Virus record (IMG/VR): IMGVR_UViG_3300035698_013504
Location: 62,001-126,000 of that record
From: a virus
DNA length: 64,000 nucleotides
Direction: 5' to 3' (one strand)
Part shown: positions 1-64,000 of the stretch, piece by piece
Layout of the letters: every line of letters starts with the position of its first letter
Position numbering within the stretch: position 1 is the first letter of the stretch
Position numbers and translations under genes: made by a program
Notes under the pieces: model-generated
Seen by the model: the letters and a program-made list of their open reading frames with translations, nothing else
Told to the model about the DNA's origin: nothing
Databases searched by the model: none

Positions 1-375
1 GTACCTAAGGGTCTCCTCCCGCTGGTGGTGTCCTTTGTCAAGCAGTCCAGTGCCCTGCTTAGGGAAGCTGGAGAGACGATGGAAGCCGGTCAGGAGAAGA
101 CTGCCGCCGTACAAGAGGCTCTTACACAGAAGGCTGCTGCCGCTGTGAAAGAGTGTATTGAAAGCGGGTTGATGTCAGACGCAGCTAAGGAAAGCGCCAT
201 CGGCACGTTGTCGACGGATCATGCTACCGCGCTGGCGTCGTTGGAAAAGGTTGCTCGAGATATCCGCCCCTTCTCTACAGGTGGACCTTCGCCTCGCTCG
301 GGTGACGATGGCGGTACCGACGGTAAGTCGGCTGCCGATTCACAATTCGAACAAAAACTTGGCTTCACCGGTTAA
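1..375 (+). CDS. 3' end of a small helical virion assembly protein (partial)
   Basis: The reading frame is open to the left edge, so the true start lies outside the window; an internal GTG at 25 is not needed as a start. The visible 124 residues are Ala/Glu/Lys-rich and predicted helical, followed by a Gly/Ser/Asp-rich tail. It sits just before the decoration and major capsid genes, a place where phages keep the prohead protease, scaffold or core proteins, so a scaffold-like role is possible. No family motif was recognised. The stop codon lies inside a 16-bp perfect palindrome. Confidence 0.6.
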   Translation, partial: VPKGLLPLVVSFVKQSSALLREAGETMEAGQEKTAAVQEALTQKAAAAVKECIESGLMSDAAKESAIGTLSTDHATALASLEKVARDIRPFSTGGPSPRSGDDGGTDGKSAADSQFEQKLGFTG

Positions 376-384
376 CGTTAACCG
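369..384. repeat. 16-bp perfect palindrome over a stop codon
   Basis: CGGTTAACGTTAACCG reads the same on both strands and includes the TAA stop of the upstream gene. A weaker hairpin (GTTGAG at 385-390 with CTCAAC at 397-402) follows at once. Function unknown; it could be a protein-binding site or only a compact stop region. Confidence 0.5.
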
Positions 385-418
385 TTGAGTCATTCCCTCA
401 ACAAGGAGGAATTAAGGT

Positions 419-946
419 ATGCCTGGCGACATGACCCCCGGACAAATGTACGATCACGAGCTTAACCCCACGAAGGGGTGGCCGTCTCCGTACGCTATCG
501 ATTACGCCGCAGCGGTCTCGGCCTCCGAGACCAATACGATTCAAGCTGGTATGGGCTGCTACCTGGACGCCAATGGCGAATTCAGGCTTGGTAGCTCCGC
601 CGGTGCTGTCACGATCCTCATGCTTCAGAACGTGAATGACTTCGATGCGAACTCCGACGTCGGCAACATCTCCGGCGGCGTAATGAGCGGCTTGCCCTGT
701 GTGGCCAGCTACGAAGTCTGGACGACCGAGTTCGTCGCTGGTAACTACGCCCCCAACGATTACCTCAAGATCGAAACCGCCGCTGGTAACATCGGCAAGG
801 TCACTGAAGGCAACGCCTACATCGACCAGATCTGTGGTATCGTCTCGTTGGGTACGTTCAGCAACGAGCACCAGGTCAGCGTCCTGCAGTTCTGGACCTA
901 TCACCTGCCGCCCATGAGTACGTCGAGCTCGTCTAGCTCCGCGTAG
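419..946 (+). CDS. Probable capsid decoration / head-stabilising protein
   Basis: 175 residues, ATG preceded by AAGGAGGA at 402-409. It lies directly upstream of the major capsid gene, the usual place of a decoration protein. The body (about residues 20-165) is beta-rich with many Gly/Ala/Val and patterns such as AGMGCYLDANGEF and GVMSGLPCVASYEV, typical of small surface-exposed capsid proteins. The last residues are a short Ser run, the first example of the Ser-tail/linker habit seen in many virion genes here. A strong hairpin follows the stop. The decoration role is inferred from position and size. Confidence 0.65.
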   Translation: MPGDMTPGQMYDHELNPTKGWPSPYAIDYAAAVSASETNTIQAGMGCYLDANGEFRLGSSAGAVTILMLQNVNDFDANSDVGNISGGVMSGLPCVASYEVWTTEFVAGNYAPNDYLKIETAAGNIGKVTEGNAYIDQICGIVSLGTFSNEHQVSVLQFWTYHLPPMSTSSSSSSA

Positions 947-961
947 CCGTTTCACAATCAG

Positions 962-1003
962 CCCGGAGACCGCTAGTCCCAGATAAGTGGAGCGGTCTCC
1001 GGG
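962..1003 (+). terminator. Strong hairpin between decoration and capsid genes
   Basis: CCCGGAGACCGCT (962-974) pairs perfectly with AGCGGTCTCCGGG (991-1003): a 13-bp stem with a 16-nt loop. No T tract follows, so it may be an RNA-processing or stability hairpin rather than a full intrinsic terminator. Confidence 0.75.
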
Positions 1004-1016
1004 AGTCACACGACAA

Positions 1017-1034
1017 TAGTGACACGTTACTAAC
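1017..1034 (+). promoter_or_regulatory. Copy of the recurring TAG..CGTTAC element
   Basis: TAGTGACACGTTACTAAC, 26 nt upstream of the capsid gene start and just after the hairpin. Its closest relative in the window is at 29282 (14 of 18 bases); more distant copies are at 9713, 48431 and 50926. It could be a phage promoter element. Confidence 0.4.
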
Positions 1035-1059
1035 GTCGTAAACAGAAGGAGTAAAAGAG

Positions 1060-1985
1060 ATGCCCGACCCGACCGCCAAAATGGTCAACGAGGCACTTCT
1101 GGACCGCCTCGCAGACGACGGCATGAAGAAGGAAGCGCAAGACGCCGTCACGGACTACGTTCGCATGAGAGTTCGTGAAGACGGCTTCCTCCGCCGTATT
1201 ATGAATCCCGTCCAGATCAGCAACGATCAGCTCGACCGTCAGGTCGACACCGACAAGCCGGTGAAGATCGTCGACATGGAGCCGGACAGCCCGGCCGCCC
1301 AGAGTGTTCCGTTCGCGACTCTGCCCTCCAACCGCTACATCCGCGGTCGGAGATGTCGAGTTATGTTCGACCGGATCGAAACTCCCCGCTTCACTAAGGA
1401 TGTTACCGAGCTCCGTACGTACGACATGGACATCCGTCAGGTCCTGTCGGACAACGCGATCAAGGACGTCCTGGCCGAAGAGGATGGCAAGTTGTTGCGG
1501 CCATCACGCAGATTCTCGGTTCGCAGGGAGCCACGGTCACCGAGACCGGCAGTATTCAGTGGCAGGCCATCAGTGGCGGTATCACCCGCGACACCATCGC
1601 CGACGCCATGAAGATTCTCCCCTCCACCCCGAGTCACCTTAACTGCGCGACCGTCCTGGTGAACAACATCACCATCTGGGACATCGTGAAGTGGGAACGG
1701 CCCGAAGTTGGTGGCGATCTCGCACAGGAAATCCTGATCAACGGTTTCGCCGAGCGTACCCTCATGGGTTGCCGGTGGATCATCACGATCAAGACTTCGC
1801 TCGTCCCGACGAACACTATCTTCCAGTTTGCCGAACCGAAGTTTATCGGCAAATTTTTCGTTTTGGAAGATACGACGATGTACATCGACAGAAAAGCTTT
1901 CATGCTCGAGTTCTTCGCCTATGAAGAGATCGGTTGCACGATCGCCAATGTCGCTTCCGTAGCTCGCGCCGACTTCACGGCGTAA
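1060..1985 (+). CDS. Major capsid protein (one-base frameshift in the sequence)
   Basis: The N-terminal part (1060 to about 1491) and the C-terminal part (from about 1492) are in different frames. The first ends in the normal capsid context ...EEDGK and the second resumes with VAAITQILGSQ, giving one continuous protein of about 308 residues if one T is added in the TT at 1492-1493 (AAG TTT GTT GCG). The segment '..EEDGKF..' and the acidic/aromatic C-terminal half fit an HK97-fold capsid protein of large myoviruses. SD AGAAGGAG lies at about 1045-1052. The original frame runs on as a nonsense tail to 1611. I see no slippery heptamer, so a sequencing indel is more likely than programmed frameshifting. 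Confidence 0.8.
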
Positions 1986-2010
1986 GCGGCGAACACGCCA
2001 AGACTCAGCC

Positions 2011-2042
2011 CGGTAAGGGGGCGGGGAAACCCGCCCTTACCG
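2011..2042 (+). terminator. GAAA-capped hairpin after the capsid gene
   Basis: CGGTAAGGG..GCGGG, a GAAA tetraloop and CCCGCCCTTACCG form a long stem with a two-G bulge on the left arm. It sits in the 80-nt gap after the major capsid gene. There is no T tract, so processing, stabilisation or partial termination are all possible. Confidence 0.7.
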
Positions 2043-2065
2043 AACTCATACTAAGGAGTACCGAG

Positions 2066-2407
2066 ATGTCCCAGGAACAGGACGCAGCCCTCGACGCTCT
2101 TCAGACGATTTCCGCTCAGGTCTATGTCCCGCGCTTCCTCGAGAAGTGTGCGGAACTCGGTGTCCCTATCGACAACGAGCAGGCCCTGGAAACCGCTTTG
2201 GAGACCACGGCTCTCCTGAAGATGGGGCAAGCTGAAGAGTCGACGTCTTTGATCCAGCGCGGTGCTGACGCCCTCCGTAAAAACGCGGGCGTTCCCACTG
2301 CTCAGGTTCAGGAGAAGGTCGCATCTGATGCGAGCCTCGTAGATCAGGTTATTGCCAATCCCAGTATCAGCGCCGCCCTCGACACTCTAAGGGCCGCCGC
2401 AAGCTAA
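2066..2407 (+). CDS. Small helical capsid-region protein
   Basis: 113 residues from ATG at 2066 with SD AAGGAG at 2053-2058; a longer in-frame extension upstream runs through the hairpin and is rejected. The protein is Ala/Gln/Glu/Leu-rich, almost fully helical, without Trp. Its place just behind the major capsid gene suggests an assembly or neck-related head protein. No family was recognised. Confidence 0.75.
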   Translation: MSQEQDAALDALQTISAQVYVPRFLEKCAELGVPIDNEQALETALETTALLKMGQAEESTSLIQRGADALRKNAGVPTAQVQEKVASDASLVDQVIANPSISAALDTLRAAAS

Positions 2408-2423
2408 GCAAGGACGGAGAAGC

Positions 2424-2795
2424 ATGCCAGGTGCAAAGTCACATGATTTCGATATCACGTATATGACCGCGCGCGTGTCGAACCGTACAGCCACATCTGC
2501 TGACGGGGCCGCGTCCTCGATTGCTGAGCAGATTACGCTGTCGACGGCCCGACACGGGTACAACGGTCGTATCTTCGTTGCCGCTACCTTTCCGGGTGCG
2601 GTAACGGCTGCGACAGTTGAACTCCACCTGGATGTGCTTGGTGACGATTCTGTATGGGCTTTGGTCGAGTCGGCAACGATTTCGGGTTCAACGCTTATCC
2701 AGTTCACCGACCTTCCTCCGGGTGTGTACGTCGTCCGGTTAGCCGCTATGACCGGTAGTGGAACTATCACGTTCTATGAGCAGCATACGGCGTAA
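2424..2795 (+). CDS. Small beta-rich virion protein
   Basis: 123 residues, ATG with GGACGGAG upstream (2411-2418), 16 nt after the previous stop. The sequence alternates hydrophobic and Thr/Ser residues (VELHLDVLGDDSVWALVE, GVYVVRLAAM), typical of a small beta-sandwich. It is the last gene before a clear terminator and closes the capsid block. Likely a minor capsid or head-fibre protein; no homolog recognised. Confidence 0.7.
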   Translation: MPGAKSHDFDITYMTARVSNRTATSADGAASSIAEQITLSTARHGYNGRIFVAATFPGAVTAATVELHLDVLGDDSVWALVESATISGSTLIQFTDLPPGVYVVRLAAMTGSGTITFYEQHTA

Positions 2796-2820
2796 AGAGT
2801 TCGCTTCAAACGTTAATCCC

Positions 2821-2859
2821 GGGGCGGCTAGGATACTCTCTTAGCCGTCCCTTCTTTCT
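2821..2859 (+). terminator. Intrinsic terminator closing the capsid block
   Basis: GGGGCGGCTA (2821-2830) pairs with TAGCCGTCCC (2842-2851), ten pairs including one G-U, with an 11-nt loop, followed by TTCTTTCT. This is the best intrinsic terminator seen in the window. Confidence 0.8.
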
Positions 2860-2871
2860 AGAGGCGACAGG

Positions 2872-3267
2872 ATGAAACCGCAAACGTCGATGTCACGCGA
2901 GCGTGAGATAGGTATTGGCATCGCCGACGCCATCAGCACGGGCGATCAGGGGCCGTGGTCAGCGCCTATGCGGCGCACGGGCCGCGTTACCGCAGTTACC
3001 GCGAGTGTAAAGACGCCGTCCTCAGGGGCGGCTGTCGCCATTGCGGTCGAGATTAGCCACAACAACGGTCAAACCTGGACGAGCGTATTTACCACCAACC
3101 TGACGATTGACTCCGCGGAGAGATCCTCAGTATCGGCGGCAACACCCTATGTTATCAACGCGAACGCCAGCATCTACGCCTCTGGTGGCATCCTGCGTAT
3201 CAATATCATAGCCGCGGGCACAAACACCAGCGGCTTAAGCGTGCAAATCCACACGCTGGAGGATTAA
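2872..3267 (+). CDS. Small beta-sandwich virion protein, paralog of the gene at 3968
   Basis: 131 residues starting right after the terminator. The core GPWSAP...SHNNGQTWTSVFTTNLTID matches the gene at 3968 (SPWSGP...SSDNGATWTSIFTTTLTID), so the two are duplicates that flank the lipoprotein-like gene between them. The N-GA/Q-TWTS pattern resembles sialidase/BNR-like or carbohydrate-binding beta folds, but only one such motif is present. A surface-exposed virion role is inferred. Confidence 0.7.
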   Translation: MKPQTSMSREREIGIGIADAISTGDQGPWSAPMRRTGRVTAVTASVKTPSSGAAVAIAVEISHNNGQTWTSVFTTNLTIDSAERSSVSAATPYVINANASIYASGGILRINIIAAGTNTSGLSVQIHTLED

Positions 3268-3269
3268 CG

Positions 3270-3968
3270 GTGGCACGGCACTTCAGAAACCCGCCGATCG
3301 TTCTAATTTGCACCCTGCTGCTACTCTTCGCAGGATGCTCTATGTTTTACGACAGTTACGTCAAAACTCCCACCGCTAGCTTCAAAGAGAAGTCTAAGAC
3401 CACGTTTCCCAGCGGCAAAGTTGAAGAGAAGGAGACGGAGACCAAAGCGGGCGGCGGGGTGTTTAAGGGTGATGCCGCGAAGAAGCTGAAGATCGGTAAG
3501 GTACAGGTAGATAAGGCCGGGGCAAAGACAGACCCATCCACTTTTGAGCAGTGGAAGCAGAAGGTTAAGGGTAAAGAGGTCTACATCCTTTACGGCGCCT
3601 GCGGACTCGTTATGGTAGTGGGTTGCGTTTTAGGGTATTATGCAGGTAGCTGGAAACTCAGCGTCGTAATCTGCGCCGGTGCAGGCGCGGGGATGGGAAC
3701 GATAGTTCTCTTCGAGGAGTACCCCTGGGTGGTTCTTCTTCCGGTTGCGTTCTTTATCGCGGCCGGAGTGTTCCTCTTGTGGCACCTCGCACGCGGTAAG
3801 TCGATTGTTCGCACCCTAGGTGTGGTCACCGGCGCCCTTGAAGACTTGGAGGACGACGACCCAAGAGCTGCTAAAGCCGCGAAGAAGAACATCCGTAGAC
3901 GTGCAGGATCGAAGGAATCGCTGGTCAAGCGCGATATCACAGTGGTTAAAAGGAAGTTGAGGATATAA
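3270..3968 (+). CDS. Putative lipoprotein with three membrane segments
   Basis: 232 residues, GTG start 2 nt after the previous stop, SD CTGGAGGA at 3257-3264. The N-terminus is a signal-like hydrophobic stretch (residues 9-22) ending in LFAGC, a lipobox with Cys23. A charged Lys/Glu region follows, then three hydrophobic segments at about residues 104-122, 128-148 and 152-172, and a basic, partly coiled C-terminus. It overlaps the next gene by one base (TAATG). A role in the host envelope (lysis, superinfection exclusion or membrane-anchored injection) is possible; the sequence does not decide between them. Confidence 0.65.
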   Translation: MARHFRNPPIVLICTLLLLFAGCSMFYDSYVKTPTASFKEKSKTTFPSGKVEEKETETKAGGGVFKGDAAKKLKIGKVQVDKAGAKTDPSTFEQWKQKVKGKEVYILYGACGLVMVVGCVLGYYAGSWKLSVVICAGAGAGMGTIVLFEEYPWVVLLPVAFFIAAGVFLLWHLARGKSIVRTLGVVTGALEDLEDDDPRAAKAAKKNIRRRAGSKESLVKRDITVVKRKLRI

Positions 3969-4465
3969 TGGCTGATCGTCCGGCACTCATTTTACGCGAT
4001 ACCACTCAGTCGAGCATTAAGACGGGTGACCGCCTCGTCGACGCTGACGGCGTCCCCTACTCGCAGGGCGGTCAACGTCTTGTTGGTTTCGCGGCCAACG
4101 GCGCCTTTGCTACCGGCGATATCTCCCCGTGGTCCGGGCCGCTTTTGATTGCAGCAGCGACCGTAGATAGCGTCTCGGCATGTGTTAAGTCCGCGGCAAC
4201 GACTAATCCTGTTGAAATCGACGTGTTGATCAGCTCAGATAACGGCGCGACGTGGACATCTATCTTCACGACTACATTAACGATCGACGCCAGCGAGTTA
4301 ACGTCTACTACGGCCGCCGTACCCGCTGTAATCGATACGGCAAACAACACCATCAACGCTACAGACATGCTCCGTATTAATGTAGACGTTGCTGACGATG
4401 CAGAGGATCTTACCGTACAAATCGGTCTTGTGGACACAGCGTCGTCATCGTCGAGCTCGGCATAG
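3968..4465 (+). CDS. Small beta-sandwich virion protein with Ser tail
   Basis: 165 residues. The central region (about residues 50-120) is a paralog of the 131-residue protein at 2872, sharing WTSxFTTxLTID. The N-terminus is longer (residues 1-45) and the C-terminus ends in a short Ser run. Translation is coupled to the lipoprotein gene by a one-base overlap. It is followed after 15 nt by the giant LamG/Cys-repeat gene and is probably co-expressed with it. Confidence 0.7.
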   Translation: MADRPALILRDTTQSSIKTGDRLVDADGVPYSQGGQRLVGFAANGAFATGDISPWSGPLLIAAATVDSVSACVKSAATTNPVEIDVLISSDNGATWTSIFTTTLTIDASELTSTTAAVPAVIDTANNTINATDMLRINVDVADDAEDLTVQIGLVDTASSSSSSA

Positions 4466-4480
4466 AGGAGACTGACAGCT

Positions 4481-6982
4481 TTGTTATCATTCTTGGTCAA
4501 CTTCAGCGCAACGTCTTCCTCGAGTTCTTCGAGTAGCAACAGCTCGTCTTCAAGTAGCTGGAGTTCCTCGTCTTCGTCTAGTAGCTGGAGTTCCTCGTCT
4601 TCGTCAAGCAGCTGGAGCTCATCCTCTAGCAGCTCCTCCGACAGCAGCTCGTCGAGTAGCTGGAGTTCATCCTCTAGCAGCTCGTCTGACAGCAGCTCGT
4701 CGAGCTCGTCCTCTTGGAGTTCATCCTCGAGTAGCTCGAGTTACTCCACTGGCGCGGACCCGAACCTGGTGTTGTTCCTCCAGGCAGAAGGCGCGGATAA
4801 CGCCCGCGCGATTACCGACGACTCGATGTACGTGCATAGTGTCTACCCGCACGGTGAGCTGGACATAACAACAGATACGGCCGCCCTCGGTACCAGCGCC
4901 ATCTACTTTGACGGTAACACGCAAGAGCTCGTTACCTCACCAGACAGCACTGACTGGAACTTCAGCGGTGACTTCACCATTGAATGTTACGTGCGCTTTG
5001 AGGGCAACTCGATCGCGCAGAACCGCGGATTCCTTGCTCAGTACAAGAACAACACGAACTGTGATGCGCCGGATGCCGCATGGATGTTCTGCTTCCACTC
5101 GACTAAGGGGCTCTCATTCACCGCGTGGGATGGCGACACCGACAGTTACGTTATTCAGCAGCCCAACAACTCCGGCTGGGCCCTTAGCACATGGTACAAG
5201 ATCGCCGTTACACGCGAAGGCAATACTTGGAAGCTCTTCAGAGACACTACAGAGGTTGCTGTTGCAACCGACGCCCGCGTCCTTGAAGACGTGGCGGGTC
5301 CGCTTTACATTGGTAACTACGCTCCCACGAACAGTACGTGGAACTGGCAGGGTTACATGGACCACATCCGTGTCTGGAAGGGTGTCGCGCAGAATGAGGG
5401 TAACAGCTCCTCCAGCAGTAGCTCGTCTTACAGCGACGGTTGCCTGCCTCCTGGCTCAGGACCTTGTAACTTCTGCGATGAGGGTATCTGCGATACGTGC
5501 GACGAAGGCCCGTGCTGCACCGTCGACGAAATGGGCTGCATGTTCTGCGATCAGGGCGCTTGCTCCTCCTGTGACGAAGGCCTCTGCACTTCCTGTGACG
5601 AGGGTTCGTGTACTCGTTGTGACGAGAGTTTCTGTATGTCTTACGACGACCCGGTACTGGGCGCCTGTAACTTCTGCGATGACGGCAAGTGCTCCAGCAC
5701 CGACGAAGGTTCTTGCCGCCGCTGCGACGAGGCCGGGTGTACCCGTTGTGACGAAGCTCTCTGCACCGGCTGCGATGAAGGCCTTTGCACCGTAGCTGAC
5801 TCCGGTCGCTGCGTAGTCTGCGATGAGGGTACTTGCGCCAACTGTGACGAAGCTCTTGGTGGCGCCAACTGCTCAAGTTGTGACGAGAGTCCCTGTATCA
5901 GCTGTGATGAGACCAAGTGGAAGTGCCACAACTGTGACGAGGGTCTCTGCTCCAGGTGTGACCAGGGCGCTTGCTCCTCCTGTGATGAAGGCGCCTGCTC
6001 TAGCGCAGACGGCGGTTGCTGTACAAATACGGACGCAGGCGCATGTAACAACTGCGACGAGAACGAATGTTACCAGTGTGACGAAGTCGGCGGTTGTGCT
6101 GTCTGCGACGAGGGTTGCACTTCTTGTGACGAGGGCTGGTGTGGCACTTGTGACGAGGGTGACTGCAACCAGTGCGACGACGGCCCTTGCACTAGCTGTG
6201 ACGAAGGTCCTTGCATCAACGGCGACCAGGGCTTCTGCTCTGCGACCGACATCGGCCCGTGTCAGAGCTGTGACGAGGGTCCCTGCCTCCTCTGCGATGA
6301 GGGCGCCTGCACCAACGCCGATTACAACGAATGCTACCAGTGCGATGAAGAAGTCGGCTGCCCGTGGTGCGATGACGGCGGCTGCGACGTCTGCGATGAG
6401 GGATGTACCTACTGCGATGAAGGTCCCTGTATCAGCTGTGACGAAGCTGACTGCGACTCGTGTGACGAGGGTGACTGCGTCGCCTGTGACGAAGGCGCCT
6501 GCACTAACGGTGACAACGGCGCCTGCTCCAATTGTGACGAGGGTGTTTGCACGAACGGTGATCAGGGTACCTGTACCAACGGTGACCAGGGTGTTTGCTA
6601 CCAGTGCGATGAAAACGGCGGATGTACAGCCTGCGACGAAGGTTGCGCATCTTGTGACGAAGGCGACTGTACCAGTTGTGACGAGGGCGCTTGTAGCGTG
6701 GCTGACGCTGGCGCATGCTCGAGCTGCGACGAGGGCGCTTGTAGTTCCTGTGACCAGGGTGGTTGTGCCTCCTGCGACCAGGGCTGGTGTGGTACGTGTG
6801 ACGAAGGCGCCTGCAGCATGTGTGACGACGGACTTTGCACTTCGACGGATGAAGGTCCGTGTACCGTCTGTGACGAAGGTATGTGTGGTTCATGCGACGA
6901 GGGCTGGTGTGGTTCCTGCGACGAGGGTCCCTGCTCTCAGTGCGATGACGGCCTCTGTGCCGCCTGCGATGAATTCCCTTAA
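4481..6982 (+). CDS. Giant LamG protein with poly-Ser stalk and 62 C-X3-D repeats
   Basis: 833 residues from a TTG start (4481) with SD GAGGAG at 4465-4470. Domains in order: short hydrophobic N-terminus; Ser-rich stalk (about residues 11-87) broken every 7-9 residues by Trp, Asp or Tyr; LamG/concanavalin-like jelly roll (about 92-306, with FDGNTQELVTSPDS, FTIECYVRF, WYKIAVTREGNTWKLFRD, LYIGNY); second short Ser linker; then from residue 329 to the end 62 units of consensus C-x-x-C-D-E-G-x. Cys1 and Asp5 are present in all 62 units. Cys4 is replaced in 14 units by A, T, G, V or Y. The radical SAM gene starts 20 nt downstream. Likely a fibre or adhesin-like virion protein; the Cys repeats may be crosslinked, metal-binding or disulfide-bonded. 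Confidence 0.85.
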   Translation: MLSFLVNFSATSSSSSSSSNSSSSSSWSSSSSSSSWSSSSSSSSWSSSSSSSSDSSSSSSWSSSSSSSSDSSSSSSSSWSSSSSSSSYSTGADPNLVLFLQAEGADNARAITDDSMYVHSVYPHGELDITTDTAALGTSAIYFDGNTQELVTSPDSTDWNFSGDFTIECYVRFEGNSIAQNRGFLAQYKNNTNCDAPDAAWMFCFHSTKGLSFTAWDGDTDSYVIQQPNNSGWALSTWYKIAVTREGNTWKLFRDTTEVAVATDARVLEDVAGPLYIGNYAPTNSTWNWQGYMDHIRVWKGVAQNEGNSSSSSSSSYSDGCLPPGSGPCNFCDEGICDTCDEGPCCTVDEMGCMFCDQGACSSCDEGLCTSCDEGSCTRCDESFCMSYDDPVLGACNFCDDGKCSSTDEGSCRRCDEAGCTRCDEALCTGCDEGLCTVADSGRCVVCDEGTCANCDEALGGANCSSCDESPCISCDETKWKCHNCDEGLCSRCDQGACSSCDEGACSSADGGCCTNTDAGACNNCDENECYQCDEVGGCAVCDEGCTSCDEGWCGTCDEGDCNQCDDGPCTSCDEGPCINGDQGFCSATDIGPCQSCDEGPCLLCDEGACTNADYNECYQCDEEVGCPWCDDGGCDVCDEGCTYCDEGPCISCDEADCDSCDEGDCVACDEGACTNGDNGACSNCDEGVCTNGDQGTCTNGDQGVCYQCDENGGCTACDEGCASCDEGDCTSCDEGACSVADAGACSSCDEGACSSCDQGGCASCDQGWCGTCDEGACSMCDDGLCTSTDEGPCTVCDEGMCGSCDEGWCGSCDEGPCSQCDDGLCAACDEFP
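4514..4740 (+). repeat. Poly-Ser coding tract (stalk of the LamG protein)
   Basis: About 75 codons, nearly all Ser, using TCN and AGY codons in mixture. Trp/Asp/Tyr codons interrupt at 7-9 codon spacing. The codon mixture means the DNA is not a simple short tandem repeat. Confidence 0.85.
5465..6979 (+). repeat. 62-unit coding repeat, 24-nt period, 264-nt super-repeat
   Basis: The basic unit is eight codons (Cys-x-x-Cys-Asp-Glu-Gly-x), with a few units of 7 or 9-12 codons. A distinctive CYQCDE unit occurs at 6068, 6332 and 6596, exactly 264 nt (88 codons, 11 units) apart, showing growth by duplication of an 11-unit block. Confidence 0.85.
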
Positions 6983-7002
6983 CCTAGATGGAGACCGATG
7001 GC

Positions 7003-8295
7003 ATGGCAACAGAAACTCCAGTGATCTCAACGATTGACTTCAACCTATCCGACAGGTGTAACCTTCGTTGTGCCTTTTGCTACACGAAGGACGGCCACGG
7101 CAATGGCCCTGACATGGAGAGGACAAAGCGCATCTTGACGTGGTACTACGATCAGCTCCGCGTCGGAATTGAAAAGAACCCGCAGCGCCGGAAGGTGGCG
7201 AGCTTGAACATCTACGGCGGCGAACCTCTTATGGAGTGGGATAGCCTGCAGGAGACTGTAGCGTGGATTCAAGAGAACCATGGCGATCTTCAGCTCAAGG
7301 CCGGTGTCGTGACCAACATGGTGCTACTTGACGAAAAGAAGCTCGACTGGCTGATGGACAACCGCATTGGTATCCACCCATCAATCGACGGGTGTGCCGC
7401 TGCGGAGGATACTCACCGCGTGTTCCCCGACGGGTCTGGCGCCAGCAAGTTTGTATACGATAATGCGCGGCGGCTGATTAGCCGTACGAAAGGCCGCAGC
7501 TGTCGTATGACGATTTCCCCAGAGACCGTGCCACATATCTTTGAGAGCATTAAGTTTCTCTGCGAGGATATTGGGTTCCACACCGTTAACGCCATTCTGG
7601 CTGGCGGCGCTGAGTGGACACCTTCGAACCTTGACGCTGTTAAGGCGCAGACCATACAAGTTACGGATTGGTGGCTTGAAAAGATGCGAGAAGGCGAGCA
7701 TTATTCCCTCTACTACTTGAGGAACATGTTCAAAGGTATACAGGACAGCAAGCGGCGGCGAAGCCTGTGTTCGTCAGGCATAAGCCGCGTTGGTGTTGAC
7801 ACCAACGGCGATCTATGGCCCTGTCACCGGTTCTGCAACCAGTCCGCGCAGTCTGAATATAAGCTGGGTACCATCGAGACAGGGTTTACCAACCTTGTGC
7901 TATACGAAAAGCTGAAGAACTACGACATTGCGGCAAGCATGAGCGAGAAGTGCAGTACGTGCCCCGCCGTTATGGGGTGCCACGCTCTCTGCCTTCACGA
8001 GATGATGGTCGCGGAGCGGGGGATGTTTACGCCGAACAATCACTACTGCTACATCTGGCCCTTCTACTGGAACGAGGCGATGCGTGCCCATTCCATTATG
8101 ACGGCCGAGAGGAACAAGCTGTACGAAAAGATGTACTGCAGCGGTGACGACAACCGCCGTCCGCAATCACGACAGCGCCCTGCGCGACAGAACCAAGGTT
8201 CGCGCCCGACGATGATGGAGAGAATGGAAAAACTCGAGGGCGAAGTGTCCGGAATCAAAAGTTGTGGGGCTTGCTCCTGCACGCCCCCGAAATAA
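7003..8295 (+). CDS. Radical SAM/SPASM peptide-modifying enzyme
   Basis: 430 residues from ATG 7003, chosen over ATG 6988 because GGAG (6990-6993) is well placed for it. Radical SAM core: CNLRCAFC gives C19-x3-C23-x2-C26 for the SAM-binding 4Fe-4S cluster; YGGEP at 71-75. SPASM domain for auxiliary clusters: C256, G-x4-C274, then C317-x2-C320-x5-C326-x3-C330 and C349, matching the anSME/SPASM pattern. The C-terminus is basic, has a short coiled coil and ends SCGACSCTPPK. No PqqD-like recognition domain is visible. SPASM enzymes modify ribosomal peptides (thioether, C-C bonds, formylglycine). The adjacent 62-repeat C-X3-D protein is the obvious candidate substrate. Confidence 0.9.
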   Translation: MATETPVISTIDFNLSDRCNLRCAFCYTKDGHGNGPDMERTKRILTWYYDQLRVGIEKNPQRRKVASLNIYGGEPLMEWDSLQETVAWIQENHGDLQLKAGVVTNMVLLDEKKLDWLMDNRIGIHPSIDGCAAAEDTHRVFPDGSGASKFVYDNARRLISRTKGRSCRMTISPETVPHIFESIKFLCEDIGFHTVNAILAGGAEWTPSNLDAVKAQTIQVTDWWLEKMREGEHYSLYYLRNMFKGIQDSKRRRSLCSSGISRVGVDTNGDLWPCHRFCNQSAQSEYKLGTIETGFTNLVLYEKLKNYDIAASMSEKCSTCPAVMGCHALCLHEMMVAERGMFTPNNHYCYIWPFYWNEAMRAHSIMTAERNKLYEKMYCSGDDNRRPQSRQRPARQNQGSRPTMMERMEKLEGEVSGIKSCGACSCTPPK

Positions 8296-8308
8296 GGAGA
8301 TATCAACG

Positions 8309-8533
8309 ATGAAGGTGAAACTTGTTGGGTCAGAGGCTGATGGGTTTTCTCTGATCACAGATAACAACAAAGATGTAGAAGAGGTTGCTCGCATACGCCA
8401 CCGCAAGTACACCAGCGGCCGTACTGCGACGTGGGTTCTTCTCGTTGACATAGCCCATGACGAGGAAGCGTCACCCCGCGCAAACCCGGTACATCGCAAC
8501 AGCAAAATACCCGCGCGGCTAACCCCAAGTTGA
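8309..8533 (+). CDS. Small unknown protein behind the radical SAM gene
   Basis: 74 residues from ATG 8309 with SD AAGGAG at 8294-8299; a longer in-frame start inside the radical SAM gene is rejected. The N-terminal half looks like a small alpha/beta fold (KVKLVGSE..FSLI...DVEEVARIRHRKY...WVLLVDI), the C-terminus is disordered and basic. It is 13 nt behind the radical SAM gene and probably in the same transcript, so an accessory role such as substrate recognition is possible but unsupported by any motif. Confidence 0.6.
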   Translation: MKVKLVGSEADGFSLITDNNKDVEEVARIRHRKYTSGRTATWVLLVDIAHDEEASPRANPVHRNSKIPARLTPS

Positions 8534-8567
8534 CCCGCGTACGGATTTCAACGAAACTGTACTAAGA

Positions 8568-8588
8568 GGGTTGCATACGTAGCAGCCC
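8568..8588 (+). terminator. Small hairpin in the gap before the neck genes
   Basis: GGGTTGC (8568-8574) pairs with GCAGCCC (8582-8588) around a 7-nt loop, one G-U pair. No T tract follows. It lies in the 81-nt gap between the radical SAM block and the next virion gene. Confidence 0.4.
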
Positions 8589-8614
8589 ATGCCCCGTAGA
8601 AGGAGAGGCCTAAG

Positions 8615-8890
8615 ATGAGCACTGTATTCACGAGAATCACAAACGCCGCGCGCGTTGCAAAGCACTTCGTATGGATCCCGCCTTACGGCAAGACGCTCGC
8701 CGTTGGCGCTCATATCGACGTCATCGGCATCATCGAAAGTCAGATTAAGGTCGGCGCGGGCAAGAGTGCGACGTCGCCCATGGAAACCGCGTACCTTGCT
8801 GACGTCGCTGCTGGTAACGTCACGGTCGAGCACAACGTAGCCTACGACCAGGGCAGTAGCAGCAGCTCTCTCATCCCGGCCGTCCTGTAA
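8615..8890 (+). CDS. Small virion protein with short Ser run
   Basis: 91 residues, ATG with GAAGGAG at 8599-8605. The first 65 residues are likely a small beta fold (HFVWIPPYGKTLAVGAHIDVIG), ending in a short Ser run and a hydrophobic tail. It precedes the neck genes, so a head or neck accessory role is possible. No family recognised. Confidence 0.65.
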   Translation: MSTVFTRITNAARVAKHFVWIPPYGKTLAVGAHIDVIGIIESQIKVGAGKSATSPMETAYLADVAAGNVTVEHNVAYDQGSSSSSLIPAVL

Positions 8891-8908
8891 CGGAGAAGGG
8901 TGGTACGA

Positions 8909-9715
8909 ATGAGTTTTGCACAAGACTGTATAGACGCTGGATCTAACCTGGCTGAAGTACCTGTTATGCAGATCGGCCAGCGTACGGCCGGTACGGCAGC
9001 CCTGACGATCAAGACTGCAGATGGCGCCCCGTATGACCTTACAGGGAAGACTGTGCAATTCATCGCCAAAGAGTTGTACACGGATAACGTCTCGTACATC
9101 GACAAGGCAATGACCATCGTCAGTGCCGTTGATGGCGAGGTCACGCTTGCGTATGGCACATCTGACTCCAAGTACGCCGGGGCGTGGGTAGCCCAGGCAA
9201 CAGTTAGGGACAGCGGCACCAACGAGTATATCTACCCGGTGTACTTCTATGTACGCACCTCCCTTGACTCGTTGACCTCTGAACTCGTAGGCGTACCGAA
9301 TATCTACGAGATCCGCCTGGCTATGCGCGATACCTCGGCTGTGGATAACTATCTGCTGGATGACGTCGAGTTCAGAGATGAAGAGATTATCGCCGTGATT
9401 CGCTGGCCGATCGATCAGTGGAACGAGACACCGCCCCCGGTACAGCGTTACACTCCCGCGAGCTTCCCGTGGCGCTACCACTGGATTCGTGCGATTGTTG
9501 GACACCTGTTGGAGATCAAAGCGCACAACTATCGCCGCAACCGCATGGACTACCAGGTTCAGGGCGGCCACGTTGACGATAAGAACAAAGCCGACAGCTA
9601 CGAGAAGCGGGCTAATGAGCTCATCTCGGAGTGGAAGGAGTGGATGATGCATACCAAGCTTACACTCAATATGAACCGCGGTTGGGGTACAGTAGGCTCT
9701 GGTGTGTATCGATAG
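8909..9715 (+). CDS. Neck / head-tail connector region protein with Ig-like N-domain
   Basis: 268 residues from ATG 8909 (SD GGAGAAGGG at 8892-8900). Residues about 18-120 resemble the Ig-like fold of BppU-type phage proteins (TAALTIKTADGAPYDLTGKT, VDGEVTLAYGT, AGAWVAQATV). The C-terminal half is helical with the phage-typical pattern DDVEFRDEEIIAVIRWPIDQ and a Trp/Arg/His-rich region. Position before the sheath points to a neck or head-completion protein. The assignment rests on context and composition. Confidence 0.65.
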   Translation: MSFAQDCIDAGSNLAEVPVMQIGQRTAGTAALTIKTADGAPYDLTGKTVQFIAKELYTDNVSYIDKAMTIVSAVDGEVTLAYGTSDSKYAGAWVAQATVRDSGTNEYIYPVYFYVRTSLDSLTSELVGVPNIYEIRLAMRDTSAVDNYLLDDVEFRDEEIIAVIRWPIDQWNETPPPVQRYTPASFPWRYHWIRAIVGHLLEIKAHNYRRNRMDYQVQGGHVDDKNKADSYEKRANELISEWKEWMMHTKLTLNMNRGWGTVGSGVYR

Positions 9716-9731
9716 CAACGCGTTACAGAAA
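9713..9731 (+). promoter_or_regulatory. Copy of the recurring TAGCAACGYGTTACAGAAA element
   Basis: TAGCAACGCGTTACAGAAA; its TAG is the stop codon of the upstream gene and it ends 2 nt before the GTG of the next gene, which has no clear Shine-Dalgarno site. Nearly identical copies occur at 48431 and 50926. Confidence 0.5.
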
Positions 9732-9733
9732 CG

Positions 9734-10666
9734 GTGAGTAATGTGGATTGCAACATCTTCAGTAGAGTTAGCGTTGACGCATGGGTTCCCGGCGATTCTG
9801 TTGTCTATTGGAGCCTGCGCCCAGATTTTACCTACACGGGCGACGTCCACTTCTACGTAGACCACGCACGTCCTGGCGGCGATTGGACATGCTTGAACCC
9901 GGAAGACCCGGTGATCAACGCCTGCGCCTTCACCGACGGGGATAAGCGTAACTGGGGTACACAACCGCAGAGTTACTACCGTGTTCGTATGGTGAATCCC
10001 CCGGGCGGAGACACTTACGTATCTCAGCCCCAGTCCATCTTTGGTAACCTCAACCGCAACGACTGGCTGCTCGTACGTGAAGCCGCAAGACAGAAGTACC
10101 TTGAGTACGCTAAGGGTGACGGCCAGCTTGGCTGGTTGCTCAAACGCCGTCGATGGGGCACCGAGTGTCCAGATTGTCTTGACTGGGACACGGGTGAGCG
10201 TACGAACTACAACTGTGACCGCTGTTTTGGTACTGGAATCCTCTACGGGTTCTTTCCGTCCATCGCCGTACCCATGGCTATTAGGGGCCGTGCCCCACGC
10301 CGTAAGGTAACGCAGGAGCAGGTCGGGGTCATGGATCCTAAGACGGTGAAGGCGGAGTGTGTAGCATACCCGATGATCGAGACGGAAGACGTATGGGTCG
10401 ATGCAGATACGGGCGAGCGCTTCTTTATTCAGACAATCGACGTCCAGTCATCCATCCGCGGCGTACCACTTACATACGCGTCTGAGCTTCGCCTTGCCCC
10501 GTATACACACATTATCTACACAATACCGCTGGAGGGCGCGGAGGCCCGAAGTAGCTCTTCCGCTTCCAGCGTCTCGTCGAGCAGCAGCGGCTGGTCTTCA
10601 AGTAGTAGCTCACGAACGCTGGTTCAGCGCGAGTGGCGGCAAGGGTTATCCGACGACGAGTGGTGA
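9734..10666 (+). CDS. Neck-region virion protein with zinc ribbon and Ser-rich tail
   Basis: 310 residues from GTG 9734. Residues 1-105 look like a beta-sandwich (VYWSLRPDFTYTGDVHFYVD). C145-x2-C148 and C161-x2-C164 (CPDC...CDRCFGTG) form a DnaJ-like zinc ribbon. The middle-to-C-terminal part is beta-rich (EDVWVDADTGERFFIQTIDV), and a Ser-rich segment (about 274-298) precedes a charged tail. It lies between the connector-like gene and the tail terminator-like gene, so a head-tail joining role is likely but not proven. Confidence 0.65.
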   Translation: MSNVDCNIFSRVSVDAWVPGDSVVYWSLRPDFTYTGDVHFYVDHARPGGDWTCLNPEDPVINACAFTDGDKRNWGTQPQSYYRVRMVNPPGGDTYVSQPQSIFGNLNRNDWLLVREAARQKYLEYAKGDGQLGWLLKRRRWGTECPDCLDWDTGERTNYNCDRCFGTGILYGFFPSIAVPMAIRGRAPRRKVTQEQVGVMDPKTVKAECVAYPMIETEDVWVDADTGERFFIQTIDVQSSIRGVPLTYASELRLAPYTHIIYTIPLEGAEARSSSSASSVSSSSSGWSSSSSSRTLVQREWRQGLSDDEW

Positions 10667-10714
10667 TGACCCCGTCTATTTAGGTTCTTGATCTGATTAC
10701 GAGATGGGCATACA

Positions 10715-10894
10715 ATGAAGAATGAAAAGGCAGGATCGGGTTTGTTCAACTCGACCTACTCCCTTTTTGAGTTCGAGCCGCCTGAGGAAGACGTTGAAAT
10801 GGCCTTATTTGGGCCGCCTCCGGAGCTCGGCGCGGACGAGATTGCTGCGTTACAGCGTAACGTCCGCATGGAAATGCATAAGGAAATGGAATAA
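10715..10894 (+). CDS. Small acidic protein (59 residues)
   Basis: ATG 10715 to TAA 10894, 5 nt before the next gene. The protein has an aromatic start (GLFNSTYSLFEFEPPEEDVEM), a Pro-rich middle and a charged helical end with several Met. A candidate sigma-70-like promoter (TTGATC 10688, 17 nt, TACAAT 10711) overlaps the start codon, so transcripts from it would not carry this ATG; the Shine-Dalgarno site is also weak. Codon composition and spacing favour a real gene, with moderate certainty. Confidence 0.5.
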   Translation: MKNEKAGSGLFNSTYSLFEFEPPEEDVEMALFGPPPELGADEIAALQRNVRMEMHKEME

Positions 10895-10899
10895 GCTCA

Positions 10900-11541
10900 A
10901 TGACGGAGCCCACGTACACATTCGAAGAGGTGAGCGCATTTTGCCAGAGAGGGCCGCGACCCAGATACATTACTGGCGCAATACGCTGGGCTCTAATCGC
11001 TCATTTCTCAAATGAGGACTTTATTGAGCAGGAACAGGTGAAGGGATACGTCTGGAACGAAGATAAAACCCAGTCGAACCTCCTCATCGAATCCGCCCAT
11101 AAGTGGGAAACCGTGGTGACGCAACAAAGACCTGCGCTGATGATAAAGCGCAACGAGGTCAAGCCACGCAAGCTAGGGATTAATCACGGCATGACAACCG
11201 GGATTGATACGACTGGAGACAAGCAATATCAGGGCGACGTGAAGACTTGCGCTATGACAGGTAGTCATACGGTCTTTTGCATCGGCCAGTCGGGAGCAGA
11301 AGCAGAGGCTCTCGGGCAGGAAGTCCTGCAAGAATTGCTTGAGTTCGGACCCGTCATGCTCAACGACATCAACCTAGCGAAATGGGAAGTGGCCGGAATG
11401 GGTGGAATTGCCAAGCTTGAAGAGTCCCGCGAACACTTCGTCGTCCCTGTGACGGCCGCGTGGGCTTACTTCCATAGCTGGCGACTTCGACCTACCGGGC
11501 CTTATCTTCAGAAAATCACTGTTGAGACTAATTCCGTTTAA
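10900..11541 (+). CDS. Tail terminator-like / tail completion protein
   Basis: 213 residues, ATG 10900. It lies directly upstream of the tail sheath, the usual place of the tail terminator. The fold pattern fits: an N-terminal helix, a strand with RPALMIKRNEVK, then SHTVFCIGQSGAEAEALGQEV (strand plus helix) and a final strand region ending in VPVTAAWAYFHSWRL. It may cap the tube/sheath and bind the neck. The family call is by context and secondary-structure pattern only. Confidence 0.6.
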   Translation: MTEPTYTFEEVSAFCQRGPRPRYITGAIRWALIAHFSNEDFIEQEQVKGYVWNEDKTQSNLLIESAHKWETVVTQQRPALMIKRNEVKPRKLGINHGMTTGIDTTGDKQYQGDVKTCAMTGSHTVFCIGQSGAEAEALGQEVLQELLEFGPVMLNDINLAKWEVAGMGGIAKLEESREHFVVPVTAAWAYFHSWRLRPTGPYLQKITVETNSV

Positions 11542-11568
11542 TTCCAATTCCTCCAGGAGGAAAGACTC

Positions 11569-14379
11569 ATGCCTAGCTACATTCTTCCGCAGGCGCTGGT
11601 GTATCAGGAGTTCAATGAAACACCTACCGCTATCACCGAGCCGTTGCGTGCCTGTATCGTCGGGCCTCAGTATGACCTGTTCAGGTACGGCACCGCCGCT
11701 GAGAAGGCCCTAACGGACCTCGGAGCCTACGACCCCTCGACGGACACGTGCTACAGTTGGCCCGGTCGCGCTGCGGGTTCGGTCGTCGACACCACGTACA
11801 CGAAGGTCTACATCGACGACGCACTTCTGCAGTACTACCATGACCCTGTGGGCAGCTTGTCCACGGTTGCGTCACCGGCCGGAACGCCTAAGAACCGTAT
11901 TCGTTCCGACACGCTGGCGTTTAAGACGGGTAACGGCACCTCACGTAGCGCCGCCTTCTATGATCGCGACGTTGCTGTTGGTGACGTGATTCAGCTGACC
12001 AGCACCGCCTGTAGCCGTACGACCTCGTTGCTTAGCACGGTCATTGGCCTTGTTGCCGACGAAGTTGCGGACGTCATCGCGAGTCCTCTTGTTTCGTCTG
12101 GTAACCAGGGCACGCTCGTTGCATCGAGCAGCATCTCGCAGTCGGCTGGTACCGTCAGTGACGTATGGGCGGCTATCGACGCGACCTCCTACCTCGGCCT
12201 CTACGATGGCGATCCGTCTGAGACGTACACGATCACCGTTGTTGAAGCTTCGGTAGCCGAAGACGCCACAACCGCCGAACTTTCCGTCGTAAGCACCAGT
12301 GGAAACGATGACGTGGCTCAGGTTACACCCGCCGCCTTCGGTTCGCCGACGACGATCGGTACTCGTGGCTTGACGGTCACCTTTGACAACTCTGGCGCCG
12401 CTGGCGGTAGCTCGAGTTCGAGTTCTTCGGGCGATACCTACCAGGACGACTTCATCGTCGGCCAGGTTTGGGTTGCTGCTGTTCAGGAAACATACGCTGC
12501 CCCCGTCGTGGCCTCGAGTGGCGACTACACCGGCTCTGCCGACGATGTCTACATCATCGAATGCACGACTGGCGGGTACTTCGCAGGTACAAAACCTCAG
12601 GTTACCTGCTACAACGCTAGTGGTACGGACATGAGTGGTCCCACGACAGTGACGACCGCCGTTGCCTTCGCCGCAGGCACCCAGGGCGTGACAGCCACTA
12701 TCACCGGCTCGTACATGAGCAAGGGTGACATGTGGACCGTCGCGGTCACTGCTGCTACGTCTGGCCCCTTCAGAACGCTCGTGTTGGCGAACAACCTCAC
12801 GGACGAGATGTTGGGCGAGTGCAGCGGATGGGATACAGGCAGCTCCAGCTCTTCGAGCTCTAGCTACTCCCCTGGCGATGTAGACCTCAAGCTCTACATC
12901 AAGAAGGATATCCAGGTCACCGAGCAACGCACAGGTGTCCCCGGTACGTACAACTGGACTCAGAGCGCTACCCAGATCTGCACGGAAGATGGAATCACCG
13001 CCTACGACTCCACGTGGGTCAACGGCTCAACGCTTCTTCCGCTGACAGTACAGGGTGGTACCGTCTACGTTGAGTACCGAGCACTTGTTCCGATCGGCGC
13101 CTCGTCTGTCGGTAGTGTCATCGACGTTAGTGAAATTCCGGCCGCTGTCGGTACGATCGACGTTGATAACCCCATCTCTTACGGGGTGTACAAGGCCGTT
13201 AGCAACGCAAACGGTACACCCGTTAAGTATCTCAACATCGCCACCGACGACACTGCCGGTTGGACGAATGCACTTGAGATCCTCAACGGTACGGATCAGG
13301 TCTACGGCCTTGTGCCGGTGACGTGGGACGAAACCGTTCAGGACCTCTTTGCCGCTCACGTGGCCACGATGTCTGCCGCGACCGAAGCCAAATGGCGCAT
13401 GACATGGCTCAGTACTCCCATGGCGTCCACCTACGGCCTCGTCACGACGAACGCAAGCGCCACCACCCTGTTGGCCACGATCGAGGACGATCCTGATGCC
13501 GCGGGTACCCAGTACACACTCCTGACGGGTGTTAACAGCGAGTTCCGCACCGACGCCGTTCGTGCCGGTGACACGGTTCGCTGCAAATACTCCGGTGACG
13601 GTTGGAGTGGTGTCTCTTATGAGGAGTATCTGGTTGACAGCGTTGTCAACGAAGACACCCTTCGCCTTTACAGTGGCCCCTCAACCCCGACGGCTACGCC
13701 CTCTAAGATTGAGATTTGGCGTACCCGTACGAAGGATGAGCAGGCTAGCTACATCGCCACTAAGAGTGGAGCTTTCGCCTCCAGCCGTGTCATTAACGTA
13801 TGGCCGGACTACCCGATCGTTAGTAGCGTATCGGTGGCCGGTTACTACTTGTGCGCCGCGCTGGCCGGGTTGAAGTCCGGTGTTGTGCCTCACCAGGGTC
13901 TGACGGACGTCCAAGTCGCTGGCTTTGACGACATGACTCGCACCACCGAGTACTTCACGTATGCACAGCTCAACACAATGGCCGCTGCTGGCACTTGGAT
14001 CGTTACGCAGGACCCCGACGTTGGTACCGTCTACACTCGTCACCAGTTGACGACGGATATGACGAGTACCAATACGAAGGAACTCAGCGTCACGACCAAC
14101 GTGGACAGCATCAGCTACATTATGAAGTCTGCGTTAGAGCCCTATATCGGCCGAGGTAACGTGACGGACACGATGCTTTCGTTGATTCGTAAAGAGGTTA
14201 CCGACGCACTTGAATATCTGCAGAACAATATTACGGTTGACCGTCTTGGGGCACAACTCAATATCGGATCAATTCGTACCATTGCTCAGCACGCCACACT
14301 GTTGGACAGAATCACGGTCATCGTTGACCTTGAATTGCCGTACCCGCTTAACAACATCGAGGTTCACCTGGTCGTATAA
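11569..14379 (+). CDS. Tail sheath protein, very large with Ser-rich insertions
   Basis: 936 residues, ATG with CCAGGAGGAA at about 11551-11560. The C-terminal part carries the conserved sheath region (SRVINVWPDYP, YYLCAALAGLKSGVVPHQGLTD, then WIVTQDP..VYTRHQLTT and a final helix-strand ending in LPYPLNNIEVHLVV). Typical sheath proteins are 400-700 residues. The extra length comes from beta-rich middle domains bounded by Ser runs near residues 281-287 and 424-432, probably domains on the sheath surface. It forms the contractile sheath around the tube encoded by the next gene. Confidence 0.9.
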   Translation: MPSYILPQALVYQEFNETPTAITEPLRACIVGPQYDLFRYGTAAEKALTDLGAYDPSTDTCYSWPGRAAGSVVDTTYTKVYIDDALLQYYHDPVGSLSTVASPAGTPKNRIRSDTLAFKTGNGTSRSAAFYDRDVAVGDVIQLTSTACSRTTSLLSTVIGLVADEVADVIASPLVSSGNQGTLVASSSISQSAGTVSDVWAAIDATSYLGLYDGDPSETYTITVVEASVAEDATTAELSVVSTSGNDDVAQVTPAAFGSPTTIGTRGLTVTFDNSGAAGGSSSSSSSGDTYQDDFIVGQVWVAAVQETYAAPVVASSGDYTGSADDVYIIECTTGGYFAGTKPQVTCYNASGTDMSGPTTVTTAVAFAAGTQGVTATITGSYMSKGDMWTVAVTAATSGPFRTLVLANNLTDEMLGECSGWDTGSSSSSSSSYSPGDVDLKLYIKKDIQVTEQRTGVPGTYNWTQSATQICTEDGITAYDSTWVNGSTLLPLTVQGGTVYVEYRALVPIGASSVGSVIDVSEIPAAVGTIDVDNPISYGVYKAVSNANGTPVKYLNIATDDTAGWTNALEILNGTDQVYGLVPVTWDETVQDLFAAHVATMSAATEAKWRMTWLSTPMASTYGLVTTNASATTLLATIEDDPDAAGTQYTLLTGVNSEFRTDAVRAGDTVRCKYSGDGWSGVSYEEYLVDSVVNEDTLRLYSGPSTPTATPSKIEIWRTRTKDEQASYIATKSGAFASSRVINVWPDYPIVSSVSVAGYYLCAALAGLKSGVVPHQGLTDVQVAGFDDMTRTTEYFTYAQLNTMAAAGTWIVTQDPDVGTVYTRHQLTTDMTSTNTKELSVTTNVDSISYIMKSALEPYIGRGNVTDTMLSLIRKEVTDALEYLQNNITVDRLGAQLNIGSIRTIAQHATLLDRITVIVDLELPYPLNNIEVHLVV

Positions 14380-14388
14380 GACCGCTAA

Positions 14389-14429
14389 GGTAGCATGCCC
14401 CCTACAACAGGTGGGGGGCATGGACTACC
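14389..14429 (+). terminator. Hairpin between sheath and tube genes
   Basis: CATGCCCCC (14394-14402) pairs with GGGGGCATG (14414-14422); outside it GGTAG (14389-14393) pairs with CTACC (14425-14429) across a 2-nt bulge. No T tract. It may tune the sheath:tube expression ratio or protect mRNA ends. Confidence 0.65.
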
Positions 14430-14450
14430 TGTGGAAATGGAGAAGGAACC

Positions 14451-14966
14451 ATGCCTACAGACATCTTTAGCCGAGAGGCCGCTATCGGACAGCCGTATAA
14501 AGCCGAAAGTTCTACGCTGCTTCTTCCTGATAGCGCTACCGCGCTTGTGGTACAGAGTATGAACATTCAGTATCAGCAGCAGATCTCTAGAATCTGGGAG
14601 ATCGGCAGCAATAAGCAATACTTCATTGGTGGCCGGACGCAGGGTAACTTGCAGATGGGCTCCGTTGTTGGGCCTACCGCCATTAATTCTGAGCTGCTGC
14701 GTAATCTAGGTGACGTATGCAAGATTAAAGACGATGACGCTGTTCGCACACAGTCTATTGGTTTTCAGATGGGTAACCCCTGTAAAAGTGATGAAGCTGT
14801 TGCGGCCATCATGTGCTTGGGGTGTGTGTTGACAAGCGTCGGGTTCCGTGTTGCATCTGCTGACATGGTCGTTAACCAGGATATGACGGTCATGTTTGCA
14901 TACCTGAAGCTCTACGAGACGCTGACCCTCCCCACGGGTAATCCGTTCGAGGGTACCACTGCGTAA
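14451..14966 (+). CDS. Tail tube protein
   Basis: 171 residues, ATG with GGAGAAGG upstream. It follows the sheath gene, has the size of a myovirus tube protein and the expected beta-rich pattern (ALVVQSMNIQYQQQISRIWEIG, YFIGGRTQGNLQMGSVVG, and a C-terminal strand MTVMFAYLKLYETL). It polymerises into the inner tube through which DNA passes. Confidence 0.85.
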   Translation: MPTDIFSREAAIGQPYKAESSTLLLPDSATALVVQSMNIQYQQQISRIWEIGSNKQYFIGGRTQGNLQMGSVVGPTAINSELLRNLGDVCKIKDDDAVRTQSIGFQMGNPCKSDEAVAAIMCLGCVLTSVGFRVASADMVVNQDMTVMFAYLKLYETLTLPTGNPFEGTTA

Positions 14967-15029
14967 CCGTAAATAGCACTCGGGAGAGGGTAACGTAGAA
15001 AGCCATCGGTCTACGGCCTTTCTTCCCTA

Positions 15030-15062
15030 GGGAGGGCGACTGTCGCCGCCAGTCGCCTTCCC
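15030..15062 (+). terminator. Terminator-like hairpin after the tube gene
   Basis: GGGAGGGCGACTG (15030-15042) pairs with CAGTCGCCTTCCC (15050-15062), 13 pairs with one G-U, 7-nt loop, followed by AACCTTTCTTGG. It is in the 123-nt gap after the tube gene and probably ends or attenuates the sheath/tube transcript. Confidence 0.7.
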
Positions 15063-15089
15063 AACCTTTCTTGGAATTGGAACTGGAAC

Positions 15090-17741
15090 ATGCCCCTAGG
15101 CATATATGGAGACGGCGGAGATGATGCTGGTTCTGCATCCGCGGACGGTTTTACGTCAGTGGTGCCCCAGCCTAGTTCACCGCTCGTGGGAACTGTCAAC
15201 GTTGTACACGGACAGATTCTCGCAGCTTACCCATCCCTGCAGTACTACACTGTGGGTGTTGGCACCAATCAGGTCTACTCTGCCCGCCCACTGGGTAGAG
15301 GCACCCGACATGTTATTGGCGCCACAGACTTTAGCACGTATATGCCCGGGACACGCGTGTACGTACTACTCCCCAAGGATACAAGTGGCGAAGCATTTAT
15401 CCTCGGGTCCTTCGCAGATATGGCGGGCTCCTACTCGAACCTCCTTATGCACCATGTTGTCGCGCGGTCTAGGTGTGGCCTCTACGAAGAAGCCGTGTAC
15501 CGTAAAGACCTCGAAGATCCCAACACGCATGTTGGCAACTATGGATGCGGCGCCCCTTACGATCTCTTGTCCGGCGATTGGGGACATGTGAATGAACTGG
15601 GGCTCATGCACTTCCTGGGTAGGCTCTTCCTCAAGATCCAGGCGAGTGACATCGCAAAGCTCGAGATGTTCTATCTCGACGACCTCGTTCGCCTCACCGC
15701 CTACAACTACGTTGCACGTCACGCATTCATTGAGCACAGCATTCTTGACGACGAAGGTGAAAACTTTGATCTTTGGAGATCAACGCATCTGCCCTGGGAA
15801 GCTCTTGGCGCGAGGATGCGGGGTACACCAACAACGGAAGAACGCACCCCCACAAAAGATTTCGCCGGGCATGAACCTGTACTCGATGCTGATCAAATGG
15901 CGATATGGAGACACCAGCGGTTCGGGGGCTACCTCGGCGAGTTGGAACACGAATTCATAGCATGGCCGCCTGACACCATTAACGTAGAAGCACTAGACCA
16001 GGGTAGGAGCTACCCAGGGCTTCTTGAGGTTATCAAACACGTTGATGGCCGCTTTGCCATTCGGTCGGCCAAGGAAATAACGTTCGAGAAGTACGCGCTG
16101 ATCCCCGTCCCTAAGCAGATCGCTGAGCCAGAAGACCCCTCAGGGGACTCGAGGGAGACGTACAGCGCGTCAAACGTGTGGCCGGGTAGCGATGACTGGT
16201 ATGAGAAGACAGAGTTTCCCTACGCCGACGACACGAGTCCTGCTTCGCGCGCGCCACAGATGTTCGACTATCACGCGTACCTGTTCAACAAGTACTTCGT
16301 TGAAGGGCTGAACAGTCACGAGCGAGACTTTCACTTCGTCAGCGAGTCAGAGGTGTTCGGGGATTCTGGTGTAGGTACGGTATCGGCCGTACATGCCGAG
16401 ACCAAGTCTAGCGGCGACAGCTTCCTCATGGCCATGCCTCAGTCGGTCAGTTTGAATATCGACGAGCGCGGCGGTACCGTCAAGTACTTCATGTCGCGTA
16501 GCTGTATCAAGCAGATGGACGATGGCTCGATCCTGATCGAAGACGGCTACGGCAGCCAGATCATGATGACGGGCGGGTCAATCTTCATGTCCGCGTCGAG
16601 AGACATCTTCCAGATGCCTGGCCGTAACGTAGTGACGTTGGCGCCGCATGACATCATTCAGCGTGCGGGTAATAGCGTTGACGTCACAGCCGCGAAGAAG
16701 GATGTAAGGCTCAAGGCCGAGCGTAACCTGCACATGCTTGGTGGTAACGGTAACCCGCATACCTGTGATGGCGCGGGCGGAATTATCATCGAGTGTCGTA
16801 GCAGCGGCCGCCAAAGCAAGGAACACTTCGACAATAAGATCGGCGAGGAAGTCGACGCGCCCGGTATCCTGCTCAAGGCAGCGAAGAGCAAAATCGCTAT
16901 CCTCGGCAATGAGATGCAGCTGGCGCTAGCGCCGGGCGCTACCGGTAACTTCTCGTTGGGTAGCTACGATAACTCAATGACCATCTTCGGCGAGACGGTT
17001 GAACTGTCAGGTAAGTCACGTGTCCAATTCTTCTGCGGTCGTCGTGGCGCCGATACGCCGGATAAGTCGCTCAACTCTTTCCTGTTGCATCCGCAGATTA
17101 CGTACTCCAACAGGCTCACAGTCATCAAGGGTAACCTTATTTGTACTCACCACGTCATGTTGAACGGGTGGGTCATCGCTAATTCAGGTCTTCATACAAG
17201 GGGGTACGTGCAGGCATACTACTTGATCCACGGTGTACGCACCCGGGGCAAGGTTGGTTTTGGGCCGCGACCCTACCGGTATGACCTCAAGGAGTATACG
17301 GAATACGTTGAGGGCGACATCACAGACTCTAAGGCGGACTTGAAGCAAAAGGAACAGGCCGCGTTCGCCGAAGGTGATGAAGCTCTCGGCAGTGCCGATG
17401 TGTTCCAGACGCTCGGGGTATCGCTTAGGAACGAAGAACAGTATGCTGTAGCAGACGACTTTGTGATATACGAGCCCCGCTGGCAACAGCTTAGACGCGC
17501 TGGCGGCAGCGTAGACGTGTGGTCAGAAGGTACAGTCGAATCTCCCAACCTCGTTGGGACAATGCCCTACCCCGGTAATGAAACTTGGGGTAGGCAAGGT
17601 GCGTACAAGGGTGTAGACATGACAGGTTCCGATTTCTTTGACATTACCGCTGGGACGGCGAAGCAGAAGCCTATAACGGGTGACGCTCCAGAGATGACGT
17701 CAATGACATTGGGCGGCAACTACATCATCACAAAACAGTAA
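15090..17741 (+). CDS. Baseplate spike / gp5-VgrG-like central protein
   Basis: 883 residues from ATG 15090. The N-terminus (about 30-120) looks like an OB fold with PGTRVYVLLPKD and EAFILGSFAD, as in gpV/VgrG spikes. From about residue 440 there is a beta-helix-like series of short strands (GGTVKYFMSR, DGSILIEDGYGSQIMMTGGSIF, VDVTAAKKDVRLKAERNLHML) typical of spike shafts. The middle (130-400) is a large insertion of unknown role. The C-terminus is charged. It lies between the tube and the chaperone genes, away from the other baseplate genes. Spike function is inferred from the repeat pattern. Confidence 0.7.
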   Translation: MPLGIYGDGGDDAGSASADGFTSVVPQPSSPLVGTVNVVHGQILAAYPSLQYYTVGVGTNQVYSARPLGRGTRHVIGATDFSTYMPGTRVYVLLPKDTSGEAFILGSFADMAGSYSNLLMHHVVARSRCGLYEEAVYRKDLEDPNTHVGNYGCGAPYDLLSGDWGHVNELGLMHFLGRLFLKIQASDIAKLEMFYLDDLVRLTAYNYVARHAFIEHSILDDEGENFDLWRSTHLPWEALGARMRGTPTTEERTPTKDFAGHEPVLDADQMAIWRHQRFGGYLGELEHEFIAWPPDTINVEALDQGRSYPGLLEVIKHVDGRFAIRSAKEITFEKYALIPVPKQIAEPEDPSGDSRETYSASNVWPGSDDWYEKTEFPYADDTSPASRAPQMFDYHAYLFNKYFVEGLNSHERDFHFVSESEVFGDSGVGTVSAVHAETKSSGDSFLMAMPQSVSLNIDERGGTVKYFMSRSCIKQMDDGSILIEDGYGSQIMMTGGSIFMSASRDIFQMPGRNVVTLAPHDIIQRAGNSVDVTAAKKDVRLKAERNLHMLGGNGNPHTCDGAGGIIIECRSSGRQSKEHFDNKIGEEVDAPGILLKAAKSKIAILGNEMQLALAPGATGNFSLGSYDNSMTIFGETVELSGKSRVQFFCGRRGADTPDKSLNSFLLHPQITYSNRLTVIKGNLICTHHVMLNGWVIANSGLHTRGYVQAYYLIHGVRTRGKVGFGPRPYRYDLKEYTEYVEGDITDSKADLKQKEQAAFAEGDEALGSADVFQTLGVSLRNEEQYAVADDFVIYEPRWQQLRRAGGSVDVWSEGTVESPNLVGTMPYPGNETWGRQGAYKGVDMTGSDFFDITAGTAKQKPITGDAPEMTSMTLGGNYIITKQ

Positions 17742-17752
17742 GGAGAATACCG

Positions 17753-18562
17753 ATGGCACAAGATTTTACACCTCCAGATGCAGGGCCGGAGAAGAACGTC
17801 GCTCCCGTACAGGATGTAAGCGAACTGCCCCCGAGTGAGCGGCAGCGTTACGACAACCTCTTCGAGCAGCTGAACACGGCCAGCGCAGAGAGCGTTGTGC
17901 GGGGAGACGCAGAGATTCCGTCGGCGCCGGAGCCGGAATTTGCCCCTACTGCGGAGTCTGACGAAAGTCATACGGCGGAGGAGCCAGTAGATGAAGCCGC
18001 GACGTCTGATGACTCTGATAGTCGTACGTGTCAGCGGTGCGGGTTTGACACAACATTAACCGCTTTCGAGCCCGACGAAGACGACAGGAGAGCGTTCGTA
18101 CGTTCCTTGTTGGGCGGCTCGTTGTACGAGAAGGAGTTCAAACTGTTTGATGGGTCCATTAGTGTAAAGTTCCGGGTTAGGACAACCGCGCAGGGAGAGA
18201 TGATTTCGGATCAAATGAACACAGACGTTAATCTCAAGAGGATTGAATCCGACAATATCCAGCGATGGTTTTGGTTCTTTCAGCGTTACCAGCTTGCGTG
18301 TAGTCTTATCTCAATAACGAGAACGCAGGGAGCTGACCAGTCGTGGCAGCCCGTCGATCGTGCTGGTACAAATTATCCAGTAGCCTCCGAAGACGACCCT
18401 CGAGACGTGCTCATGCGGGCGTTTGACGATAAGACCGGCGAATGGCCCCAGCCGCTGCTTCAGGCTATACTGCAGGTTCATAGAACGTTTGAGGAAGAAG
18501 TAGACCTTTTGACGTCGAGGGTCCAAGACTCGGATTTTTGGACGAGCGTTGGAGCTGCCTAG
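17753..18562 (+). CDS. Tail assembly chaperone (upstream, shorter product)
   Basis: 269 residues, ATG with AAGGAGAA at 17740-17747. An acidic disordered N-terminus (1-90) with a single CQRC precedes a folded region with YEKEFKLFDGSISVKFRVRT, as in tail chaperones. It sits immediately before the tape measure and its 3' end overlaps a second frame, the classic G/GT arrangement. A -1 slip near the end would append the frame at 18538-19059. Its probable job is to coat the tape measure protein during tail assembly; not part of the virion in known systems. Confidence 0.7.
   Translation: MAQDFTPPDAGPEKNVAPVQDVSELPPSERQRYDNLFEQLNTASAESVVRGDAEIPSAPEPEFAPTAESDESHTAEEPVDEAATSDDSDSRTCQRCGFDTTLTAFEPDEDDRRAFVRSLLGGSLYEKEFKLFDGSISVKFRVRTTAQGEMISDQMNTDVNLKRIESDNIQRWFWFFQRYQLACSLISITRTQGADQSWQPVDRAGTNYPVASEDDPRDVLMRAFDDKTGEWPQPLLQAILQVHRTFEEEVDLLTSRVQDSDFWTSVGAA
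18535..18541 (+). other. Candidate -1 frameshift site (T TTT TGG)
   Basis: The upstream chaperone frame reads GAT TTT TGG. A Phe tRNA on TTT could re-pair on TTT one base back, after which TTG GAC GAG continues the -1 frame to 19059. The -1 frame is open only from 18493, so any slip must be between 18493 and 18562. This is not a perfect X XXY YYZ heptamer. Confidence 0.35.
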
Positions 18563-19059
18563 CTGTAAGGGCGCATATTGCGGGCGCCCTAGACTTCACA
18601 AGGTTTCAGCGCTATGACGTAACATGGTACGCTGGAGAGACGCTGATCTTCAGAGAGTTGGAGCGACAGTCGTGGTTACAAGTGTACGATCTTCGATATC
18701 GCAAGTATGTAGCGGGGATCAGTGTCGCCAACGCGCCGGAGTTAGCGGAGTTCTATATAAGTGAGTCCACCGAGCTAGCGCATGTCATGGCGAAAGACAT
18801 TCTGCCATGGTTCGAGTGGGATGAACATCTTCCAGAGAAGATGCAGACGCTCGCCGACACATGGAAGAACGAGCAAGCGATTAAAGACTTGCCAGAAGTA
18901 AAAAAGTCCAGAGATGATATACGAGCGGCCCTGCAAGACGAAATAGGCAAGATCGCGTCAAAACAAGCCGCAACTGCCTCACTTAACGTGGCAAGAAAAC
19001 GGAAACAGCAGAAACAAAAGGACCGGATGGGTACACGCAGTACATTAAGGCGAGAATAA
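18538..19059 (+). CDS. Tail assembly chaperone extension (-1 frame)
   Basis: This frame overlaps the end of the upstream chaperone by 25 nt and lies in the -1 frame. It could start at TTG 18538, but no convincing Shine-Dalgarno site precedes it, so expression as a frameshift extension is more likely. It encodes about 173 helical, charged residues (HVMAKDILPWFEWDEHLPEKM, then a Lys/Ala coiled C-terminus). It ends 1 nt before the tape measure gene. In lambda-like and Mu-like systems the extended form bridges the tape measure and the tube subunits. Confidence 0.65.
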   Translation: MDERWSCLAVRAHIAGALDFTRFQRYDVTWYAGETLIFRELERQSWLQVYDLRYRKYVAGISVANAPELAEFYISESTELAHVMAKDILPWFEWDEHLPEKMQTLADTWKNEQAIKDLPEVKKSRDDIRAALQDEIGKIASKQAATASLNVARKRKQQKQKDRMGTRSTLRRE

Positions 19060-19060
19060 C

Positions 19061-22000
19061 ATGGCTGGAGAATACGGAGGCGGTAGTGGGAGCTGGGGTA
19101 TCGTCAAAGGGAATACTCTAGCCCCGCTGATCGAACTGGCTAGACACCCGGCTATGTCGCAAATTGCCCCTCCGCTTATGAAGCTGATCAACGAGCTGTC
19201 CGGGAATAAGTACAAACTCCCGCTTGGATCTTCGTATTCCCCCCTTGCCGAGTTTGAACACCAGCGGAATATGAATGCGAAATATCGGATCAGCCAGCAA
19301 ATGACACGGCAGTACGACGCCCCGGTAGCCACCGAATTTTTCACAAACGCATCCGATGTCGAACGCGTTGGCCAGGTGTTTGGCGATATCTGGTCAGGTG
19401 ACCAGGACCTGACCGCGCAAGGAAGGTGGGCGTTTCAAACGGCAAGAGCTATAGACCCTAAAATGTTTGAAATGGGGTTTCTTGGCGGGAGGCCGTCGGC
19501 TCAACGTATGGCTATGCAGGTGTACCAGATGGAGCAGATGCGTATGCCGTTAGGAGAGACACCCAACGCCAGAAGCGTCTCTAATATTACCAGTCACGTT
19601 ATAGACAGTTGGTTTCCAGGCGGTGAGAACAGGTCGCCATTCCCTAACCTGCAGGCAAATGAGGTTACCGAACTCATGTCGGAGCTTGGCTCCGCCGGGT
19701 ACCTGCCGCCCGCTATGACAGACGCTGAAGCTAGACGTGAAGCAACACGGCAATTAGGCGCCGGTGGTATGCGTGGTATGTCTCGGAAGCAGCGAGACGA
19801 CCGGATTGCGAAATATAGTAAGGGCTTCGGCGGAGCCGAAGGTTTACGGTTGACGGAAGAGCGCATCGGTAAGTCTATGTTCGAAGCGCTGGACGACGAA
19901 GGGCAGACAGCCGCGATGGGCCGGGCCGAGACTTCTCAGGTGCTCGAGAAGACCACCGAGTGGGGCAAAATGGTCAGTAACCTGAAAAACATCTTCGGCG
20001 AAGGCGCGGCAATACCTGAACTCTTTAAGGCATTGAAGGATCTTACCGGCGGGGCTTCAGCCGGAATGAACGCCGAGCAGGTTGACACGTTCACGTCACG
20101 CATCAGGCACATGGCTAAGTTGGGAAACATCTCCGGTACCGAGATGCGGCAGGCCGCCCTCATGGGCGTACAGCGCGGCAAGATGATGGGCATCCCGTAC
20201 GCTCCGCTAGCGGCGGAGATGACCACAGAAGCCCTGTATAACATGAAAACGTACAACAAAGGTGCACGCTCGGCAAGTGGTTATATGGCAATGGACGATA
20301 AGGAAGTATTCCAGGCCGACGAGGCGTCGATGGCTTCGGCTATCAAGTCTAGGACTGGGACCTTCTTTGGTATGGTGGGATACCTGAAGAAAAACGTCAT
20401 TGGTGACGAGCCAGCCAACAACCAAGAAGCCGCCGTACTTGACCTGGAGAAAGACCTAAGATCTAGAGATCCTAAAGTCGCAATGGCCGCCCTACGTAAG
20501 GTGCGAAGCGGAGAAGCTGACGACATGGTGGTCGCCGCTCTAGGGGGCGACGCCAACCGGTTTATGAATCTCAAACGTGACAAGCTTACGCTGGGTAAGC
20601 ACATAAAGGATGAGGGCGGCGGCGCAGTTGCGAGAGACCTACACTCCCTGGAGAAGTGGAATACAGATGTAAAGAACCTGGTTTTTGGTTCAAAAACATT
20701 CCGGGATGCGGCAGATGCCACCGATGATTTCGATGCGGGCAGAACCGATACGGCTACAGTAAAAATGAATAAGCTCTGGGATACGATAACCAAAGAAACC
20801 GACGTGACAAACCCGTACGACCGGAATGTTGTCGCCGAGGGGTTGCGTAAATCGGGCGCGTTTGTAGTACAAAATAGTCCGCTCGAAGCTGAACAGCTTG
20901 GTAGATCGGCGTGGGCAGAACACGGGGACGAGACCCAGTATGCCGAACACAAAGCCATCTACGACAGTCAGCCCGCTAGAATGTCTCACCAAAAGAAGCA
21001 GGAGGCTACAATTACTCAACTGGGCCGTATGGCCCAGGCGCGCCACATCAAAAGACTCGCAAATGTGATTCGAGAGAGCAACGTGGCTGCTTATGGTAGT
21101 GATGCTAAAGCCGCAATGCGGGACTACACAAGAAGGACAAAGGGTTCACTAATCGGCCACACTCGGGAAAATCGCGCGATGCTTGAAGCGCGCGCTGATT
21201 TGGAAAAAGAATTTAGGAGAGACTTCGGGTCTGACGACCCGCGGAGTTTCGGTCAGCGGCTCCTTGCGTTTGTCGGTAGCCCTAACAGTGACGACGCAAA
21301 AAGAGCGCTGCAAGACGTGATGCTAACGGGCGCAGGTGTAAACCCGGAGGCCGCCAAGCGCCTTGCTAAAATCGACGCACAGGCTAATGCCGAGACCAAT
21401 CCGGCAAAGTCGGAGGACTGGACTCGTTCGTACGTTAGCGCCTCCAAGGACGCGGGGCCGGACCTTAACAGGGTCCTCGAAGAGAAGTTAGCCGTAGCGC
21501 TGGCGAAAGGGGATCCCGTTGAGCGTGAAGCCGCCCTGAATGAATTGAAGAAAGTAGCTAAATTCACCGACGCCACTGAGGACAAGTTTAACAAGAATCT
21601 TACACTTTTGACAAGTGGTAGCGATGCTGGAAACCGTCGGCAAGAGATACTTATGGCGCGTTACCGGATGAAAAGGGCTGACGAGGCGGTTGATCTGGAA
21701 ACAGCAACAGAAGCCAGCGAGTTAGCTGGGGTGGTTGGAGCGCATTCACGTTTCACGAATTCGTATAGAGATATAGAGGAACTCCAGAACCGCGAAGACA
21801 AGCTGGCACTCGCCACTAACGACACGTCTAGAGCCGCTTTGGAGAAGCGGCGTGATACCGCGTCTAGGTGGGTAGCCTTAAATTCGCCAGAGGTCCATGC
21901 GCTGCGGCAACGTATGAAGGGAGAGGACAAGTCAGACGATGAGATCAATAAAGCGGTAAAGGCCAAGGTCGGCGAGTTGAGCAAGAGAACGGCTCTGGAA

Positions 22001-22825
22001 CACGTTGAAGCCGCGGGTGATAACATTGATGCTAACCTGCGGGACCTGGCTAGACGCTCCGGCGCCGTTTCGGAAGCCGACAACAAGAAAATGACAGACT
22101 CAGAACGCGAAGAGGCGGGCACCGAAGAGGTTATGCGGCGTCTCTACTCTAAGGGTAGTTCCCCTAAATCTGCCGCGGAAGCCAATCGCGCGCGTAAAAC
22201 CTTGAAAGATTTCTCCGAAGCCAGAAAGCTCCACAATAAGCTTGCGTCTGATATAGCCGAGAAACAGCTCGACCCTGAGAAGCGCAAACAGATCACAGAC
22301 GAGGAGTACAAGAAGCGTGACATCGCTTTACAGCGTATGAACCGGGCAGCCAACGCGGCCGCGGGGGTTTTGAAGAGCGCGTCGACCAAATCAGGCGCCG
22401 AAACGAAGGAAGAGCGAGATAAACTCCAAAAGAACATGGAGCGGGACCTTATTCCACTCGAGAAGAAGGATACGGACCGCAAAATAGTCGCTGTGAAGAA
22501 AGCAGCCGACGAGTTGAAGAAAAAGGAGGCCGCTGAGCGCCTCAAAGCTGAAAAGGCGGCCGGAAGTGCCCCAAGCTCTGAAGAGGACCGCCATGGAGCT
22601 GCTGGGCGTGCTGATGGGGATGCCGCGCCCCACAGCGGTGCTGATGAACTCATCGGTAAGGGTAAGACAGAGTCTGGAACGGGTAAAGCAGCGTCTTCAG
22701 GCAATGCATCACTCGAGAAATTGAATGAAATCGCCCAACATACCAAGGATCTGGCTACAGTTGTGACTCAACTCGTTAAAGATGCCAATAAAGACCCCGC
22801 AACCGGAAAGTTTTCAAAAGGGTAA
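19061..22825 (+). CDS. Tape measure protein
   Basis: 1254 residues, the longest gene here, starting right after the chaperone pair. Almost wholly helical and charged, with long Ala/Glu/Lys/Arg stretches from about residue 450 and no strong membrane segment visible. In known systems the tape measure length sets tail length (about 0.15 nm per residue), which would give a tail near 190 nm if all of it spans the tail. The C-terminus is a short amphipathic helix plus basic tail. The call rests on length, composition and position. Confidence 0.75.
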   Translation: MAGEYGGGSGSWGIVKGNTLAPLIELARHPAMSQIAPPLMKLINELSGNKYKLPLGSSYSPLAEFEHQRNMNAKYRISQQMTRQYDAPVATEFFTNASDVERVGQVFGDIWSGDQDLTAQGRWAFQTARAIDPKMFEMGFLGGRPSAQRMAMQVYQMEQMRMPLGETPNARSVSNITSHVIDSWFPGGENRSPFPNLQANEVTELMSELGSAGYLPPAMTDAEARREATRQLGAGGMRGMSRKQRDDRIAKYSKGFGGAEGLRLTEERIGKSMFEALDDEGQTAAMGRAETSQVLEKTTEWGKMVSNLKNIFGEGAAIPELFKALKDLTGGASAGMNAEQVDTFTSRIRHMAKLGNISGTEMRQAALMGVQRGKMMGIPYAPLAAEMTTEALYNMKTYNKGARSASGYMAMDDKEVFQADEASMASAIKSRTGTFFGMVGYLKKNVIGDEPANNQEAAVLDLEKDLRSRDPKVAMAALRKVRSGEADDMVVAALGGDANRFMNLKRDKLTLGKHIKDEGGGAVARDLHSLEKWNTDVKNLVFGSKTFRDAADATDDFDAGRTDTATVKMNKLWDTITKETDVTNPYDRNVVAEGLRKSGAFVVQNSPLEAEQLGRSAWAEHGDETQYAEHKAIYDSQPARMSHQKKQEATITQLGRMAQARHIKRLANVIRESNVAAYGSDAKAAMRDYTRRTKGSLIGHTRENRAMLEARADLEKEFRRDFGSDDPRSFGQRLLAFVGSPNSDDAKRALQDVMLTGAGVNPEAAKRLAKIDAQANAETNPAKSEDWTRSYVSASKDAGPDLNRVLEEKLAVALAKGDPVEREAALNELKKVAKFTDATEDKFNKNLTLLTSGSDAGNRRQEILMARYRMKRADEAVDLETATEASELAGVVGAHSRFTNSYRDIEELQNREDKLALATNDTSRAALEKRRDTASRWVALNSPEVHALRQRMKGEDKSDDEINKAVKAKVGELSKRTALEHVEAAGDNIDANLRDLARRSGAVSEADNKKMTDSEREEAGTEEVMRRLYSKGSSPKSAAEANRARKTLKDFSEARKLHNKLASDIAEKQLDPEKRKQITDEEYKKRDIALQRMNRAANAAAGVLKSASTKSGAETKEERDKLQKNMERDLIPLEKKDTDRKIVAVKKAADELKKKEAAERLKAEKAAGSAPSSEEDRHGAAGRADGDAAPHSGADELIGKGKTESGTGKAASSGNASLEKLNEIAQHTKDLATVVTQLVKDANKDPATGKFSKG

Positions 22826-22836
22826 GGGTAAGTGCT

Positions 22837-23316
22837 ATGCCGGATATATTCCTTTCGTCGCCCGGAAAAGTTAACGTGATTGAGGCGCCAACCGGCGCCC
22901 CCGCGAAAGTGGTACTGTCGGCCGGTGCACCGGGTAGCCCCGACGTCTTTGCCGGTAACATTATTCTTACGGATATCGGCTACAACCAGGCAACAAAGCA
23001 CCAATTTATGTCATCCCTGCGCGACATAGTATACGTTTACGTGTTCGGGGACCAGATGGGCTCTATCGTTCTTAGCGGCATCTCGTTCTCAGAAAGCTGC
23101 GCCAACCCGTCCGCTAAAGCCGGGATAAACACGGTAATGGAGTACTACAAAACGTATCGGGTTTCCCAGACAAACGACACTGTCAAAGTCACGTTGGGCG
23201 GCTACACAATCGCTGGGTTTATGACAGGGCTGAACCTTCAAACGTTGTCCAGCGATGTTGAGTTTCTGATCAACAGGTTCCGCTTTACCATCAACACACT
23301 TCCAGGGACTACGTAA
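22837..23316 (+). CDS. Baseplate / distal tail protein
   Basis: 159 residues, just behind the tape measure gene. Beta-rich with YVYVFGDQMGSIVLSGISF and VKVTLGGYTIAGFMTGLNL, resembling the tube-like fold of distal tail and baseplate ring proteins. Coupled to the next gene by a TAATG overlap. Probably joins tube and baseplate hub; inferred. Confidence 0.6.
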   Translation: MPDIFLSSPGKVNVIEAPTGAPAKVVLSAGAPGSPDVFAGNIILTDIGYNQATKHQFMSSLRDIVYVYVFGDQMGSIVLSGISFSESCANPSAKAGINTVMEYYKTYRVSQTNDTVKVTLGGYTIAGFMTGLNLQTLSSDVEFLINRFRFTINTLPGTT

Positions 23317-24119
23317 TGATCAATCATGTACGAACGCTGCTACTGAACCGGGAGGGTAGTGAACGTCCCGCCGCGAGCTTCTACGGTGAAGAGTATGTCC
23401 CTACTGACTTTCACCCGCTTGAGCTTCCCTCGCACGCTGTCAACGTGTGGCAAACTCTATTCGGTACCAACCCGGATAACTACTTCCTGAACTTCAGATT
23501 GTGGCAATACACGCGCCTGCTCCACTCCACCGAGTTTGTAAATTACGTGACAGGTCTAGACTCTCGTATCACGTATGACCTGGATAACTCGTTGGTCAAC
23601 TATGACTACGGCGTAAATATGCAGCGCCTTTTCAGTGGCGGGACGGCGCAGCTACACCCTGTTGGCGGATTGAATACTGTATATTCAGACGGTCAGATGC
23701 ATCTTCGCTGGACAGCCACGATGAAGGCCGGGCCGCGGATTGAAATAAAGAACATCAACGGCAACTCGGTGCGTGAGCACGACGTTACATGGGTAGCCGG
23801 TCAGAGTAGCCTGTTCCCGTTACATGGTCATGGCGATAACTTCTTTGGCCGGATCCTCGCCGAATCCGCCGAAGCATGGGTGGCCGAACGACAGTGGATC
23901 GTTGACGCTATAATGTTTCCGGACATGTCACTGGCGGACGTCGCTGCCCGGCTCGCAAATGTGGGGTCATCACTGGATACACTGTTCAGTCCTGACAAGG
24001 AGCCGTATAAATCCTTCGGTGAGTTGTGGAACTACCACTCTCTGTTACCGTACAGGTTGTCTGGGGTGTTACTCGCCTTGGCATACAGAATAGAGGAGCT
24101 ACGAGTTGGCGCCGCCTAA
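23316..24119 (+). CDS. Baseplate-region structural protein
   Basis: 267 residues, start overlapping the previous stop by one base. Mixed fold, rich in Tyr, Trp and His (VWQTLFGTNPDNYFLNFRLWQYTRLL; SFGELWNYHSLLPYRLSGVLL). Located between the distal tail-like and hub genes. No family recognised; a baseplate component by context. Confidence 0.6.
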   Translation: MINHVRTLLLNREGSERPAASFYGEEYVPTDFHPLELPSHAVNVWQTLFGTNPDNYFLNFRLWQYTRLLHSTEFVNYVTGLDSRITYDLDNSLVNYDYGVNMQRLFSGGTAQLHPVGGLNTVYSDGQMHLRWTATMKAGPRIEIKNINGNSVREHDVTWVAGQSSLFPLHGHGDNFFGRILAESAEAWVAERQWIVDAIMFPDMSLADVAARLANVGSSLDTLFSPDKEPYKSFGELWNYHSLLPYRLSGVLLALAYRIEELRVGAA

Positions 24120-25935
24120 ATATTACTGGTCAAACCTAAAGTTGTGGGCGGAAATTAAAGGTTTCGGACCTAAGGTGGATCTTGTTGCTGTAAACATCCA
24201 CTACGCCATCGACGGGATACCTACCGCAACGATGCGCTTAGCGGTTGGGCGCACGGTAGAGGGTAGCTACGCGCAGGCACATAACACCATTAACTCGAAC
24301 CACCTATTCGAGGAGATCTCGATCAAATTCACCGGCGAGGCCAAGCCAGACGGGCGTGCAGGCCCTGGCGGAGCATCGTGGCCCGCCGCGGGCACAACCA
24401 TCTTCAAGGGCTATGTAGTTGACCCCGGGTACTCATCTGACGGGCAGACCGTAGGGTTTACGCTTGCGGCGAGAGGGTGGCTTATAGATATGGATGGATC
24501 TATAACATCCTCGCGATCGTATTCCAATCCAGATCAACACGGATTTATGGGCCCGCCCCGTTACCCTGGGGATATGACCGCTACAGAGAAAAAGGACAGG
24601 ATAACGCCGCAAGAAGCCATGGGCGTACATTTCAACAAGATGTACAGCACCAATATGTGGGAAATGTTGAAGGCGGCGTTTACGTTCTTGACAAGCGAGG
24701 CTGTCTGGAACCCGCGGCGAAGAGGTTCAGCCAGCGCAGTTGCTAATGAACCCGGAGCCGCGGCCATCGACAAGTTCAACCCGGCTAGTTTCGGCGTCTC
24801 AATTCCTGAGTTGAAGTTGCCCTCCAGGGCGCTTGGTAAACGTATCAATTGGGACGTAGGTAAACAACTCGCGACCATCATATTCAACAACTGGTCGGGC
24901 GGCACACTTTGGCAAGCGATGCTGGCATACTGTAGAGAGTTCCTTACGCACATAGTACCCACTGTTGATAACGCCTTTCTCGTGCCGGTTGTTCCACAAC
25001 TCGGCGGCAATAGGGTGTGGAGAATTATCAACGACACAGAATACTCGGTGCTTAGCATGGCCAAGCCGTCACCGGAACAGCCTACAACTGGTGTGAAGTT
25101 AATGCCGTCCGTGGTTGGCGCCTCAGCCACAGGACACCACAGCGGCGAAAACGTTAAGTCGCTACACTATTTTGGGTATTTTGACACAGAATCGCTCGAC
25201 GTCGGGGCAAAGCGTAAAGGCGCGATCAGGTTTTTTCAGTCCCCCGCATGGCTTCTAGGTGGCTGGCCGCCGGGACGCCAGGCCGGTAAAAGTGCTGGCT
25301 TCCAGGCCAGCAAGGAGGGCGGCAAAGCCCCCGGCCTGCCCCGCGCTGCAGATAATGGTAAGACAGACCTAGAAAAGTCCGCCAAAAATGGTAAGACGGC
25401 CACCGATCGATCAGATTTTATAGACCAGACGCAGCAGAAGGCAGGTGCGCCGAGTAACGATCTAAAGGGCGACGATGAAACCATAGATGTATCAAAAACG
25501 ACTCAAGTCTATGATGGAGTAACGGTGGGCGGTACCGCGGCGCCGAGTGCTGACGTGTCCATTCTCAACATGGGCACCCGGTACGCTAAGACACTGTTGA
25601 TGAACTTATTGTTTGCCGCTCGCCAGATAACCATTGGCGGTCGACTCCGATTCGACATAGCCCCAGGGTCAATCGTAAAGGTACAGGGCTTGGGTGATCG
25701 TTTGACGGGATACAGCGAACAGTCACTCTTTGGTATGGTGAAAGAGGTCGTTATCTCGGTTAACGTAAGCAATACGTCTGGAGCGGCGACAACGTCTTTT
25801 GTTATCTCGCACATTAGAACCGCGAAGGAACAAGGTAGCAAAACGATGACACACGACTCGCACCCTATATTCACCGACGCTGGAAATATTTGGTACGGCT
25901 GCCCGCTCCTCGAGCCCGGCAAGTCTGGAGGCTAA
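24106..25935 (+). CDS. Baseplate hub protein (gpD/gp27-like)
   Basis: 609 residues from TTG 24106 with SD GAGGAG at 24093-24098, overlapping the previous gene by 14 nt. The N-terminal region has the hub pattern: VNIHYAIDGIPTATMRLAVG (strand pair), TTIFKGYVVDPGYSSDGQ and TVGFTLAARGWLIDMDGS, equivalent to the first tube-like domain of gpD/gp27 hubs. A disordered Lys/Gly/Ala-rich linker lies at about residues 385-465, and a beta-rich C-terminal domain follows (RFDIAPGSIVKVQGLG). It should form the trimeric hub that carries the spike. Confidence 0.7.
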   Translation: MAPPKYYWSNLKLWAEIKGFGPKVDLVAVNIHYAIDGIPTATMRLAVGRTVEGSYAQAHNTINSNHLFEEISIKFTGEAKPDGRAGPGGASWPAAGTTIFKGYVVDPGYSSDGQTVGFTLAARGWLIDMDGSITSSRSYSNPDQHGFMGPPRYPGDMTATEKKDRITPQEAMGVHFNKMYSTNMWEMLKAAFTFLTSEAVWNPRRRGSASAVANEPGAAAIDKFNPASFGVSIPELKLPSRALGKRINWDVGKQLATIIFNNWSGGTLWQAMLAYCREFLTHIVPTVDNAFLVPVVPQLGGNRVWRIINDTEYSVLSMAKPSPEQPTTGVKLMPSVVGASATGHHSGENVKSLHYFGYFDTESLDVGAKRKGAIRFFQSPAWLLGGWPPGRQAGKSAGFQASKEGGKAPGLPRAADNGKTDLEKSAKNGKTATDRSDFIDQTQQKAGAPSNDLKGDDETIDVSKTTQVYDGVTVGGTAAPSADVSILNMGTRYAKTLLMNLLFAARQITIGGRLRFDIAPGSIVKVQGLGDRLTGYSEQSLFGMVKEVVISVNVSNTSGAATTSFVISHIRTAKEQGSKTMTHDSHPIFTDAGNIWYGCPLLEPGKSGG

Positions 25936-25942
25936 CACCCCA

Positions 25943-26728
25943 ATGGCTAAAACACAGATAAATACATGGTTTGGAGGCAGCGCACCTAAGGCGTCCGCGC
26001 CAGCTGCTCCGCCCGCACGATCAGATCTGGACGTTCAGTTTGACGCATGGAAGGCCAAGCCTAATATGCAAACACTGAACAGCTTGCTCGACGCGTCTAT
26101 GCCAACCATCAATGCGGCGGCTACATCTTATGCGCGCGGCCAGCAGGATCAAGTCATGTCTCAAGCGAAGAAGTTGGCCATCAAAGCCTTCCACAAATAC
26201 CGACCGGACAGCGGCACCCAGCTTAGAACTTACATCATGACCCAGCTTCAGCCGCTGTACCGAGTGGCGCACAAGCGTCGGTCGAGCGTGCGTATTCCAG
26301 AGCAGGCCTCGCGCGAGTTGTACAGCTCAGATCTTGTGCGTAAAGAGTTGACTAGTGAACTTGGTCGGGAACCCTCAGATGACGAGCTTGCTGACCGCGT
26401 AGGCATTTCAAGGTCGCGCATGAGGTTCCTGGACAGGTATAATCGACCTGAGCGGTATGAAGGCTCGGCGTTTGATGAACAGGGCGTGCCGGTGTTCGTA
26501 GGCACAGAAGACGCCAGCGCTGAGCAGATCTGGATTGAATTCGTGTACCACGACCTAGGCCCGATCGACAAGAAGATCCTCGAGTGGAAGACCGGGTTGA
26601 ACGGTAAGCCGATTCACGCAACACAGGAGATCGCAAAGAGGCTCAACATGACACCGTCCGCCGTCTCTCAGCGAACGGCCAAGATCCAGGCGAAACTGTC
26701 GGAGGCTCCTGATCAGTGGGAACAGTAG
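25943..26728 (+). CDS. Sigma-70-family RNA polymerase sigma factor
   Basis: 261 residues, 7 nt after the hub gene. Region 2-like: AIKAFHKYRPDSGTQLRTYI (79-98), matching the 'F.kYdp..gt.f.tYa' core. Region 3-like: RRSSVRIPE...LTSELGREPSDDELADRVGISRSRM (112-160). Region 4 helix-turn-helix: ATQEIAKRLNMTPSAVSQRT (226-245). The N-terminus (1-30) is Ala/Pro-rich and disordered. It would redirect host RNA polymerase, most likely to late/virion promoters. Its position inside the baseplate operon is unusual and could give positive feedback on late expression. Confidence 0.85.
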   Translation: MAKTQINTWFGGSAPKASAPAAPPARSDLDVQFDAWKAKPNMQTLNSLLDASMPTINAAATSYARGQQDQVMSQAKKLAIKAFHKYRPDSGTQLRTYIMTQLQPLYRVAHKRRSSVRIPEQASRELYSSDLVRKELTSELGREPSDDELADRVGISRSRMRFLDRYNRPERYEGSAFDEQGVPVFVGTEDASAEQIWIEFVYHDLGPIDKKILEWKTGLNGKPIHATQEIAKRLNMTPSAVSQRTAKIQAKLSEAPDQWEQ

Positions 26729-27150
26729 ACACAAACATGGAGAAGAAGATCCGCTGGATCATGGCAAATCTCGCCACGGCTGCAAACGCCCTGTCGGGGG
26801 CAGATCGCCGTGAATGGCCTGACTTCTTTGATGAAGACGACGCCGAGAACACCCCACTACCGCAGGACACTGAGGCTATCCATAACTGCTTCAACCGCGA
26901 TGAAGCCATACGTCGGATACAGGCCACACAGTCTGACCCGTCAGCGCAGCTGCGGGACGTGATTGTTGATAGGCTGGCCGTTGATGTTCTGGGCGCCATG
27001 GAAAGATGTTACCGAGCGCGCCATAGAACGCGTATTCGTGACATAGCGCACCGATCGGCAACACTATCGTCGGCGGGTACGCCCGCAGGCACCATTTATC
27101 GCAGTTACATGGACTACCCGCAGAGAATGATGCAGGCAGGTGGTGAATAA
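26716..27150 (+). CDS. Baseplate-region protein of unknown function
   Basis: 144 residues from GTG 26716 (GGAGG at 26701-26705), overlapping the sigma gene by 13 nt; ATG 26737 has no good ribosome site. Helical, with acidic middle and Arg-rich second half (ERCYRARHRTRIRDIAHR). It precedes the gp25-like gene with a one-base overlap. No motif recognised. Confidence 0.65.
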   Translation: MGTVDTNMEKKIRWIMANLATAANALSGADRREWPDFFDEDDAENTPLPQDTEAIHNCFNRDEAIRRIQATQSDPSAQLRDVIVDRLAVDVLGAMERCYRARHRTRIRDIAHRSATLSSAGTPAGTIYRSYMDYPQRMMQAGGE

Positions 27151-27635
27151 TGGCAAGCTCTGACTACACAAACCGACTTCATGACCTACTCATCTTCCAG
27201 GGCGCTAGTCCTGAAGGCAATGTCCCTATCACCATAGCCATTGGCGACGTGGCCAGCATCACGACCGGAGCGCAAAAGGTTGCGCAGCTATTCTACAGCA
27301 TGCTTCTGACTCAAACAGGCACAGTAGCCGGGGAGCCCACACTGGGCACGGATTTCCTCTACGAGTTGCAGCGCGGCGGTTTACGTACTGAGTCAGATGT
27401 TCAAGCAAAATTCGGCTATGCCGTAACCCAGATACTTGATAGCATGTCGGTACGGTGGGAATCTGAAGAGGTCAACGGAGAGATCCCGACGATTTCGCCC
27501 GACGAACGCCTGACTAATATCGAGCTAATCAACTTCTCGATCGAAGTAGATAAGCTGATGCTGCGAGTGCGCCTGACAACAGAAGCAGGCGACAGTCGAG
27601 AGTACTTCTATCCTGTAACGGTAGCGATCACATGA
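27150..27635 (+). CDS. Baseplate wedge protein, gp25/gpW-like
   Basis: 161 residues; starts in TAATG with the previous stop. The pattern TGAQKVAQLFYSMLLTQTGTV...LGTDFLYEL, followed by a helical middle and EVDKLMLRVRLTT, matches the GPW/gp25 wedge family (lysozyme-like fold without activity), here with a longer N-terminus. It lies directly before the J-like gene, as in P2 and T4-type clusters, and would link baseplate to sheath. Confidence 0.75.
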   Translation: MASSDYTNRLHDLLIFQGASPEGNVPITIAIGDVASITTGAQKVAQLFYSMLLTQTGTVAGEPTLGTDFLYELQRGGLRTESDVQAKFGYAVTQILDSMSVRWESEEVNGEIPTISPDERLTNIELINFSIEVDKLMLRVRLTTEAGDSREYFYPVTVAIT

Positions 27636-29278
27636 GCACGACCCTATTTGACATTGACCAACTGTCGGACGCTGAACTTGAACAGGCACGCTCCTTTCTG
27701 CGCGAGACACTCGGCAACGAGTATCCTAGCCTGGACCTCAAGACGGGCAGCGTCTGGAACGATCTATTGATCCGTATCGCCGCGATCTTCCACGCGTTGG
27801 AGCAGCAAGATATTGAGGCTCTACAGCGTAGCATGTCGCTTGCGGCTATAAACGCCGACCCGACGCTTGCTGACCCTGACTACGTCAACGGCGTTATGTC
27901 CAACTTCCTCATCGAACGTGATGATGGCGCTAAGGCAACCGGATATGTGCGAGTCATCCTCAACGCGCTACAGACAACAATTATCAACGATGGCACTACG
28001 TTCACGACGGGTGAATACGTATTTACCACTGAAGCAACCTATGTGGGTGTTACGGATGCCACGGCCGTACTAAGGTCTACGGAGCGACTGATTGAGCTGC
28101 GTAGCGACGGTAACTACGAGTTCACGATCCCGGTCGTCGCCGCCGCTGAAGGTACAGGGTACAACATCGAGAAGGGTACTGACCTGACGATGAGCCCGGC
28201 GCCTACGCCACTAGTACTCAGTGAGGCCGCCGTAGACTTTGAGAGCGGGCTAGCGCAGGAGACAAACGCAGCGTTGACAGCAAAGCTGAGCAACGGTATC
28301 ACCGCTAAGGTGCTTTCCGGCCGCCAGCACATCGCGGCCCTTCTGCGCGAGCAGCTGGCCTCCATCGCCTCAATCTCCATCATCGGGTTCGGTGACCCCG
28401 AGATGCTTCGTGATAAGCACAACGTCATGCAGCTTGCGGTGGGCGGTAAGTCTGATATCTACGTACAGACACAGCCCGCACCTATCAGGAAGACTCTAAC
28501 GGTTACGGCAACACTGGTCGACGCCGATACGAAAGAGTGGCAGTTCGGCATAGCGCGGGACGACGCTCCTGGGTTCCTGCTGGTGTCATCCGTTTACGAA
28601 AGCTCTAGTTCCGGTGGATCATTGGAGTTGTCATATCAGGCTCGTGCCGCTGATATCTCCCAAGAGAGCAGCGAGTTTGTCCCCTACATTGACACGACTA
28701 CGTCTGTGGAAAGCGCATACTCGCGATACCAGACAAGTGTATTGCGTTTCCTGGACCCGAGTACAGCCGCTACAGTCGTCGTCGGAGACACAGCGACGTA
28801 CTACTGTGACGTTTGGTACCTCCCAGGTGTTGACACACTACAGGATTACATCAATCAGCGCGGCGTTCACACTCCGCAAGCGGACTACCTTTTGCGTGCG
28901 CCGATCCCGCTGTGGTCGACCGTGTCTGCACTCGTCAAGTACAAGAATGGCACGGTACAGCCCAGTGAGTCAGCGGTACAGCAGGCTGTCCTCGACCAGG
29001 TTAATGGTGTAGGCTTTGGTTCCGGCATCCTGGAGACTTCCGACATCATCGCCGCGATCAAGGATGTGATCGGGGAAGAGTCATACGTTTCCTCGCCGAT
29101 CGAGATCTCAGCAAGGCTCTACAAGCCGGACGGCACCTCCGTGCTTTACCGGTCTAACACAGCCATCAACATCCCGAATGACTTTACGAACAGCATCTCG
29201 TCGAGGACAGCGATGTTCCTCATCGTGGCGTCCAACATCTCGATCACGTTCGAGACGGTGGACACGGTTGAAGTGTAA
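27632..29278 (+). CDS. Baseplate J-like wedge protein (gpJ/gp6)
   Basis: 548 residues; ATGA overlap with the gp25-like gene. The N-terminal part has the typical J signature: LDLKTGSVWNDLLIRIAAIFHALEQQDIEAL, then a beta domain with INDGTTFTTGEYVFTT and VVAAAEGTGYNIEKGTDLTM. The C-terminal VNGVGFGSGILETSDIIAAIKDVIGEE is also characteristic. A short Ser-containing loop (ESSSSGGS) sits mid-protein. It forms the wedge ring of the baseplate together with the gp25-like protein. Confidence 0.8.
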   Translation: MSTTLFDIDQLSDAELEQARSFLRETLGNEYPSLDLKTGSVWNDLLIRIAAIFHALEQQDIEALQRSMSLAAINADPTLADPDYVNGVMSNFLIERDDGAKATGYVRVILNALQTTIINDGTTFTTGEYVFTTEATYVGVTDATAVLRSTERLIELRSDGNYEFTIPVVAAAEGTGYNIEKGTDLTMSPAPTPLVLSEAAVDFESGLAQETNAALTAKLSNGITAKVLSGRQHIAALLREQLASIASISIIGFGDPEMLRDKHNVMQLAVGGKSDIYVQTQPAPIRKTLTVTATLVDADTKEWQFGIARDDAPGFLLVSSVYESSSSGGSLELSYQARAADISQESSEFVPYIDTTTSVESAYSRYQTSVLRFLDPSTAATVVVGDTATYYCDVWYLPGVDTLQDYINQRGVHTPQADYLLRAPIPLWSTVSALVKYKNGTVQPSESAVQQAVLDQVNGVGFGSGILETSDIIAAIKDVIGEESYVSSPIEISARLYKPDGTSVLYRSNTAINIPNDFTNSISSRTAMFLIVASNISITFETVDTVEV

Positions 29279-29281
29279 CTT

Positions 29282-29299
29282 TAGCAGCGCGTTACTAAC
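29282..29299 (+). promoter_or_regulatory. Copy of the recurring TAG..CGTTAC element
   Basis: TAGCAGCGCGTTACTAAC, immediately before ATG 29300, which lacks a Shine-Dalgarno site. Close to the copy at 1017 (14 of 18) and to the 9713/48431/50926 group over the first 14 bases. Confidence 0.4.
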
Positions 29300-30883
29300 A
29301 TGACAGAGCCACAATATCCAGCAGCTGACTTTCGAAGAGGCAACGACCTACTGCAGTCTCTAGGTACGTTCTGGTCCTACTTCTTCGAGGACGCCCACAA
29401 ACTACAGGCGCACCTCCGGCACCAGGGGTGGCTGCATGAACAGGCCTACCTTGACTTCCTCGAGACCGTTGCCGCCCTGTCCAGGTTCACAGTGCCCGTG
29501 TTTCATAAGGAGAACTGGCACCAGCTGTTGATCAAGCAGAGCGACCTGAACACACGCCCCCTCTATTATGGTGAGGGAGCCATCTATGGCGCGCAGGACG
29601 GTAGTGACCCCGGCCACCCCCAGGGTACGATCTACGAGTATGGTGGGCCAGGAACAGCTCAACTCTACGAGTTCCCACTGCCGGGCGATCTCAAGCAGAG
29701 TAGGTACCAGATACTCAACCGCGTGATCTACCCGAGCGTCGTGTGGACATCTGGCGTCGAGTTCGAGATCGACCTGGAGAAGAACGTTATTCGCTTCCGC
29801 GAGAACCCGTTCGATAACGAGTTGATATCACAGGTGGAGACGTACGACGACACAACAGGCGTCAAGACCGAAACCAAAGCCGCCCTGTGGATCTACAACA
29901 GCGCATGGGATCTCGAACAGATCTATACGCAGTTCGGATATGCTATCGGGCTGCGGCTCGACTCTAGCGAGTTCTACCGCGACCTACTCAATGCCTTCTG
30001 GTCCTCTTTTGTGGCCGGGCCGTCCCTCGAGCACCTGCAGGGCTTCCTGTCCGCGGTAAGCGGGCTGCCGATCGTACGAGAGACCAGCGAAGTTGTTGAG
30101 GTCGTACGCACCGAGCCGAGCGCGAAGCTGGTGATTACCGACCAGCACGTCTACAGCTTCCCCGTGGCCGCCACAGTTACGGCGACCGTGGGCGATACCG
30201 TATACGCCGGTGACACCCTAGTCGACGATATCGAGATCATTGAACTCGCGGGCAACAGTCCCGATTACACGAGTGTCCCGGCCATCTCCGTGGGTAAGCA
30301 GTTTCTCACCGGAGGGTATTACGGTGAGCTTGTCTTTGAGAACAAAAGTGTCAGCCTGGTATACAGTGGACTTGATGCTGACGGCCGGGCGGTTGCGACC
30401 TTCGAGTTGTCAGGGTTCCCCGCGGACGTGGCACAGTTCTGGATCGACGTGCAGACACGAGGTAAGCAGGCGGGCATGCAGACACTCGCGGAGATGTTGG
30501 ACACCCGTGAGAACCCGACAGTGGAGCCGACCGCGGAATATCTCCCCGCGACAATCAACCCTGTGCAGTTCTTAATCGAGAACTTCTTCGCCAACAATAT
30601 GTTCCTAATTCGGCTCAATAGGAGCGCATTTCCGTCAAACGCTCCGGGCATCTCGTGCCTACGGCACCTGCGAAATATGCTTCCGCCCCACATTACCTAT
30701 CTGATCTTTATCGAGTTGGCCCCTACGCTCGAAGAGATCGATTTGTCGGAGTCTACGGACGCGCCCGGGATATATCACGCTTTGCCTGTGACGACATCTG
30801 TAGTAAACTGTAGTGGTGCAGGCGACCCCGGTATTGTCGAGGTTCACGCCCGTGTTTGGCCTGTATCGCTGACCTGTAACTAG
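29300..30883 (+). CDS. Baseplate wedge / tail structural protein
   Basis: 527 residues following the J-like gene, the position of gpI/gp7-like wedge proteins. N-terminal helical region (LGTFWSYFFEDAHKLQAHL), a domain with Asp/Glu-rich strands, then a helix pair (FYRDLLNAFWSSFVAGPSLEHLQGFLSAVSGLPIV) and a C-terminal part that ends in MLPPHITYLIFIELAP. A wedge-to-fibre connector is likely; exact homology was not recognised. Confidence 0.65.
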   Translation: MTEPQYPAADFRRGNDLLQSLGTFWSYFFEDAHKLQAHLRHQGWLHEQAYLDFLETVAALSRFTVPVFHKENWHQLLIKQSDLNTRPLYYGEGAIYGAQDGSDPGHPQGTIYEYGGPGTAQLYEFPLPGDLKQSRYQILNRVIYPSVVWTSGVEFEIDLEKNVIRFRENPFDNELISQVETYDDTTGVKTETKAALWIYNSAWDLEQIYTQFGYAIGLRLDSSEFYRDLLNAFWSSFVAGPSLEHLQGFLSAVSGLPIVRETSEVVEVVRTEPSAKLVITDQHVYSFPVAATVTATVGDTVYAGDTLVDDIEIIELAGNSPDYTSVPAISVGKQFLTGGYYGELVFENKSVSLVYSGLDADGRAVATFELSGFPADVAQFWIDVQTRGKQAGMQTLAEMLDTRENPTVEPTAEYLPATINPVQFLIENFFANNMFLIRLNRSAFPSNAPGISCLRHLRNMLPPHITYLIFIELAPTLEEIDLSESTDAPGIYHALPVTTSVVNCSGAGDPGIVEVHARVWPVSLTCN

Positions 30884-30895
30884 AGGAGCGCCAAG

Positions 30896-31483
30896 ATGGC
30901 TGCTGCAATTTGCGACTCGCTTAAACCCGGATGGGCCCATGGCTTCGTTCGCCTGTTCTTGATCGATAAGGATACTGGACAAAAGACCCTGCTCGTCGAG
31001 AAACACAATACAATTCTCTACTCGGGCGCCGATATTATGGCCGCCAGCCTTACGGGCGACCTGTCGTATAAGGTGGCGGGTATGTACTTCGAGTACAAAA
31101 ACCTGACGCTGCCAGGTGACGCTATCTCAGCGCCTACGTATGATCGTACTGGCGGCATTGACTACTACAACGCTCTGGCCGACCCCTATGACGTGATACG
31201 AGTACCGTTGACCACATCGCCCGCTATCGCGTCGTCAGATGCAACGAAATACAGCGGTAACCAGGTAACCTTCTACGCCGCCACTGAGGGGATCGCCGGT
31301 GCAATTGCCAGCCTACCCTTCGCAGACGCCAACAACAGCGCCGTATTTGGCGTTGGCCTTGTTGCAACGCCGGACTGGACTACACAGGCCAGCGATGTCG
31401 TTTTCGCCCGTACGTACGTCGATAAGGTCCTGAAGGCGGCTAACTACGAGATTGGCTGTGCGTGGGTAATCCGCTGCACCTAA
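30896..31483 (+). CDS. Fibre-attachment or small tail protein
   Basis: 195 residues, ATG with GAGGAG at about 30883-30888. The motif EKHNTILYSGADIMAASLTG is of the kind found at the start of phage tail-fibre-associated proteins. The rest is Ala/Tyr-rich and beta-structured. It is the first gene of the fibre block. Role inferred. Confidence 0.6.
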   Translation: MAAAICDSLKPGWAHGFVRLFLIDKDTGQKTLLVEKHNTILYSGADIMAASLTGDLSYKVAGMYFEYKNLTLPGDAISAPTYDRTGGIDYYNALADPYDVIRVPLTTSPAIASSDATKYSGNQVTFYAATEGIAGAIASLPFADANNSAVFGVGLVATPDWTTQASDVVFARTYVDKVLKAANYEIGCAWVIRCT

Positions 31484-31498
31484 GCGAGGATGAGAATC

Positions 31499-33394
31499 AT
31501 GGCATTGACGCCTTGGGAAGCTCAAATTGATCTGGTCGTGAACGGCCAGCAGGTACAAGATACCACGCCCAACCGCGCACTGACGCAGCTGATGCGTCGT
31601 ACGGACTACCTTAAGGAGATGATGGCGTTGATCTCCGAGGGTCAGGCGATCTATCACCGAGCAGTTGCGTTGAAGTCTGACGTCCTGGTGGGTGAGGCTG
31701 TGTACTGGAATGCCGCTAACGCCCGGTACGAAAAAGGTCAGGCGGGTACGACTACGGAGTCCACCGGCGGAATCCTCCACGTCGCCGACAGCGCATACGT
31801 TGCTGGCCTCGTCACATCTAAGAGTGGCGGGACTACGGGCGATGTGATTCTCTACGGGTTGCTTGAGGACTTTGACTTCTCCAACACGCTTGGCGGGGAA
31901 ACAGCCGTAGCAGGTCAGTACTACCTCGGCTCTACCACGTCAGGTGTACTCACGTTATCGCGCCCCCCAGTTGGCGTTTTCGTGATGACCCTACGGGACA
32001 CAACGTCCGCGCTGATCAATCCGACACCGAAGGATATCCTTGACGGCCACATTCATTACCGCTTTGACCTGTACGCGCAGCCTGCCGGTTTGGCCGCGTG
32101 TCAGGCTGAAGGTGACCGCCACCACATCAGAGACATCAACCCGAACGCACAGGGCTGGCTGCCTGCCGACAATGCTGTGTTCGGCGGAACTGCTCCAGCA
32201 GGCGCCAAGTTTGGCTACAACATCGCTCAGCACGCCGACCTCTACCGCGCGTGGCCTCCCACCCCTATCGGCGGTGTTTATCTCGACCAGAACGGTTACG
32301 CGGTAGACTTGAGCACGGGCGGTACCTGTATTATCGATATCAACGGTCTCTGGTGGATGAGTGACTGTTACGGTCACGGCCCCTGGGCGCCGCAACACAG
32401 CCCGTGTGACAGCTCATCGTCCTCGTGGTCCAGTTCCAGCGGGGAATCCTCGTCCAGCAGTAGCAGTTCGCATTACTGGTCGAGCAGCTCGTGCGCGGAT
32501 GCGCCCCCCGTCAGATACATGGAAGGCCATGGCGATCTCAGCGATATGTCTATGACTCTCTGGTTCACCAAACTGGTGTACAAGACGAGTGATTCCACCG
32601 TTACGAGCCTACAGCCCGCGACTGGCTCACCAGTTACGGTGGTTGGATGTACCGGAGCAGCCGCGACGACCGGCGACCTATTCCTCGATATCAATCTCGA
32701 GCTCTCTGAGTCGCCCGTCTTGGTTGACGGCGCTCTGGTCATCAAGTCCTTTGAGGGGCTGGCGGCTAAGAAGGGTTACGTTGTCGAGAAAATTGTGCCC
32801 GGGTCGAACATCAACGTCTCCGGCTCGCGCGGCAATGATACAGACGGGTACCAAGGTACGGTTACCATCGACGCCATTATCCCCGGCAGTGACCAGCAGG
32901 AGGGCGGTATCGAGCTCGTAGGCCTCGACAACGTTCGAGAGCAGACGTACCAGGACGTTTTCTATCTTGGTATGCCCACCACAATAGCGTCGGAGCTCCG
33001 GTGTAAGATAGAACTGCCCCGTAGCGGACTCCCGTCGTCGCCGAAGCTTAAGATCTGGTTCTGGATGCTCGCACGCGCCGCGGGCACGCTGCCCCGTATG
33101 GACTTCGCTTACCGAACGATGAGCCGTCCTAGCGCGTGTGTAGCTGAGAACCTGCCGATTACGGACACTACTGTGTCTATCGACGTTCAGCCCAACGTAT
33201 GCGGCGCTTTGTCCGCAAATCAGTACATCGAAGTAGAGAGCTCGCAGTTTGACGTTGAAAACGGCGATGTTGTCTTCTTCTCTCTGCTGCGGGCCGCAAG
33301 TGATGGGTACTCCGGCGAGGTAGGAATCTTGCGCGTCGGCTACCTCATCGAGTCGGCCGCTTCCAGTTCCTCGTCTTCATCCTCGGGAGGGTAG
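31499..33394 (+). CDS. Tail fibre protein with Ser-rich linker
   Basis: 631 residues from ATG 31499, preferred over ATG 31490 because GAGG (31486-31489) touches the first and is well spaced from the second. Part one (1-300) is an attachment domain with repeated small beta modules (ALKSDVLVGEAVYWNAANARYEKG). A Ser-rich hinge with Trp/Tyr lies at about 301-332. Part two (335-620) is a beta-rich tip domain, and a short Ser run ends the protein. The hinge-and-tip layout suits a receptor-binding or decoration fibre. Confidence 0.7.
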   Translation: MALTPWEAQIDLVVNGQQVQDTTPNRALTQLMRRTDYLKEMMALISEGQAIYHRAVALKSDVLVGEAVYWNAANARYEKGQAGTTTESTGGILHVADSAYVAGLVTSKSGGTTGDVILYGLLEDFDFSNTLGGETAVAGQYYLGSTTSGVLTLSRPPVGVFVMTLRDTTSALINPTPKDILDGHIHYRFDLYAQPAGLAACQAEGDRHHIRDINPNAQGWLPADNAVFGGTAPAGAKFGYNIAQHADLYRAWPPTPIGGVYLDQNGYAVDLSTGGTCIIDINGLWWMSDCYGHGPWAPQHSPCDSSSSSWSSSSGESSSSSSSSHYWSSSSCADAPPVRYMEGHGDLSDMSMTLWFTKLVYKTSDSTVTSLQPATGSPVTVVGCTGAAATTGDLFLDINLELSESPVLVDGALVIKSFEGLAAKKGYVVEKIVPGSNINVSGSRGNDTDGYQGTVTIDAIIPGSDQQEGGIELVGLDNVREQTYQDVFYLGMPTTIASELRCKIELPRSGLPSSPKLKIWFWMLARAAGTLPRMDFAYRTMSRPSACVAENLPITDTTVSIDVQPNVCGALSANQYIEVESSQFDVENGDVVFFSLLRAASDGYSGEVGILRVGYLIESAASSSSSSSSGG

Positions 33395-33401
33395 GTGACC
33401 T

Positions 33402-34334
33402 TTGGCGATCGGATCTACCTGGAACGTAGGCTGGCTTTCCCAAAATGGAAATCGCAACTACCCGTTATCTGAGGGCGCAACCCTCGTAGACACTACGTCT
33501 GCGTTCAAGATCCCGGATGACTTCTTGGTTGACCTCCTATTTCCGTATCACACAAACGGAACAATCGACAGCACTCTCTTCCACGTTATGACGATCACCA
33601 TCTTTGGTGAGGGCGTTACCGTCGTGCTTGGGTATAACGGGACAGCCATCGGGTCTGTCAGTGTGAACTTCGATACCTTTGAAGCCTTTAGCACCGTCTC
33701 GATACAGGGCTACGGTGATTTTCACGACTCGGTGGGTAAGGTAACCTTCGGGTCGCTGGACAACCTCCTATTGCAGCCCAGCGGCAGCTGGTCCTTTGCC
33801 GTAGCCGACGCCAGGCTAGAGACCTGCGTGACGCGCCCCGACGTACGCGCCGTCACCGGTATTGTCCTTGTCAACGGCAGCGAAGAAACGGACGTCATAC
33901 AGGGCGACATTCAGCTCGTAGCAGGTAACAACTTCCGGCTGTCATACTCTGTGGCTGATAGCGTCCAACAGATTCAGTTCGACGCTATTCAAGGCGAAGG
34001 TCTTGCGCAAGAGTGTGAGTGTATCGATAATGGTGACGCGGTACCAATCATATCGATTAACGGCGTTACACCAGACGACAGCGGTAATCTGAGCATCGTT
34101 GGTATGGAGTGCGTTGTAGTCGGCGCCGCCGCTAACTCCATCACGTTGGATGACGGGTGCTCTAAGCCCTGTTGCGGCTGCGAGGAACTCGAAGAGATTG
34201 TGCGTGCGATGCAGCACGTACGTAATCAAGTGCAAACCTTGGAGAACTTGGCATCGAGGCTTACAGGTGCGATCACACAGATGGAAACGAACCTGATCGC
34301 GTCCAAGACCGGCGAACTGCCTTGTAACACGTAG
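33402..34334 (+). CDS. Virion appendage protein, NxNRNYPF family member 1
   Basis: 310 residues from TTG 33402 with GGGAGG at 33385-33390. The N-terminus WLSQNGNRNYPLSE defines a family shared with the genes at 35750 and 38772 and more weakly 34335 and 38023. A beta domain (20-180) is followed by SINGVTPDDSGNL, a Cys cluster (CSKPCCGC near 249-256) and a C-terminal coiled coil (260-300). The coiled coil suggests an oligomeric fibre. Confidence 0.7.
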   Translation: MAIGSTWNVGWLSQNGNRNYPLSEGATLVDTTSAFKIPDDFLVDLLFPYHTNGTIDSTLFHVMTITIFGEGVTVVLGYNGTAIGSVSVNFDTFEAFSTVSIQGYGDFHDSVGKVTFGSLDNLLLQPSGSWSFAVADARLETCVTRPDVRAVTGIVLVNGSEETDVIQGDIQLVAGNNFRLSYSVADSVQQIQFDAIQGEGLAQECECIDNGDAVPIISINGVTPDDSGNLSIVGMECVVVGAAANSITLDDGCSKPCCGCEELEEIVRAMQHVRNQVQTLENLASRLTGAITQMETNLIASKTGELPCNT

Positions 34335-35738
34335 ATGACCGAGACGTCAACAGATCCCGGAACCTCCTTCGGCATTCTTAGCTCTAGGGTGTTCATCCCA
34401 TACCCATTCCGGAATAAGGTGACATCACCGGCCGGTATGGAGGAGCTCGTTGTCGATTTCTACTTGATGCATGAGAACGAAAGCGTGCTCTCCGCATTAA
34501 TCAACTACCTACACGTTGACACGGTTGGCGGCACATACCACATTATCGTGAAGGACACAGGGTACGGCAAGATCTTCGACACCACGACCGGCGTCGTGAC
34601 AACTACGTACTCGACCTACGATCGCTGGAGCGTCATCGAGTGGATCAAGGGGTCTGAGGTTTGTCGTATTGTCCTCGTCACGGACAGGATTGCGGACTTC
34701 ACGTTCCCGGCCTCTCTAGCGGGCGCCTCCCTACACGACTCAACGTTTTACCGGAGACCTCTGCGTGTTAACAAGTTTGAGACCCCGCTCGGAGACTTCA
34801 CTGATCAGGTTGAGTTGGTAAGCGGGTATAACGCAGAGGTCGCTCTTCAGGGCGAGACAGCTGGCGGGCGCATTACGTTACCGGCCGCACCGTTCAGTAC
34901 TGCTACTACGCCACGAGACGCAACACGTGTGGAGATCCTAGCCGACGCGGGCGCAGGCGCCGGTGCGTACAAGGAACCGTGTGGCGCATCAGAGCAGTCT
35001 CTCCTCACAATCAACAACCAGACCACCAGTGATGGCGACCTTAGACTGATTGCAGACGGCTGCTACTGGATTGAAAGGCCGTCTACCGTCTCTGGTGGAT
35101 ACGCCACCATAATCGACGACAACATGCTGAAGATTCACAACGATTGTGGGCCGGGGTGCGAGTGCGAGGACTACATCAACGTTTACCTAGCTCTAAGTCG
35201 CATATGGGAGTCTGCGCAAAGCGCGGCTATTCAAGTACAGGGCCTGCGGTCAGAGTATGATAGACTCCGCGCGCTCTGGCTTGCCCACCAGGACTGTTAC
35301 GAGCAGGGACTCAAGACCCACGTACGCATTATCCCGAAGCCTGGGTTTGGCGTGCTGGTTATGGGTATGGTCATGAACGCGCAGCCTTGTGAACTTGACC
35401 CGCCGTTCCATATATCGTTTGAGGCGTTCATAAACGATCACATCGTTGGCACATTTGTGCCGCAGTCTGGACGTATGACGTCCGATGATGTAAAGTTTAA
35501 CATGGTTGACCCGTTGCAAGTATCCCAAGGGCTGTGGAATATAACGTACACCTCAGTCCTCAAAGGAACGCGATGGATTCGCTATACATTTGGGTTGGAG
35601 TTCGTTGCTGACGAGGACGGGTACGATAGAACACAGTACCCACTTTCCATGCTTATGCGCGTATATGACGGTAGCGGTAACTCCACATACGAGATGTCCG
35701 AGACAGTTGACCTACTGGCGCCCCTACAGAAAGCGTAG
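34335..35738 (+). CDS. Virion appendage protein, family member 2
   Basis: 467 residues, start directly abutting the previous stop and without its own Shine-Dalgarno site, so translation is probably coupled. The N-terminus SSRVFIPYPF aligns in position with the YPF motif of its neighbours. Cys-rich turn GPGCECEDYIN lies before a helical segment (about 275-315), then a C-terminal beta domain (RIIPKPGFGVLVMGMVM). Same general build as the previous gene with an added tip domain. Confidence 0.65.
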   Translation: MTETSTDPGTSFGILSSRVFIPYPFRNKVTSPAGMEELVVDFYLMHENESVLSALINYLHVDTVGGTYHIIVKDTGYGKIFDTTTGVVTTTYSTYDRWSVIEWIKGSEVCRIVLVTDRIADFTFPASLAGASLHDSTFYRRPLRVNKFETPLGDFTDQVELVSGYNAEVALQGETAGGRITLPAAPFSTATTPRDATRVEILADAGAGAGAYKEPCGASEQSLLTINNQTTSDGDLRLIADGCYWIERPSTVSGGYATIIDDNMLKIHNDCGPGCECEDYINVYLALSRIWESAQSAAIQVQGLRSEYDRLRALWLAHQDCYEQGLKTHVRIIPKPGFGVLVMGMVMNAQPCELDPPFHISFEAFINDHIVGTFVPQSGRMTSDDVKFNMVDPLQVSQGLWNITYTSVLKGTRWIRYTFGLEFVADEDGYDRTQYPLSMLMRVYDGSGNSTYEMSETVDLLAPLQKA

Positions 35739-35749
35739 CGTATACACCT

Positions 35750-38023
35750 GTGGCGATCATCCAGCAAGAGTGGCATAATCAGAACGAGAATAGGAACTAC
35801 CCGTTTGACGACAACGCGTCACGGCTAGGTCACGACGGTACGCTGTTGCCCAACGATATCATTGCCGATTGCAACATCACGTTCCCGTCCAGCTATGGTT
35901 CCTATTTGTACGTGTCCTCAGTCGTTGTCTCCAACGAGACCGTCTCCGTAACGTTTTTGGCCACAGACACGTCCCCGTACTGCGGCGGGTCATCGACAAC
36001 AACATTCCGCCCGATCGCGGCCATTACGGTAGTGAACCCCTCTAAGTGGCGCAATTACGCCGTAGACGCGCTGGTTGACGGCGTGGCGGGGTGGGTAGCC
36101 TTCGGGACAGGCGTATACGAACACTCTTTGCTGTCACTTCGCTTTGAGACGCCTGCCGCCTCAATGCTGACGCCTAGAAGCGCCAGAGGGTACGAGGCTC
36201 CTCCGGTAACGTCCCTACGCAAGGAGCAAGACGCAAACACGATACAAGGCACGGTACTCCTGACTGGTGCTGACCAGACCGTAATCGTCGAACCCGGCAC
36301 ACGCGTAATCGACGGGACGTCCCAAGATGTCGTCCTGGTTGGCCTCGACCTGTCGACTAACCCGAAAGACGTCCTGAGAACATACGCGGGCGACTGCGGG
36401 GGCCGACCTGATAGTCTTAGCTGCGCTAAACAGCCATTCCTTGACATCAACGGTGTCCGCCCTAACGAGAGCGGCAACCTGGACGTAATATTCCCCAGCC
36501 CAATCGTGGCGTCACCGATCTTTGGTGGTGGTGGTATCATTCTGGACCACCCGCTGGGGCTTGGAGACGTCTGTACCAAAGAGAACTTGGTCGACGACGA
36601 CCTCCTGCTGCCCTACGAGCCCAGCGACTCCTGTACGTGGTACTTCTCCTCAAGCTCCTCGTCCAGCGACAGCTCAGAGAGTATCTCGTCTTCGTCCAAC
36701 AGTAGCAGCTCCTGGTCAGCCGCGTCGATCTGCGAGGACTGGGAGCCGCCGAATACACCATGGCACTGGGACGATCTGCTGGGCACATGGACGTTGGAGA
36801 TCGGCGGCCTTAGTACGTTACGAAGGTTCTCCGACCCCAACGTTGGCGGCCCGCAGCTTAGTGTCTACAGATCTGCGAGTGCGCCAAAGGATGGCGACCA
36901 CCTTCTGGAAGGCGCTGCCCGCGTACATGACGCTGACGGTAATGCGTTCCTCGTATTTGGGTTTGAAGACGAAGAGAACTTCTGGTTCGCCGGGTTCTCG
37001 ACAAAGAAGATGTTCGACGGGTCTGATTTCAAACAGCTCGCGTACATTGGGCGGCGTACGTCGGACTCCGGGGCGAACTGGGATAGCGGCTTGGGTTACG
37101 GCCTGAGGTTCGAGCGTACGGCCGAGGTAGCCCCGACGACGTTCCAGCCGGGCACTGACTACTACATAAGCGTTGAGCTCCACAAGATCGGCCACACGAC
37201 AAGCATCTCTCTTCGGATCTATGACTACGCGGGTATCGCAGTGTCCTACGTGGCTATCAACGTCACAACGTCCTTGGTTACCCCAGGCCTGCTGGGAATA
37301 GGCGTTGCGGATAGCTACACCGAGTTCGACAACATCGGGTGGGACTGTGGTACTCAGATGTCTTCGAGTTCTTCATCCACGAGTGTGTCGAGCAGTTCAT
37401 CCAGTAGTTCTTCATCGTGGAGTTCCTCGTCGTCGAGTAATTCGTCGTCGAGTAGTAGCTCGTCTTGGAGTTCAAGCTCTTCGTCCAACAGCTCCAGCTC
37501 CTCCTCGAACAGTTCCAGTTCCTCGTGGAGTTCCAGTTCCTCATCATCTTCCAGCGACTCGTCAGAGTATAGCCCATTTGGTGAATTTCCAACCTCGGCG
37601 ACGCTCTACGTAGGGTCGTATACGCCCGGCACCGCGATTGTAAATCTACACGCCATAGACTCATCGTATTTGGGCGTGATTGAGGTCGTGGGGACCCCAG
37701 GGTACGATCTATATCTTGATTGGCAGTACACCGCGCCGCAACGTACGCAAGCGGTAAAGATTGTTGGGTTCTATGAGGGTAATCCTGCGCACAATGTTAA
37801 ACTATATCAGCGGGACTACCTGCTTGGCCAGTGGGTCGCGGTTACTGGCGATGCTTCGGACTTCCCGCACAATACGACAGATCAGACGTATCAGTTTACG
37901 CTCGGGGACGCTGCGACTTACGTTTCTATAGAGGGACATAGATCGCTACGTTTCCTTCATACGAGCAACGGCTTAGCAGGACATCAACTAAACCTGAATT
38001 ATGTACAGCTACTGGATCCATAA
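35750..38023 (+). CDS. Virion appendage protein, family member 3, with two Ser linkers
   Basis: 757 residues from GTG 35750. N-terminus HNQNENRNYPFDDNA is the clearest copy of the family motif; DINGVRPNESGNL recurs near residues 231-243. Ser-rich linkers at about 302-325 and 538-606 separate a LamG/glycanase-like beta domain (about 330-530, with FLVFGFEDEENFWFAGF and YYISVELHKIG) from a small C-terminal beta domain. The domain between linkers could bind glycans. The second linker has Trp/Asn/Asp at 7-9 residue intervals. Confidence 0.7.
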   Translation: MAIIQQEWHNQNENRNYPFDDNASRLGHDGTLLPNDIIADCNITFPSSYGSYLYVSSVVVSNETVSVTFLATDTSPYCGGSSTTTFRPIAAITVVNPSKWRNYAVDALVDGVAGWVAFGTGVYEHSLLSLRFETPAASMLTPRSARGYEAPPVTSLRKEQDANTIQGTVLLTGADQTVIVEPGTRVIDGTSQDVVLVGLDLSTNPKDVLRTYAGDCGGRPDSLSCAKQPFLDINGVRPNESGNLDVIFPSPIVASPIFGGGGIILDHPLGLGDVCTKENLVDDDLLLPYEPSDSCTWYFSSSSSSSDSSESISSSSNSSSSWSAASICEDWEPPNTPWHWDDLLGTWTLEIGGLSTLRRFSDPNVGGPQLSVYRSASAPKDGDHLLEGAARVHDADGNAFLVFGFEDEENFWFAGFSTKKMFDGSDFKQLAYIGRRTSDSGANWDSGLGYGLRFERTAEVAPTTFQPGTDYYISVELHKIGHTTSISLRIYDYAGIAVSYVAINVTTSLVTPGLLGIGVADSYTEFDNIGWDCGTQMSSSSSSTSVSSSSSSSSSSWSSSSSSNSSSSSSSSWSSSSSSNSSSSSSNSSSSSWSSSSSSSSSDSSEYSPFGEFPTSATLYVGSYTPGTAIVNLHAIDSSYLGVIEVVGTPGYDLYLDWQYTAPQRTQAVKIVGFYEGNPAHNVKLYQRDYLLGQWVAVTGDASDFPHNTTDQTYQFTLGDAATYVSIEGHRSLRFLHTSNGLAGHQLNLNYVQLLDP
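37360..37569 (+). repeat. Poly-Ser coding tract
   Basis: About 70 codons, nearly all Ser with mixed TCN/AGY codons and spaced Trp, Asn and Asp. It encodes the second linker of the 757-residue appendage protein. Confidence 0.85.
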
Positions 38024-38772
38024 TGGCTAGAGCACACCTATTTCAAGAGTGGCGAGACCTGACACGGTACATCAAGTATCCGTTCATGGATAGCGCTACG
38101 CTTGTCAACAGTGTAGGCGACACCATCCCGGAGAATCTGTTCAGCGATGCAAGACTGTACCCTGTCGGCGGGGGCGCCGGACAGTTTCTGTCGCGCGTTA
38201 CTATCGATGACGATGTTGTCATCGCGATCTCGGACGCAAGTGGCGAAATCGCAACAGGCACGTTTGACTTTGACACTGAGATTGATGTCGTTAAGGTGCT
38301 TGACCTGTACGGTCGCCCCGCTGGTGTATTCGTATCGTCGTGGGACCGCTTACAAACACTTGTCAACTGGGCGCCAGGAGACCACGAGTTTGAGCGTGCG
38401 CAGACAGAGTTTGCTGCGGCTGTTGTTGTCCCGCAGCCCATCGTAGGTGTAAATGGTATCGTACTGGCCGACGCCACCGTGTTCACGGGCGAGGTCATAC
38501 TCGTAGGCCATGACGGTATCGTACTACGAGAGGACGGTGGTACGGTACGGGTTGACATCGTTGGCGATCCCTACTATCTTCGTAAGCTATGCGCCGAAGA
38601 AGAGGTCGAGCGCGAGTGTGTGCAGGGTCTAAAGACGATTAACGCGATTGCGGCCGTAGACGGTAGGTTCACGATCACCGCCGGAGACAATCTCGCCACC
38701 GATACAGTATTGAGAGTCACCCCGACAACCGATGGGCTGCGGCTCACCGTTGTTGGACAGAAAGGAATCTGA
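38023..38772 (+). CDS. Virion appendage protein, family member 4
   Basis: 249 residues, TAATG overlap with the previous gene. The N-terminus QEWRDLTRYIKYPFMDSA is a divergent family motif. A beta domain follows with two VG-N-G-IVL type repeats (VGVNGIVLADATVFTGEVIL and VGHDGIVLREDGG). No Ser linker. It is the shortest member and may be a base or adaptor for longer ones. Confidence 0.65.
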   Translation: MARAHLFQEWRDLTRYIKYPFMDSATLVNSVGDTIPENLFSDARLYPVGGGAGQFLSRVTIDDDVVIAISDASGEIATGTFDFDTEIDVVKVLDLYGRPAGVFVSSWDRLQTLVNWAPGDHEFERAQTEFAAAVVVPQPIVGVNGIVLADATVFTGEVILVGHDGIVLREDGGTVRVDIVGDPYYLRKLCAEEEVERECVQGLKTINAIAAVDGRFTITAGDNLATDTVLRVTPTTDGLRLTVVGQKGI

Positions 38773-40415
38773 TGCCAGGCGTTGACTGGTACAACCATAA
38801 CGAGCACATTGATTACCCGTTCCTTACGAACGAGGTATCCAGCTCGTCGTCTGCAGCTGGGTCAGACAACTACATTGACCTCCGGGCGGACGTTACCGAG
38901 TTTCAAGCTGGTTGGGGGACGTTCCCGGCCGCCTATGCGCCTGAGGACTGCATCGACTTCGATACGCGGCATCCGAGTATACCCGATACGTCCACTTACG
39001 TGTGGACTAATGTCGCTCCGGCTGTTATCTCCTTTACAGCGGTTGACGTATCTGTACCTATTACCGGCTACTCCGTATTCTTCTACGCCAATGTGCCTGT
39101 AGGAACCACGATGCTCCTCCGGGCGGCGGAGTCGACAACCGTAAACAGTGACGTGTACGTCGTAGGTACAGGGGTAGCTCAGTGGCACGAGTTAGAGGTC
39201 GATAAAGCTTTTTCCGCCGTCGACTTTAACACAATCGTCTACTACTTTGTCAACACGGTCGTGCCCTCGCCTGTACAGACTAAAATGTACGCGTTTCATG
39301 TGCGCGCGCATTATCTCGGCGAGCCTGTTAACACGATGCCCTACGAGGGTAGAGGCGTTATCGACGCTGGCTTCATTTTGGGCCCCAATGCGGGCTTCGA
39401 CGTGTCACAGCACCAAGTTTACCTCCACAGCGTCACGAAGACCGAAGACAACATCGAGTTCGACTTCCGCACCGACGCGGCCGAGTTCGACGGCTGGCGC
39501 TTTCTGTTTACGAGAGACTTCACGACAGCCTGCTTTGGGGAAACCGAGTATGTGGACGCTGAGGAGATACCGGTTTCATCCTCATCCTCATCCTCGTCGT
39601 CTTCGTCCCTATCGTCATCGAGTAGCAGTTACTCATCAAGTTCTTCATGGTCGTCGTCGAGCAGCAGCGATTCGTCTAGCTCTTCGTCCTCTTCATGGTC
39701 ATCGTCATCGTCGAGTAGTAGCGACTCGTCGAGTTCATCCTCATCTAACTCGTCGTCGTCTAGCTCCTCGTCGTCTTCGAACAGCAGCTCTTCTTACTCT
39801 TCCTCGTCAAGCGCGGAGAGTTGGAGCTCATCCAGCAGTAGCTGGTCGTCAACAGCGGCTACGTACAACTTCATGGGCCGAGCGTTCCTCGTTACCGGCG
39901 ACTTGTCCGAGTACGATGAGTTGGAAGAAGGAGAGACACTCTATGCCTTTGCCAACATCGAACCAGCATGTATCCAGACGCTTGCCAACAGCTATGTAAC
40001 CGGCATCACGCTCGCGAATGATGGACGCAGATGCCCTACGCTTTGCGGGAGTAGCAGCTCCACGATGGGAGACGAGACAACCTTCTATCACACGCGTAAT
40101 ATGCGCGGCGCCATCATCTTACGAGAAGGGCACAATTGCGAGCTGGTTATCAACCCCGGCAATAATCAAGTGGAAATCAACGCCAATCTGGAGTATGGTA
40201 GAGGACAGACGTGCGTCGACATCATTATCGACGAGGCTGGGTTCTCCAGCGGACAGCTGTGTGAGTCTTGCGACGACTTCGTTACGGACATTAACGGTGT
40301 AGGCATTGAGGCCACATCGTTCAACATTTCTGGAGACTTCGGGGTTAAGGTTGTCCCCGATGCAGCGGGTCACCGCCTTGTTATCGAACTGGCAACGAAT
40401 CTTTGTGGCGCGTAG
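38772..40415 (+). CDS. Virion appendage protein, family member 5, long Ser stalk
   Basis: 547 residues, TGATG overlap. N-terminus YNHNEHIDYPFLTNE is the family motif. A beta-sandwich domain (about 30-265) precedes a Ser stalk of roughly 90 residues (about 268-360) broken by Tyr, Trp, Asp and Asn at regular spacing. A C-terminal domain then carries DINGVGIEATSF, matching the conserved turn of members 1 and 3. Stalk length suggests an extended surface fibre. Confidence 0.7.
   Translation: MPGVDWYNHNEHIDYPFLTNEVSSSSSAAGSDNYIDLRADVTEFQAGWGTFPAAYAPEDCIDFDTRHPSIPDTSTYVWTNVAPAVISFTAVDVSVPITGYSVFFYANVPVGTTMLLRAAESTTVNSDVYVVGTGVAQWHELEVDKAFSAVDFNTIVYYFVNTVVPSPVQTKMYAFHVRAHYLGEPVNTMPYEGRGVIDAGFILGPNAGFDVSQHQVYLHSVTKTEDNIEFDFRTDAAEFDGWRFLFTRDFTTACFGETEYVDAEEIPVSSSSSSSSSSSLSSSSSSYSSSSSWSSSSSSDSSSSSSSSWSSSSSSSSDSSSSSSSNSSSSSSSSSSNSSSSYSSSSSAESWSSSSSSWSSTAATYNFMGRAFLVTGDLSEYDELEEGETLYAFANIEPACIQTLANSYVTGITLANDGRRCPTLCGSSSSTMGDETTFYHTRNMRGAIILREGHNCELVINPGNNQVEINANLEYGRGQTCVDIIIDEAGFSSGQLCESCDDFVTDINGVGIEATSFNISGDFGVKVVPDAAGHRLVIELATNLCGA
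39575..39856 (+). repeat. Longest poly-Ser coding tract
   Basis: About 90 codons, mostly Ser with mixed TCN/AGY codons. It encodes the stalk of the 547-residue appendage protein. Confidence 0.85.
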
Positions 40416-40424
40416 CGGACAACT

Positions 40425-42197
40425 ATGACAAACGCATTTTCATCAAGATCAGGGTGCTCGCTACCGGCTATACCGGCTATCGATGGCAACCTGCTGCCCA
40501 GTTGCACACTTGAGCTGCCCCCGGACCCTATATTCGCTGGCAACTACTTTGATTTCCCCATCCCGCCGCCGCCGGACTTCCTTTTTGGATGTTACGAGTT
40601 CGGTTTCCAGCACACGGGCACCGCCTGGACAGATCTTCAGGCAGTAGCTGAAGAGTCATCCGCGTTTGCGACCCCGGACCTATGCAATCCTACGGTCGAC
40701 GTACTGGTCTTGCCTGACGACGAACTGGGGTGGTGTGACCCAAAGGTCACGTTTGATCTAAAAATCCCAGCTACGCACATTACGATCTTTAACCCGGAAC
40801 GTCCCAGCTGTAAACACACGCTTGGCCGTATTGACATAGTTGAGAACCCCGGTTGTCGGTCTGTGCTCTCGATGGTGTTAACGTGGGCTGAGGCGTGCTT
40901 TGCGCCTGAAGTAAGCTTTAGCCCGGTCATCATATCGCCGGAGCTGCCGTCTCCGATACTTCCTTCTCCCGACGTATCCATTGAGGTATCCCCCGACGTA
41001 TCCATATCTCCTGGGGTATCCATATCTCCTGGGGTATCCATATCTCCTGGGATATCTGTATCGCCTGAAATAACGCCCAGCCCCGACCCGCCGTGGTTCT
41101 CGCCTGCAATTTGTACCCCGTCTTTATGTTGCTTCGGTAACTTCTCGGAGTACTACGGCGGTGAGTGTTCTACCGAAGCGAACGAGGCCGTGTGGGACTC
41201 GCTGGGTGGCCTTGGCCAATGGAATATGCAGTGCGGTCCCGACTCCACTTGTTCCGACGAGTATGACTGCGTCTATTCCATTGAATCGATGTATGTAGAC
41301 GGATTATGTCAGATACACTGGTGCCTGGAAGATGACGGCTGCACCTCCCCTTCGCCGTCTCCGACACCGACGCCGACTCCCGAGCCGACCCCTACTCCCG
41401 AGCCGACTCCGACGCCAACTCCAGAGCCGACTCCGACTCCGACCCCAGAGCCGACTCCGACCCCAACTCCAGAGCCGACTCCGACCCCGACCCCAGAGCC
41501 GACTCCGACCCTAGAGCCGACTCCGACTCCGTCCTCCCTTAGCCCAGGCCCGCCAGGCTGGACATGCGTTGAGAGAATAGATAAAGATGCGCTCGGAGCT
41601 ACAACCAGTCATACAGCAAAATGTTGGGCCGACACTTCAAGGTGGTTCGACTGGTTTGATTTCGACAAAGAATACACATTCGGCGACGGGACGTTTATAT
41701 TCCACAGTCTTGGAAGCTACCCAGATGCTTTTGAGTGTGAATTCTATTGTGAAGTGTCGCCGTCGCCATCTCCGAGCCCGTCTCCGAGCCCATCTCCAAG
41801 CCCGTCTCCAAGCCCATCTCCGAGCCCGTCTCCAGAGGAGGGCACTCTTTATATAACGTTCTCGAATCTCCGGCACGGGTTCACGCCTAGAGAGGGAGAA
41901 CATATGCTCATTGGTAGCATGGTGGGTGGCTCGTGGATTGACCCGGGAGATACCAACACTAGGCTCACATGGATGGGTAGCTTCTGGCGCACAGAATTCA
42001 GCGTCAACTACAACTGTGCGTGCGGGTTTGCTGACTCCTCAGGTTTAGGTCGCTGGGACAACCCGTGGAATGGCGTCTATGACCAGATCCACGGCTGTGC
42101 AGACTCCAACTGCGACGGTCCTCTTGGTAACCAAAGTTGTGATGTAGCTGGAGATGAGCCCCCGTATACGTGTACGGTTTCACTTTACCCGGCGTAG
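40425..42197 (+). CDS. Mucin-like fibre protein with Pro-Thr-Glu and Ser-Pro linkers
   Basis: 590 residues. Layout: Cys-containing N-terminal beta domain (1-160); Val-Ser-Ile-Ser-Pro-Gly repeats (about 170-215); small Cys-rich domain (about 225-305); Pro-Thr-Glu linker (about 310-370, PTPTPEP units); second Cys-rich domain (about 375-443); Ser-Pro linker (about 445-472); C-terminal Cys-rich beta domain. Cys-rich modules on Pro/Thr/Ser linkers look like secreted mucin- or cellulosome-type proteins. Many paired Cys suggest disulfides formed outside the cytoplasm. It directly precedes the glycosyltransferase block. Confidence 0.7.
40998..41051 (+). repeat. Three perfect 18-bp tandem repeats
   Basis: GTATCCATATCTCCTGGG occurs three times without gaps or changes, coding for VSISPG units. 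The perfect identity indicates recent expansion. Confidence 0.9.
41361..41530 (+). repeat. Pro-Thr-Glu coding repeat
   Basis: Repeats of PTPTPE type coded by CCGACTCC/GAGCCG-rich units with minor codon changes. It encodes a mucin-like extended linker. Confidence 0.85.
41756..41835 (+). repeat. Ser-Pro coding repeat
   Basis: About 13 Ser-Pro dipeptides coded by a 12-bp unit similar to CCGTCTCCGAGC. It encodes a second extended linker in the same protein. Confidence 0.85.
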
Positions 42198-42223
42198 TAG
42201 CTTGACCTGTTAAGGAAAACCCG

Positions 42224-42658
42224 ATGGACATACTAGAAGACATAGACGAACCGTACCCTAAAGTTATGCAGGACTTTGACGCGGCGAAGAAACTCAACTG
42301 CCCGCACATGAGGCCCATAAAGAACGGGCCACTATCTAACTGCGAGCTTATCGCAGAGCTGGGCGGTGGGGATCTGCCTTTTGTCGGATCCATTTGCCTT
42401 AGTTGCGCTGGCGGGCCGCACCCATTTACTAAAGAAAGCCCACGTCTTAGAACTCTTGCCGCGCAGAGCATTCGAGTCATGGTCCGCGCAAGGTGTAAAA
42501 CGATAACTGAGGACACGCTCCTCAAGAGTGTGCGAGCTATAAAGGTATACACGGACGTCAACACCGCTGGAGGCATTCTCGTTCAGTGGGTACGTGACGG
42601 TTTACCGCAAGACCTTGCCGTCAAAGCAGCAACTAAAGAACTTTCTGAATTGATGTAA
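42224..42658 (+). CDS. Small Cys-motif protein at the head of the glycosyltransferase block
   Basis: 144 residues, ATG with TTAAGGAAA upstream. Cys at 26, 40, 58 and 61 (C..C..CLSC) form a pattern related to the N-terminal Cys motif of the next gene, suggesting a shared zinc-binding or redox fold. The C-terminal half is helical. It may be a stand-alone form of that domain. Function unknown. Confidence 0.6.
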   Translation: MDILEDIDEPYPKVMQDFDAAKKLNCPHMRPIKNGPLSNCELIAELGGGDLPFVGSICLSCAGGPHPFTKESPRLRTLAAQSIRVMVRARCKTITEDTLLKSVRAIKVYTDVNTAGGILVQWVRDGLPQDLAVKAATKELSELM

Positions 42659-42713
42659 AGGCATAACAACGGTACTATGTAGCTGCGGCGCAGCATATAG
42701 AGGAGATACACCG

Positions 42714-44888
42714 ATGGCGGAAGACAACATCCTGGCGCGTATCCACGCGGCAACACAGGAGCTCAGCACAAACGGGGAGCTAGACAGGCGGATACACGAA
42801 GAGCTTACTCCCGGCATCAAGACACGGGTAATAGGTCCGTGCGCTTACAGGGGCAACGAGAAAGAGGCGCGAGAGAAACCGTGTTGTGGGGGTAAGAAAA
42901 CACGGGAAATCCTTTTTGCCTGTAGTCACCCAGAAATTGCAGCCGGGGAATCCTGGTCCGCTATCTGTCAGCGCTGTAGGTTCATATCCCCGGTCGCAAG
43001 CCAACCAAACAGCCTGCTGGGCGCCAAACGCATACTTGTTATGCCGTGGGGAGACAAGGGATCTATCCGCAACCTAATCCAAGCCCTCGACAAAATGTCG
43101 TTTGACGTGTCGGTTCTCCAACGTGGTGGAGGTGAGTGGAAGGACGCCGCGGTTGAGAAACTGAAGAACGAGCACTTCGACCTTGTTGTAACCTGGCAAC
43201 GCCTTTATAGCATGGGCTGGTGCGAAGAGGTCAACAAGATCATTGACGCGCGGAACATCCCTAAGCTCATCTTGGACTTTGGCGTGTGGGACCACTACAA
43301 GTCGGCTATCGTCGACCCGGTTGGTGATAACGCCGAATCTGCGGTAGCCGGTAACTTCATTCGGTTACTGCAAAACCCCTTGCAAGCCAAAGCTACAACA
43401 GATGCAATGATACGGTTACCGGCAATGGTTGATACGGTTAAGGCGTCGGCCGAGATAGGGGCGACGTATCTGGACGATGCAAACCTGTCCGGTCTTCCTA
43501 AAGACTTTATGCTTCTGCTTCTGCAGCGTACAGGAGACCAAGTACTTCTACGAGACGCTCCAAAGTCTAGGCAGGATCAAAGCCGTGTCGCCCGAGATAT
43601 CATTGCTGAGGCAAGACTCGCAGGCAAGTTTGTGGTTGTCAAGCCCCACCCGTTTGATAAGCCTTTAGAGGGCGTAGAGGCATCTGGGCCGCATCACCGG
43701 CTAGTAACAAACTTGACGATGGGAGATCAGAACACCGCGGTACTGTCGCATCTGCTGCTTAACTGCGAGCGGATGATCACCGTGAACTCCACAACAATCT
43801 TTATGGCCCAGTTGCTAGGCGTACCTGTATTCACGCTTGGTAAAGGCTGGTTTTCTGGGAACAGAGTTGCAAATGAACCCCCGCTGATTCGCGGTGCGGT
43901 TCTTGATAAGAATGCAGTAGACGTAGAGTACGCCAAGAAGTTCTTCGCGTTTATGTATAGCCGACAACTAACAATCGGTGAGTGTGGCGAGCCGGAAGCC
44001 GTGCTCAGGATCCTGAAGCTCATGCACCCGTCTTTGCTAGAGTCTTCGGAGGTGCAATCAAGCTCGTCGCCAGAGCCTCCAAAGGTTCCGACGCCGCAAA
44101 TCACGATGCCTACTATCAACGCCCAGGCCTTGTCGAAGACCCTAAAGCCCGCCCCACGCTCTGAGATGAAAGACGTTACCGCCATGCTGTTGACATGGAA
44201 GAGAGACTCCGCGCAGCAAGTAGTTAACTCTTTGCGCGACTCGGGCGTACAGAACATCTGGATATGGTGCAATGAGGGCGCAGCTGTACCTGATGGGGTC
44301 GATGTGTCCATCGTGTCTTCTACCAACCTAGGTAACTGGCAGCGTTTTGCGATGGCGCCGCTGGTTCCAACTTCACACATCCTTTATTGCGACGACGACT
44401 GTACGATTACGCCTGCCGGTATTCAGGCCCTTTCCAAGGGTATGGCGACGTTCCCCAACAACGTACTTGGTTTATGGGGGTGGGCGTTTAACCCGTCGTT
44501 CGAACACTACCGCCAGCGGGAGGAATTTCATAGCCACACGCTGCAGGGACATCAAGCGATGTATGCCGATATGATCTCCCCGTGTGGAATGCTCGCGCCG
44601 CGTATCGCTATCCAAGAGGCTATGGGTAAGGTTAACTACTGGAACACAGCCCTGAAGATATTTGGCGACCACACGTTGGACGATATGACACTTTGCCTGG
44701 CGATGTCGAAATGCGGATGTGGCAGGCCCGCTGTCGTACAGGGTGAGGGGGCCGGACTCAAGTTTATCAAAGACACCGCCCCCGCGTCTTCACTCGCTCT
44801 GAAACCGGGCCGTCGAGAGATACTATACACAGAGACACTTCCGGCGTTCCGCGGAATCGGATGGAGTCCGATTAAAGAGGGGAAGTAA
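42714..44888 (+). CDS. Two-domain glycosyltransferase with N-terminal Cys motif
   Basis: 724 residues, ATG with GAGGAG upstream. N-terminus: NILARIHAAT motif shared with the next two genes, then Cys 43, 57, 58, 70, 85, 88. Domain 1 (about 105-445) resembles capsule-polysaccharide-type GT-B enzymes: KPHPFD at 310-315 and a region ITVNSTTIFMAQLLGVPVFTLG, the typical 'N-S..E/M-A...G-P-V' nucleotide-sugar site. A Ser/Pro linker follows. Domain 2 (about 490-715) resembles GT-A exostosin-like (GT64) enzymes: TAMLLTWKR start and the metal-binding triad D560-D561-D562 in YCDDDCTI. Two active sites in one chain suggest sequential sugar additions. Confidence 0.75.
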   Translation: MAEDNILARIHAATQELSTNGELDRRIHEELTPGIKTRVIGPCAYRGNEKEAREKPCCGGKKTREILFACSHPEIAAGESWSAICQRCRFISPVASQPNSLLGAKRILVMPWGDKGSIRNLIQALDKMSFDVSVLQRGGGEWKDAAVEKLKNEHFDLVVTWQRLYSMGWCEEVNKIIDARNIPKLILDFGVWDHYKSAIVDPVGDNAESAVAGNFIRLLQNPLQAKATTDAMIRLPAMVDTVKASAEIGATYLDDANLSGLPKDFMLLLLQRTGDQVLLRDAPKSRQDQSRVARDIIAEARLAGKFVVVKPHPFDKPLEGVEASGPHHRLVTNLTMGDQNTAVLSHLLLNCERMITVNSTTIFMAQLLGVPVFTLGKGWFSGNRVANEPPLIRGAVLDKNAVDVEYAKKFFAFMYSRQLTIGECGEPEAVLRILKLMHPSLLESSEVQSSSSPEPPKVPTPQITMPTINAQALSKTLKPAPRSEMKDVTAMLLTWKRDSAQQVVNSLRDSGVQNIWIWCNEGAAVPDGVDVSIVSSTNLGNWQRFAMAPLVPTSHILYCDDDCTITPAGIQALSKGMATFPNNVLGLWGWAFNPSFEHYRQREEFHSHTLQGHQAMYADMISPCGMLAPRIAIQEAMGKVNYWNTALKIFGDHTLDDMTLCLAMSKCGCGRPAVVQGEGAGLKFIKDTAPASSLALKPGRREILYTETLPAFRGIGWSPIKEGK

Positions 44889-44893
44889 CAGCT

Positions 44894-45796
44894 ATGGGAA
44901 GCCTGTTAGATCGCATCAAGGATGCAGCACCCAAAGATCTGAAGCCTTACGTGCCGCCCGCCGATGATATGAAGGGGGCGCACATCTATATTCTATCGCA
45001 CGAGCGATATGAGCTGCTACGATGTTGTTTGGCGTCTGTATGCGCGTCTCCAATGACGTGCTATATCCATGTTATTGATGACTCGAGTCAAGATCCCCGC
45101 GTGATGAAACTGATATGCGCGTATCTTGAAGCGGGGCTCATTAAATCTGTTACTACCACTCCGCATCATCTGAAGCACGGCTGGTCGCGCCGTCTGATGA
45201 TGAACCATTTTGACGTAGATGATGCGCACACACTCATGCAGCTCGATGGAGATATTGTTGTGCCGCCAGGCGGCTGTGAACGTATGATCTCGATATTTCG
45301 TCAGCTTCATCAAAAGGCTGATGTACAGTGGCTTGGCGCGTGCCATATGGAGTATTTCTATGGTAAACCGAAGAATACACAAGAGGTCATTTCCGGTGAC
45401 GAGAGATATTTGATCGAACGCTTAACCCGCAATGCGAGTGAGGCCGCTTTCGTTATGTCAAAAGAAGCGGTCCGGTATAAACCTGCGCTAGATACGGTGG
45501 GGCCTCCTAGAACGCATCTCGGTAATTTTATTGTAAAGGTCGCGGAGATGGGAGTGACAGCAACCTTGATCACTCCGCCTATTCGGTTTCAACATATGGG
45601 GGCGTTTGATTCAATCGTTTGGCCGGGGCGCCCGTGGCCTCGCTACCTCTTTCGCGGCCTAGATGGTAAGCCATGGCAGCCCTTTGAGTGGTGTGAAATA
45701 GACTACAAGGAGATGGAAAGCCGCTACCCAAAATCCGTGAAAGAGTTGTCGGATAGAATTATCGAACACGCAGAAGTGGAGCTCCCAAGTGTCTAA
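44894..45796 (+). CDS. GT-A glycosyltransferase (GT2-like)
   Basis: 300 residues, 5 nt after the previous gene. N-terminus SLLDRIKDAA shares the motif of its neighbours. Start of fold: HIYILSHERYELLRCCLASV, with DDSSQDPR; metal/donor motif LDGDIVVPP (D118-x-D120). Then a C-terminal acceptor region with aromatic residues (RPWPRYLFRGLDGKPWQPF). A single-domain inverting enzyme is likely; sugar and acceptor unknown. Confidence 0.75.
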   Translation: MGSLLDRIKDAAPKDLKPYVPPADDMKGAHIYILSHERYELLRCCLASVCASPMTCYIHVIDDSSQDPRVMKLICAYLEAGLIKSVTTTPHHLKHGWSRRLMMNHFDVDDAHTLMQLDGDIVVPPGGCERMISIFRQLHQKADVQWLGACHMEYFYGKPKNTQEVISGDERYLIERLTRNASEAAFVMSKEAVRYKPALDTVGPPRTHLGNFIVKVAEMGVTATLITPPIRFQHMGAFDSIVWPGRPWPRYLFRGLDGKPWQPFEWCEIDYKEMESRYPKSVKELSDRIIEHAEVELPSV

Positions 45797-47342
45797 TATC
45801 GTTGAACGTATCACAGCAGCGTCATCGTTTCAACAAGGTAGGGCAATCCAAGAGAGTAGGACAAAGGAAACCAGCGGAACCTCGCGGGTCATGAAGTTTC
45901 CGAAAGCTATTCGACACAAAGACTTTAGGATGTACGCCGCATCAATTCTGAATTCGGCGAAGTTCGCCGGTATCGATATCGTTTACGAGTCAGGTAGAAT
46001 CTCACCTGTAACGGGTCTTGTCTTCATCACGCTGAACGGCATTGACGCGATTATTGACTACGCGGACGGGCTAACTACCAGGTGCCCCGATGTCACAACT
46101 CCGGTGTTCAGATTCAACTACACGCCATTAGCGCCAAATCCACGCAACACTTACGCGTTTGTACCGCTGACTTTTTACGATTGGAACAGCTTCAACCAGA
46201 TGCGAGAGTCTCTACCGAAGAAAAGAAACACAACACAGATTATTGCGACACAGCGCATTTTTCCGCCCCGTCTACTTTGGGATGATTATTTTGATACTGT
46301 TGGCGTGGCAGCCCAGTTACCTATTCGTCGACCGGCGGCGTGCGGTCTAAACAACCACCCACGGGAATACGTCCGGGGTATACTAGAGCCCCATATTGGT
46401 AAGCGGTTCATTTGGAAACGAGAGAGCCGCGACGTCTTTCTTCAGCAGCTAGTTGACCATTTGTTTACGTTCCACGTGCCGGGTACGAGGTTTGGTATTC
46501 TAGACCGGACAGTTTCTGAACACATGGCGTTTGGCGGTTGTGCTATATCGTCTCAGATCCTCACCGAGCTGCCCTATGGGCAGAAGCTTATCCCCGGTGT
46601 ACACTACGTTCAGTGCGCAGACGACTTCTCCGATGTTTTAGAGGTCACCGATTGGTGTTTACAGAATGTGGATAAATGTGTGGCGATAGGTCAAAACGCA
46701 ATGAAACTGTTCGATGCTACCTATCGACCGGCCAAGGTATGGGATTGGGTGTATAACATGATAACGAATGATGATACCGAGAGTGACGCACGTAGGGTGT
46801 TTAATACACGACTGGCTAAGGTAAGAGCCGACAGAATCAACATGCAACAAAATGTCGAGGAGCTGTTTTCCGCGTTCATGGAAATGTGGAAGATTCATCC
46901 AAGTCGATTTATGGAGATAGGATCACTTAACGGCGGCTCCCTCTATATACTCGCCGGAGCATGTGCGCCGGGCGCTGTAATAGCCTGTTTCGATATTAAA
47001 CGAGTTACTAAACGCCAAGCGATACTTGACGATTTACGCCGAGAGGGGTTTTTGACGTATGAACAAATTGGCGACAGCGGCTCGATGCAGACTCTCGACC
47101 GATTCAAAAAGATGTTTCCTCGCGGTTTAGACGCTTTACACATTGACGGGGATCATGGTAAACCAAACTGTTTCCTTGACTTTGAGTGGTATGGAACATC
47201 AGTACGTAACGGAGGCCTGGTTCTTATCCACGACATAGCGACTAAGTTTGAGTGTGCGGAAGCGTGGCTGGAATTACGACATCGATACCGACACGCCGAG
47301 TATAAAAACGGGGGGCAAGGGATGGGCGTTCTATTTGTTTAG
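45789..47342 (+). CDS. Glycosyltransferase-like protein fused to a SAM methyltransferase
   Basis: 517 residues, overlapping the previous gene by 8 nt. N-terminal motif NIVERITAAS as in the two upstream genes. Residues about 40-340 look like a GT-B type enzyme with an exostosin-like end (RFGILDRTVSEHMAFGGCAI). Residues about 360-517 are a class I methyltransferase: FMEIGSLNGGSLYIL (motif I, 374-388), ACFDIK (acidic motif II), LDALHIDGDHGKPNCFLDFE and GGLVLIHDI, matching the Methyltransf_24 type. O-methylation of a sugar added by the same cluster is a reasonable guess. The GT half is less certain. Confidence 0.7.
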   Translation: MSNIVERITAASSFQQGRAIQESRTKETSGTSRVMKFPKAIRHKDFRMYAASILNSAKFAGIDIVYESGRISPVTGLVFITLNGIDAIIDYADGLTTRCPDVTTPVFRFNYTPLAPNPRNTYAFVPLTFYDWNSFNQMRESLPKKRNTTQIIATQRIFPPRLLWDDYFDTVGVAAQLPIRRPAACGLNNHPREYVRGILEPHIGKRFIWKRESRDVFLQQLVDHLFTFHVPGTRFGILDRTVSEHMAFGGCAISSQILTELPYGQKLIPGVHYVQCADDFSDVLEVTDWCLQNVDKCVAIGQNAMKLFDATYRPAKVWDWVYNMITNDDTESDARRVFNTRLAKVRADRINMQQNVEELFSAFMEMWKIHPSRFMEIGSLNGGSLYILAGACAPGAVIACFDIKRVTKRQAILDDLRREGFLTYEQIGDSGSMQTLDRFKKMFPRGLDALHIDGDHGKPNCFLDFEWYGTSVRNGGLVLIHDIATKFECAEAWLELRHRYRHAEYKNGGQGMGVLFV

Positions 47343-47372
47343 AGACCGCGGACAGTTTACGACCTAAGATAC

Positions 47373-47401
47373 TTGACTCGTAGCGACTGCGTTGCTAAAC
47401 T
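47373..47401 (+). promoter_or_regulatory. Candidate sigma-70-type promoter
   Basis: TTGACT (47373-47378), 17-nt spacer, TAAACT (47396-47401), in the 89-nt gap before the GT9-like gene. The -35 matches 5 of 6 and the -10 4 of 6. The region also has a loose copy of the recurring element (TAGCGACTGCGTTGCTAAAC). Confidence 0.45.
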
Positions 47402-47431
47402 CAGAGGAACTAAACCCCATAGGAGGTGGCC

Positions 47432-48433
47432 ATGCCAGAATCAGTTCTCGTGATAAATAAGCAGAGCCCCGGCGACTACATTGTTATGAGCTCAGCAATT
47501 CGCGACCTAGCTCGTAGGCACCCGGGTAGGTACAGGGTAGCGGTCAAGACGGCCACGAAGGACGTGTGGCGCGAGAACCCCTACATCGAACACGAGCCCC
47601 TCCCCGTCGAGCCAAAGCCCAACGCCTTCAAGGCGGGTTACCCTCTGATCCATAAGTCGAATCAGGAGCGTGTCCACTTTATGTGGGGCTTCATCGAGGA
47701 CATGAACCGCCACCTCCAGCTCGACGGGTCTCCAGGTCAAGAGCAGGTGGTGCTGACTGAGTTTCGACCCGACCTGCACCTGACGGACGAGGAGAAGTCA
47801 GTCCGCCCGTTCAAGGAGCCCTACTGGGTCATGGCGTCTGGCGGCAAGTACGACTTCACCGCCAAGTGGTGGAACCCCGCAAGGTGGCAGACGGTCGTCG
47901 ACAGCCTAGCCAAGCAGCATGTCCTGTGTGTCCAAGTAGGCGAGCAAGGGCATTACCACCCAAAGATGGCGGGTACGATCGACATGGTGGGCAAGACGCG
48001 CTTCAGAGACCTCATGAAGCTGATCTATCACGCTGAAGGCGTTATGTGCGTCGTCACGTGTCTTATGCACATCGCGGCTGCATTTAACCGCCCGTGCGTC
48101 GTTGTGGCTGGCGGTAGAGAGCCCTGGTGGTGGGAAGCTTACACCGCGGAGAATCGACTGACCAACATGCGGCGAGGCATACCCGACTGGAACCCGCCGG
48201 AGACAGACTTCTTTATCCCTCACCGATACATCCATACCTGTGGCCAGCTGGACTGCTGCAAGGCAGGTGGGTGTTGGAAGGGTAGCGTTGTGACGAACAA
48301 GGAGAAGGACAGGTGCAAAGCTCCCTACCTTGACGATGGCGCCACGATCCCACAATGCCTGGCGATGATTACGCCCGAGCTGGTTCACCAGTGTGTGATG
48401 AGCTATTACGAGGACGGCACGCTCACTCGATAG
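47432..48433 (+). CDS. GT9 / heptosyltransferase-like glycosyltransferase
   Basis: 333 residues from ATG 47432, SD AGGAGG at 47421-47426 (the in-frame GTG at 47426 lies in the SD). Start INKQSPGDYIVMSSAIRDLARRHP is the typical N-terminal glycine loop and helix of GT9 enzymes. The second half has ASGGKYDFTAKWWNPARWQ and FRDLMKLIYHAEGVMCVVTCLMHIAAAFNRP, matching the donor-binding 'G..h.aa.l..P.v.l.G' region. A Cys cluster occurs near the C-terminus (CGQLDCCKAGGCW). It would transfer a sugar such as heptose; substrate unknown. The last codon is part of the recurring element. Confidence 0.75.
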   Translation: MPESVLVINKQSPGDYIVMSSAIRDLARRHPGRYRVAVKTATKDVWRENPYIEHEPLPVEPKPNAFKAGYPLIHKSNQERVHFMWGFIEDMNRHLQLDGSPGQEQVVLTEFRPDLHLTDEEKSVRPFKEPYWVMASGGKYDFTAKWWNPARWQTVVDSLAKQHVLCVQVGEQGHYHPKMAGTIDMVGKTRFRDLMKLIYHAEGVMCVVTCLMHIAAAFNRPCVVVAGGREPWWWEAYTAENRLTNMRRGIPDWNPPETDFFIPHRYIHTCGQLDCCKAGGCWKGSVVTNKEKDRCKAPYLDDGATIPQCLAMITPELVHQCVMSYYEDGTLTR

Positions 48434-48449
48434 CAACGTGTTACAGAAA
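48431..48449 (+). promoter_or_regulatory. Copy of the recurring TAGCAACGYGTTACAGAAA element
   Basis: TAGCAACGTGTTACAGAAA; its TAG is the stop of the GT9-like gene. The following leader to CACCGATGGCACAG is nearly the same as that at 50926, so the whole 5' region was copied or conserved. Confidence 0.5.
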
Positions 48450-48462
48450 CAGGAGAACACCG

Positions 48463-49800
48463 ATGGCACAGCTTGAACCGTTTACAGTAGCACCTGAAGA
48501 CATAGCCGCCTGCGCGGGCTGTGGTGAAGATGTACGTGGTGCTGCGTTCAAAGACGTAGAGACCTCGAGGATTGTATGCACAGAGTGCAAGGACCTCTAT
48601 ACTGCCCCGGCCAAGCCGCGGCTGCCTGCCGTAACGGTCCGTAGCGAGCCCATGGACGTTGAACCTGTCTACGACAGCCCGGTGGGCTATAAACCAGAAG
48701 AGCTTCAGCCCTGCGGTATATGCGCGATGCTGTTGCGCAGCGAAGAGTCCATGTGGGATGTTGGACGCAGGCGCATTCTGTGTAAGGTATGTGCGTCCAC
48801 CGAATACCCGGACCAGGTACGACTTGAATCTGGGATAGTCGTCACGAAGAAACCGGTTACCACCGACGCGGGCGAAGTGAAAGGCAACATCGAGGTAATC
48901 GAGGCCCGTAAGCGTGTTGACGACATGATGACCCAACAAGGTGCGGAAGTTCTTCAACAACTCCCCCCTACGGTTAGCGCCGCGCCTACGGTGCCAGACC
49001 ACCAGACCATACAGCGGCTAGGAGGACCTGACGTAGCAGCTATGATGCAGACACACCCAGAGCTCAGATACATCGAGCCGCCCGTTGAGATACACGTCCT
49101 TCTTTATGGCAACTACACCAACTTGCACTTCCGGTGCATCAACAGCATCATTGCCAATACCCCGCCCGGCACCTACTCTCTTCGTATTGGTTGCAACGAG
49201 GTGTGTGAGGAGACGATGAAGTGGTTGGAAACAAGCGTCATGACGCAAGTCGATGACGTCAGACTCTTTGTCGCCAGGAAGAACGTCAACAAGTATCCTC
49301 TCATGCAGAAGATGTTTGCGGACATTCAGTCGAAGTGGGTGGTGTGGTTCGACGATGACACGTACGTCCTCGACGGTAACTGGCTGCAGAATCTCTCGAT
49401 GAAGGTGGCTAAGCGGCGCCCGCAGGGCTATGCCTGCTTCGGTAAACCGCTATACGTCCACGTCAAAGAGGGGAACCAGGAGTGGATGAAGCAAGCCTCG
49501 TGGTATGAAGGCATGCCTTTCGCCGAACACCCTGACGCCAAGATGCGCGACAAGGGCTACAAGAAGGTAGACTTCATCCTTGGCGCGTGGTTCGCTATGG
49601 AAGCCTCGGTTATCCGCGAGCTTGGTTGGCCCGACAAACGCCTCAATCATAACGGTGGTGACGCCGCACTCGGCGAGGCGCTAAGGCAGCATGGGTACAA
49701 GCTCGACTGGTACCACGACGGTATCCGACCTGACGCCGAGGGCCGGGAGAACAGGCGTGGAACACATGAAGAGTATCCCGAGGCTGCACCAAAGCCGTAG
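48463..49800 (+). CDS. GT2-like glycosyltransferase with two N-terminal zinc ribbons
   Basis: 445 residues from ATG 48463 (SD AGGAG 48451-48455); a longer frame into the previous gene is rejected. Two zinc-ribbon-like pairs: C17-x2-C20 with C39-x2-C42, and C84-x2-C87 with C107-x2-C110. After a linker, the GT-A domain (about 205-435) starts with PVEIHVLLYGNYTNLHFRCI and holds the metal triad D297-D298-D299 in WFDDDTYV, followed by an acceptor part with FILGAWFAMEASVIRELGWPD. Zinc ribbons on a glycosyltransferase are unusual and may mediate protein docking. Confidence 0.75.
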   Translation: MAQLEPFTVAPEDIAACAGCGEDVRGAAFKDVETSRIVCTECKDLYTAPAKPRLPAVTVRSEPMDVEPVYDSPVGYKPEELQPCGICAMLLRSEESMWDVGRRRILCKVCASTEYPDQVRLESGIVVTKKPVTTDAGEVKGNIEVIEARKRVDDMMTQQGAEVLQQLPPTVSAAPTVPDHQTIQRLGGPDVAAMMQTHPELRYIEPPVEIHVLLYGNYTNLHFRCINSIIANTPPGTYSLRIGCNEVCEETMKWLETSVMTQVDDVRLFVARKNVNKYPLMQKMFADIQSKWVVWFDDDTYVLDGNWLQNLSMKVAKRRPQGYACFGKPLYVHVKEGNQEWMKQASWYEGMPFAEHPDAKMRDKGYKKVDFILGAWFAMEASVIRELGWPDKRLNHNGGDAALGEALRQHGYKLDWYHDGIRPDAEGRENRRGTHEEYPEAAPKP

Positions 49801-49804
49801 CTCA

Positions 49805-49813
49805 TGCTATAAT
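49805..49813 (+). promoter_or_regulatory. Candidate extended -10 promoter (TGCTATAAT)
   Basis: A perfect extended -10 (TG-n-TATAAT) in the short gap after the last glycosyltransferase gene; TGCACC at 49785-49790 is a poor -35 at 17-nt spacing. It would drive the Ser-tailed virion gene at 49843. Confidence 0.5.
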
Positions 49814-49842
49814 CTATGGAGCGGTATTGGAAAGGGAGCAGA

Positions 49843-50340
49843 ATGTCTTCATCGTCTTCATCGTCTTCATCCGCATGGCCGTACAGGTACGTAAAGCTAC
49901 AGAAGAGTGTACCCGTCCGTTGGGACAGAGGTGCGCTCCACGGGTACCGTATGCTCGTCGAGGTGACAGAAGCCTACCTAATGAGCAGTGCGATCTTCAT
50001 CTACCGCAGATTCTCTGCAGGTGCGGGCGAATCGGATACGTACGACGAGTTCACGAACGTCGCCTCCCCCGCGGATATGGAAGAGTACCCGCTGACAATA
50101 CCCAATGAGACAGGTCGGCCGTTCTTCCGCTTGGCCACCATTGATCTTATCTTCAGGAACCTGGCTGACGCCGATGACGTGTGGGAATACATCCAGGCCG
50201 AGGTGAACTCGCTTGTTGTAGGTCTGAACAGGATGGATGACCTGGAAGCCACGTCGGTTGCCTTCTTCGGTAGCTCCAGTTCGTCCTCAAGTAACTCATC
50301 CTCGTCAAGTAGCTATTCGTCATCCTCATCCTCAGAGTAG
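49843..50340 (+). CDS. Small virion protein with Ser runs at both ends
   Basis: 165 residues from ATG 49843 with AGGGAG at 49833-49838, preferred to the upstream in-frame ATG 49816. It begins with a Ser run, has a folded middle (about 12-145) with VTEAYLMSSAIFIYRR and RLATIDLIFRNLADADDVW, and ends with a Ser-rich tail containing Asn and Tyr. The Ser ends mark it as a virion surface protein like others here. It lies beside the glycosyltransferase block. Confidence 0.65.
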   Translation: MSSSSSSSSSAWPYRYVKLQKSVPVRWDRGALHGYRMLVEVTEAYLMSSAIFIYRRFSAGAGESDTYDEFTNVASPADMEEYPLTIPNETGRPFFRLATIDLIFRNLADADDVWEYIQAEVNSLVVGLNRMDDLEATSVAFFGSSSSSSSNSSSSSSYSSSSSSE

Positions 50341-50346
50341 GAAGCC

Positions 50347-50628
50347 ATGGCTCTATTTCTGTCAGAACAAGCATTGAACGGCATCCTCAACGACCTACGA
50401 GTTCGAGCGGAGTTTCCGCAGCTGTCCTCCCTATGGCGTGAGACCCGCAACAAGAAGCCGTGCAAGTGCAACAGGAGCAAGGCTAGAACGAAGATACTCC
50501 AACGAGCAAAGCGCGCGATTACGAGCCTGCCCCCGGCGAAATTGGGGAGGCTGAAAGAAATACTCGGGATCAAGAATATAGAGGTTTGTACCCTTGAGGG
50601 AGGGGTGGTCAAGCAGGTGACGCTATGA
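50347..50628 (+). CDS. Small basic protein of unknown function
   Basis: 93 residues, 6 nt behind the previous gene. Basic, with KKPCKCNRSKAR in the middle and a helical region (ILQRAKRAITSLPPAKLGRLKEILGI). Could bind nucleic acid or be a small virion component. No family recognised. Confidence 0.6.
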   Translation: MALFLSEQALNGILNDLRVRAEFPQLSSLWRETRNKKPCKCNRSKARTKILQRAKRAITSLPPAKLGRLKEILGIKNIEVCTLEGGVVKQVTL

Positions 50629-50714
50629 CCCGATCGCCTTCATACATCCCGCTTAGAGGGTTACTATAAGCTGGAGACCCGTAGCTGTGCACTTCCTCCC
50701 ATAGGAGGTGTTGG

Positions 50715-50807
50715 TTGGCAAGATTGTCAGCGTTTCAAATAGGAAAGTTACTAGCAATCATATTTTGGATTCTAGTGTTCCTTTGGTTTATTGGCGGCTC
50801 GGGTTAA
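50715..50807 (+). CDS. Possible 30-residue single-pass membrane microprotein
   Basis: TTG 50715 follows a strong SD (AGGAGG 50703-50708). The product is MARLSAFQIGKLL followed by a hydrophobic segment AIIFWILVFLWFIGG, a textbook short transmembrane peptide. An alternative frame over the same bases lacks such a pattern. Its end runs into a hairpin. Could be a holin-like or host-membrane effector peptide; unproven. Confidence 0.45.
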   Translation: MARLSAFQIGKLLAIIFWILVFLWFIGGSG

Positions 50808-50816
50808 CCACCCGAG
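50798..50816 (+). terminator. Short hairpin at the end of the microprotein ORF
   Basis: CTCGGG (50798-50803) pairs with CCCGAG (50811-50816) around a 7-nt loop, followed by TCTT. Weak terminator candidate. Confidence 0.4.
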
Positions 50817-50842
50817 TCTTGGGGGCTAACGCATTTATGTGT

Positions 50843-50865
50843 TGGGCCCCCTCTCAGGGGGCCCA
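50843..50865 (+). terminator. Very GC-rich hairpin
   Basis: TGGGCCCCCT (50843-50852) pairs perfectly with AGGGGGCCCA (50856-50865) around CTC, extendable by two pairs. No T tract. It probably blocks transcripts or exonucleases between the fibre/glycosylation region and the next gene. Confidence 0.65.
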
Positions 50866-50925
50866 GCATGTGGCCTTACTCTTAGCTATGCGTCCTTACA
50901 CACGCACATGCGTGTAGACGCTGAA

Positions 50926-50944
50926 TAGCAACGTGTTACAGAAA
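50926..50944 (+). promoter_or_regulatory. Copy of the recurring TAGCAACGYGTTACAGAAA element
   Basis: TAGCAACGTGTTACAGAAA, identical over 19 bases to the copy at 48431. Here it is not a stop codon of a recognised gene, which supports it being a real nucleic-acid element. Confidence 0.55.
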
Positions 50945-50955
50945 GGACAGCACCG

Positions 50956-51264
50956 ATGGCACAGGAAATGCAAACCGTACTCGGCAACGGTAACACCATC
51001 ACCGTCGTAAGTTCGGAGTTCGAACACGGTGACCTTATCGTGATCCTCGAAGGTCAAAAGCCTGACGAGGTTGGTTCCGCCGAAGCCAGACAGCTCGCAT
51101 ACAGTGTCCGAACGCAGAAGGGCATGGAGTCCGCTGGCCTTGAGGCTCAAGGCGGCCCGTATCCCGTGGATGAGAAAGGCGACCTCGTAGCCGCTGGCGC
51201 TCCGGTCGAGCCTGAGAACCTCAGGTTCCGGCAGGCCTTCAAGCTGAACAGGACACGGATGTGA
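50956..51264 (+). CDS. Small unknown protein
   Basis: 102 residues, ATG with AAGGAC upstream and the recurring element before it. N-terminal strands (NTITVVSSEFEHGDLIVILEG) then a charged helical part. Translationally coupled to the next gene (GTGA overlap). Function not recognised. Confidence 0.65.
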   Translation: MAQEMQTVLGNGNTITVVSSEFEHGDLIVILEGQKPDEVGSAEARQLAYSVRTQKGMESAGLEAQGGPYPVDEKGDLVAAGAPVEPENLRFRQAFKLNRTRM

Positions 51265-51803
51265 TCTCCGCAACAGTCAAAGACTTAATCACGGCAGACG
51301 AGTACACGCTGCAGGACATACGGCAGGGGATGTCCATCTTCCATAATCACGATCACCTCATATTCCACCCGGGGTGTGAGGAGATCGAGTTGATGGCGGA
51401 TGACATCCTTGTCGTGTCTCTGCATCGTCTACTTCTCTATATGGGGTTCGGCGCTCAGCATGTGCGTTCAATCATTGAGCACTTCAAGGATCAGCTGATA
51501 GCTATAGGGCTAGCTGTGGGTGATATGCGGAAAGTGCCGGTGATGGCGTCCACGCTACAGATCATCGACTACCGGTGGGCAATACTGGATGGGGGCATCT
51601 GGAACTTCGTGGACTACGAGGTGTCGGCGCCGCCTGAGGTACCGTTGACGTCGATCGCTATTGGGCTGCCGGTTGCTGTATACCGGGCAGTTGGAAAGAC
51701 TGCAAAGCTTCTGGAGACCCGTTCAAAAGCGGAAGAGATGAGAGCTGATCGTGAACAAGACGGATCTGCTCCAGTACCCCAGCCTCCAGCTCCTGAAGAA
51801 TAG
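51261..51803 (+). CDS. Unknown protein, converging on a minus-strand gene
   Basis: 180 residues from GTG 51261 overlapping the previous stop. Two-part protein: N-terminal alpha/beta domain (TADEYTLQDIRQGMSIFHNHDHLIF), a helical middle (LHRLLLYMGFGAQHVRSIIEHF), and a charged/Pro-rich tail. The last 146 nt overlap the 3' end of the opposite gene at 51658. No family recognised. Confidence 0.6.
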   Translation: MISATVKDLITADEYTLQDIRQGMSIFHNHDHLIFHPGCEEIELMADDILVVSLHRLLLYMGFGAQHVRSIIEHFKDQLIAIGLAVGDMRKVPVMASTLQIIDYRWAILDGGIWNFVDYEVSAPPEVPLTSIAIGLPVAVYRAVGKTAKLLETRSKAEEMRADREQDGSAPVPQPPAPEE

Positions 51804-52359
51804 ACGTCTGGTTGTCGAAGAAGGTGGCGTGCATGATCGGGTCGTCTGAGAAGTTGATGCCAGCCATATCCTCTTGAGTGTTGGGCCGCTCTACCAGATG
51901 CCGTAACAGTTTCGGCGTTCTCCAGATACCGTACTCCTCAAGCGCCAGCCCCACGAACTGCTTGATTTCATGCGAGAAGTCGTATCCCTGTTCGTCAGGC
52001 GGGTCAAGTAGTGTGGCCTCAGCAACGGCCCACATGATCTCCTCCGGCTCAGCAAGCTCCCACTTGTCAAAACTCGCCCCGTTACCGGACAGCGCGTTAC
52101 AGATGTGATTGAATGCCTCAAGGGAGTTGTAGAAGATGTCGGTGGTCAGGAGGGTCACGGCCGCCCAGATCTTGTCCCAGTTGCCCTTAGGTAACTCGGC
52201 CCCATAGTCTTCGGCCACCTGGATACGCAACGTGTCGGGTTCCCAGCTTAGGAACGCGGTGCCGTAACGATCCATGAGGATGGCCATCAAAGCGGTAGCG
52301 GTAGCTTTAGGGCTTTCGAGGACCTTGGCGAGTTGCGCCTTAGCGAGAGGGGTGGGCAT
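51658..52359 (-). CDS. Minus-strand unknown protein
   Basis: 233 residues. Helical, Leu/Ala-rich with acidic patches (AEPEEIMWAVAEATLLDPPDEQG). It lies with the gene at 52454 in a two-gene minus-strand unit, between plus-strand blocks. The 3' end overlaps the plus gene at 51261. No motif recognised. Confidence 0.65.
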   Translation of the reverse strand: MPTPLAKAQLAKVLESPKATATALMAILMDRYGTAFLSWEPDTLRIQVAEDYGAELPKGNWDKIWAAVTLLTTDIFYNSLEAFNHICNALSGNGASFDKWELAEPEEIMWAVAEATLLDPPDEQGYDFSHEIKQFVGLALEEYGIWRTPKLLRHLVERPNTQEDMAGINFSDDPIMHATFFDNQTSILQELEAGVLEQIRLVHDQLSSLPLLNGSPEALQSFQLPGIQQPAAQ

Positions 52360-52375
52360 GGTTTACACTTTATAT

Positions 52376-52441
52376 CTGTGCGACAGCCGCCAAACCTAGC
52401 GTTTATTTTGTATTGTGTGTCTAGTTACGGCTGTCTCACAG
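52376..52441. repeat. Inverted repeat in the gap between two minus-strand genes
   Basis: CTGTGCGACAGCCG (52376-52389) and CGGCTGTCTCACAG (52428-52441) match as inverted arms in 13 of 14 bases, separated by 38 AT-rich bases. It may be an operator or an RNA hairpin ahead of the gene ending at 51658. Confidence 0.5.
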
Positions 52442-52453
52442 AATTTCTTAGAG

Positions 52454-53551
52454 TTACGCAGTAGTCGTGTTATCCAGCGCCTGCTCAAACAGGTTCGCGT
52501 CGTCGCGGGGCAGTGTCGGCAGAATCTCTGCGAACTTCTCCGCATCCACAGACAAGCCGTCATCGGACAACACGGCGGACATGAAGTCTTCGCCCATTGC
52601 CTTTGCGATCTTGTCGAGCGGCAGCGCTTCAAGCGAATCTCTAGGCACCGTGGAGCCGGTTGTCAGCTGGATGGCCGCGCCAAGAACTGACGCAGCTTTT
52701 TCCTCAGTAACACTGAAGCAGATCTCTTCAGGCATATCGAGCCCGTCGAGGTAACTGTTGAAGAGGCCGGTCTCGCGGTCAACCGTATCCAAGATGAACG
52801 CGGCCGTCTTGAGCTGGTCATGCGACAGCGACTCGGCGTTACCGAGTTCGACAGCCATCTCAGCCAGCTTCTCGCGGAGATCGTTGTGTGTTTCGCCGAG
52901 CATAAGTACCCGACCCGCGAAACCCTCGGCAACGTCCTTAGGCATGGCCATGCCAAACCCGGCGGCCTTTTCAAGCCATTGGGCGACATCACTGACGACC
53001 GGGGTGACCTGCAGAGCATCCGAACGTTTGATCAGATTACGCGCGGCGTGCTGCCTGGCAACGAGGGGGAACTTGTGGGCCTGCATATGCAGCGACTCGA
53101 TCGACCTCAGGCACGCCTCCTTTGTGTGGGCGGGGAAGAGTCGACGTTTGCCGATGCCTGCGACTTCGTAAACGAGGCCGAACTGAGCGTCGGGGATGTC
53201 ACAAGGAGCCGAAATCTTCTCATGCTCAAGGCACAGCCGGTGGAACTCAGTGCCCATACCATGGTACGTGGCGCTCTTCTCAAGCTGGTCCCTGGTGTAA
53301 CGAGCCTCTTCATCCGGGAGCTTATGGCTCTCGTCAAGGAAGAAGGCCGTAGACAGCCACGTAGCTACTTTCGTGTGGCAAGGGAACTTCCGGGTGACCG
53401 GATATGCGAAGACTGTGGGCGCTACATCGTCAAGGTTGTCAAGCGGTTTATCGACAGCCTGCTTGACGAACGGAGGAACTTCGTGTACCTTTAGAAGTAG
53501 GTGACGTCGTTGTCCGTTCAAATCAGAGTACTGGTCCGCGATAGGATTCAT
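52454..53551 (-). CDS. Minus-strand unknown protein, divergent from the primase-like gene
   Basis: 365 residues, ATG at 53551-53549 with GAGGA upstream on its strand. Its start codon is one base away from the start codon of the plus gene at 53553. The N-terminal third is mixed (RKFPCHTKVATWLSTAFFLDESHKL), the rest helical and acidic with regular Leu/Ala spacing. Not recognised; possibly a virion or packaging-related protein. Confidence 0.65.
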   Translation of the reverse strand: MNPIADQYSDLNGQRRHLLLKVHEVPPFVKQAVDKPLDNLDDVAPTVFAYPVTRKFPCHTKVATWLSTAFFLDESHKLPDEEARYTRDQLEKSATYHGMGTEFHRLCLEHEKISAPCDIPDAQFGLVYEVAGIGKRRLFPAHTKEACLRSIESLHMQAHKFPLVARQHAARNLIKRSDALQVTPVVSDVAQWLEKAAGFGMAMPKDVAEGFAGRVLMLGETHNDLREKLAEMAVELGNAESLSHDQLKTAAFILDTVDRETGLFNSYLDGLDMPEEICFSVTEEKAASVLGAAIQLTTGSTVPRDSLEALPLDKIAKAMGEDFMSAVLSDDGLSVDAEKFAEILPTLPRDDANLFEQALDNTTTA

Positions 53552-53552
53552 A

Positions 53553-56300
53553 ATGCAGTCCTCAGTTCAAAACTTGAATTCACTCATCTCAGCTAAGTCC
53601 ATCTTACAGGCCTTAGATGAGCGGGTCAAGACCTCTACCGCAGGTTTTCCGTTTGCGGCGGACTGCCCCTTCTGCGACGACAGCGAGAAATCCCTCCGTA
53701 TTTTTCAAGATCCGCTCGACGGTCTAGGGTCCGAACACGGACCTTGGGTATTCTGTAGGGCGTGCGATTACGCCTCCGACGGTATTGGTTTCTTCCAGAA
53801 GTACCGAGATACGCAGGGTATTGTGCGTCTTATGGGTGTTTTGCAGACTGAGGGTTTGGTTTCATTGCCCGGCTCCATCATCGACCCCGTAACGATATCG
53901 TACTACCAGCGCGTACAAGCAATCAGCCGCATGCAGCCCATGGTACTGTGGGAAAATGCAAAACAAGAATATGCGAAAGGCGTGCAGCCGGAGTGGCACG
54001 AGTTACTGTTTGACAAGAAGTTGTGGGGCTCAGTAGGCGCAAGACAGTGGCGCGGACGCATGGACCGATACATCGGAATGATGACCCGCGACGACATCCT
54101 GAAGTATATCCCGGATGCAATGCTACCTCAGAAGGGCATGAGGCACGCGCTTGTTATACCCTACTACGATCTGCCGGGGCGCATACGTTCTATCCTGTTT
54201 GCGTCTAAGAACCAGGAGTACAGGTACTATGTCGATGAGCCTGAACTAGAGACACACGATGCCGGACTGGCGTGGATCAACTACCTCGACCAGGAACGTG
54301 TAGTCTACGCCTTTGACAACCCGTGGCTTGGTCTGCAGATGCAGCGTAAGCATTTCTTCGCAACGCATAGCCCAATGCCAATCGTCGTATGGGACAAGAC
54401 GACTACCGGAGCATGGTTATCGCTCAACGCACAGCAGGTTATCTTCTGGGCGCCAACGCCGACCGTCGACACCTTCATCCAGGCACGCCTAGCACCGAAC
54501 TCAAAGATCGCAATGAAGCCCAGCCCGGTTGCGCGAGAGATGGATGACTTCCTAAGCAGGCGACCAGCAACAGAGTTCTTGCGAATCATGGACAAGTTTG
54601 CATCTCCATGGGAGCGTGTATTCAAGTCCTGGTTCCTCAAGCTACCTGAAAACCGTTGCGCGATGGTGTTGGAGCAGATGGAGCTAACACCCGCGGAGAC
54701 AGAGCGCATACTTCAGGACTGCGCCCGACACGAAACGCGCGAGATGAAGCTGCGGCTTGGGTACACCAAAGAGGCGCGTATCGCCAACTGGTCGACCTCC
54801 AAGATTAGATCAGAAGCCGCAGGCTGGTTCAACACGAACAAGGGGCGCAAGACTTTCCAGATTACGAGTTTCCACCTCGAGATACGTAAGACCGTTCACC
54901 ACAAGCCCACTGGTAAGCATTACGTTGTTGGTACTCTCCAGACACACGGGTGCGCCGACATGGTGTTTACAGCTGAGCACGACGAGTTCGCTGAAGCCCC
55001 CGGGCAATGGATAACCCGGTTCATGATGGACAAGGGGCAACCCAAGCCGTTCATCTTACGCGGGTGGGAAAACAAGCTGATGAATATTGCTCAGGCGTTC
55101 CACTCTCCAACGAGTGAATCGTCTGACGGTAAGATTGGCTGGCAGCAGGGCACAGGCTCTTTTGTGTTCCCGTCGTTCTCGTACCAGAATGGAAAGACGA
55201 TACGGGGCCGGTCACTATTCCTCATTCAGCCCGACGAGGACTTGCCGTTCCGCGGGCTATACCCGCCGCGCATTGCACTTACTCCGGAGATCGCCAACTC
55301 CTGGGCAGCTACAACGTCCAGCACCGCGGTGTTCCTCGCGACGGCCGCCACAGTGATGGCAAACATGCTCGCCCCTGTCTTCGAGCAGCCGTACACACCT
55401 GTTGGGTTCGTTGGCACCGAGAATGACGCCAGCAGCTATGTCGGTCGGATGACTGTAGACGCGCTGCGCCTCGTGAGGGTCGGGAACGACATCCTGGCTA
55501 ACCGAACTAGAGGGGCTGTGCGTGACGCGCTCATGCTAAAGACAGAAGAACACACCGTACCCTACTTCTTCGACAAGGACGTGCTCGGGGAGAAGGGTCT
55601 TGCGCTATGGGCCACCGACGTGACACGGCCGATCATCGCAAGGCTCAGCCTGCTAGACCAGTATGCTGTAGCTACCTGCGGGACCTGGATGTTTATCAGA
55701 GCGCCCGGCGTGGCAACCAGAGCCAACAAGATTCTGAACATGCCCGCGATACTCAGGTACCTCAGATGGATACAGTCAAAGAACTACGAGCTTGAGGTAA
55801 CAGGCATCTATCAGATCGACGTGCTGAAGAGTATGCGTGAATGGCTGGAGTCAGAATACCCGGACATCTCGTTTGCTGGCGCCTTCGACGAAGCTGAAGC
55901 GTCTATGAGTTACCTCTCTGTTGCGCCGGATATGTACTCGATAAGCGAGCGGATGCTGTTGTTGGTCTGCGAGTTGTACCGACGCGACGAGATCAAAAAG
56001 ATCAACGTACCGTTCTATGAGGCGTACAAGAAGGGCACACTACCGGCGATGAAGAAGGCAACGGTACTCGTTGATAACGACAGCCAGGTAGTCTACATAT
56101 CCAGAAGAAGGTTGTTGCAAAGATTGCAACGACTGGGGCTGCCTCATCCTAACCTGTCAGACGTGGCACAGTCATTCATTAAGAGTGGCGCCCTCCTTGA
56201 GGACATCGAGGATGCTGATAACGGCTCAGGGTGGGTGATCAAGCGTAAGACTTTCGAGAGGGTCTCGAAGGCCTGGAAAGATGCAAGTAGCGCTGTTTAG
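53553..56300 (+). CDS. Large replication-type protein with primase zinc finger
   Basis: 915 residues, ATG preceded by AGGATT. N-terminal zinc-binding motif C38-x2-C41...C68-x2-C71 (CPFC...CRACDYASDGIGF) resembles the CHC2-type ribbon of phage and DnaG primases. Residues about 200-330 have a TOPRIM/primase-like alternation (ALVIPYYDLPGRIRSILFA, VVYAFDNPWLG). The rest is a long region with VFLATAATVMANMLAPVF and VGFVGTENDASSYVGR, where a helicase would be, but with no intact Walker A. Probably a primase or a degenerate primase-helicase; moderate certainty. Confidence 0.6.
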   Translation: MQSSVQNLNSLISAKSILQALDERVKTSTAGFPFAADCPFCDDSEKSLRIFQDPLDGLGSEHGPWVFCRACDYASDGIGFFQKYRDTQGIVRLMGVLQTEGLVSLPGSIIDPVTISYYQRVQAISRMQPMVLWENAKQEYAKGVQPEWHELLFDKKLWGSVGARQWRGRMDRYIGMMTRDDILKYIPDAMLPQKGMRHALVIPYYDLPGRIRSILFASKNQEYRYYVDEPELETHDAGLAWINYLDQERVVYAFDNPWLGLQMQRKHFFATHSPMPIVVWDKTTTGAWLSLNAQQVIFWAPTPTVDTFIQARLAPNSKIAMKPSPVAREMDDFLSRRPATEFLRIMDKFASPWERVFKSWFLKLPENRCAMVLEQMELTPAETERILQDCARHETREMKLRLGYTKEARIANWSTSKIRSEAAGWFNTNKGRKTFQITSFHLEIRKTVHHKPTGKHYVVGTLQTHGCADMVFTAEHDEFAEAPGQWITRFMMDKGQPKPFILRGWENKLMNIAQAFHSPTSESSDGKIGWQQGTGSFVFPSFSYQNGKTIRGRSLFLIQPDEDLPFRGLYPPRIALTPEIANSWAATTSSTAVFLATAATVMANMLAPVFEQPYTPVGFVGTENDASSYVGRMTVDALRLVRVGNDILANRTRGAVRDALMLKTEEHTVPYFFDKDVLGEKGLALWATDVTRPIIARLSLLDQYAVATCGTWMFIRAPGVATRANKILNMPAILRYLRWIQSKNYELEVTGIYQIDVLKSMREWLESEYPDISFAGAFDEAEASMSYLSVAPDMYSISERMLLLVCELYRRDEIKKINVPFYEAYKKGTLPAMKKATVLVDNDSQVVYISRRRLLQRLQRLGLPHPNLSDVAQSFIKSGALLEDIEDADNGSGWVIKRKTFERVSKAWKDASSAV

Positions 56301-56339
56301 TATTCCCCCCTATCTACGTACTAACCGAGGAGAAAATCT

Positions 56340-56780
56340 ATGCCGCCCGAATGTGATTTGTTCCGATATGAACCAGAACCTTTTGAGGTGTGCCCCAAGT
56401 GCGGGTCCGCCCCATTTCAATCAGTTAAGCGCGGATGGATCCAAAGGCCCAAACGCTTTCTATGGATCTTGTGGAAGCAGCCGTACTGCGCTATTGTCTG
56501 TTCTATCTGCGGTTGTCTAATTGGGCACGAGTACCCGCCGGAACCCAAAGACGACGATCAAACGTTCGCTAAGATTACACTCCCCAAGTTCAAACCAGGC
56601 GTACCGATGCCCGCCGTAGATCCTGCAGATGTATGTAACCTGGACGACCCGTCTTCCGCTATCTTCGCGGAAACTGTAAAGATGGTAAACGATATGGGCA
56701 TCTCCGTACAGATAGGTGACAAGGTGGTCACCCCGGGGACAGCCGCGGATGAGGTGCTTAAAGCTATCCGTAAGGACTAA
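56340..56780 (+). CDS. Small zinc-ribbon protein
   Basis: 146 residues, ATG with GAGGAG upstream. CPKCGS (C18-x2-C21) and CSICGC (C54-x2-C57) make a zinc ribbon interrupted by a basic Trp/Arg-rich segment (KRGWIQRPKRFLWILW). The C-terminus is an acidic linker and a small helical domain. It may bind nucleic acid. It meets the terminase gene tail-to-tail with a 4-nt overlap. Confidence 0.65.
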   Translation: MPPECDLFRYEPEPFEVCPKCGSAPFQSVKRGWIQRPKRFLWILWKQPYCAIVCSICGCLIGHEYPPEPKDDDQTFAKITLPKFKPGVPMPAVDPADVCNLDDPSSAIFAETVKMVNDMGISVQIGDKVVTPGTAADEVLKAIRKD

Positions 56781-58567
56781 GTGAACGTAGGATGTCTCGG
56801 GGCAACGAAGTCGCGCTGTTCTGGCGTGAGCTTCATATCGAACTGCTTGGCCAGGTCAGGCCACTTGCGTGTCTGATGCCAGATGGTAACCGCGGCGAAG
56901 TTGACTGAGTGACAAAGGTCATCCTTCATCTTCGGGTTACGGGTAATCAGGAACACGTCGGCGCCCTTTGCCATCTCGTGCTTGTCTTCGATGAGCGCGA
57001 GGAAGTCACTGACCAGGTCCTTCATAGAGTCGTATTCGGGGAACGTGATACCGGCCGTCTTGATCATTGCAGTCGTGAGGATCAACGATCGGGTCTTGTC
57101 CAAACTCCAGAAGTGCCGCGACGATGTCTTAGACGGCGGGTTATGCGTCAGCACGTTCTTTGTCGTCGCACGGACGTAGAGCATCGGAACGATGCGGTCC
57201 ATAGGCAGCCCGGCGTGGATGAGCAGCGCCTCTTTGATTTCGCCCGACCCGCCATAGTCATGCGCGATATACTGACACTGGAAAGCCTTAAAGTCCATGA
57301 GGATCTTAGCGGCCTCTTCATCGTGACTCAGTGAGGCGTAAAGACGCTCAGAGTATATGACTTCCAGTTTACCCGCGGGGGTGAGGCCCATAATGCATAT
57401 TGTCGTAAACGATATCTCAGAGGCGCCACCGCCACCCCAGTCAACACCCATTACGCGGAGTGTATAGTTACCTACATGCTTGAGAGCCTCGTTGCGTTCG
57501 TTCTTCCAGTCGAGGCAGCACGCACGCTGGAGGTCCGTAAGCGTAATGAGCTTGACCCCGACGTCAGAGCTCTCCCCCAAAATCTCGTTCATGAACGCGG
57601 CCTGTGTTGTCTGGAACCCGTCCATGGCCGCAACGATCTTCTGCCACTTAGCCTCAACGCCGTAATGCATTGGCATGATGATCTGCGGAATATGATACCC
57701 AGCGAATAACCAGCGGCGGTCGGGGTACCTGTGCCACCACTTACCAAGACGCGGGTTTACCGGTTTGCTGCACTTTCCACAGACGATGCCCTTCCGCCCA
57801 ATCATCTTGATGATGTCGTGATCAACGGACGGGATGTTGATGTGGCGACAGCTGTCGCACCGAATAGCCCACTCTGCCTGGGAACAGTCTTCCCACAGAG
57901 CCTGAATCGTATTGTCCAACGTCTTCGGGGTACCGCTGTACTGTTGCAGCGACCACTTCGAAGCATCCAAACAAGAACGGAGGATAGGAATGAAATCATA
58001 GTCAAGGTCTTGAACTTCATCGTAGACAGCCTTGTCTGCGGAGATACCACGAGCACGGTCTACGTCTAGGAGCGCAAATGTGAAGAACATTCGTGCCCCA
58101 TTCTTCATGGTTTTCTGAAGTACAGAATTCTCGCAACTGCTGTTAATCATCATGTTTGCGATAGGTGAGTGCTCAATAAAGGGCCTCACGTAGTTACTAG
58201 AGAACTTTCGAATCTGCTCGTAGCGAGGTGTTACGAACATGGTTTGGAAGTATGGTGAAGTCAACGACTGCAAGACATTCTGCGCTGCGAGCGTAGTCGA
58301 TTTCGATACCTGGCGCCCACACTTCAGCAGCAGCTGTTGTGGAACGTCAAGGTTGAACATCGGCTCCATCGGAAAGTGTTCCATCAAAGTGTAGGGCTCC
58401 CCCTTCAACGCCAGAAGTGGTAGAATGGGAACCAGAGTTCGCACCGGCCTAATGGCCTGATGCTCCACGAAAGACTGGATAACGTCTACCTGAGTTGGCT
58501 TAAAATCCTTTTTGCCGCTGACCCACGCGCCAATGGCTTGCTGGGTCTCTTTAAGTATGGAGGACAA
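56777..58567 (-). CDS. terL: Terminase large subunit
   Basis: 596 residues on the minus strand from TTG 58567 (SD GGAGAA upstream). Walker A LKCGRQVSKST (GRQVSKST at 84-91), Walker B AVYDE (180-184), coupling motif SGTP (211-214), zinc-ribbon insertion C237-x2-C240 and C263-x2-C266, then the RNase H-like nuclease beginning GVDWGGG (D376). It packages DNA into the prohead and cuts it. It is far from the capsid genes and on the opposite strand. Its start is 2 nt from the start of a plus-strand microprotein. Confidence 0.9.
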   Translation of the reverse strand: MSSILKETQQAIGAWVSGKKDFKPTQVDVIQSFVEHQAIRPVRTLVPILPLLALKGEPYTLMEHFPMEPMFNLDVPQQLLLKCGRQVSKSTTLAAQNVLQSLTSPYFQTMFVTPRYEQIRKFSSNYVRPFIEHSPIANMMINSSCENSVLQKTMKNGARMFFTFALLDVDRARGISADKAVYDEVQDLDYDFIPILRSCLDASKWSLQQYSGTPKTLDNTIQALWEDCSQAEWAIRCDSCRHINIPSVDHDIIKMIGRKGIVCGKCSKPVNPRLGKWWHRYPDRRWLFAGYHIPQIIMPMHYGVEAKWQKIVAAMDGFQTTQAAFMNEILGESSDVGVKLITLTDLQRACCLDWKNERNEALKHVGNYTLRVMGVDWGGGGASEISFTTICIMGLTPAGKLEVIYSERLYASLSHDEEAAKILMDFKAFQCQYIAHDYGGSGEIKEALLIHAGLPMDRIVPMLYVRATTKNVLTHNPPSKTSSRHFWSLDKTRSLILTTAMIKTAGITFPEYDSMKDLVSDFLALIEDKHEMAKGADVFLITRNPKMKDDLCHSVNFAAVTIWHQTRKWPDLAKQFDMKLTPEQRDFVAPRHPTFT

Positions 58568-58569
58568 GT

Positions 58570-58668
58570 ATGGCTTCTCCCAATGATCCCTTCACTCTGA
58601 TAGCAGAGTTGATCGAGGACATCGTTTCTTCGGCGTTCACTATCGTCGCCGGAATATTCCGCCTGTAA
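58570..58668 (+). CDS. 32-residue hydrophobic microprotein
   Basis: ATG 58570 with SD GGAGGA at 58559-58564, ending TAA 58668. Sequence: acidic/amphipathic helix FTLIAELIEDIV followed by SSAFTIVAGIFRL. The SD lies inside the terminase start region on the other strand. A membrane-associated peptide is plausible; the short length keeps confidence moderate. Confidence 0.5.
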   Translation: MASPNDPFTLIAELIEDIVSSAFTIVAGIFRL

Positions 58669-58742
58669 CGGCGGCGCAACTGTTGTTCATTGTACAAGCA
58701 GCCCGGTTGCTGAGTCAACGACAAACCTAGGAGACAGTGACA

Positions 58743-58940
58743 GTGAAAACGAAATCATCCAGATCGTTACTTGAAGGTATGGGCCGTGTTGACCCCCGTC
58801 GGACCGTCCCAACTTACAAGATGAACTATCTACACTCCCATCGAAGACCAGTGACAGTGACCCCCTCAGCACTCGGGCAAGACACCGTCGAATCGCGTAC
58901 CATTACCGTTGAACAGGAGGCTAGGATACCATTTGAATGA
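58743..58940 (+). CDS. Small basic protein
   Basis: 65 residues from GTG 58743 (AGGAG at 58729-58733 at 9-nt spacing; GTG 58737 is too close). Basic first half (KTKSSRSLLEGMGRVDPRR), Thr/Val-rich second half. It ends 5 nt inside the next gene's start. Function unknown. Confidence 0.55.
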   Translation: MKTKSSRSLLEGMGRVDPRRTVPTYKMNYLHSHRRPVTVTPSALGQDTVESRTITVEQEARIPFE

Positions 58941-59088
58941 TATATTCTCAGTAGGCGCCATAGCCGGTTGCTTAGGTGTGATCGTATTTGGCGTATGCAC
59001 AGGCGACGGCTTAGTCATTGTAGCGGGCCTTGGCGGTCTTTATATCTTCGCCAAGGCTCAGTCTATGTCGGGGCCAAAAGGCCCTTAA
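58933..59088 (+). CDS. 51-residue membrane protein, two predicted TM segments
   Basis: TTG 58933 to TAA 59088, overlapping the previous stop; AGGAGG at 58915-58920 and TAGGAT at 58922-58927 are possible ribosome sites. Hydrophobic segments FSVGAIAGCLGVIVFGVC and LVIVAGLGGLYIFA separated by TGDG, then a short polar tail. Size and topology fit small holin-like or membrane effector proteins. Confidence 0.55.
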   Translation: MNDIFSVGAIAGCLGVIVFGVCTGDGLVIVAGLGGLYIFAKAQSMSGPKGP

Positions 59089-59098
59089 AGGAGCAGGC

Positions 59099-59476
59099 AT
59101 GAGTGAAATTGAAGACAGCGTAAATGAAACAAAGCCCAGTCCGTACGCCGTCGTCCTCGATCAGATCAGGGACGCGGTCAAGGCTATACTCGACACACAG
59201 CCAGCCATCAGGTCTGTCGCGATTGTTATCGACTGGGCAGTCCCAGCAGGCGTGACCGAAGCGTCGCCGCCGTCCGGAGCGTGGATCGTACAGCCGCAAA
59301 AGATCTCCCCTGTGGACATCATTGAAGTATCAGCTAAGATCGCGGAGTTTCAAGCTGGATTTTGTCTGCGTGGCGCGACAATGTTCAGACAGGCATCACC
59401 GACACAACCTATAGGGAACGAAACCGATGGCCAAGAGCAAACTGACGCAAGCGTGGGAGAGCCCGACCAGATTTAG
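59099..59476 (+). CDS. Unknown protein before the MoxR gene
   Basis: 125 residues from ATG 59099, SD AAGGAG at 59088-59093; a longer in-frame start overlaps the membrane ORF and is rejected. Alpha/beta pattern (YAVVLDQIRDAVKAIL...VAIVIDWAV). It overlaps the MoxR-type gene by 50 nt and so is probably translated with it. No family recognised. Confidence 0.65.
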   Translation: MSEIEDSVNETKPSPYAVVLDQIRDAVKAILDTQPAIRSVAIVIDWAVPAGVTEASPPSGAWIVQPQKISPVDIIEVSAKIAEFQAGFCLRGATMFRQASPTQPIGNETDGQEQTDASVGEPDQI

Positions 59477-60695
59477 TCTGGCCGAAGTACACCAGATCCT
59501 AGCAGCGGAGCTGAGAGATGTCCCAGGAATCGACGACCAACACCCCGACCTGGGGAAAGTCGTGCTTATACTCGGTAGCCACGGAGTGGGCAAAAGCCGA
59601 ATTGTGGAAGAAGCTTGTGAGACAGCGGGCGCAGAATTTGGGGTCTGGCATGTTGGCGCAACGGTCTTTGAAGACAACGTCGGGCTCCAAGAAATAGTAG
59701 GGCCGGAGGTTGCTAGCGCTGAAGGCGCCCCGAGTACTGTACGGGGCACGGTTCACCGGGCCTCAGAGGGTATCCCCGGATTTAGTCGGCAACCTATTTC
59801 TCCCTCAGGACGTGGATGTATCTTCCACGACGAAGTATTTTCCGGTAGCGTTGAACACCAAGACCAGCTACGCTCAATCATCAGTGGCCAACTTGGCGAG
59901 TTGAGGCTGCGCCCAGGCTGGGTCCAAGTTGCTGCAACCAACCCCGAGACCGCAGAATACATCACCGTTAAGTCTGTCGATGAGGCGTTGATGTCGAGAT
60001 TCATCATCCTCCCGGTAGAGCCCACAGCAGACGAGAAGCTCATGTATTGGAAGCAGAACGGCACGCTCCCAGACAGGCTGTTTCAATTCCTCTACCTGAA
60101 CCAATCACTTATCAACGCAACGGACTCGCGAGCATGGGCCAACATTGGACACTCGCTACGTAAATGGGCTGCGGCCGGGATTGGCGCGGATCTGATCACC
60201 AACCTGTTTGAAATCAACATTAGTACCGCTGTCGCCGCCTCGTTTAACACGTTTATGGCTCTGGGCACCAACCCAGACCTGTATCCTATCTCGTCAGAGC
60301 AGTTTCTAGGGGCTACAACGGCCCAGCACCGTACACACCTCCGTAGGGTGGGTACATGGCTTAGTAAGGGCAAGACGGCGCTTATAGGAGCTACCAGCTT
60401 CGAATTAAGAGCGATCTTGTCCGCGCGTAGAGATATTCAGGAGCTCCGCGGCATTATTACGCCCACAGCCCGTGAATATATCTTCGATTTCATGGAGGCG
60501 ATCGCCGATACCCATATGGATATGGTCGACGACCTCATTAACTCAGTTCAGAGTGGGCCACTTCAAAACGACATGCTGGATTACCTTGCCGCGGAGAAGC
60601 CAGGCCTACATGAGAAGATGATTCAAGCAGCAGGAGAATACGATGAGTGGGTCAACAGACGCCAACGCGCTCAGCAAACCGCAGCCGTCGGGTAG
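59427..60695 (+). CDS. MoxR-type AAA+ ATPase
   Basis: 422 residues. Walker A GSHGVGKS (50-57), Walker B CIFHDEV (131-137), sensor-1 ATN (170-172), arginine finger region ALMSRF (188-192, R191), as in MoxR/YehL-like ATPases. The C-terminal lid is helical. It overlaps by 53 nt the next gene, which has a VWA domain, so the pair forms a MoxR-VWA chaperone system. Such pairs load metals or remodel complexes, and also occur in conflict systems. Rare in phages; role here unknown. Confidence 0.85.
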   Translation: MAKSKLTQAWESPTRFSLAEVHQILAAELRDVPGIDDQHPDLGKVVLILGSHGVGKSRIVEEACETAGAEFGVWHVGATVFEDNVGLQEIVGPEVASAEGAPSTVRGTVHRASEGIPGFSRQPISPSGRGCIFHDEVFSGSVEHQDQLRSIISGQLGELRLRPGWVQVAATNPETAEYITVKSVDEALMSRFIILPVEPTADEKLMYWKQNGTLPDRLFQFLYLNQSLINATDSRAWANIGHSLRKWAAAGIGADLITNLFEINISTAVAASFNTFMALGTNPDLYPISSEQFLGATTAQHRTHLRRVGTWLSKGKTALIGATSFELRAILSARRDIQELRGIITPTAREYIFDFMEAIADTHMDMVDDLINSVQSGPLQNDMLDYLAAEKPGLHEKMIQAAGEYDEWVNRRQRAQQTAAVG

Positions 60696-62022
60696 TAGAC
60701 CACTCAACGCCGGGGAGCAAAAGTGTGTCAGCGATGCTGTTTACACGCTCCTCAGAGGTCAAAGCCATACGGATAGCGGCGATATAGGGTACGGCTTGTT
60801 CCTTCACCACATAGAGATACGGTCCGAAGATGGCCCAAATAATGGGTCTCCGGCCTCAATCGGTGTACGTAGGGATGGGACACCCGTGATGTTCCTCTGC
60901 TTCCCACGTCTTGAGGAGTGGGGTTTGTTACAACTAGACGCCTTCCGCGAAGTGTTGAAGCACGAGACACTACATTTCATACAAGGACATGTAGGTTCAC
61001 GAGGTACGATCCTCAAAGGCAAGTACGACAGGAAGGTCTTTGGGTATGCGTCAGACCTCGTCGTCAATCAGTACATCGACGTCTCAGCGATCACAACTGA
61101 TAAGTTCAGGCCTCTGACGGTAGAGGGTTTTGGCTTAGCACCAAATCTGACGACAGAGCACTACTGTAGACTTCTATCAACGCAGATGGATGAGATACAG
61201 GAGAAGCTCAAGGAGCAGTGCGGCGGGTCCGATTGGAGCCACGAGTTGGAGATCATACTGGACGGAGACTCAGAAGGAGTAGAGGCCGGTGAAGGAGCGG
61301 CGAATGTGCCAGACTCGGTACGTGACGCTGCAATCATCAGTATCATACAGCAGGTGTCTGATAAGACACGGAAGAGTCTGAGCCGCGGCTTTCAGTCGAT
61401 GGATGCCGAGGAGTACGTCAAAGCCTTGGAGCGCACAGCCGTCGTACCATGGCACGTGTATACCAGGCGCCGCGAGGGAAGGCATACGAAGAAGGAAATA
61501 GTACCAAGTAAACGTCGACCCTCCCGCAGATGTGTGCAGCACTTCGGCCGTATTCGTAAGCACGGCCTTAACGTTCTCTTCGTTGTTGATACCTCAGGGT
61601 CTATGACCCCTACTGAACTTCGGTGCGTTGAGCCCGAGGTCAGAGGTATCCATGATCGTGGAGCGCGTGTAGTTATCATGCACGTCGACGCTGGCGTTGC
61701 TAAGGTCGAAGAGTACACCCGCCACATGAAGATCGAGAAGTTTGCCGGACGGGGTGGTACTAAGTTCCAGCCCGCATTTGATAAAATCCCAGAGCTTTTC
61801 CCACCACCAGACTTCGTTGTCTACTTCACAGATGGTGCTGGGGAAGTAGGTGATGAACAACCGATCGACACGCTGTGGGTCCTTACTTCCACCGGCATGT
61901 CTACATCGGACTTCAAACGAAACGTCTGTTCGTGGGGCGAGGTCACAACACTGGATGTGAATCATGACACGAAAGTCGCCAACAGGGAGTTTGACTGTCC
62001 TGACGCATTCTCTTTCCCTTAG
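60643..62022 (+). CDS. VWA-domain protein with HExxH metallopeptidase-like domain
   Basis: 459 residues from ATG 60643 (AGGAG upstream). N-terminal domain with LKHETLHFIQGH (H107-E-x-x-H111), typical of the VWA-like DUF2201 metallopeptidase family. A charged linker (210-305) follows, then a VWA domain with the metal-binding motif VVDTSGSM (D316-T-S-G-S320) and DFVVYFTDGAG further on. In DUF2201 proteins the HExxH is not always active. It partners the overlapping MoxR ATPase, which would remodel a target held by the VWA domain. Confidence 0.8.
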   Translation: MSGSTDANALSKPQPSGSRPLNAGEQKCVSDAVYTLLRGQSHTDSGDIGYGLFLHHIEIRSEDGPNNGSPASIGVRRDGTPVMFLCFPRLEEWGLLQLDAFREVLKHETLHFIQGHVGSRGTILKGKYDRKVFGYASDLVVNQYIDVSAITTDKFRPLTVEGFGLAPNLTTEHYCRLLSTQMDEIQEKLKEQCGGSDWSHELEIILDGDSEGVEAGEGAANVPDSVRDAAIISIIQQVSDKTRKSLSRGFQSMDAEEYVKALERTAVVPWHVYTRRREGRHTKKEIVPSKRRPSRRCVQHFGRIRKHGLNVLFVVDTSGSMTPTELRCVEPEVRGIHDRGARVVIMHVDAGVAKVEEYTRHMKIEKFAGRGGTKFQPAFDKIPELFPPPDFVVYFTDGAGEVGDEQPIDTLWVLTSTGMSTSDFKRNVCSWGEVTTLDVNHDTKVANREFDCPDAFSFP

Positions 62023-62380
62023 TTTCAGAGAGTCGATAGTAACGGCGTTACAGACGCTGTGCAATGAGGACTACGACGGAAAGTCCAGGCTGTGGTGCAG
62101 CCGTGAAGAGACTGTGCTTAAAGGCACCATATGGTACTGCCATGGTCTCCCGAATACTCAGGCGGTCATGCAGACGATCCGAGATAACCTTGACAAGGGC
62201 GAATGGGTTGCGCTGGCTGAGTATGTCGACTCGTTTATGTACCAGTACCCGTGCCAGATACACGTAGTATCCAGCGAGGGTATCGCCAGCGCCCCACCTG
62301 TGGGCACGATCAACTTCTTGGCTGAGCAACTTGGCCTCATTAAGGAGGGAGACCCATTGCCAAAGGCGGCTGACGAATGA
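61964..62380 (+). CDS. Unknown protein behind the MoxR-VWA pair
   Basis: 138 residues; start ATG 61964 overlaps the VWA gene by 59 nt, Shine-Dalgarno weak, so the true start may be later. Middle region with Cys (CNEDYDGKSRLWCS) and GTIWYCHGLPNTQAVMQTI; C-terminus VGTINFLAEQLGLIKEGDPL. It overlaps the next gene by 4 nt (ATGA). No family recognised; possibly part of the same operon. Confidence 0.55.
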   Translation: MTRKSPTGSLTVLTHSLSLSFRESIVTALQTLCNEDYDGKSRLWCSREETVLKGTIWYCHGLPNTQAVMQTIRDNLDKGEWVALAEYVDSFMYQYPCQIHVVSSEGIASAPPVGTINFLAEQLGLIKEGDPLPKAADE

Positions 62381-63213
62381 CACCAGCCAACTGGAGTATA
62401 GGTAAGCACTTCCATATGACACCGGACCGGTGGCTTTTGTGGAGGTCGATGTTACAACCTTGGATTGAAGTTCTTGGAGATGTCCCCAAAGACGCGCGTT
62501 ACGCCTTTTTGTGGAATACAGATATGAAGGGTCTGGGCAGAAGTGAGAAGTCGTATACGATAGCGATGTTATCTCTTGCGTGTAAATGGCGGGAACTCGT
62601 CGGGCCCCTTTACCGTATGGAGCTGCTTCCTAGGCCCAAGACGTGGCGTATGTACAACTGCCCACCCCCAGATAGGGTATTTGTCCCAGAGAGCCGTGAC
62701 GGCCCTATACGGCCGTGTATGTCAAGGATTTGCCCCTTCTGTACGGCCCGAGCTACGATTAAGGTCACAGAGAGCTTATCGCCAGCGTCAAAAGGTAAGA
62801 GAATCTTCCTTTCGGCAGGTACGCGGTTCATAGACACGCCGAGCAGAGATAACCTCAAAACGTTTCGAGTTCAGGCAGCTACAGCATGTAGAGCCCATAC
62901 AGATGTTCCGCTTGCGTTTCAATTCCTTGTCGGACTGCGCGACGGCGGATGGCGGGCGGATATAAGGGCTATCTCAGATGTTTGTGATCGTCCTGACGAT
63001 TTAACGGATGTTGTGTTCTCCGCGAACAAACGCCGGTTCACACTCAAACGTCAATACGTGCGTGTAAAATACCCAAGTCAGAAGCTTCCGATAAACGTTG
63101 GACTTCTACTTGGTAATGACTTCACGCCGAAGTACGCAGCGCGGATGATTCAACATCTTGAAGGTTTACGAACATTCTCCCTCATCAACAAGCAAAAAAC
63201 GCAACCCCTTTAG
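62377..63213 (+). CDS. Unknown protein with CPFC motif
   Basis: 278 residues, ATGA overlap with the previous gene. Trp- and Arg-rich N-terminal half; CMSRICPFCTARA (about 114-126) looks like half of a zinc site. C-terminal half alpha/beta, basic. It ends just before the AT-rich inverted-repeat region. Could be a replication or DNA-binding protein; not recognised. Confidence 0.6.
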   Translation: MTPANWSIGKHFHMTPDRWLLWRSMLQPWIEVLGDVPKDARYAFLWNTDMKGLGRSEKSYTIAMLSLACKWRELVGPLYRMELLPRPKTWRMYNCPPPDRVFVPESRDGPIRPCMSRICPFCTARATIKVTESLSPASKGKRIFLSAGTRFIDTPSRDNLKTFRVQAATACRAHTDVPLAFQFLVGLRDGGWRADIRAISDVCDRPDDLTDVVFSANKRRFTLKRQYVRVKYPSQKLPINVGLLLGNDFTPKYAARMIQHLEGLRTFSLINKQKTQPL

Positions 63214-63222
63214 AATTAGTAT

Positions 63223-63288
63223 ATAGTACTGTAAGTACTATTATGCACAGTAACTAGTTAGTGTGCATAATATCTACTACGTAGATAT
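63223..63288. repeat. Three consecutive inverted repeats in an AT-rich intergenic region
   Basis: Arm pairs: ATAGTACT (63223-63230)/AGTACTAT (63234-63241); TATTATGCACA (63239-63249)/TGTGCATAATA (63262-63272); ATATCTAC (63270-63277)/GTAGATAT (63281-63288). All are perfect. The region is clearly more AT-rich than the genes around it. It could be an operator, a promoter region (TATTAT at 63239 as a -10) or a replication-origin element. Confidence 0.65.
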
Positions 63289-63331
63289 ATACTTCTTAAA
63301 ACCCCTACCCCTTTTCCAGGAGGATTAGACC

Positions 63332-64000
63332 TTGCCTATCATCACTGGTGACAACCACATAGCGCCGTATACGTGGTCACGTCATCCGAACTTGAGAGGT
63401 GACAGCTACTTCGCTTTTACCCAGGTGGTCGATTTATGCATTGCCGCCGAAGAACCGATGATCATTCTCGGGGATCTCTTTGATGCGAAGAAGCTTGACA
63501 GCCGTACGGTAATTGAGTTTCAAAGACAGATGGATCGAATGAAATCGGCTGAGCTAAACGTCTTTGCGATCCAAGGACAGCATGACAGGACCGACCCCCC
63601 GTGGGTCTCGATGCACAGTCAGATCACCCACGTCGATAAGAAATGTATCTCATTCCACGATACTATGTTCTACTTCCTCGATTACCGGGACCCAGAGAGT
63701 CTGGACGAGGAGCTTAAGAGTGTACCTGAGAACGCGTCTGTTCTGTGTCTACATCAGGCCCTCAAACAGGCCCTACCTTTTGAGAATGACGACGGTAGTG
63801 GGGTCTGGGACTTCGAGGCTGAGCAGGTGCCCGTACACATCCGTAAGATATTCCTAGGCGACATTCATACGCCTTACGATTTCGAGCTTGAGGGTCGTTC
63901 CTTCCAATACACAGGTACAACGTGTATGCAGGCAATCAATGAGCCTACGGATAAGCATGTGATCTGGTATAGGGCTGACGGTGTGGAGCTAGTACCTCTT
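63332..64000 (+). CDS. SbcD/Mre11-type nuclease, partial (3' end outside window)
   Basis: TTG 63332 with SD AGGAGG at 63318-63323; the frame stays open for 223 codons to the right edge. All metallophosphoesterase motifs are in order: GDNH (D7, H9), GDLFD (47-51), GQHD (82-85, normally GNHD), H141 in LHQALKQ, GDIH (176-179) followed by YTGT. This is the arrangement of SbcD, T4 gp47 and Mre11. It should act with an SbcC/gp46-like ATPase in DNA end processing, expected just downstream. Confidence 0.8.
   Translation, partial: MPIITGDNHIAPYTWSRHPNLRGDSYFAFTQVVDLCIAAEEPMIILGDLFDAKKLDSRTVIEFQRQMDRMKSAELNVFAIQGQHDRTDPPWVSMHSQITHVDKKCISFHDTMFYFLDYRDPESLDEELKSVPENASVLCLHQALKQALPFENDDGSGVWDFEAEQVPVHIRKIFLGDIHTPYDFELEGRSFQYTGTTCMQAINEPTDKHVIWYRADGVELVPL

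Follow-up and report, generated by a model that had tools for sequence, protein, structure and literature searches.

Thioethers between cysteine and the beta-carbon of aspartate are formed by both PapB and QhpD (PMC9413430; PMC8326336). PapB, together with its substrate PapA, belongs to the system of freyrasin, a member of the ranthipeptide class from Paenibacillus polymyxa. The phage gene pair described here resembles PapB/PapA in the radical SAM/SPASM core of the enzyme, in the spacing of ten cysteines within their groups, in an arginine placed two residues after the second cluster-I cysteine, and in an adjacent candidate substrate made of C-X3-D motifs. It differs in the lack of an RRE in the enzyme and of an obvious leader in the array protein, in an extra invariant cysteine (Cys283), and in a score under the family cut-off. 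Moreover, PapA is a short peptide with six motifs, whereas the phage protein has 833 amino acids and 62 motifs.

QhpD introduces S-Cbeta (Cys-Asp) and S-Cgamma (Cys-Glu) thioethers into a protein, and not into a secreted peptide (PMC8326336). This system of quinohemoprotein amine dehydrogenase is like the phage pair in that a protein would be the substrate, and QhpD is the second-best family of the phage enzyme, under its cut-off. QhpD is bacterial, and its substrate is an enzyme subunit with few crosslinks and no tandem repeat. CteB and other SCIFF maturases (PDB 5wgg, 5why) are also thioether-forming SPASM enzymes and represent the solved structure closest to the phage enzyme by sequence and fold; however, CteB makes a Cys-Thr link in a short peptide, carries PCHQF in place of the phage PCHRF, and has a longer N-terminal region. 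Covalent strengthening of a phage particle protein is also known from HK97-type capsids, where self-catalysed Lys-Asn isopeptide bonds join the subunits, but no radical enzyme takes part in that process.

Genomic Context of the Gene Pair

The stretch of DNA analysed in this work (64,000 nucleotides, called the window) corresponds to bases 62001-126000 of the 200,903-bp viral record IMGVR_UViG_3300035698_013504. An RNA polymerase beta-prime-like gene is present upstream in the same record, and a Baseplate_J gene occurs at window positions 27632-29278; therefore, the record represents a large tailed phage. The array protein (833 aa; 4481..6982, plus strand) is read from a TTG start with AGGAGA 9 nt upstream. 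It is composed of an N-terminal poly-Ser linker punctuated by W, D, N, and Y (4514..4741, plus strand), a LamG/concanavalin A-like domain (aa 148-302; 4922..5386, plus strand; Pfam PF13385, Laminin_G_3, E 1.7e-14) with matches to PHROG virion structural proteins, and the array of 62 C-x3-D units (aa 329-833; 5465..6979, plus strand). Only 5 bp downstream begins the gene of the radical SAM/SPASM enzyme (435 aa; 6988..8295, plus strand), whose start is ATG 6988 or, alternatively, ATG 7003 with GGAGA upstream. A small protein ending in poly-Ser, with a weak match to unknown phage families, is encoded upstream of the array gene (3968..4465, plus strand), in frame with it and separated from it by a TAG codon.

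The surroundings of the pair have the features of a virion module. Apart from the LamG domain and its PHROG matches, a protein with a BppU_N (baseplate upper protein) domain is encoded downstream (8900..9715, plus strand; Pfam PF10651, E 1e-6), as is the Baseplate_J gene mentioned above, and in a related locus (L009) the array gene directly adjoins the tail tube and tape measure genes. With the BppU_N and L009 neighbours serving as context, it is likely that the array protein is a part of the virion. The pair could instead produce a secreted or released modified peptide, a phage ranthipeptide acting as a bacteriocin or signal, since it is mainly for peptide natural products that this enzyme family is known (PMC8326336, PMC9413430). 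Such a role is very unlikely, since a single large protein of the structural module joins the array to LamG and poly-Ser, neither a protease nor an exporter gene was recognised next to the two genes, and among the relatives L009 has the tail neighbours just named and the array protein of L023 shows a weak fn3 match.

The Array of C-X3-D Units

It was originally predicted that the protein ends in 62 CxxCDEGx units with invariant Cys1 and Asp5 and with Cys4 lost in 14 of them, and all these figures were confirmed by tiling and counting. The units, 7-12 residues long, follow one another through aa 329-833, and no degenerate unit is hidden among them because no leftover segment is long enough. While Cys1 and Asp5 are kept in 62 of 62 units, Cys4 is absent from 14 of 62 (Fisher's test against 0/62, p = 5e-5). 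Repeat statistics computed without conditioning on the motif gave the same picture: each D[EQ] dipeptide has a cysteine four residues upstream, an aspartate follows each CxxC, and the array contains 66 C-x3-D matches (overlapping count) versus a mean of 16 and a maximum of 27 in 2000 residue shuffles. At the DNA level the units have diverged, with a mean pairwise nucleotide identity of 57%, and Cys1 is encoded by TGC in 37 units and TGT in 25, with both codons used for Asp5 as well; thus, the Cys/Asp pattern is under selection and is not just a trace of recent duplication. AlphaFold applied to the unmodified array gave no fold (pLDDT 30), which neither supports nor excludes a rod.

Seven arrays were compared, namely that of the window and those of L011, L023, L016, L009, L024, and L049, the relatives having 8-50 C-X3-D motifs. 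Cys1 and Asp5 are conserved in all of them, and Cys4 is missing from 73 of 217 C-x3-D matches, about one third, in a count that is slightly enlarged by matches elsewhere in the proteins (one lies in the LamG domain of the window protein, two lie in the N-terminal part of L024). The loss of Cys4 but never of Cys1 or Asp5, which crosslinking of the latter two predicts, therefore holds over the whole set. The Cys-to-Asp spacing is X3 throughout the tiled units; one recurring irregular unit is the C-X2-D unit HCPND, contained in two 16-residue segments (CSVCDQWSHCPNDIGP) of L011 and L023, in which the cysteine and the aspartate are both still present.

These patterns bear on which bond would be made. 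PapB prefers CX3D over CX0D and CX6D (PMC9413430), and hence Cys1, and not Cys4, fits as the donor. The same enzyme could act on the array by forming another bond or product, such as a D-X3-C link joining Asp5 to the following unit's cysteine, a sactionine at the alpha-carbon, a link through Cys4, or epimerisation. Owing to the 8-residue period, D-X3-C and C-X3-D are indeed equally frequent in regular units, and related phage enzymes lie beside repeats with other possible acceptors, (Thr-Cys)n and CxxCDGD. Nevertheless, such an outcome is unlikely, because the Asp-to-next-Cys spacing drifts (it is other than 3 in 18 of 205 steps over the seven arrays) whereas Cys-to-Asp is constant, Cys4 is dispensable, and S-Cbeta links between Cys and Asp are what both of the enzyme's nearest families, PapB and QhpD, produce. 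Judging from sequence, the product is probably a set of Cys1-Asp5 thioethers; aspartate is proposed as the acceptor in the window clade mainly because of the Cys1/Asp5 invariance, the fixed spacing, and the CX3D preference of PapB.

The Radical SAM/SPASM Enzyme

The gene next to the array encodes, as had been proposed, a complete radical SAM/SPASM enzyme, with CX3CX2C and a full SPASM cysteine set. The cluster cysteines are C24/C28/C31, then C261/C279/C335 as the three-Cys cluster I and C322/C325/C331/C354 as the four-Cys cluster II, and their spacings 261-279 (18) and 322-325-331-335-354 (3, 6, 4, 19) equal those of C352-C370 and C408-C411-C417-C421-C440 in PapB (PMC10470005). Arg281 (Cys279+2) is the counterpart of PapB Arg372 (Cys370+2), a residue whose mutation abolishes crosslinking (PMC9413430). 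It is invariant in the phage clade and in 9 aligned viral enzymes, while CteB has Gln at this position and most other SPASM proteins compared lack the arginine. The additional Cys283 (PCHRFC), absent from CteB, lies near cluster I and, if it is a cluster ligand, could occupy the site meant for the substrate thiol.

Among all NCBIfam models, the best match of the enzyme is the PapB ranthipeptide maturase NF047865 (170.7 bits, E 4.7e-50), although this score is half of the curated cut-off of 340 bits; QhpD is the second-best curated family, with 147.4 bits, also below its cut-off. All four enzymes of the clade match PapB, which heads the family table of the clade. In the predicted structure (pLDDT 78, pTM 0.79), the closest fold is that of CteB 5wgg/5why (TM about 0.69). 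An anaerobic sulfatase-maturase-like formylglycine generator with an unrelated target would belong to the same superfamily, and anSME is a good fold match too; yet the enzyme reaches 73.3 bits with the sulfatase maturase model TIGR03942 (cut-off 349), i.e., 73 bits against 171 for PapB, and its cysteine spacing and arginine are PapB-like, which makes this function extremely improbable. Grouping with the formylglycine-type anSMEs, a result that would have spoken against the original prediction, was thus not observed. In the tree, the four array-associated enzymes form one clade (support 1.0), for which the branching singles out no sister among the bacterial enzymes.

The enzyme begins directly with the radical SAM core at about residue 13, and its first cluster cysteine is residue 24 versus 119 in PapB; the N-terminal part in which PapB carries its RRE is missing, and no RRE was found in the window enzyme. 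Neither has the array protein an obvious leader, and the array itself forms the C-terminus of a large protein in the window but lies at the very N-terminus in L011. As it has no RRE and no obvious leader, the phage pair is not a standard ranthipeptide system. It is best filed, on sequence grounds, as a putative variant form of thioether maturation by radical SAM enzymes, one whose substrate would be a structural protein of a virus, PapB-like but below the family cut-off and without the RRE and leader features.

Recurrence of the Pair in Viruses

When 2.9 million viral contigs (IMG/VR) were scanned for two consecutive CxxCD[EQ][GA]x units, six contigs were found, which represent three lineages besides the window, as two contig pairs are near-identical. 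The enzyme is located beside the array in 5 of these 6 (E 1e-83 to 1e-131), that is, in 5 of the 5 with the flank sequenced; the sixth contig, of 5.7 kb, ends within its array. Within IMG/VR, two further scans included, there was neither a clade enzyme without an array nor a CxxCDEG array with sequenced flanks but no enzyme. Relatives of the enzyme in this collection were detected by alignment-based scans, a single-protein scan having returned nothing. The same gene pair, which the original prediction had suggested looking for in other phage genomes, therefore recurs, and arrays of this type regularly lacking an enzyme neighbour were not encountered where the flank is sequenced.

The arrangement of the pair varies. 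The enzyme is downstream of the array in the window, L016, and L028, and upstream of it in L011, while in L016 a short ORF separates the two genes. The pair of L011 is compact, its enzyme having 388 aa and its array protein 426 aa. The contig of L011 and L023 carries two arrays and a single detected enzyme. In contig 3300005264_000069, array sequence occupies both ends, and the stretch at the beginning is followed by the enzyme, the layout of a circular genome that has been opened inside the array. Comparison of the window genome with the fetched parts of the pair-bearing contigs revealed, besides the pair, only a single gene of moderate similarity (window 44876-45793) and one further match that is weak. 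The differing gene order and unrelated flanks indicate that common descent of one genomic region does not by itself account for the association, and, since these phages have almost nothing else in common, the pair behaves as a cassette. It is very probable that the enzyme acts on the array. The opposing possibility is that the array is a disulfide- or metal-stabilised CxxC rod, the enzyme has another target, and adjacency is incidental or reflects only a shared operon. Metal-binding or disulfide elements can occur in the tail proteins of phages, and CxxC is retained in 48 of 62 window units. This is nonetheless quite improbable because the pairing is exclusive in both directions across four lineages whose flanks are unrelated and whose gene order differs, and because a third of the units have lost Cys4, which CxxC chemistry requires, while none has lost Asp5, which that chemistry does not need.

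Several other candidates were rejected. In 84,980 prokaryote genomes the repeat pattern matched once, in a Micropruina contig (L044). The protein in question is rich in Cys and Thr but unrelated, and the locus has neither a C-x3-D array nor a homologue of the enzyme. A plain (CxxxD)5 scan returned mostly chance frames of simple repeats (CAFFDGSS, CSGADAAR, CPASDVLD, etc.) with no enzyme. A weak hit to the array in Bordetella phage BIP-1, on the minus strand with 20.7% identity, was regarded as spurious. The radical SAM genes of Campylobacter phages, at 23% identity, had no array product among their annotated neighbours.

Proposed Mechanism and Its Significance

In the mechanism that we propose, the array and enzyme genes would form a substrate-enzyme cassette. 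Auxiliary cluster I of the enzyme would bind the Cys1 thiol of each CxxCDEGx unit, and a 5'-deoxyadenosyl radical would abstract the beta-hydrogen of Asp5, so that a ring with a Cys1-S to Asp5-Cbeta thioether would close within C-X3-D; repeated along the array, this could happen as many as 62 times. The mass would change by about -2 Da with each ring and about -125 Da in all. The expected product is a beaded, constrained rod on the poly-Ser/LamG protein, which may have a mechanical role in the tail or on the surface of the phage. Cys4 would not be a ring partner; being optional, it may form inter-strand disulfides or do nothing. The central idea of the original prediction, that the radical SAM enzyme may link the C-X3-D array by thioethers, gains support from the family match, the pairing, and the Cys1/Asp5 invariance.

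In the open literature, judged from titles and abstracts, no report was found of a protein of virus particles being modified by a radical SAM enzyme. If the proposal is true, this would be, within that scope, the first such case, with about ten times the crosslinks per chain of freyrasin, made by an enzyme without the usual leader-recognition domain, and it may be that viruses use chemical welding on components of their own virions, in a manner previously undescribed. The pair makes the processing of long repeats by such enzymes testable and offers a route to long thioether-stapled protein rods.

More Distant Enzymes and a Bacterial Relative

The more distant enzymes found in the scans have no CxxCDEG array nearby. 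Those of phages, for which PapB is again the best family, adjoin other Cys-rich repeat proteins, as in L101. In L100, the enzyme lies beside a CxxCDGD array whose Asp5 is replaced in some cases, the aspartate two residues later being mostly kept, and in L050 beside a CSCN-type Cys-rich repeat. In L117-L126, the gene for central tail fibre J is followed, a short distance on, by one for a protein ending in CCECEC(TC)n. The L117 enzyme carries PCHRF and has PapB as its best match, yet it stands beside (Thr-Cys)n repeats; hence, the arginine or a PapB match alone is no proof of an aspartate acceptor. The distant loci strengthen the general claim that such enzymes are paired with Cys-rich tail proteins in phages, and they hint at a more widespread phenomenon that has apparently not been described. 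On balance, we lean towards the view that tailed phages of several lineages harden their virion fibres with dedicated radical SAM enzymes, which would introduce many thioether rings into tail or surface repeat arrays, with acceptors differing by phage group (Asp, possibly Thr, and others). In a bacterium, the PapB-like protein of L069, which bears PCHRF, is accompanied by a small peptide, encoded next to it, that contains several C-X3-D motifs, and thus the same link between enzyme and motif exists there.

Cysteine-rich repeat proteins beside radical SAM genes

Among the loci of more distant phage enzymes, a tail-module protein in L117 (5397-5969) is encoded directly upstream of a radical SAM/SPASM enzyme (5974-7257) carrying PCHRF, the motif that holds the equivalent of PapB Arg372. 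The C-terminus of this protein is CCECEC(TC)nEQCCSECDCGD, and the central tail fibre J gene lies a short distance ahead of the pair, an arrangement also found in L118-L122, L124, and L126. Such pairs may represent a Cys-Thr analogue of the window pair. A second array type, composed of CxxCDGDx units with 37 C-x3-D motifs, is encoded in L100 next to a PCHRF enzyme (9201-10646 and 10471-12000). At its N-terminus, the array protein has an HIxELR motif similar to one in the tail protein of L117.

On the minus strand of L101, the gene of an irregular Cys-rich array protein overlaps that of a PapB-like enzyme (3090-4382 and 4337-6064). In L050 (5915-10535), a small Cys-rich repeat protein (CSCNVAVYDCSCN...) is followed by three consecutive radical SAM genes. 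In L055 (7935-9772), a radical SAM gene precedes a protein with C-terminal CHSSCHSSCHGSRGRR, possibly a further virion substrate. Viral Cys-rich repeat proteins (CDCCDCEPC, CCTACCTCC) are also encoded in L099 (411-3233), L103 (6985-9624), L108 (9669-12419), and L105 (4410-6407); no radical SAM gene was detected in the fetched stretches around them.

Linkers and large-phage features

Several structural-module proteins of the window contain long poly-Ser linkers with W/D/N/Y punctuation (4514-4741, 37361-37560, and 39576-39850), whereas the array proteins of the viral loci L009 and L016 have Thr-rich linkers. Upstream in the same phage genome, there is an RNA polymerase beta-prime-like gene (L038, 7270-9120), as is seen in large phages that themselves encode a multi-subunit polymerase.
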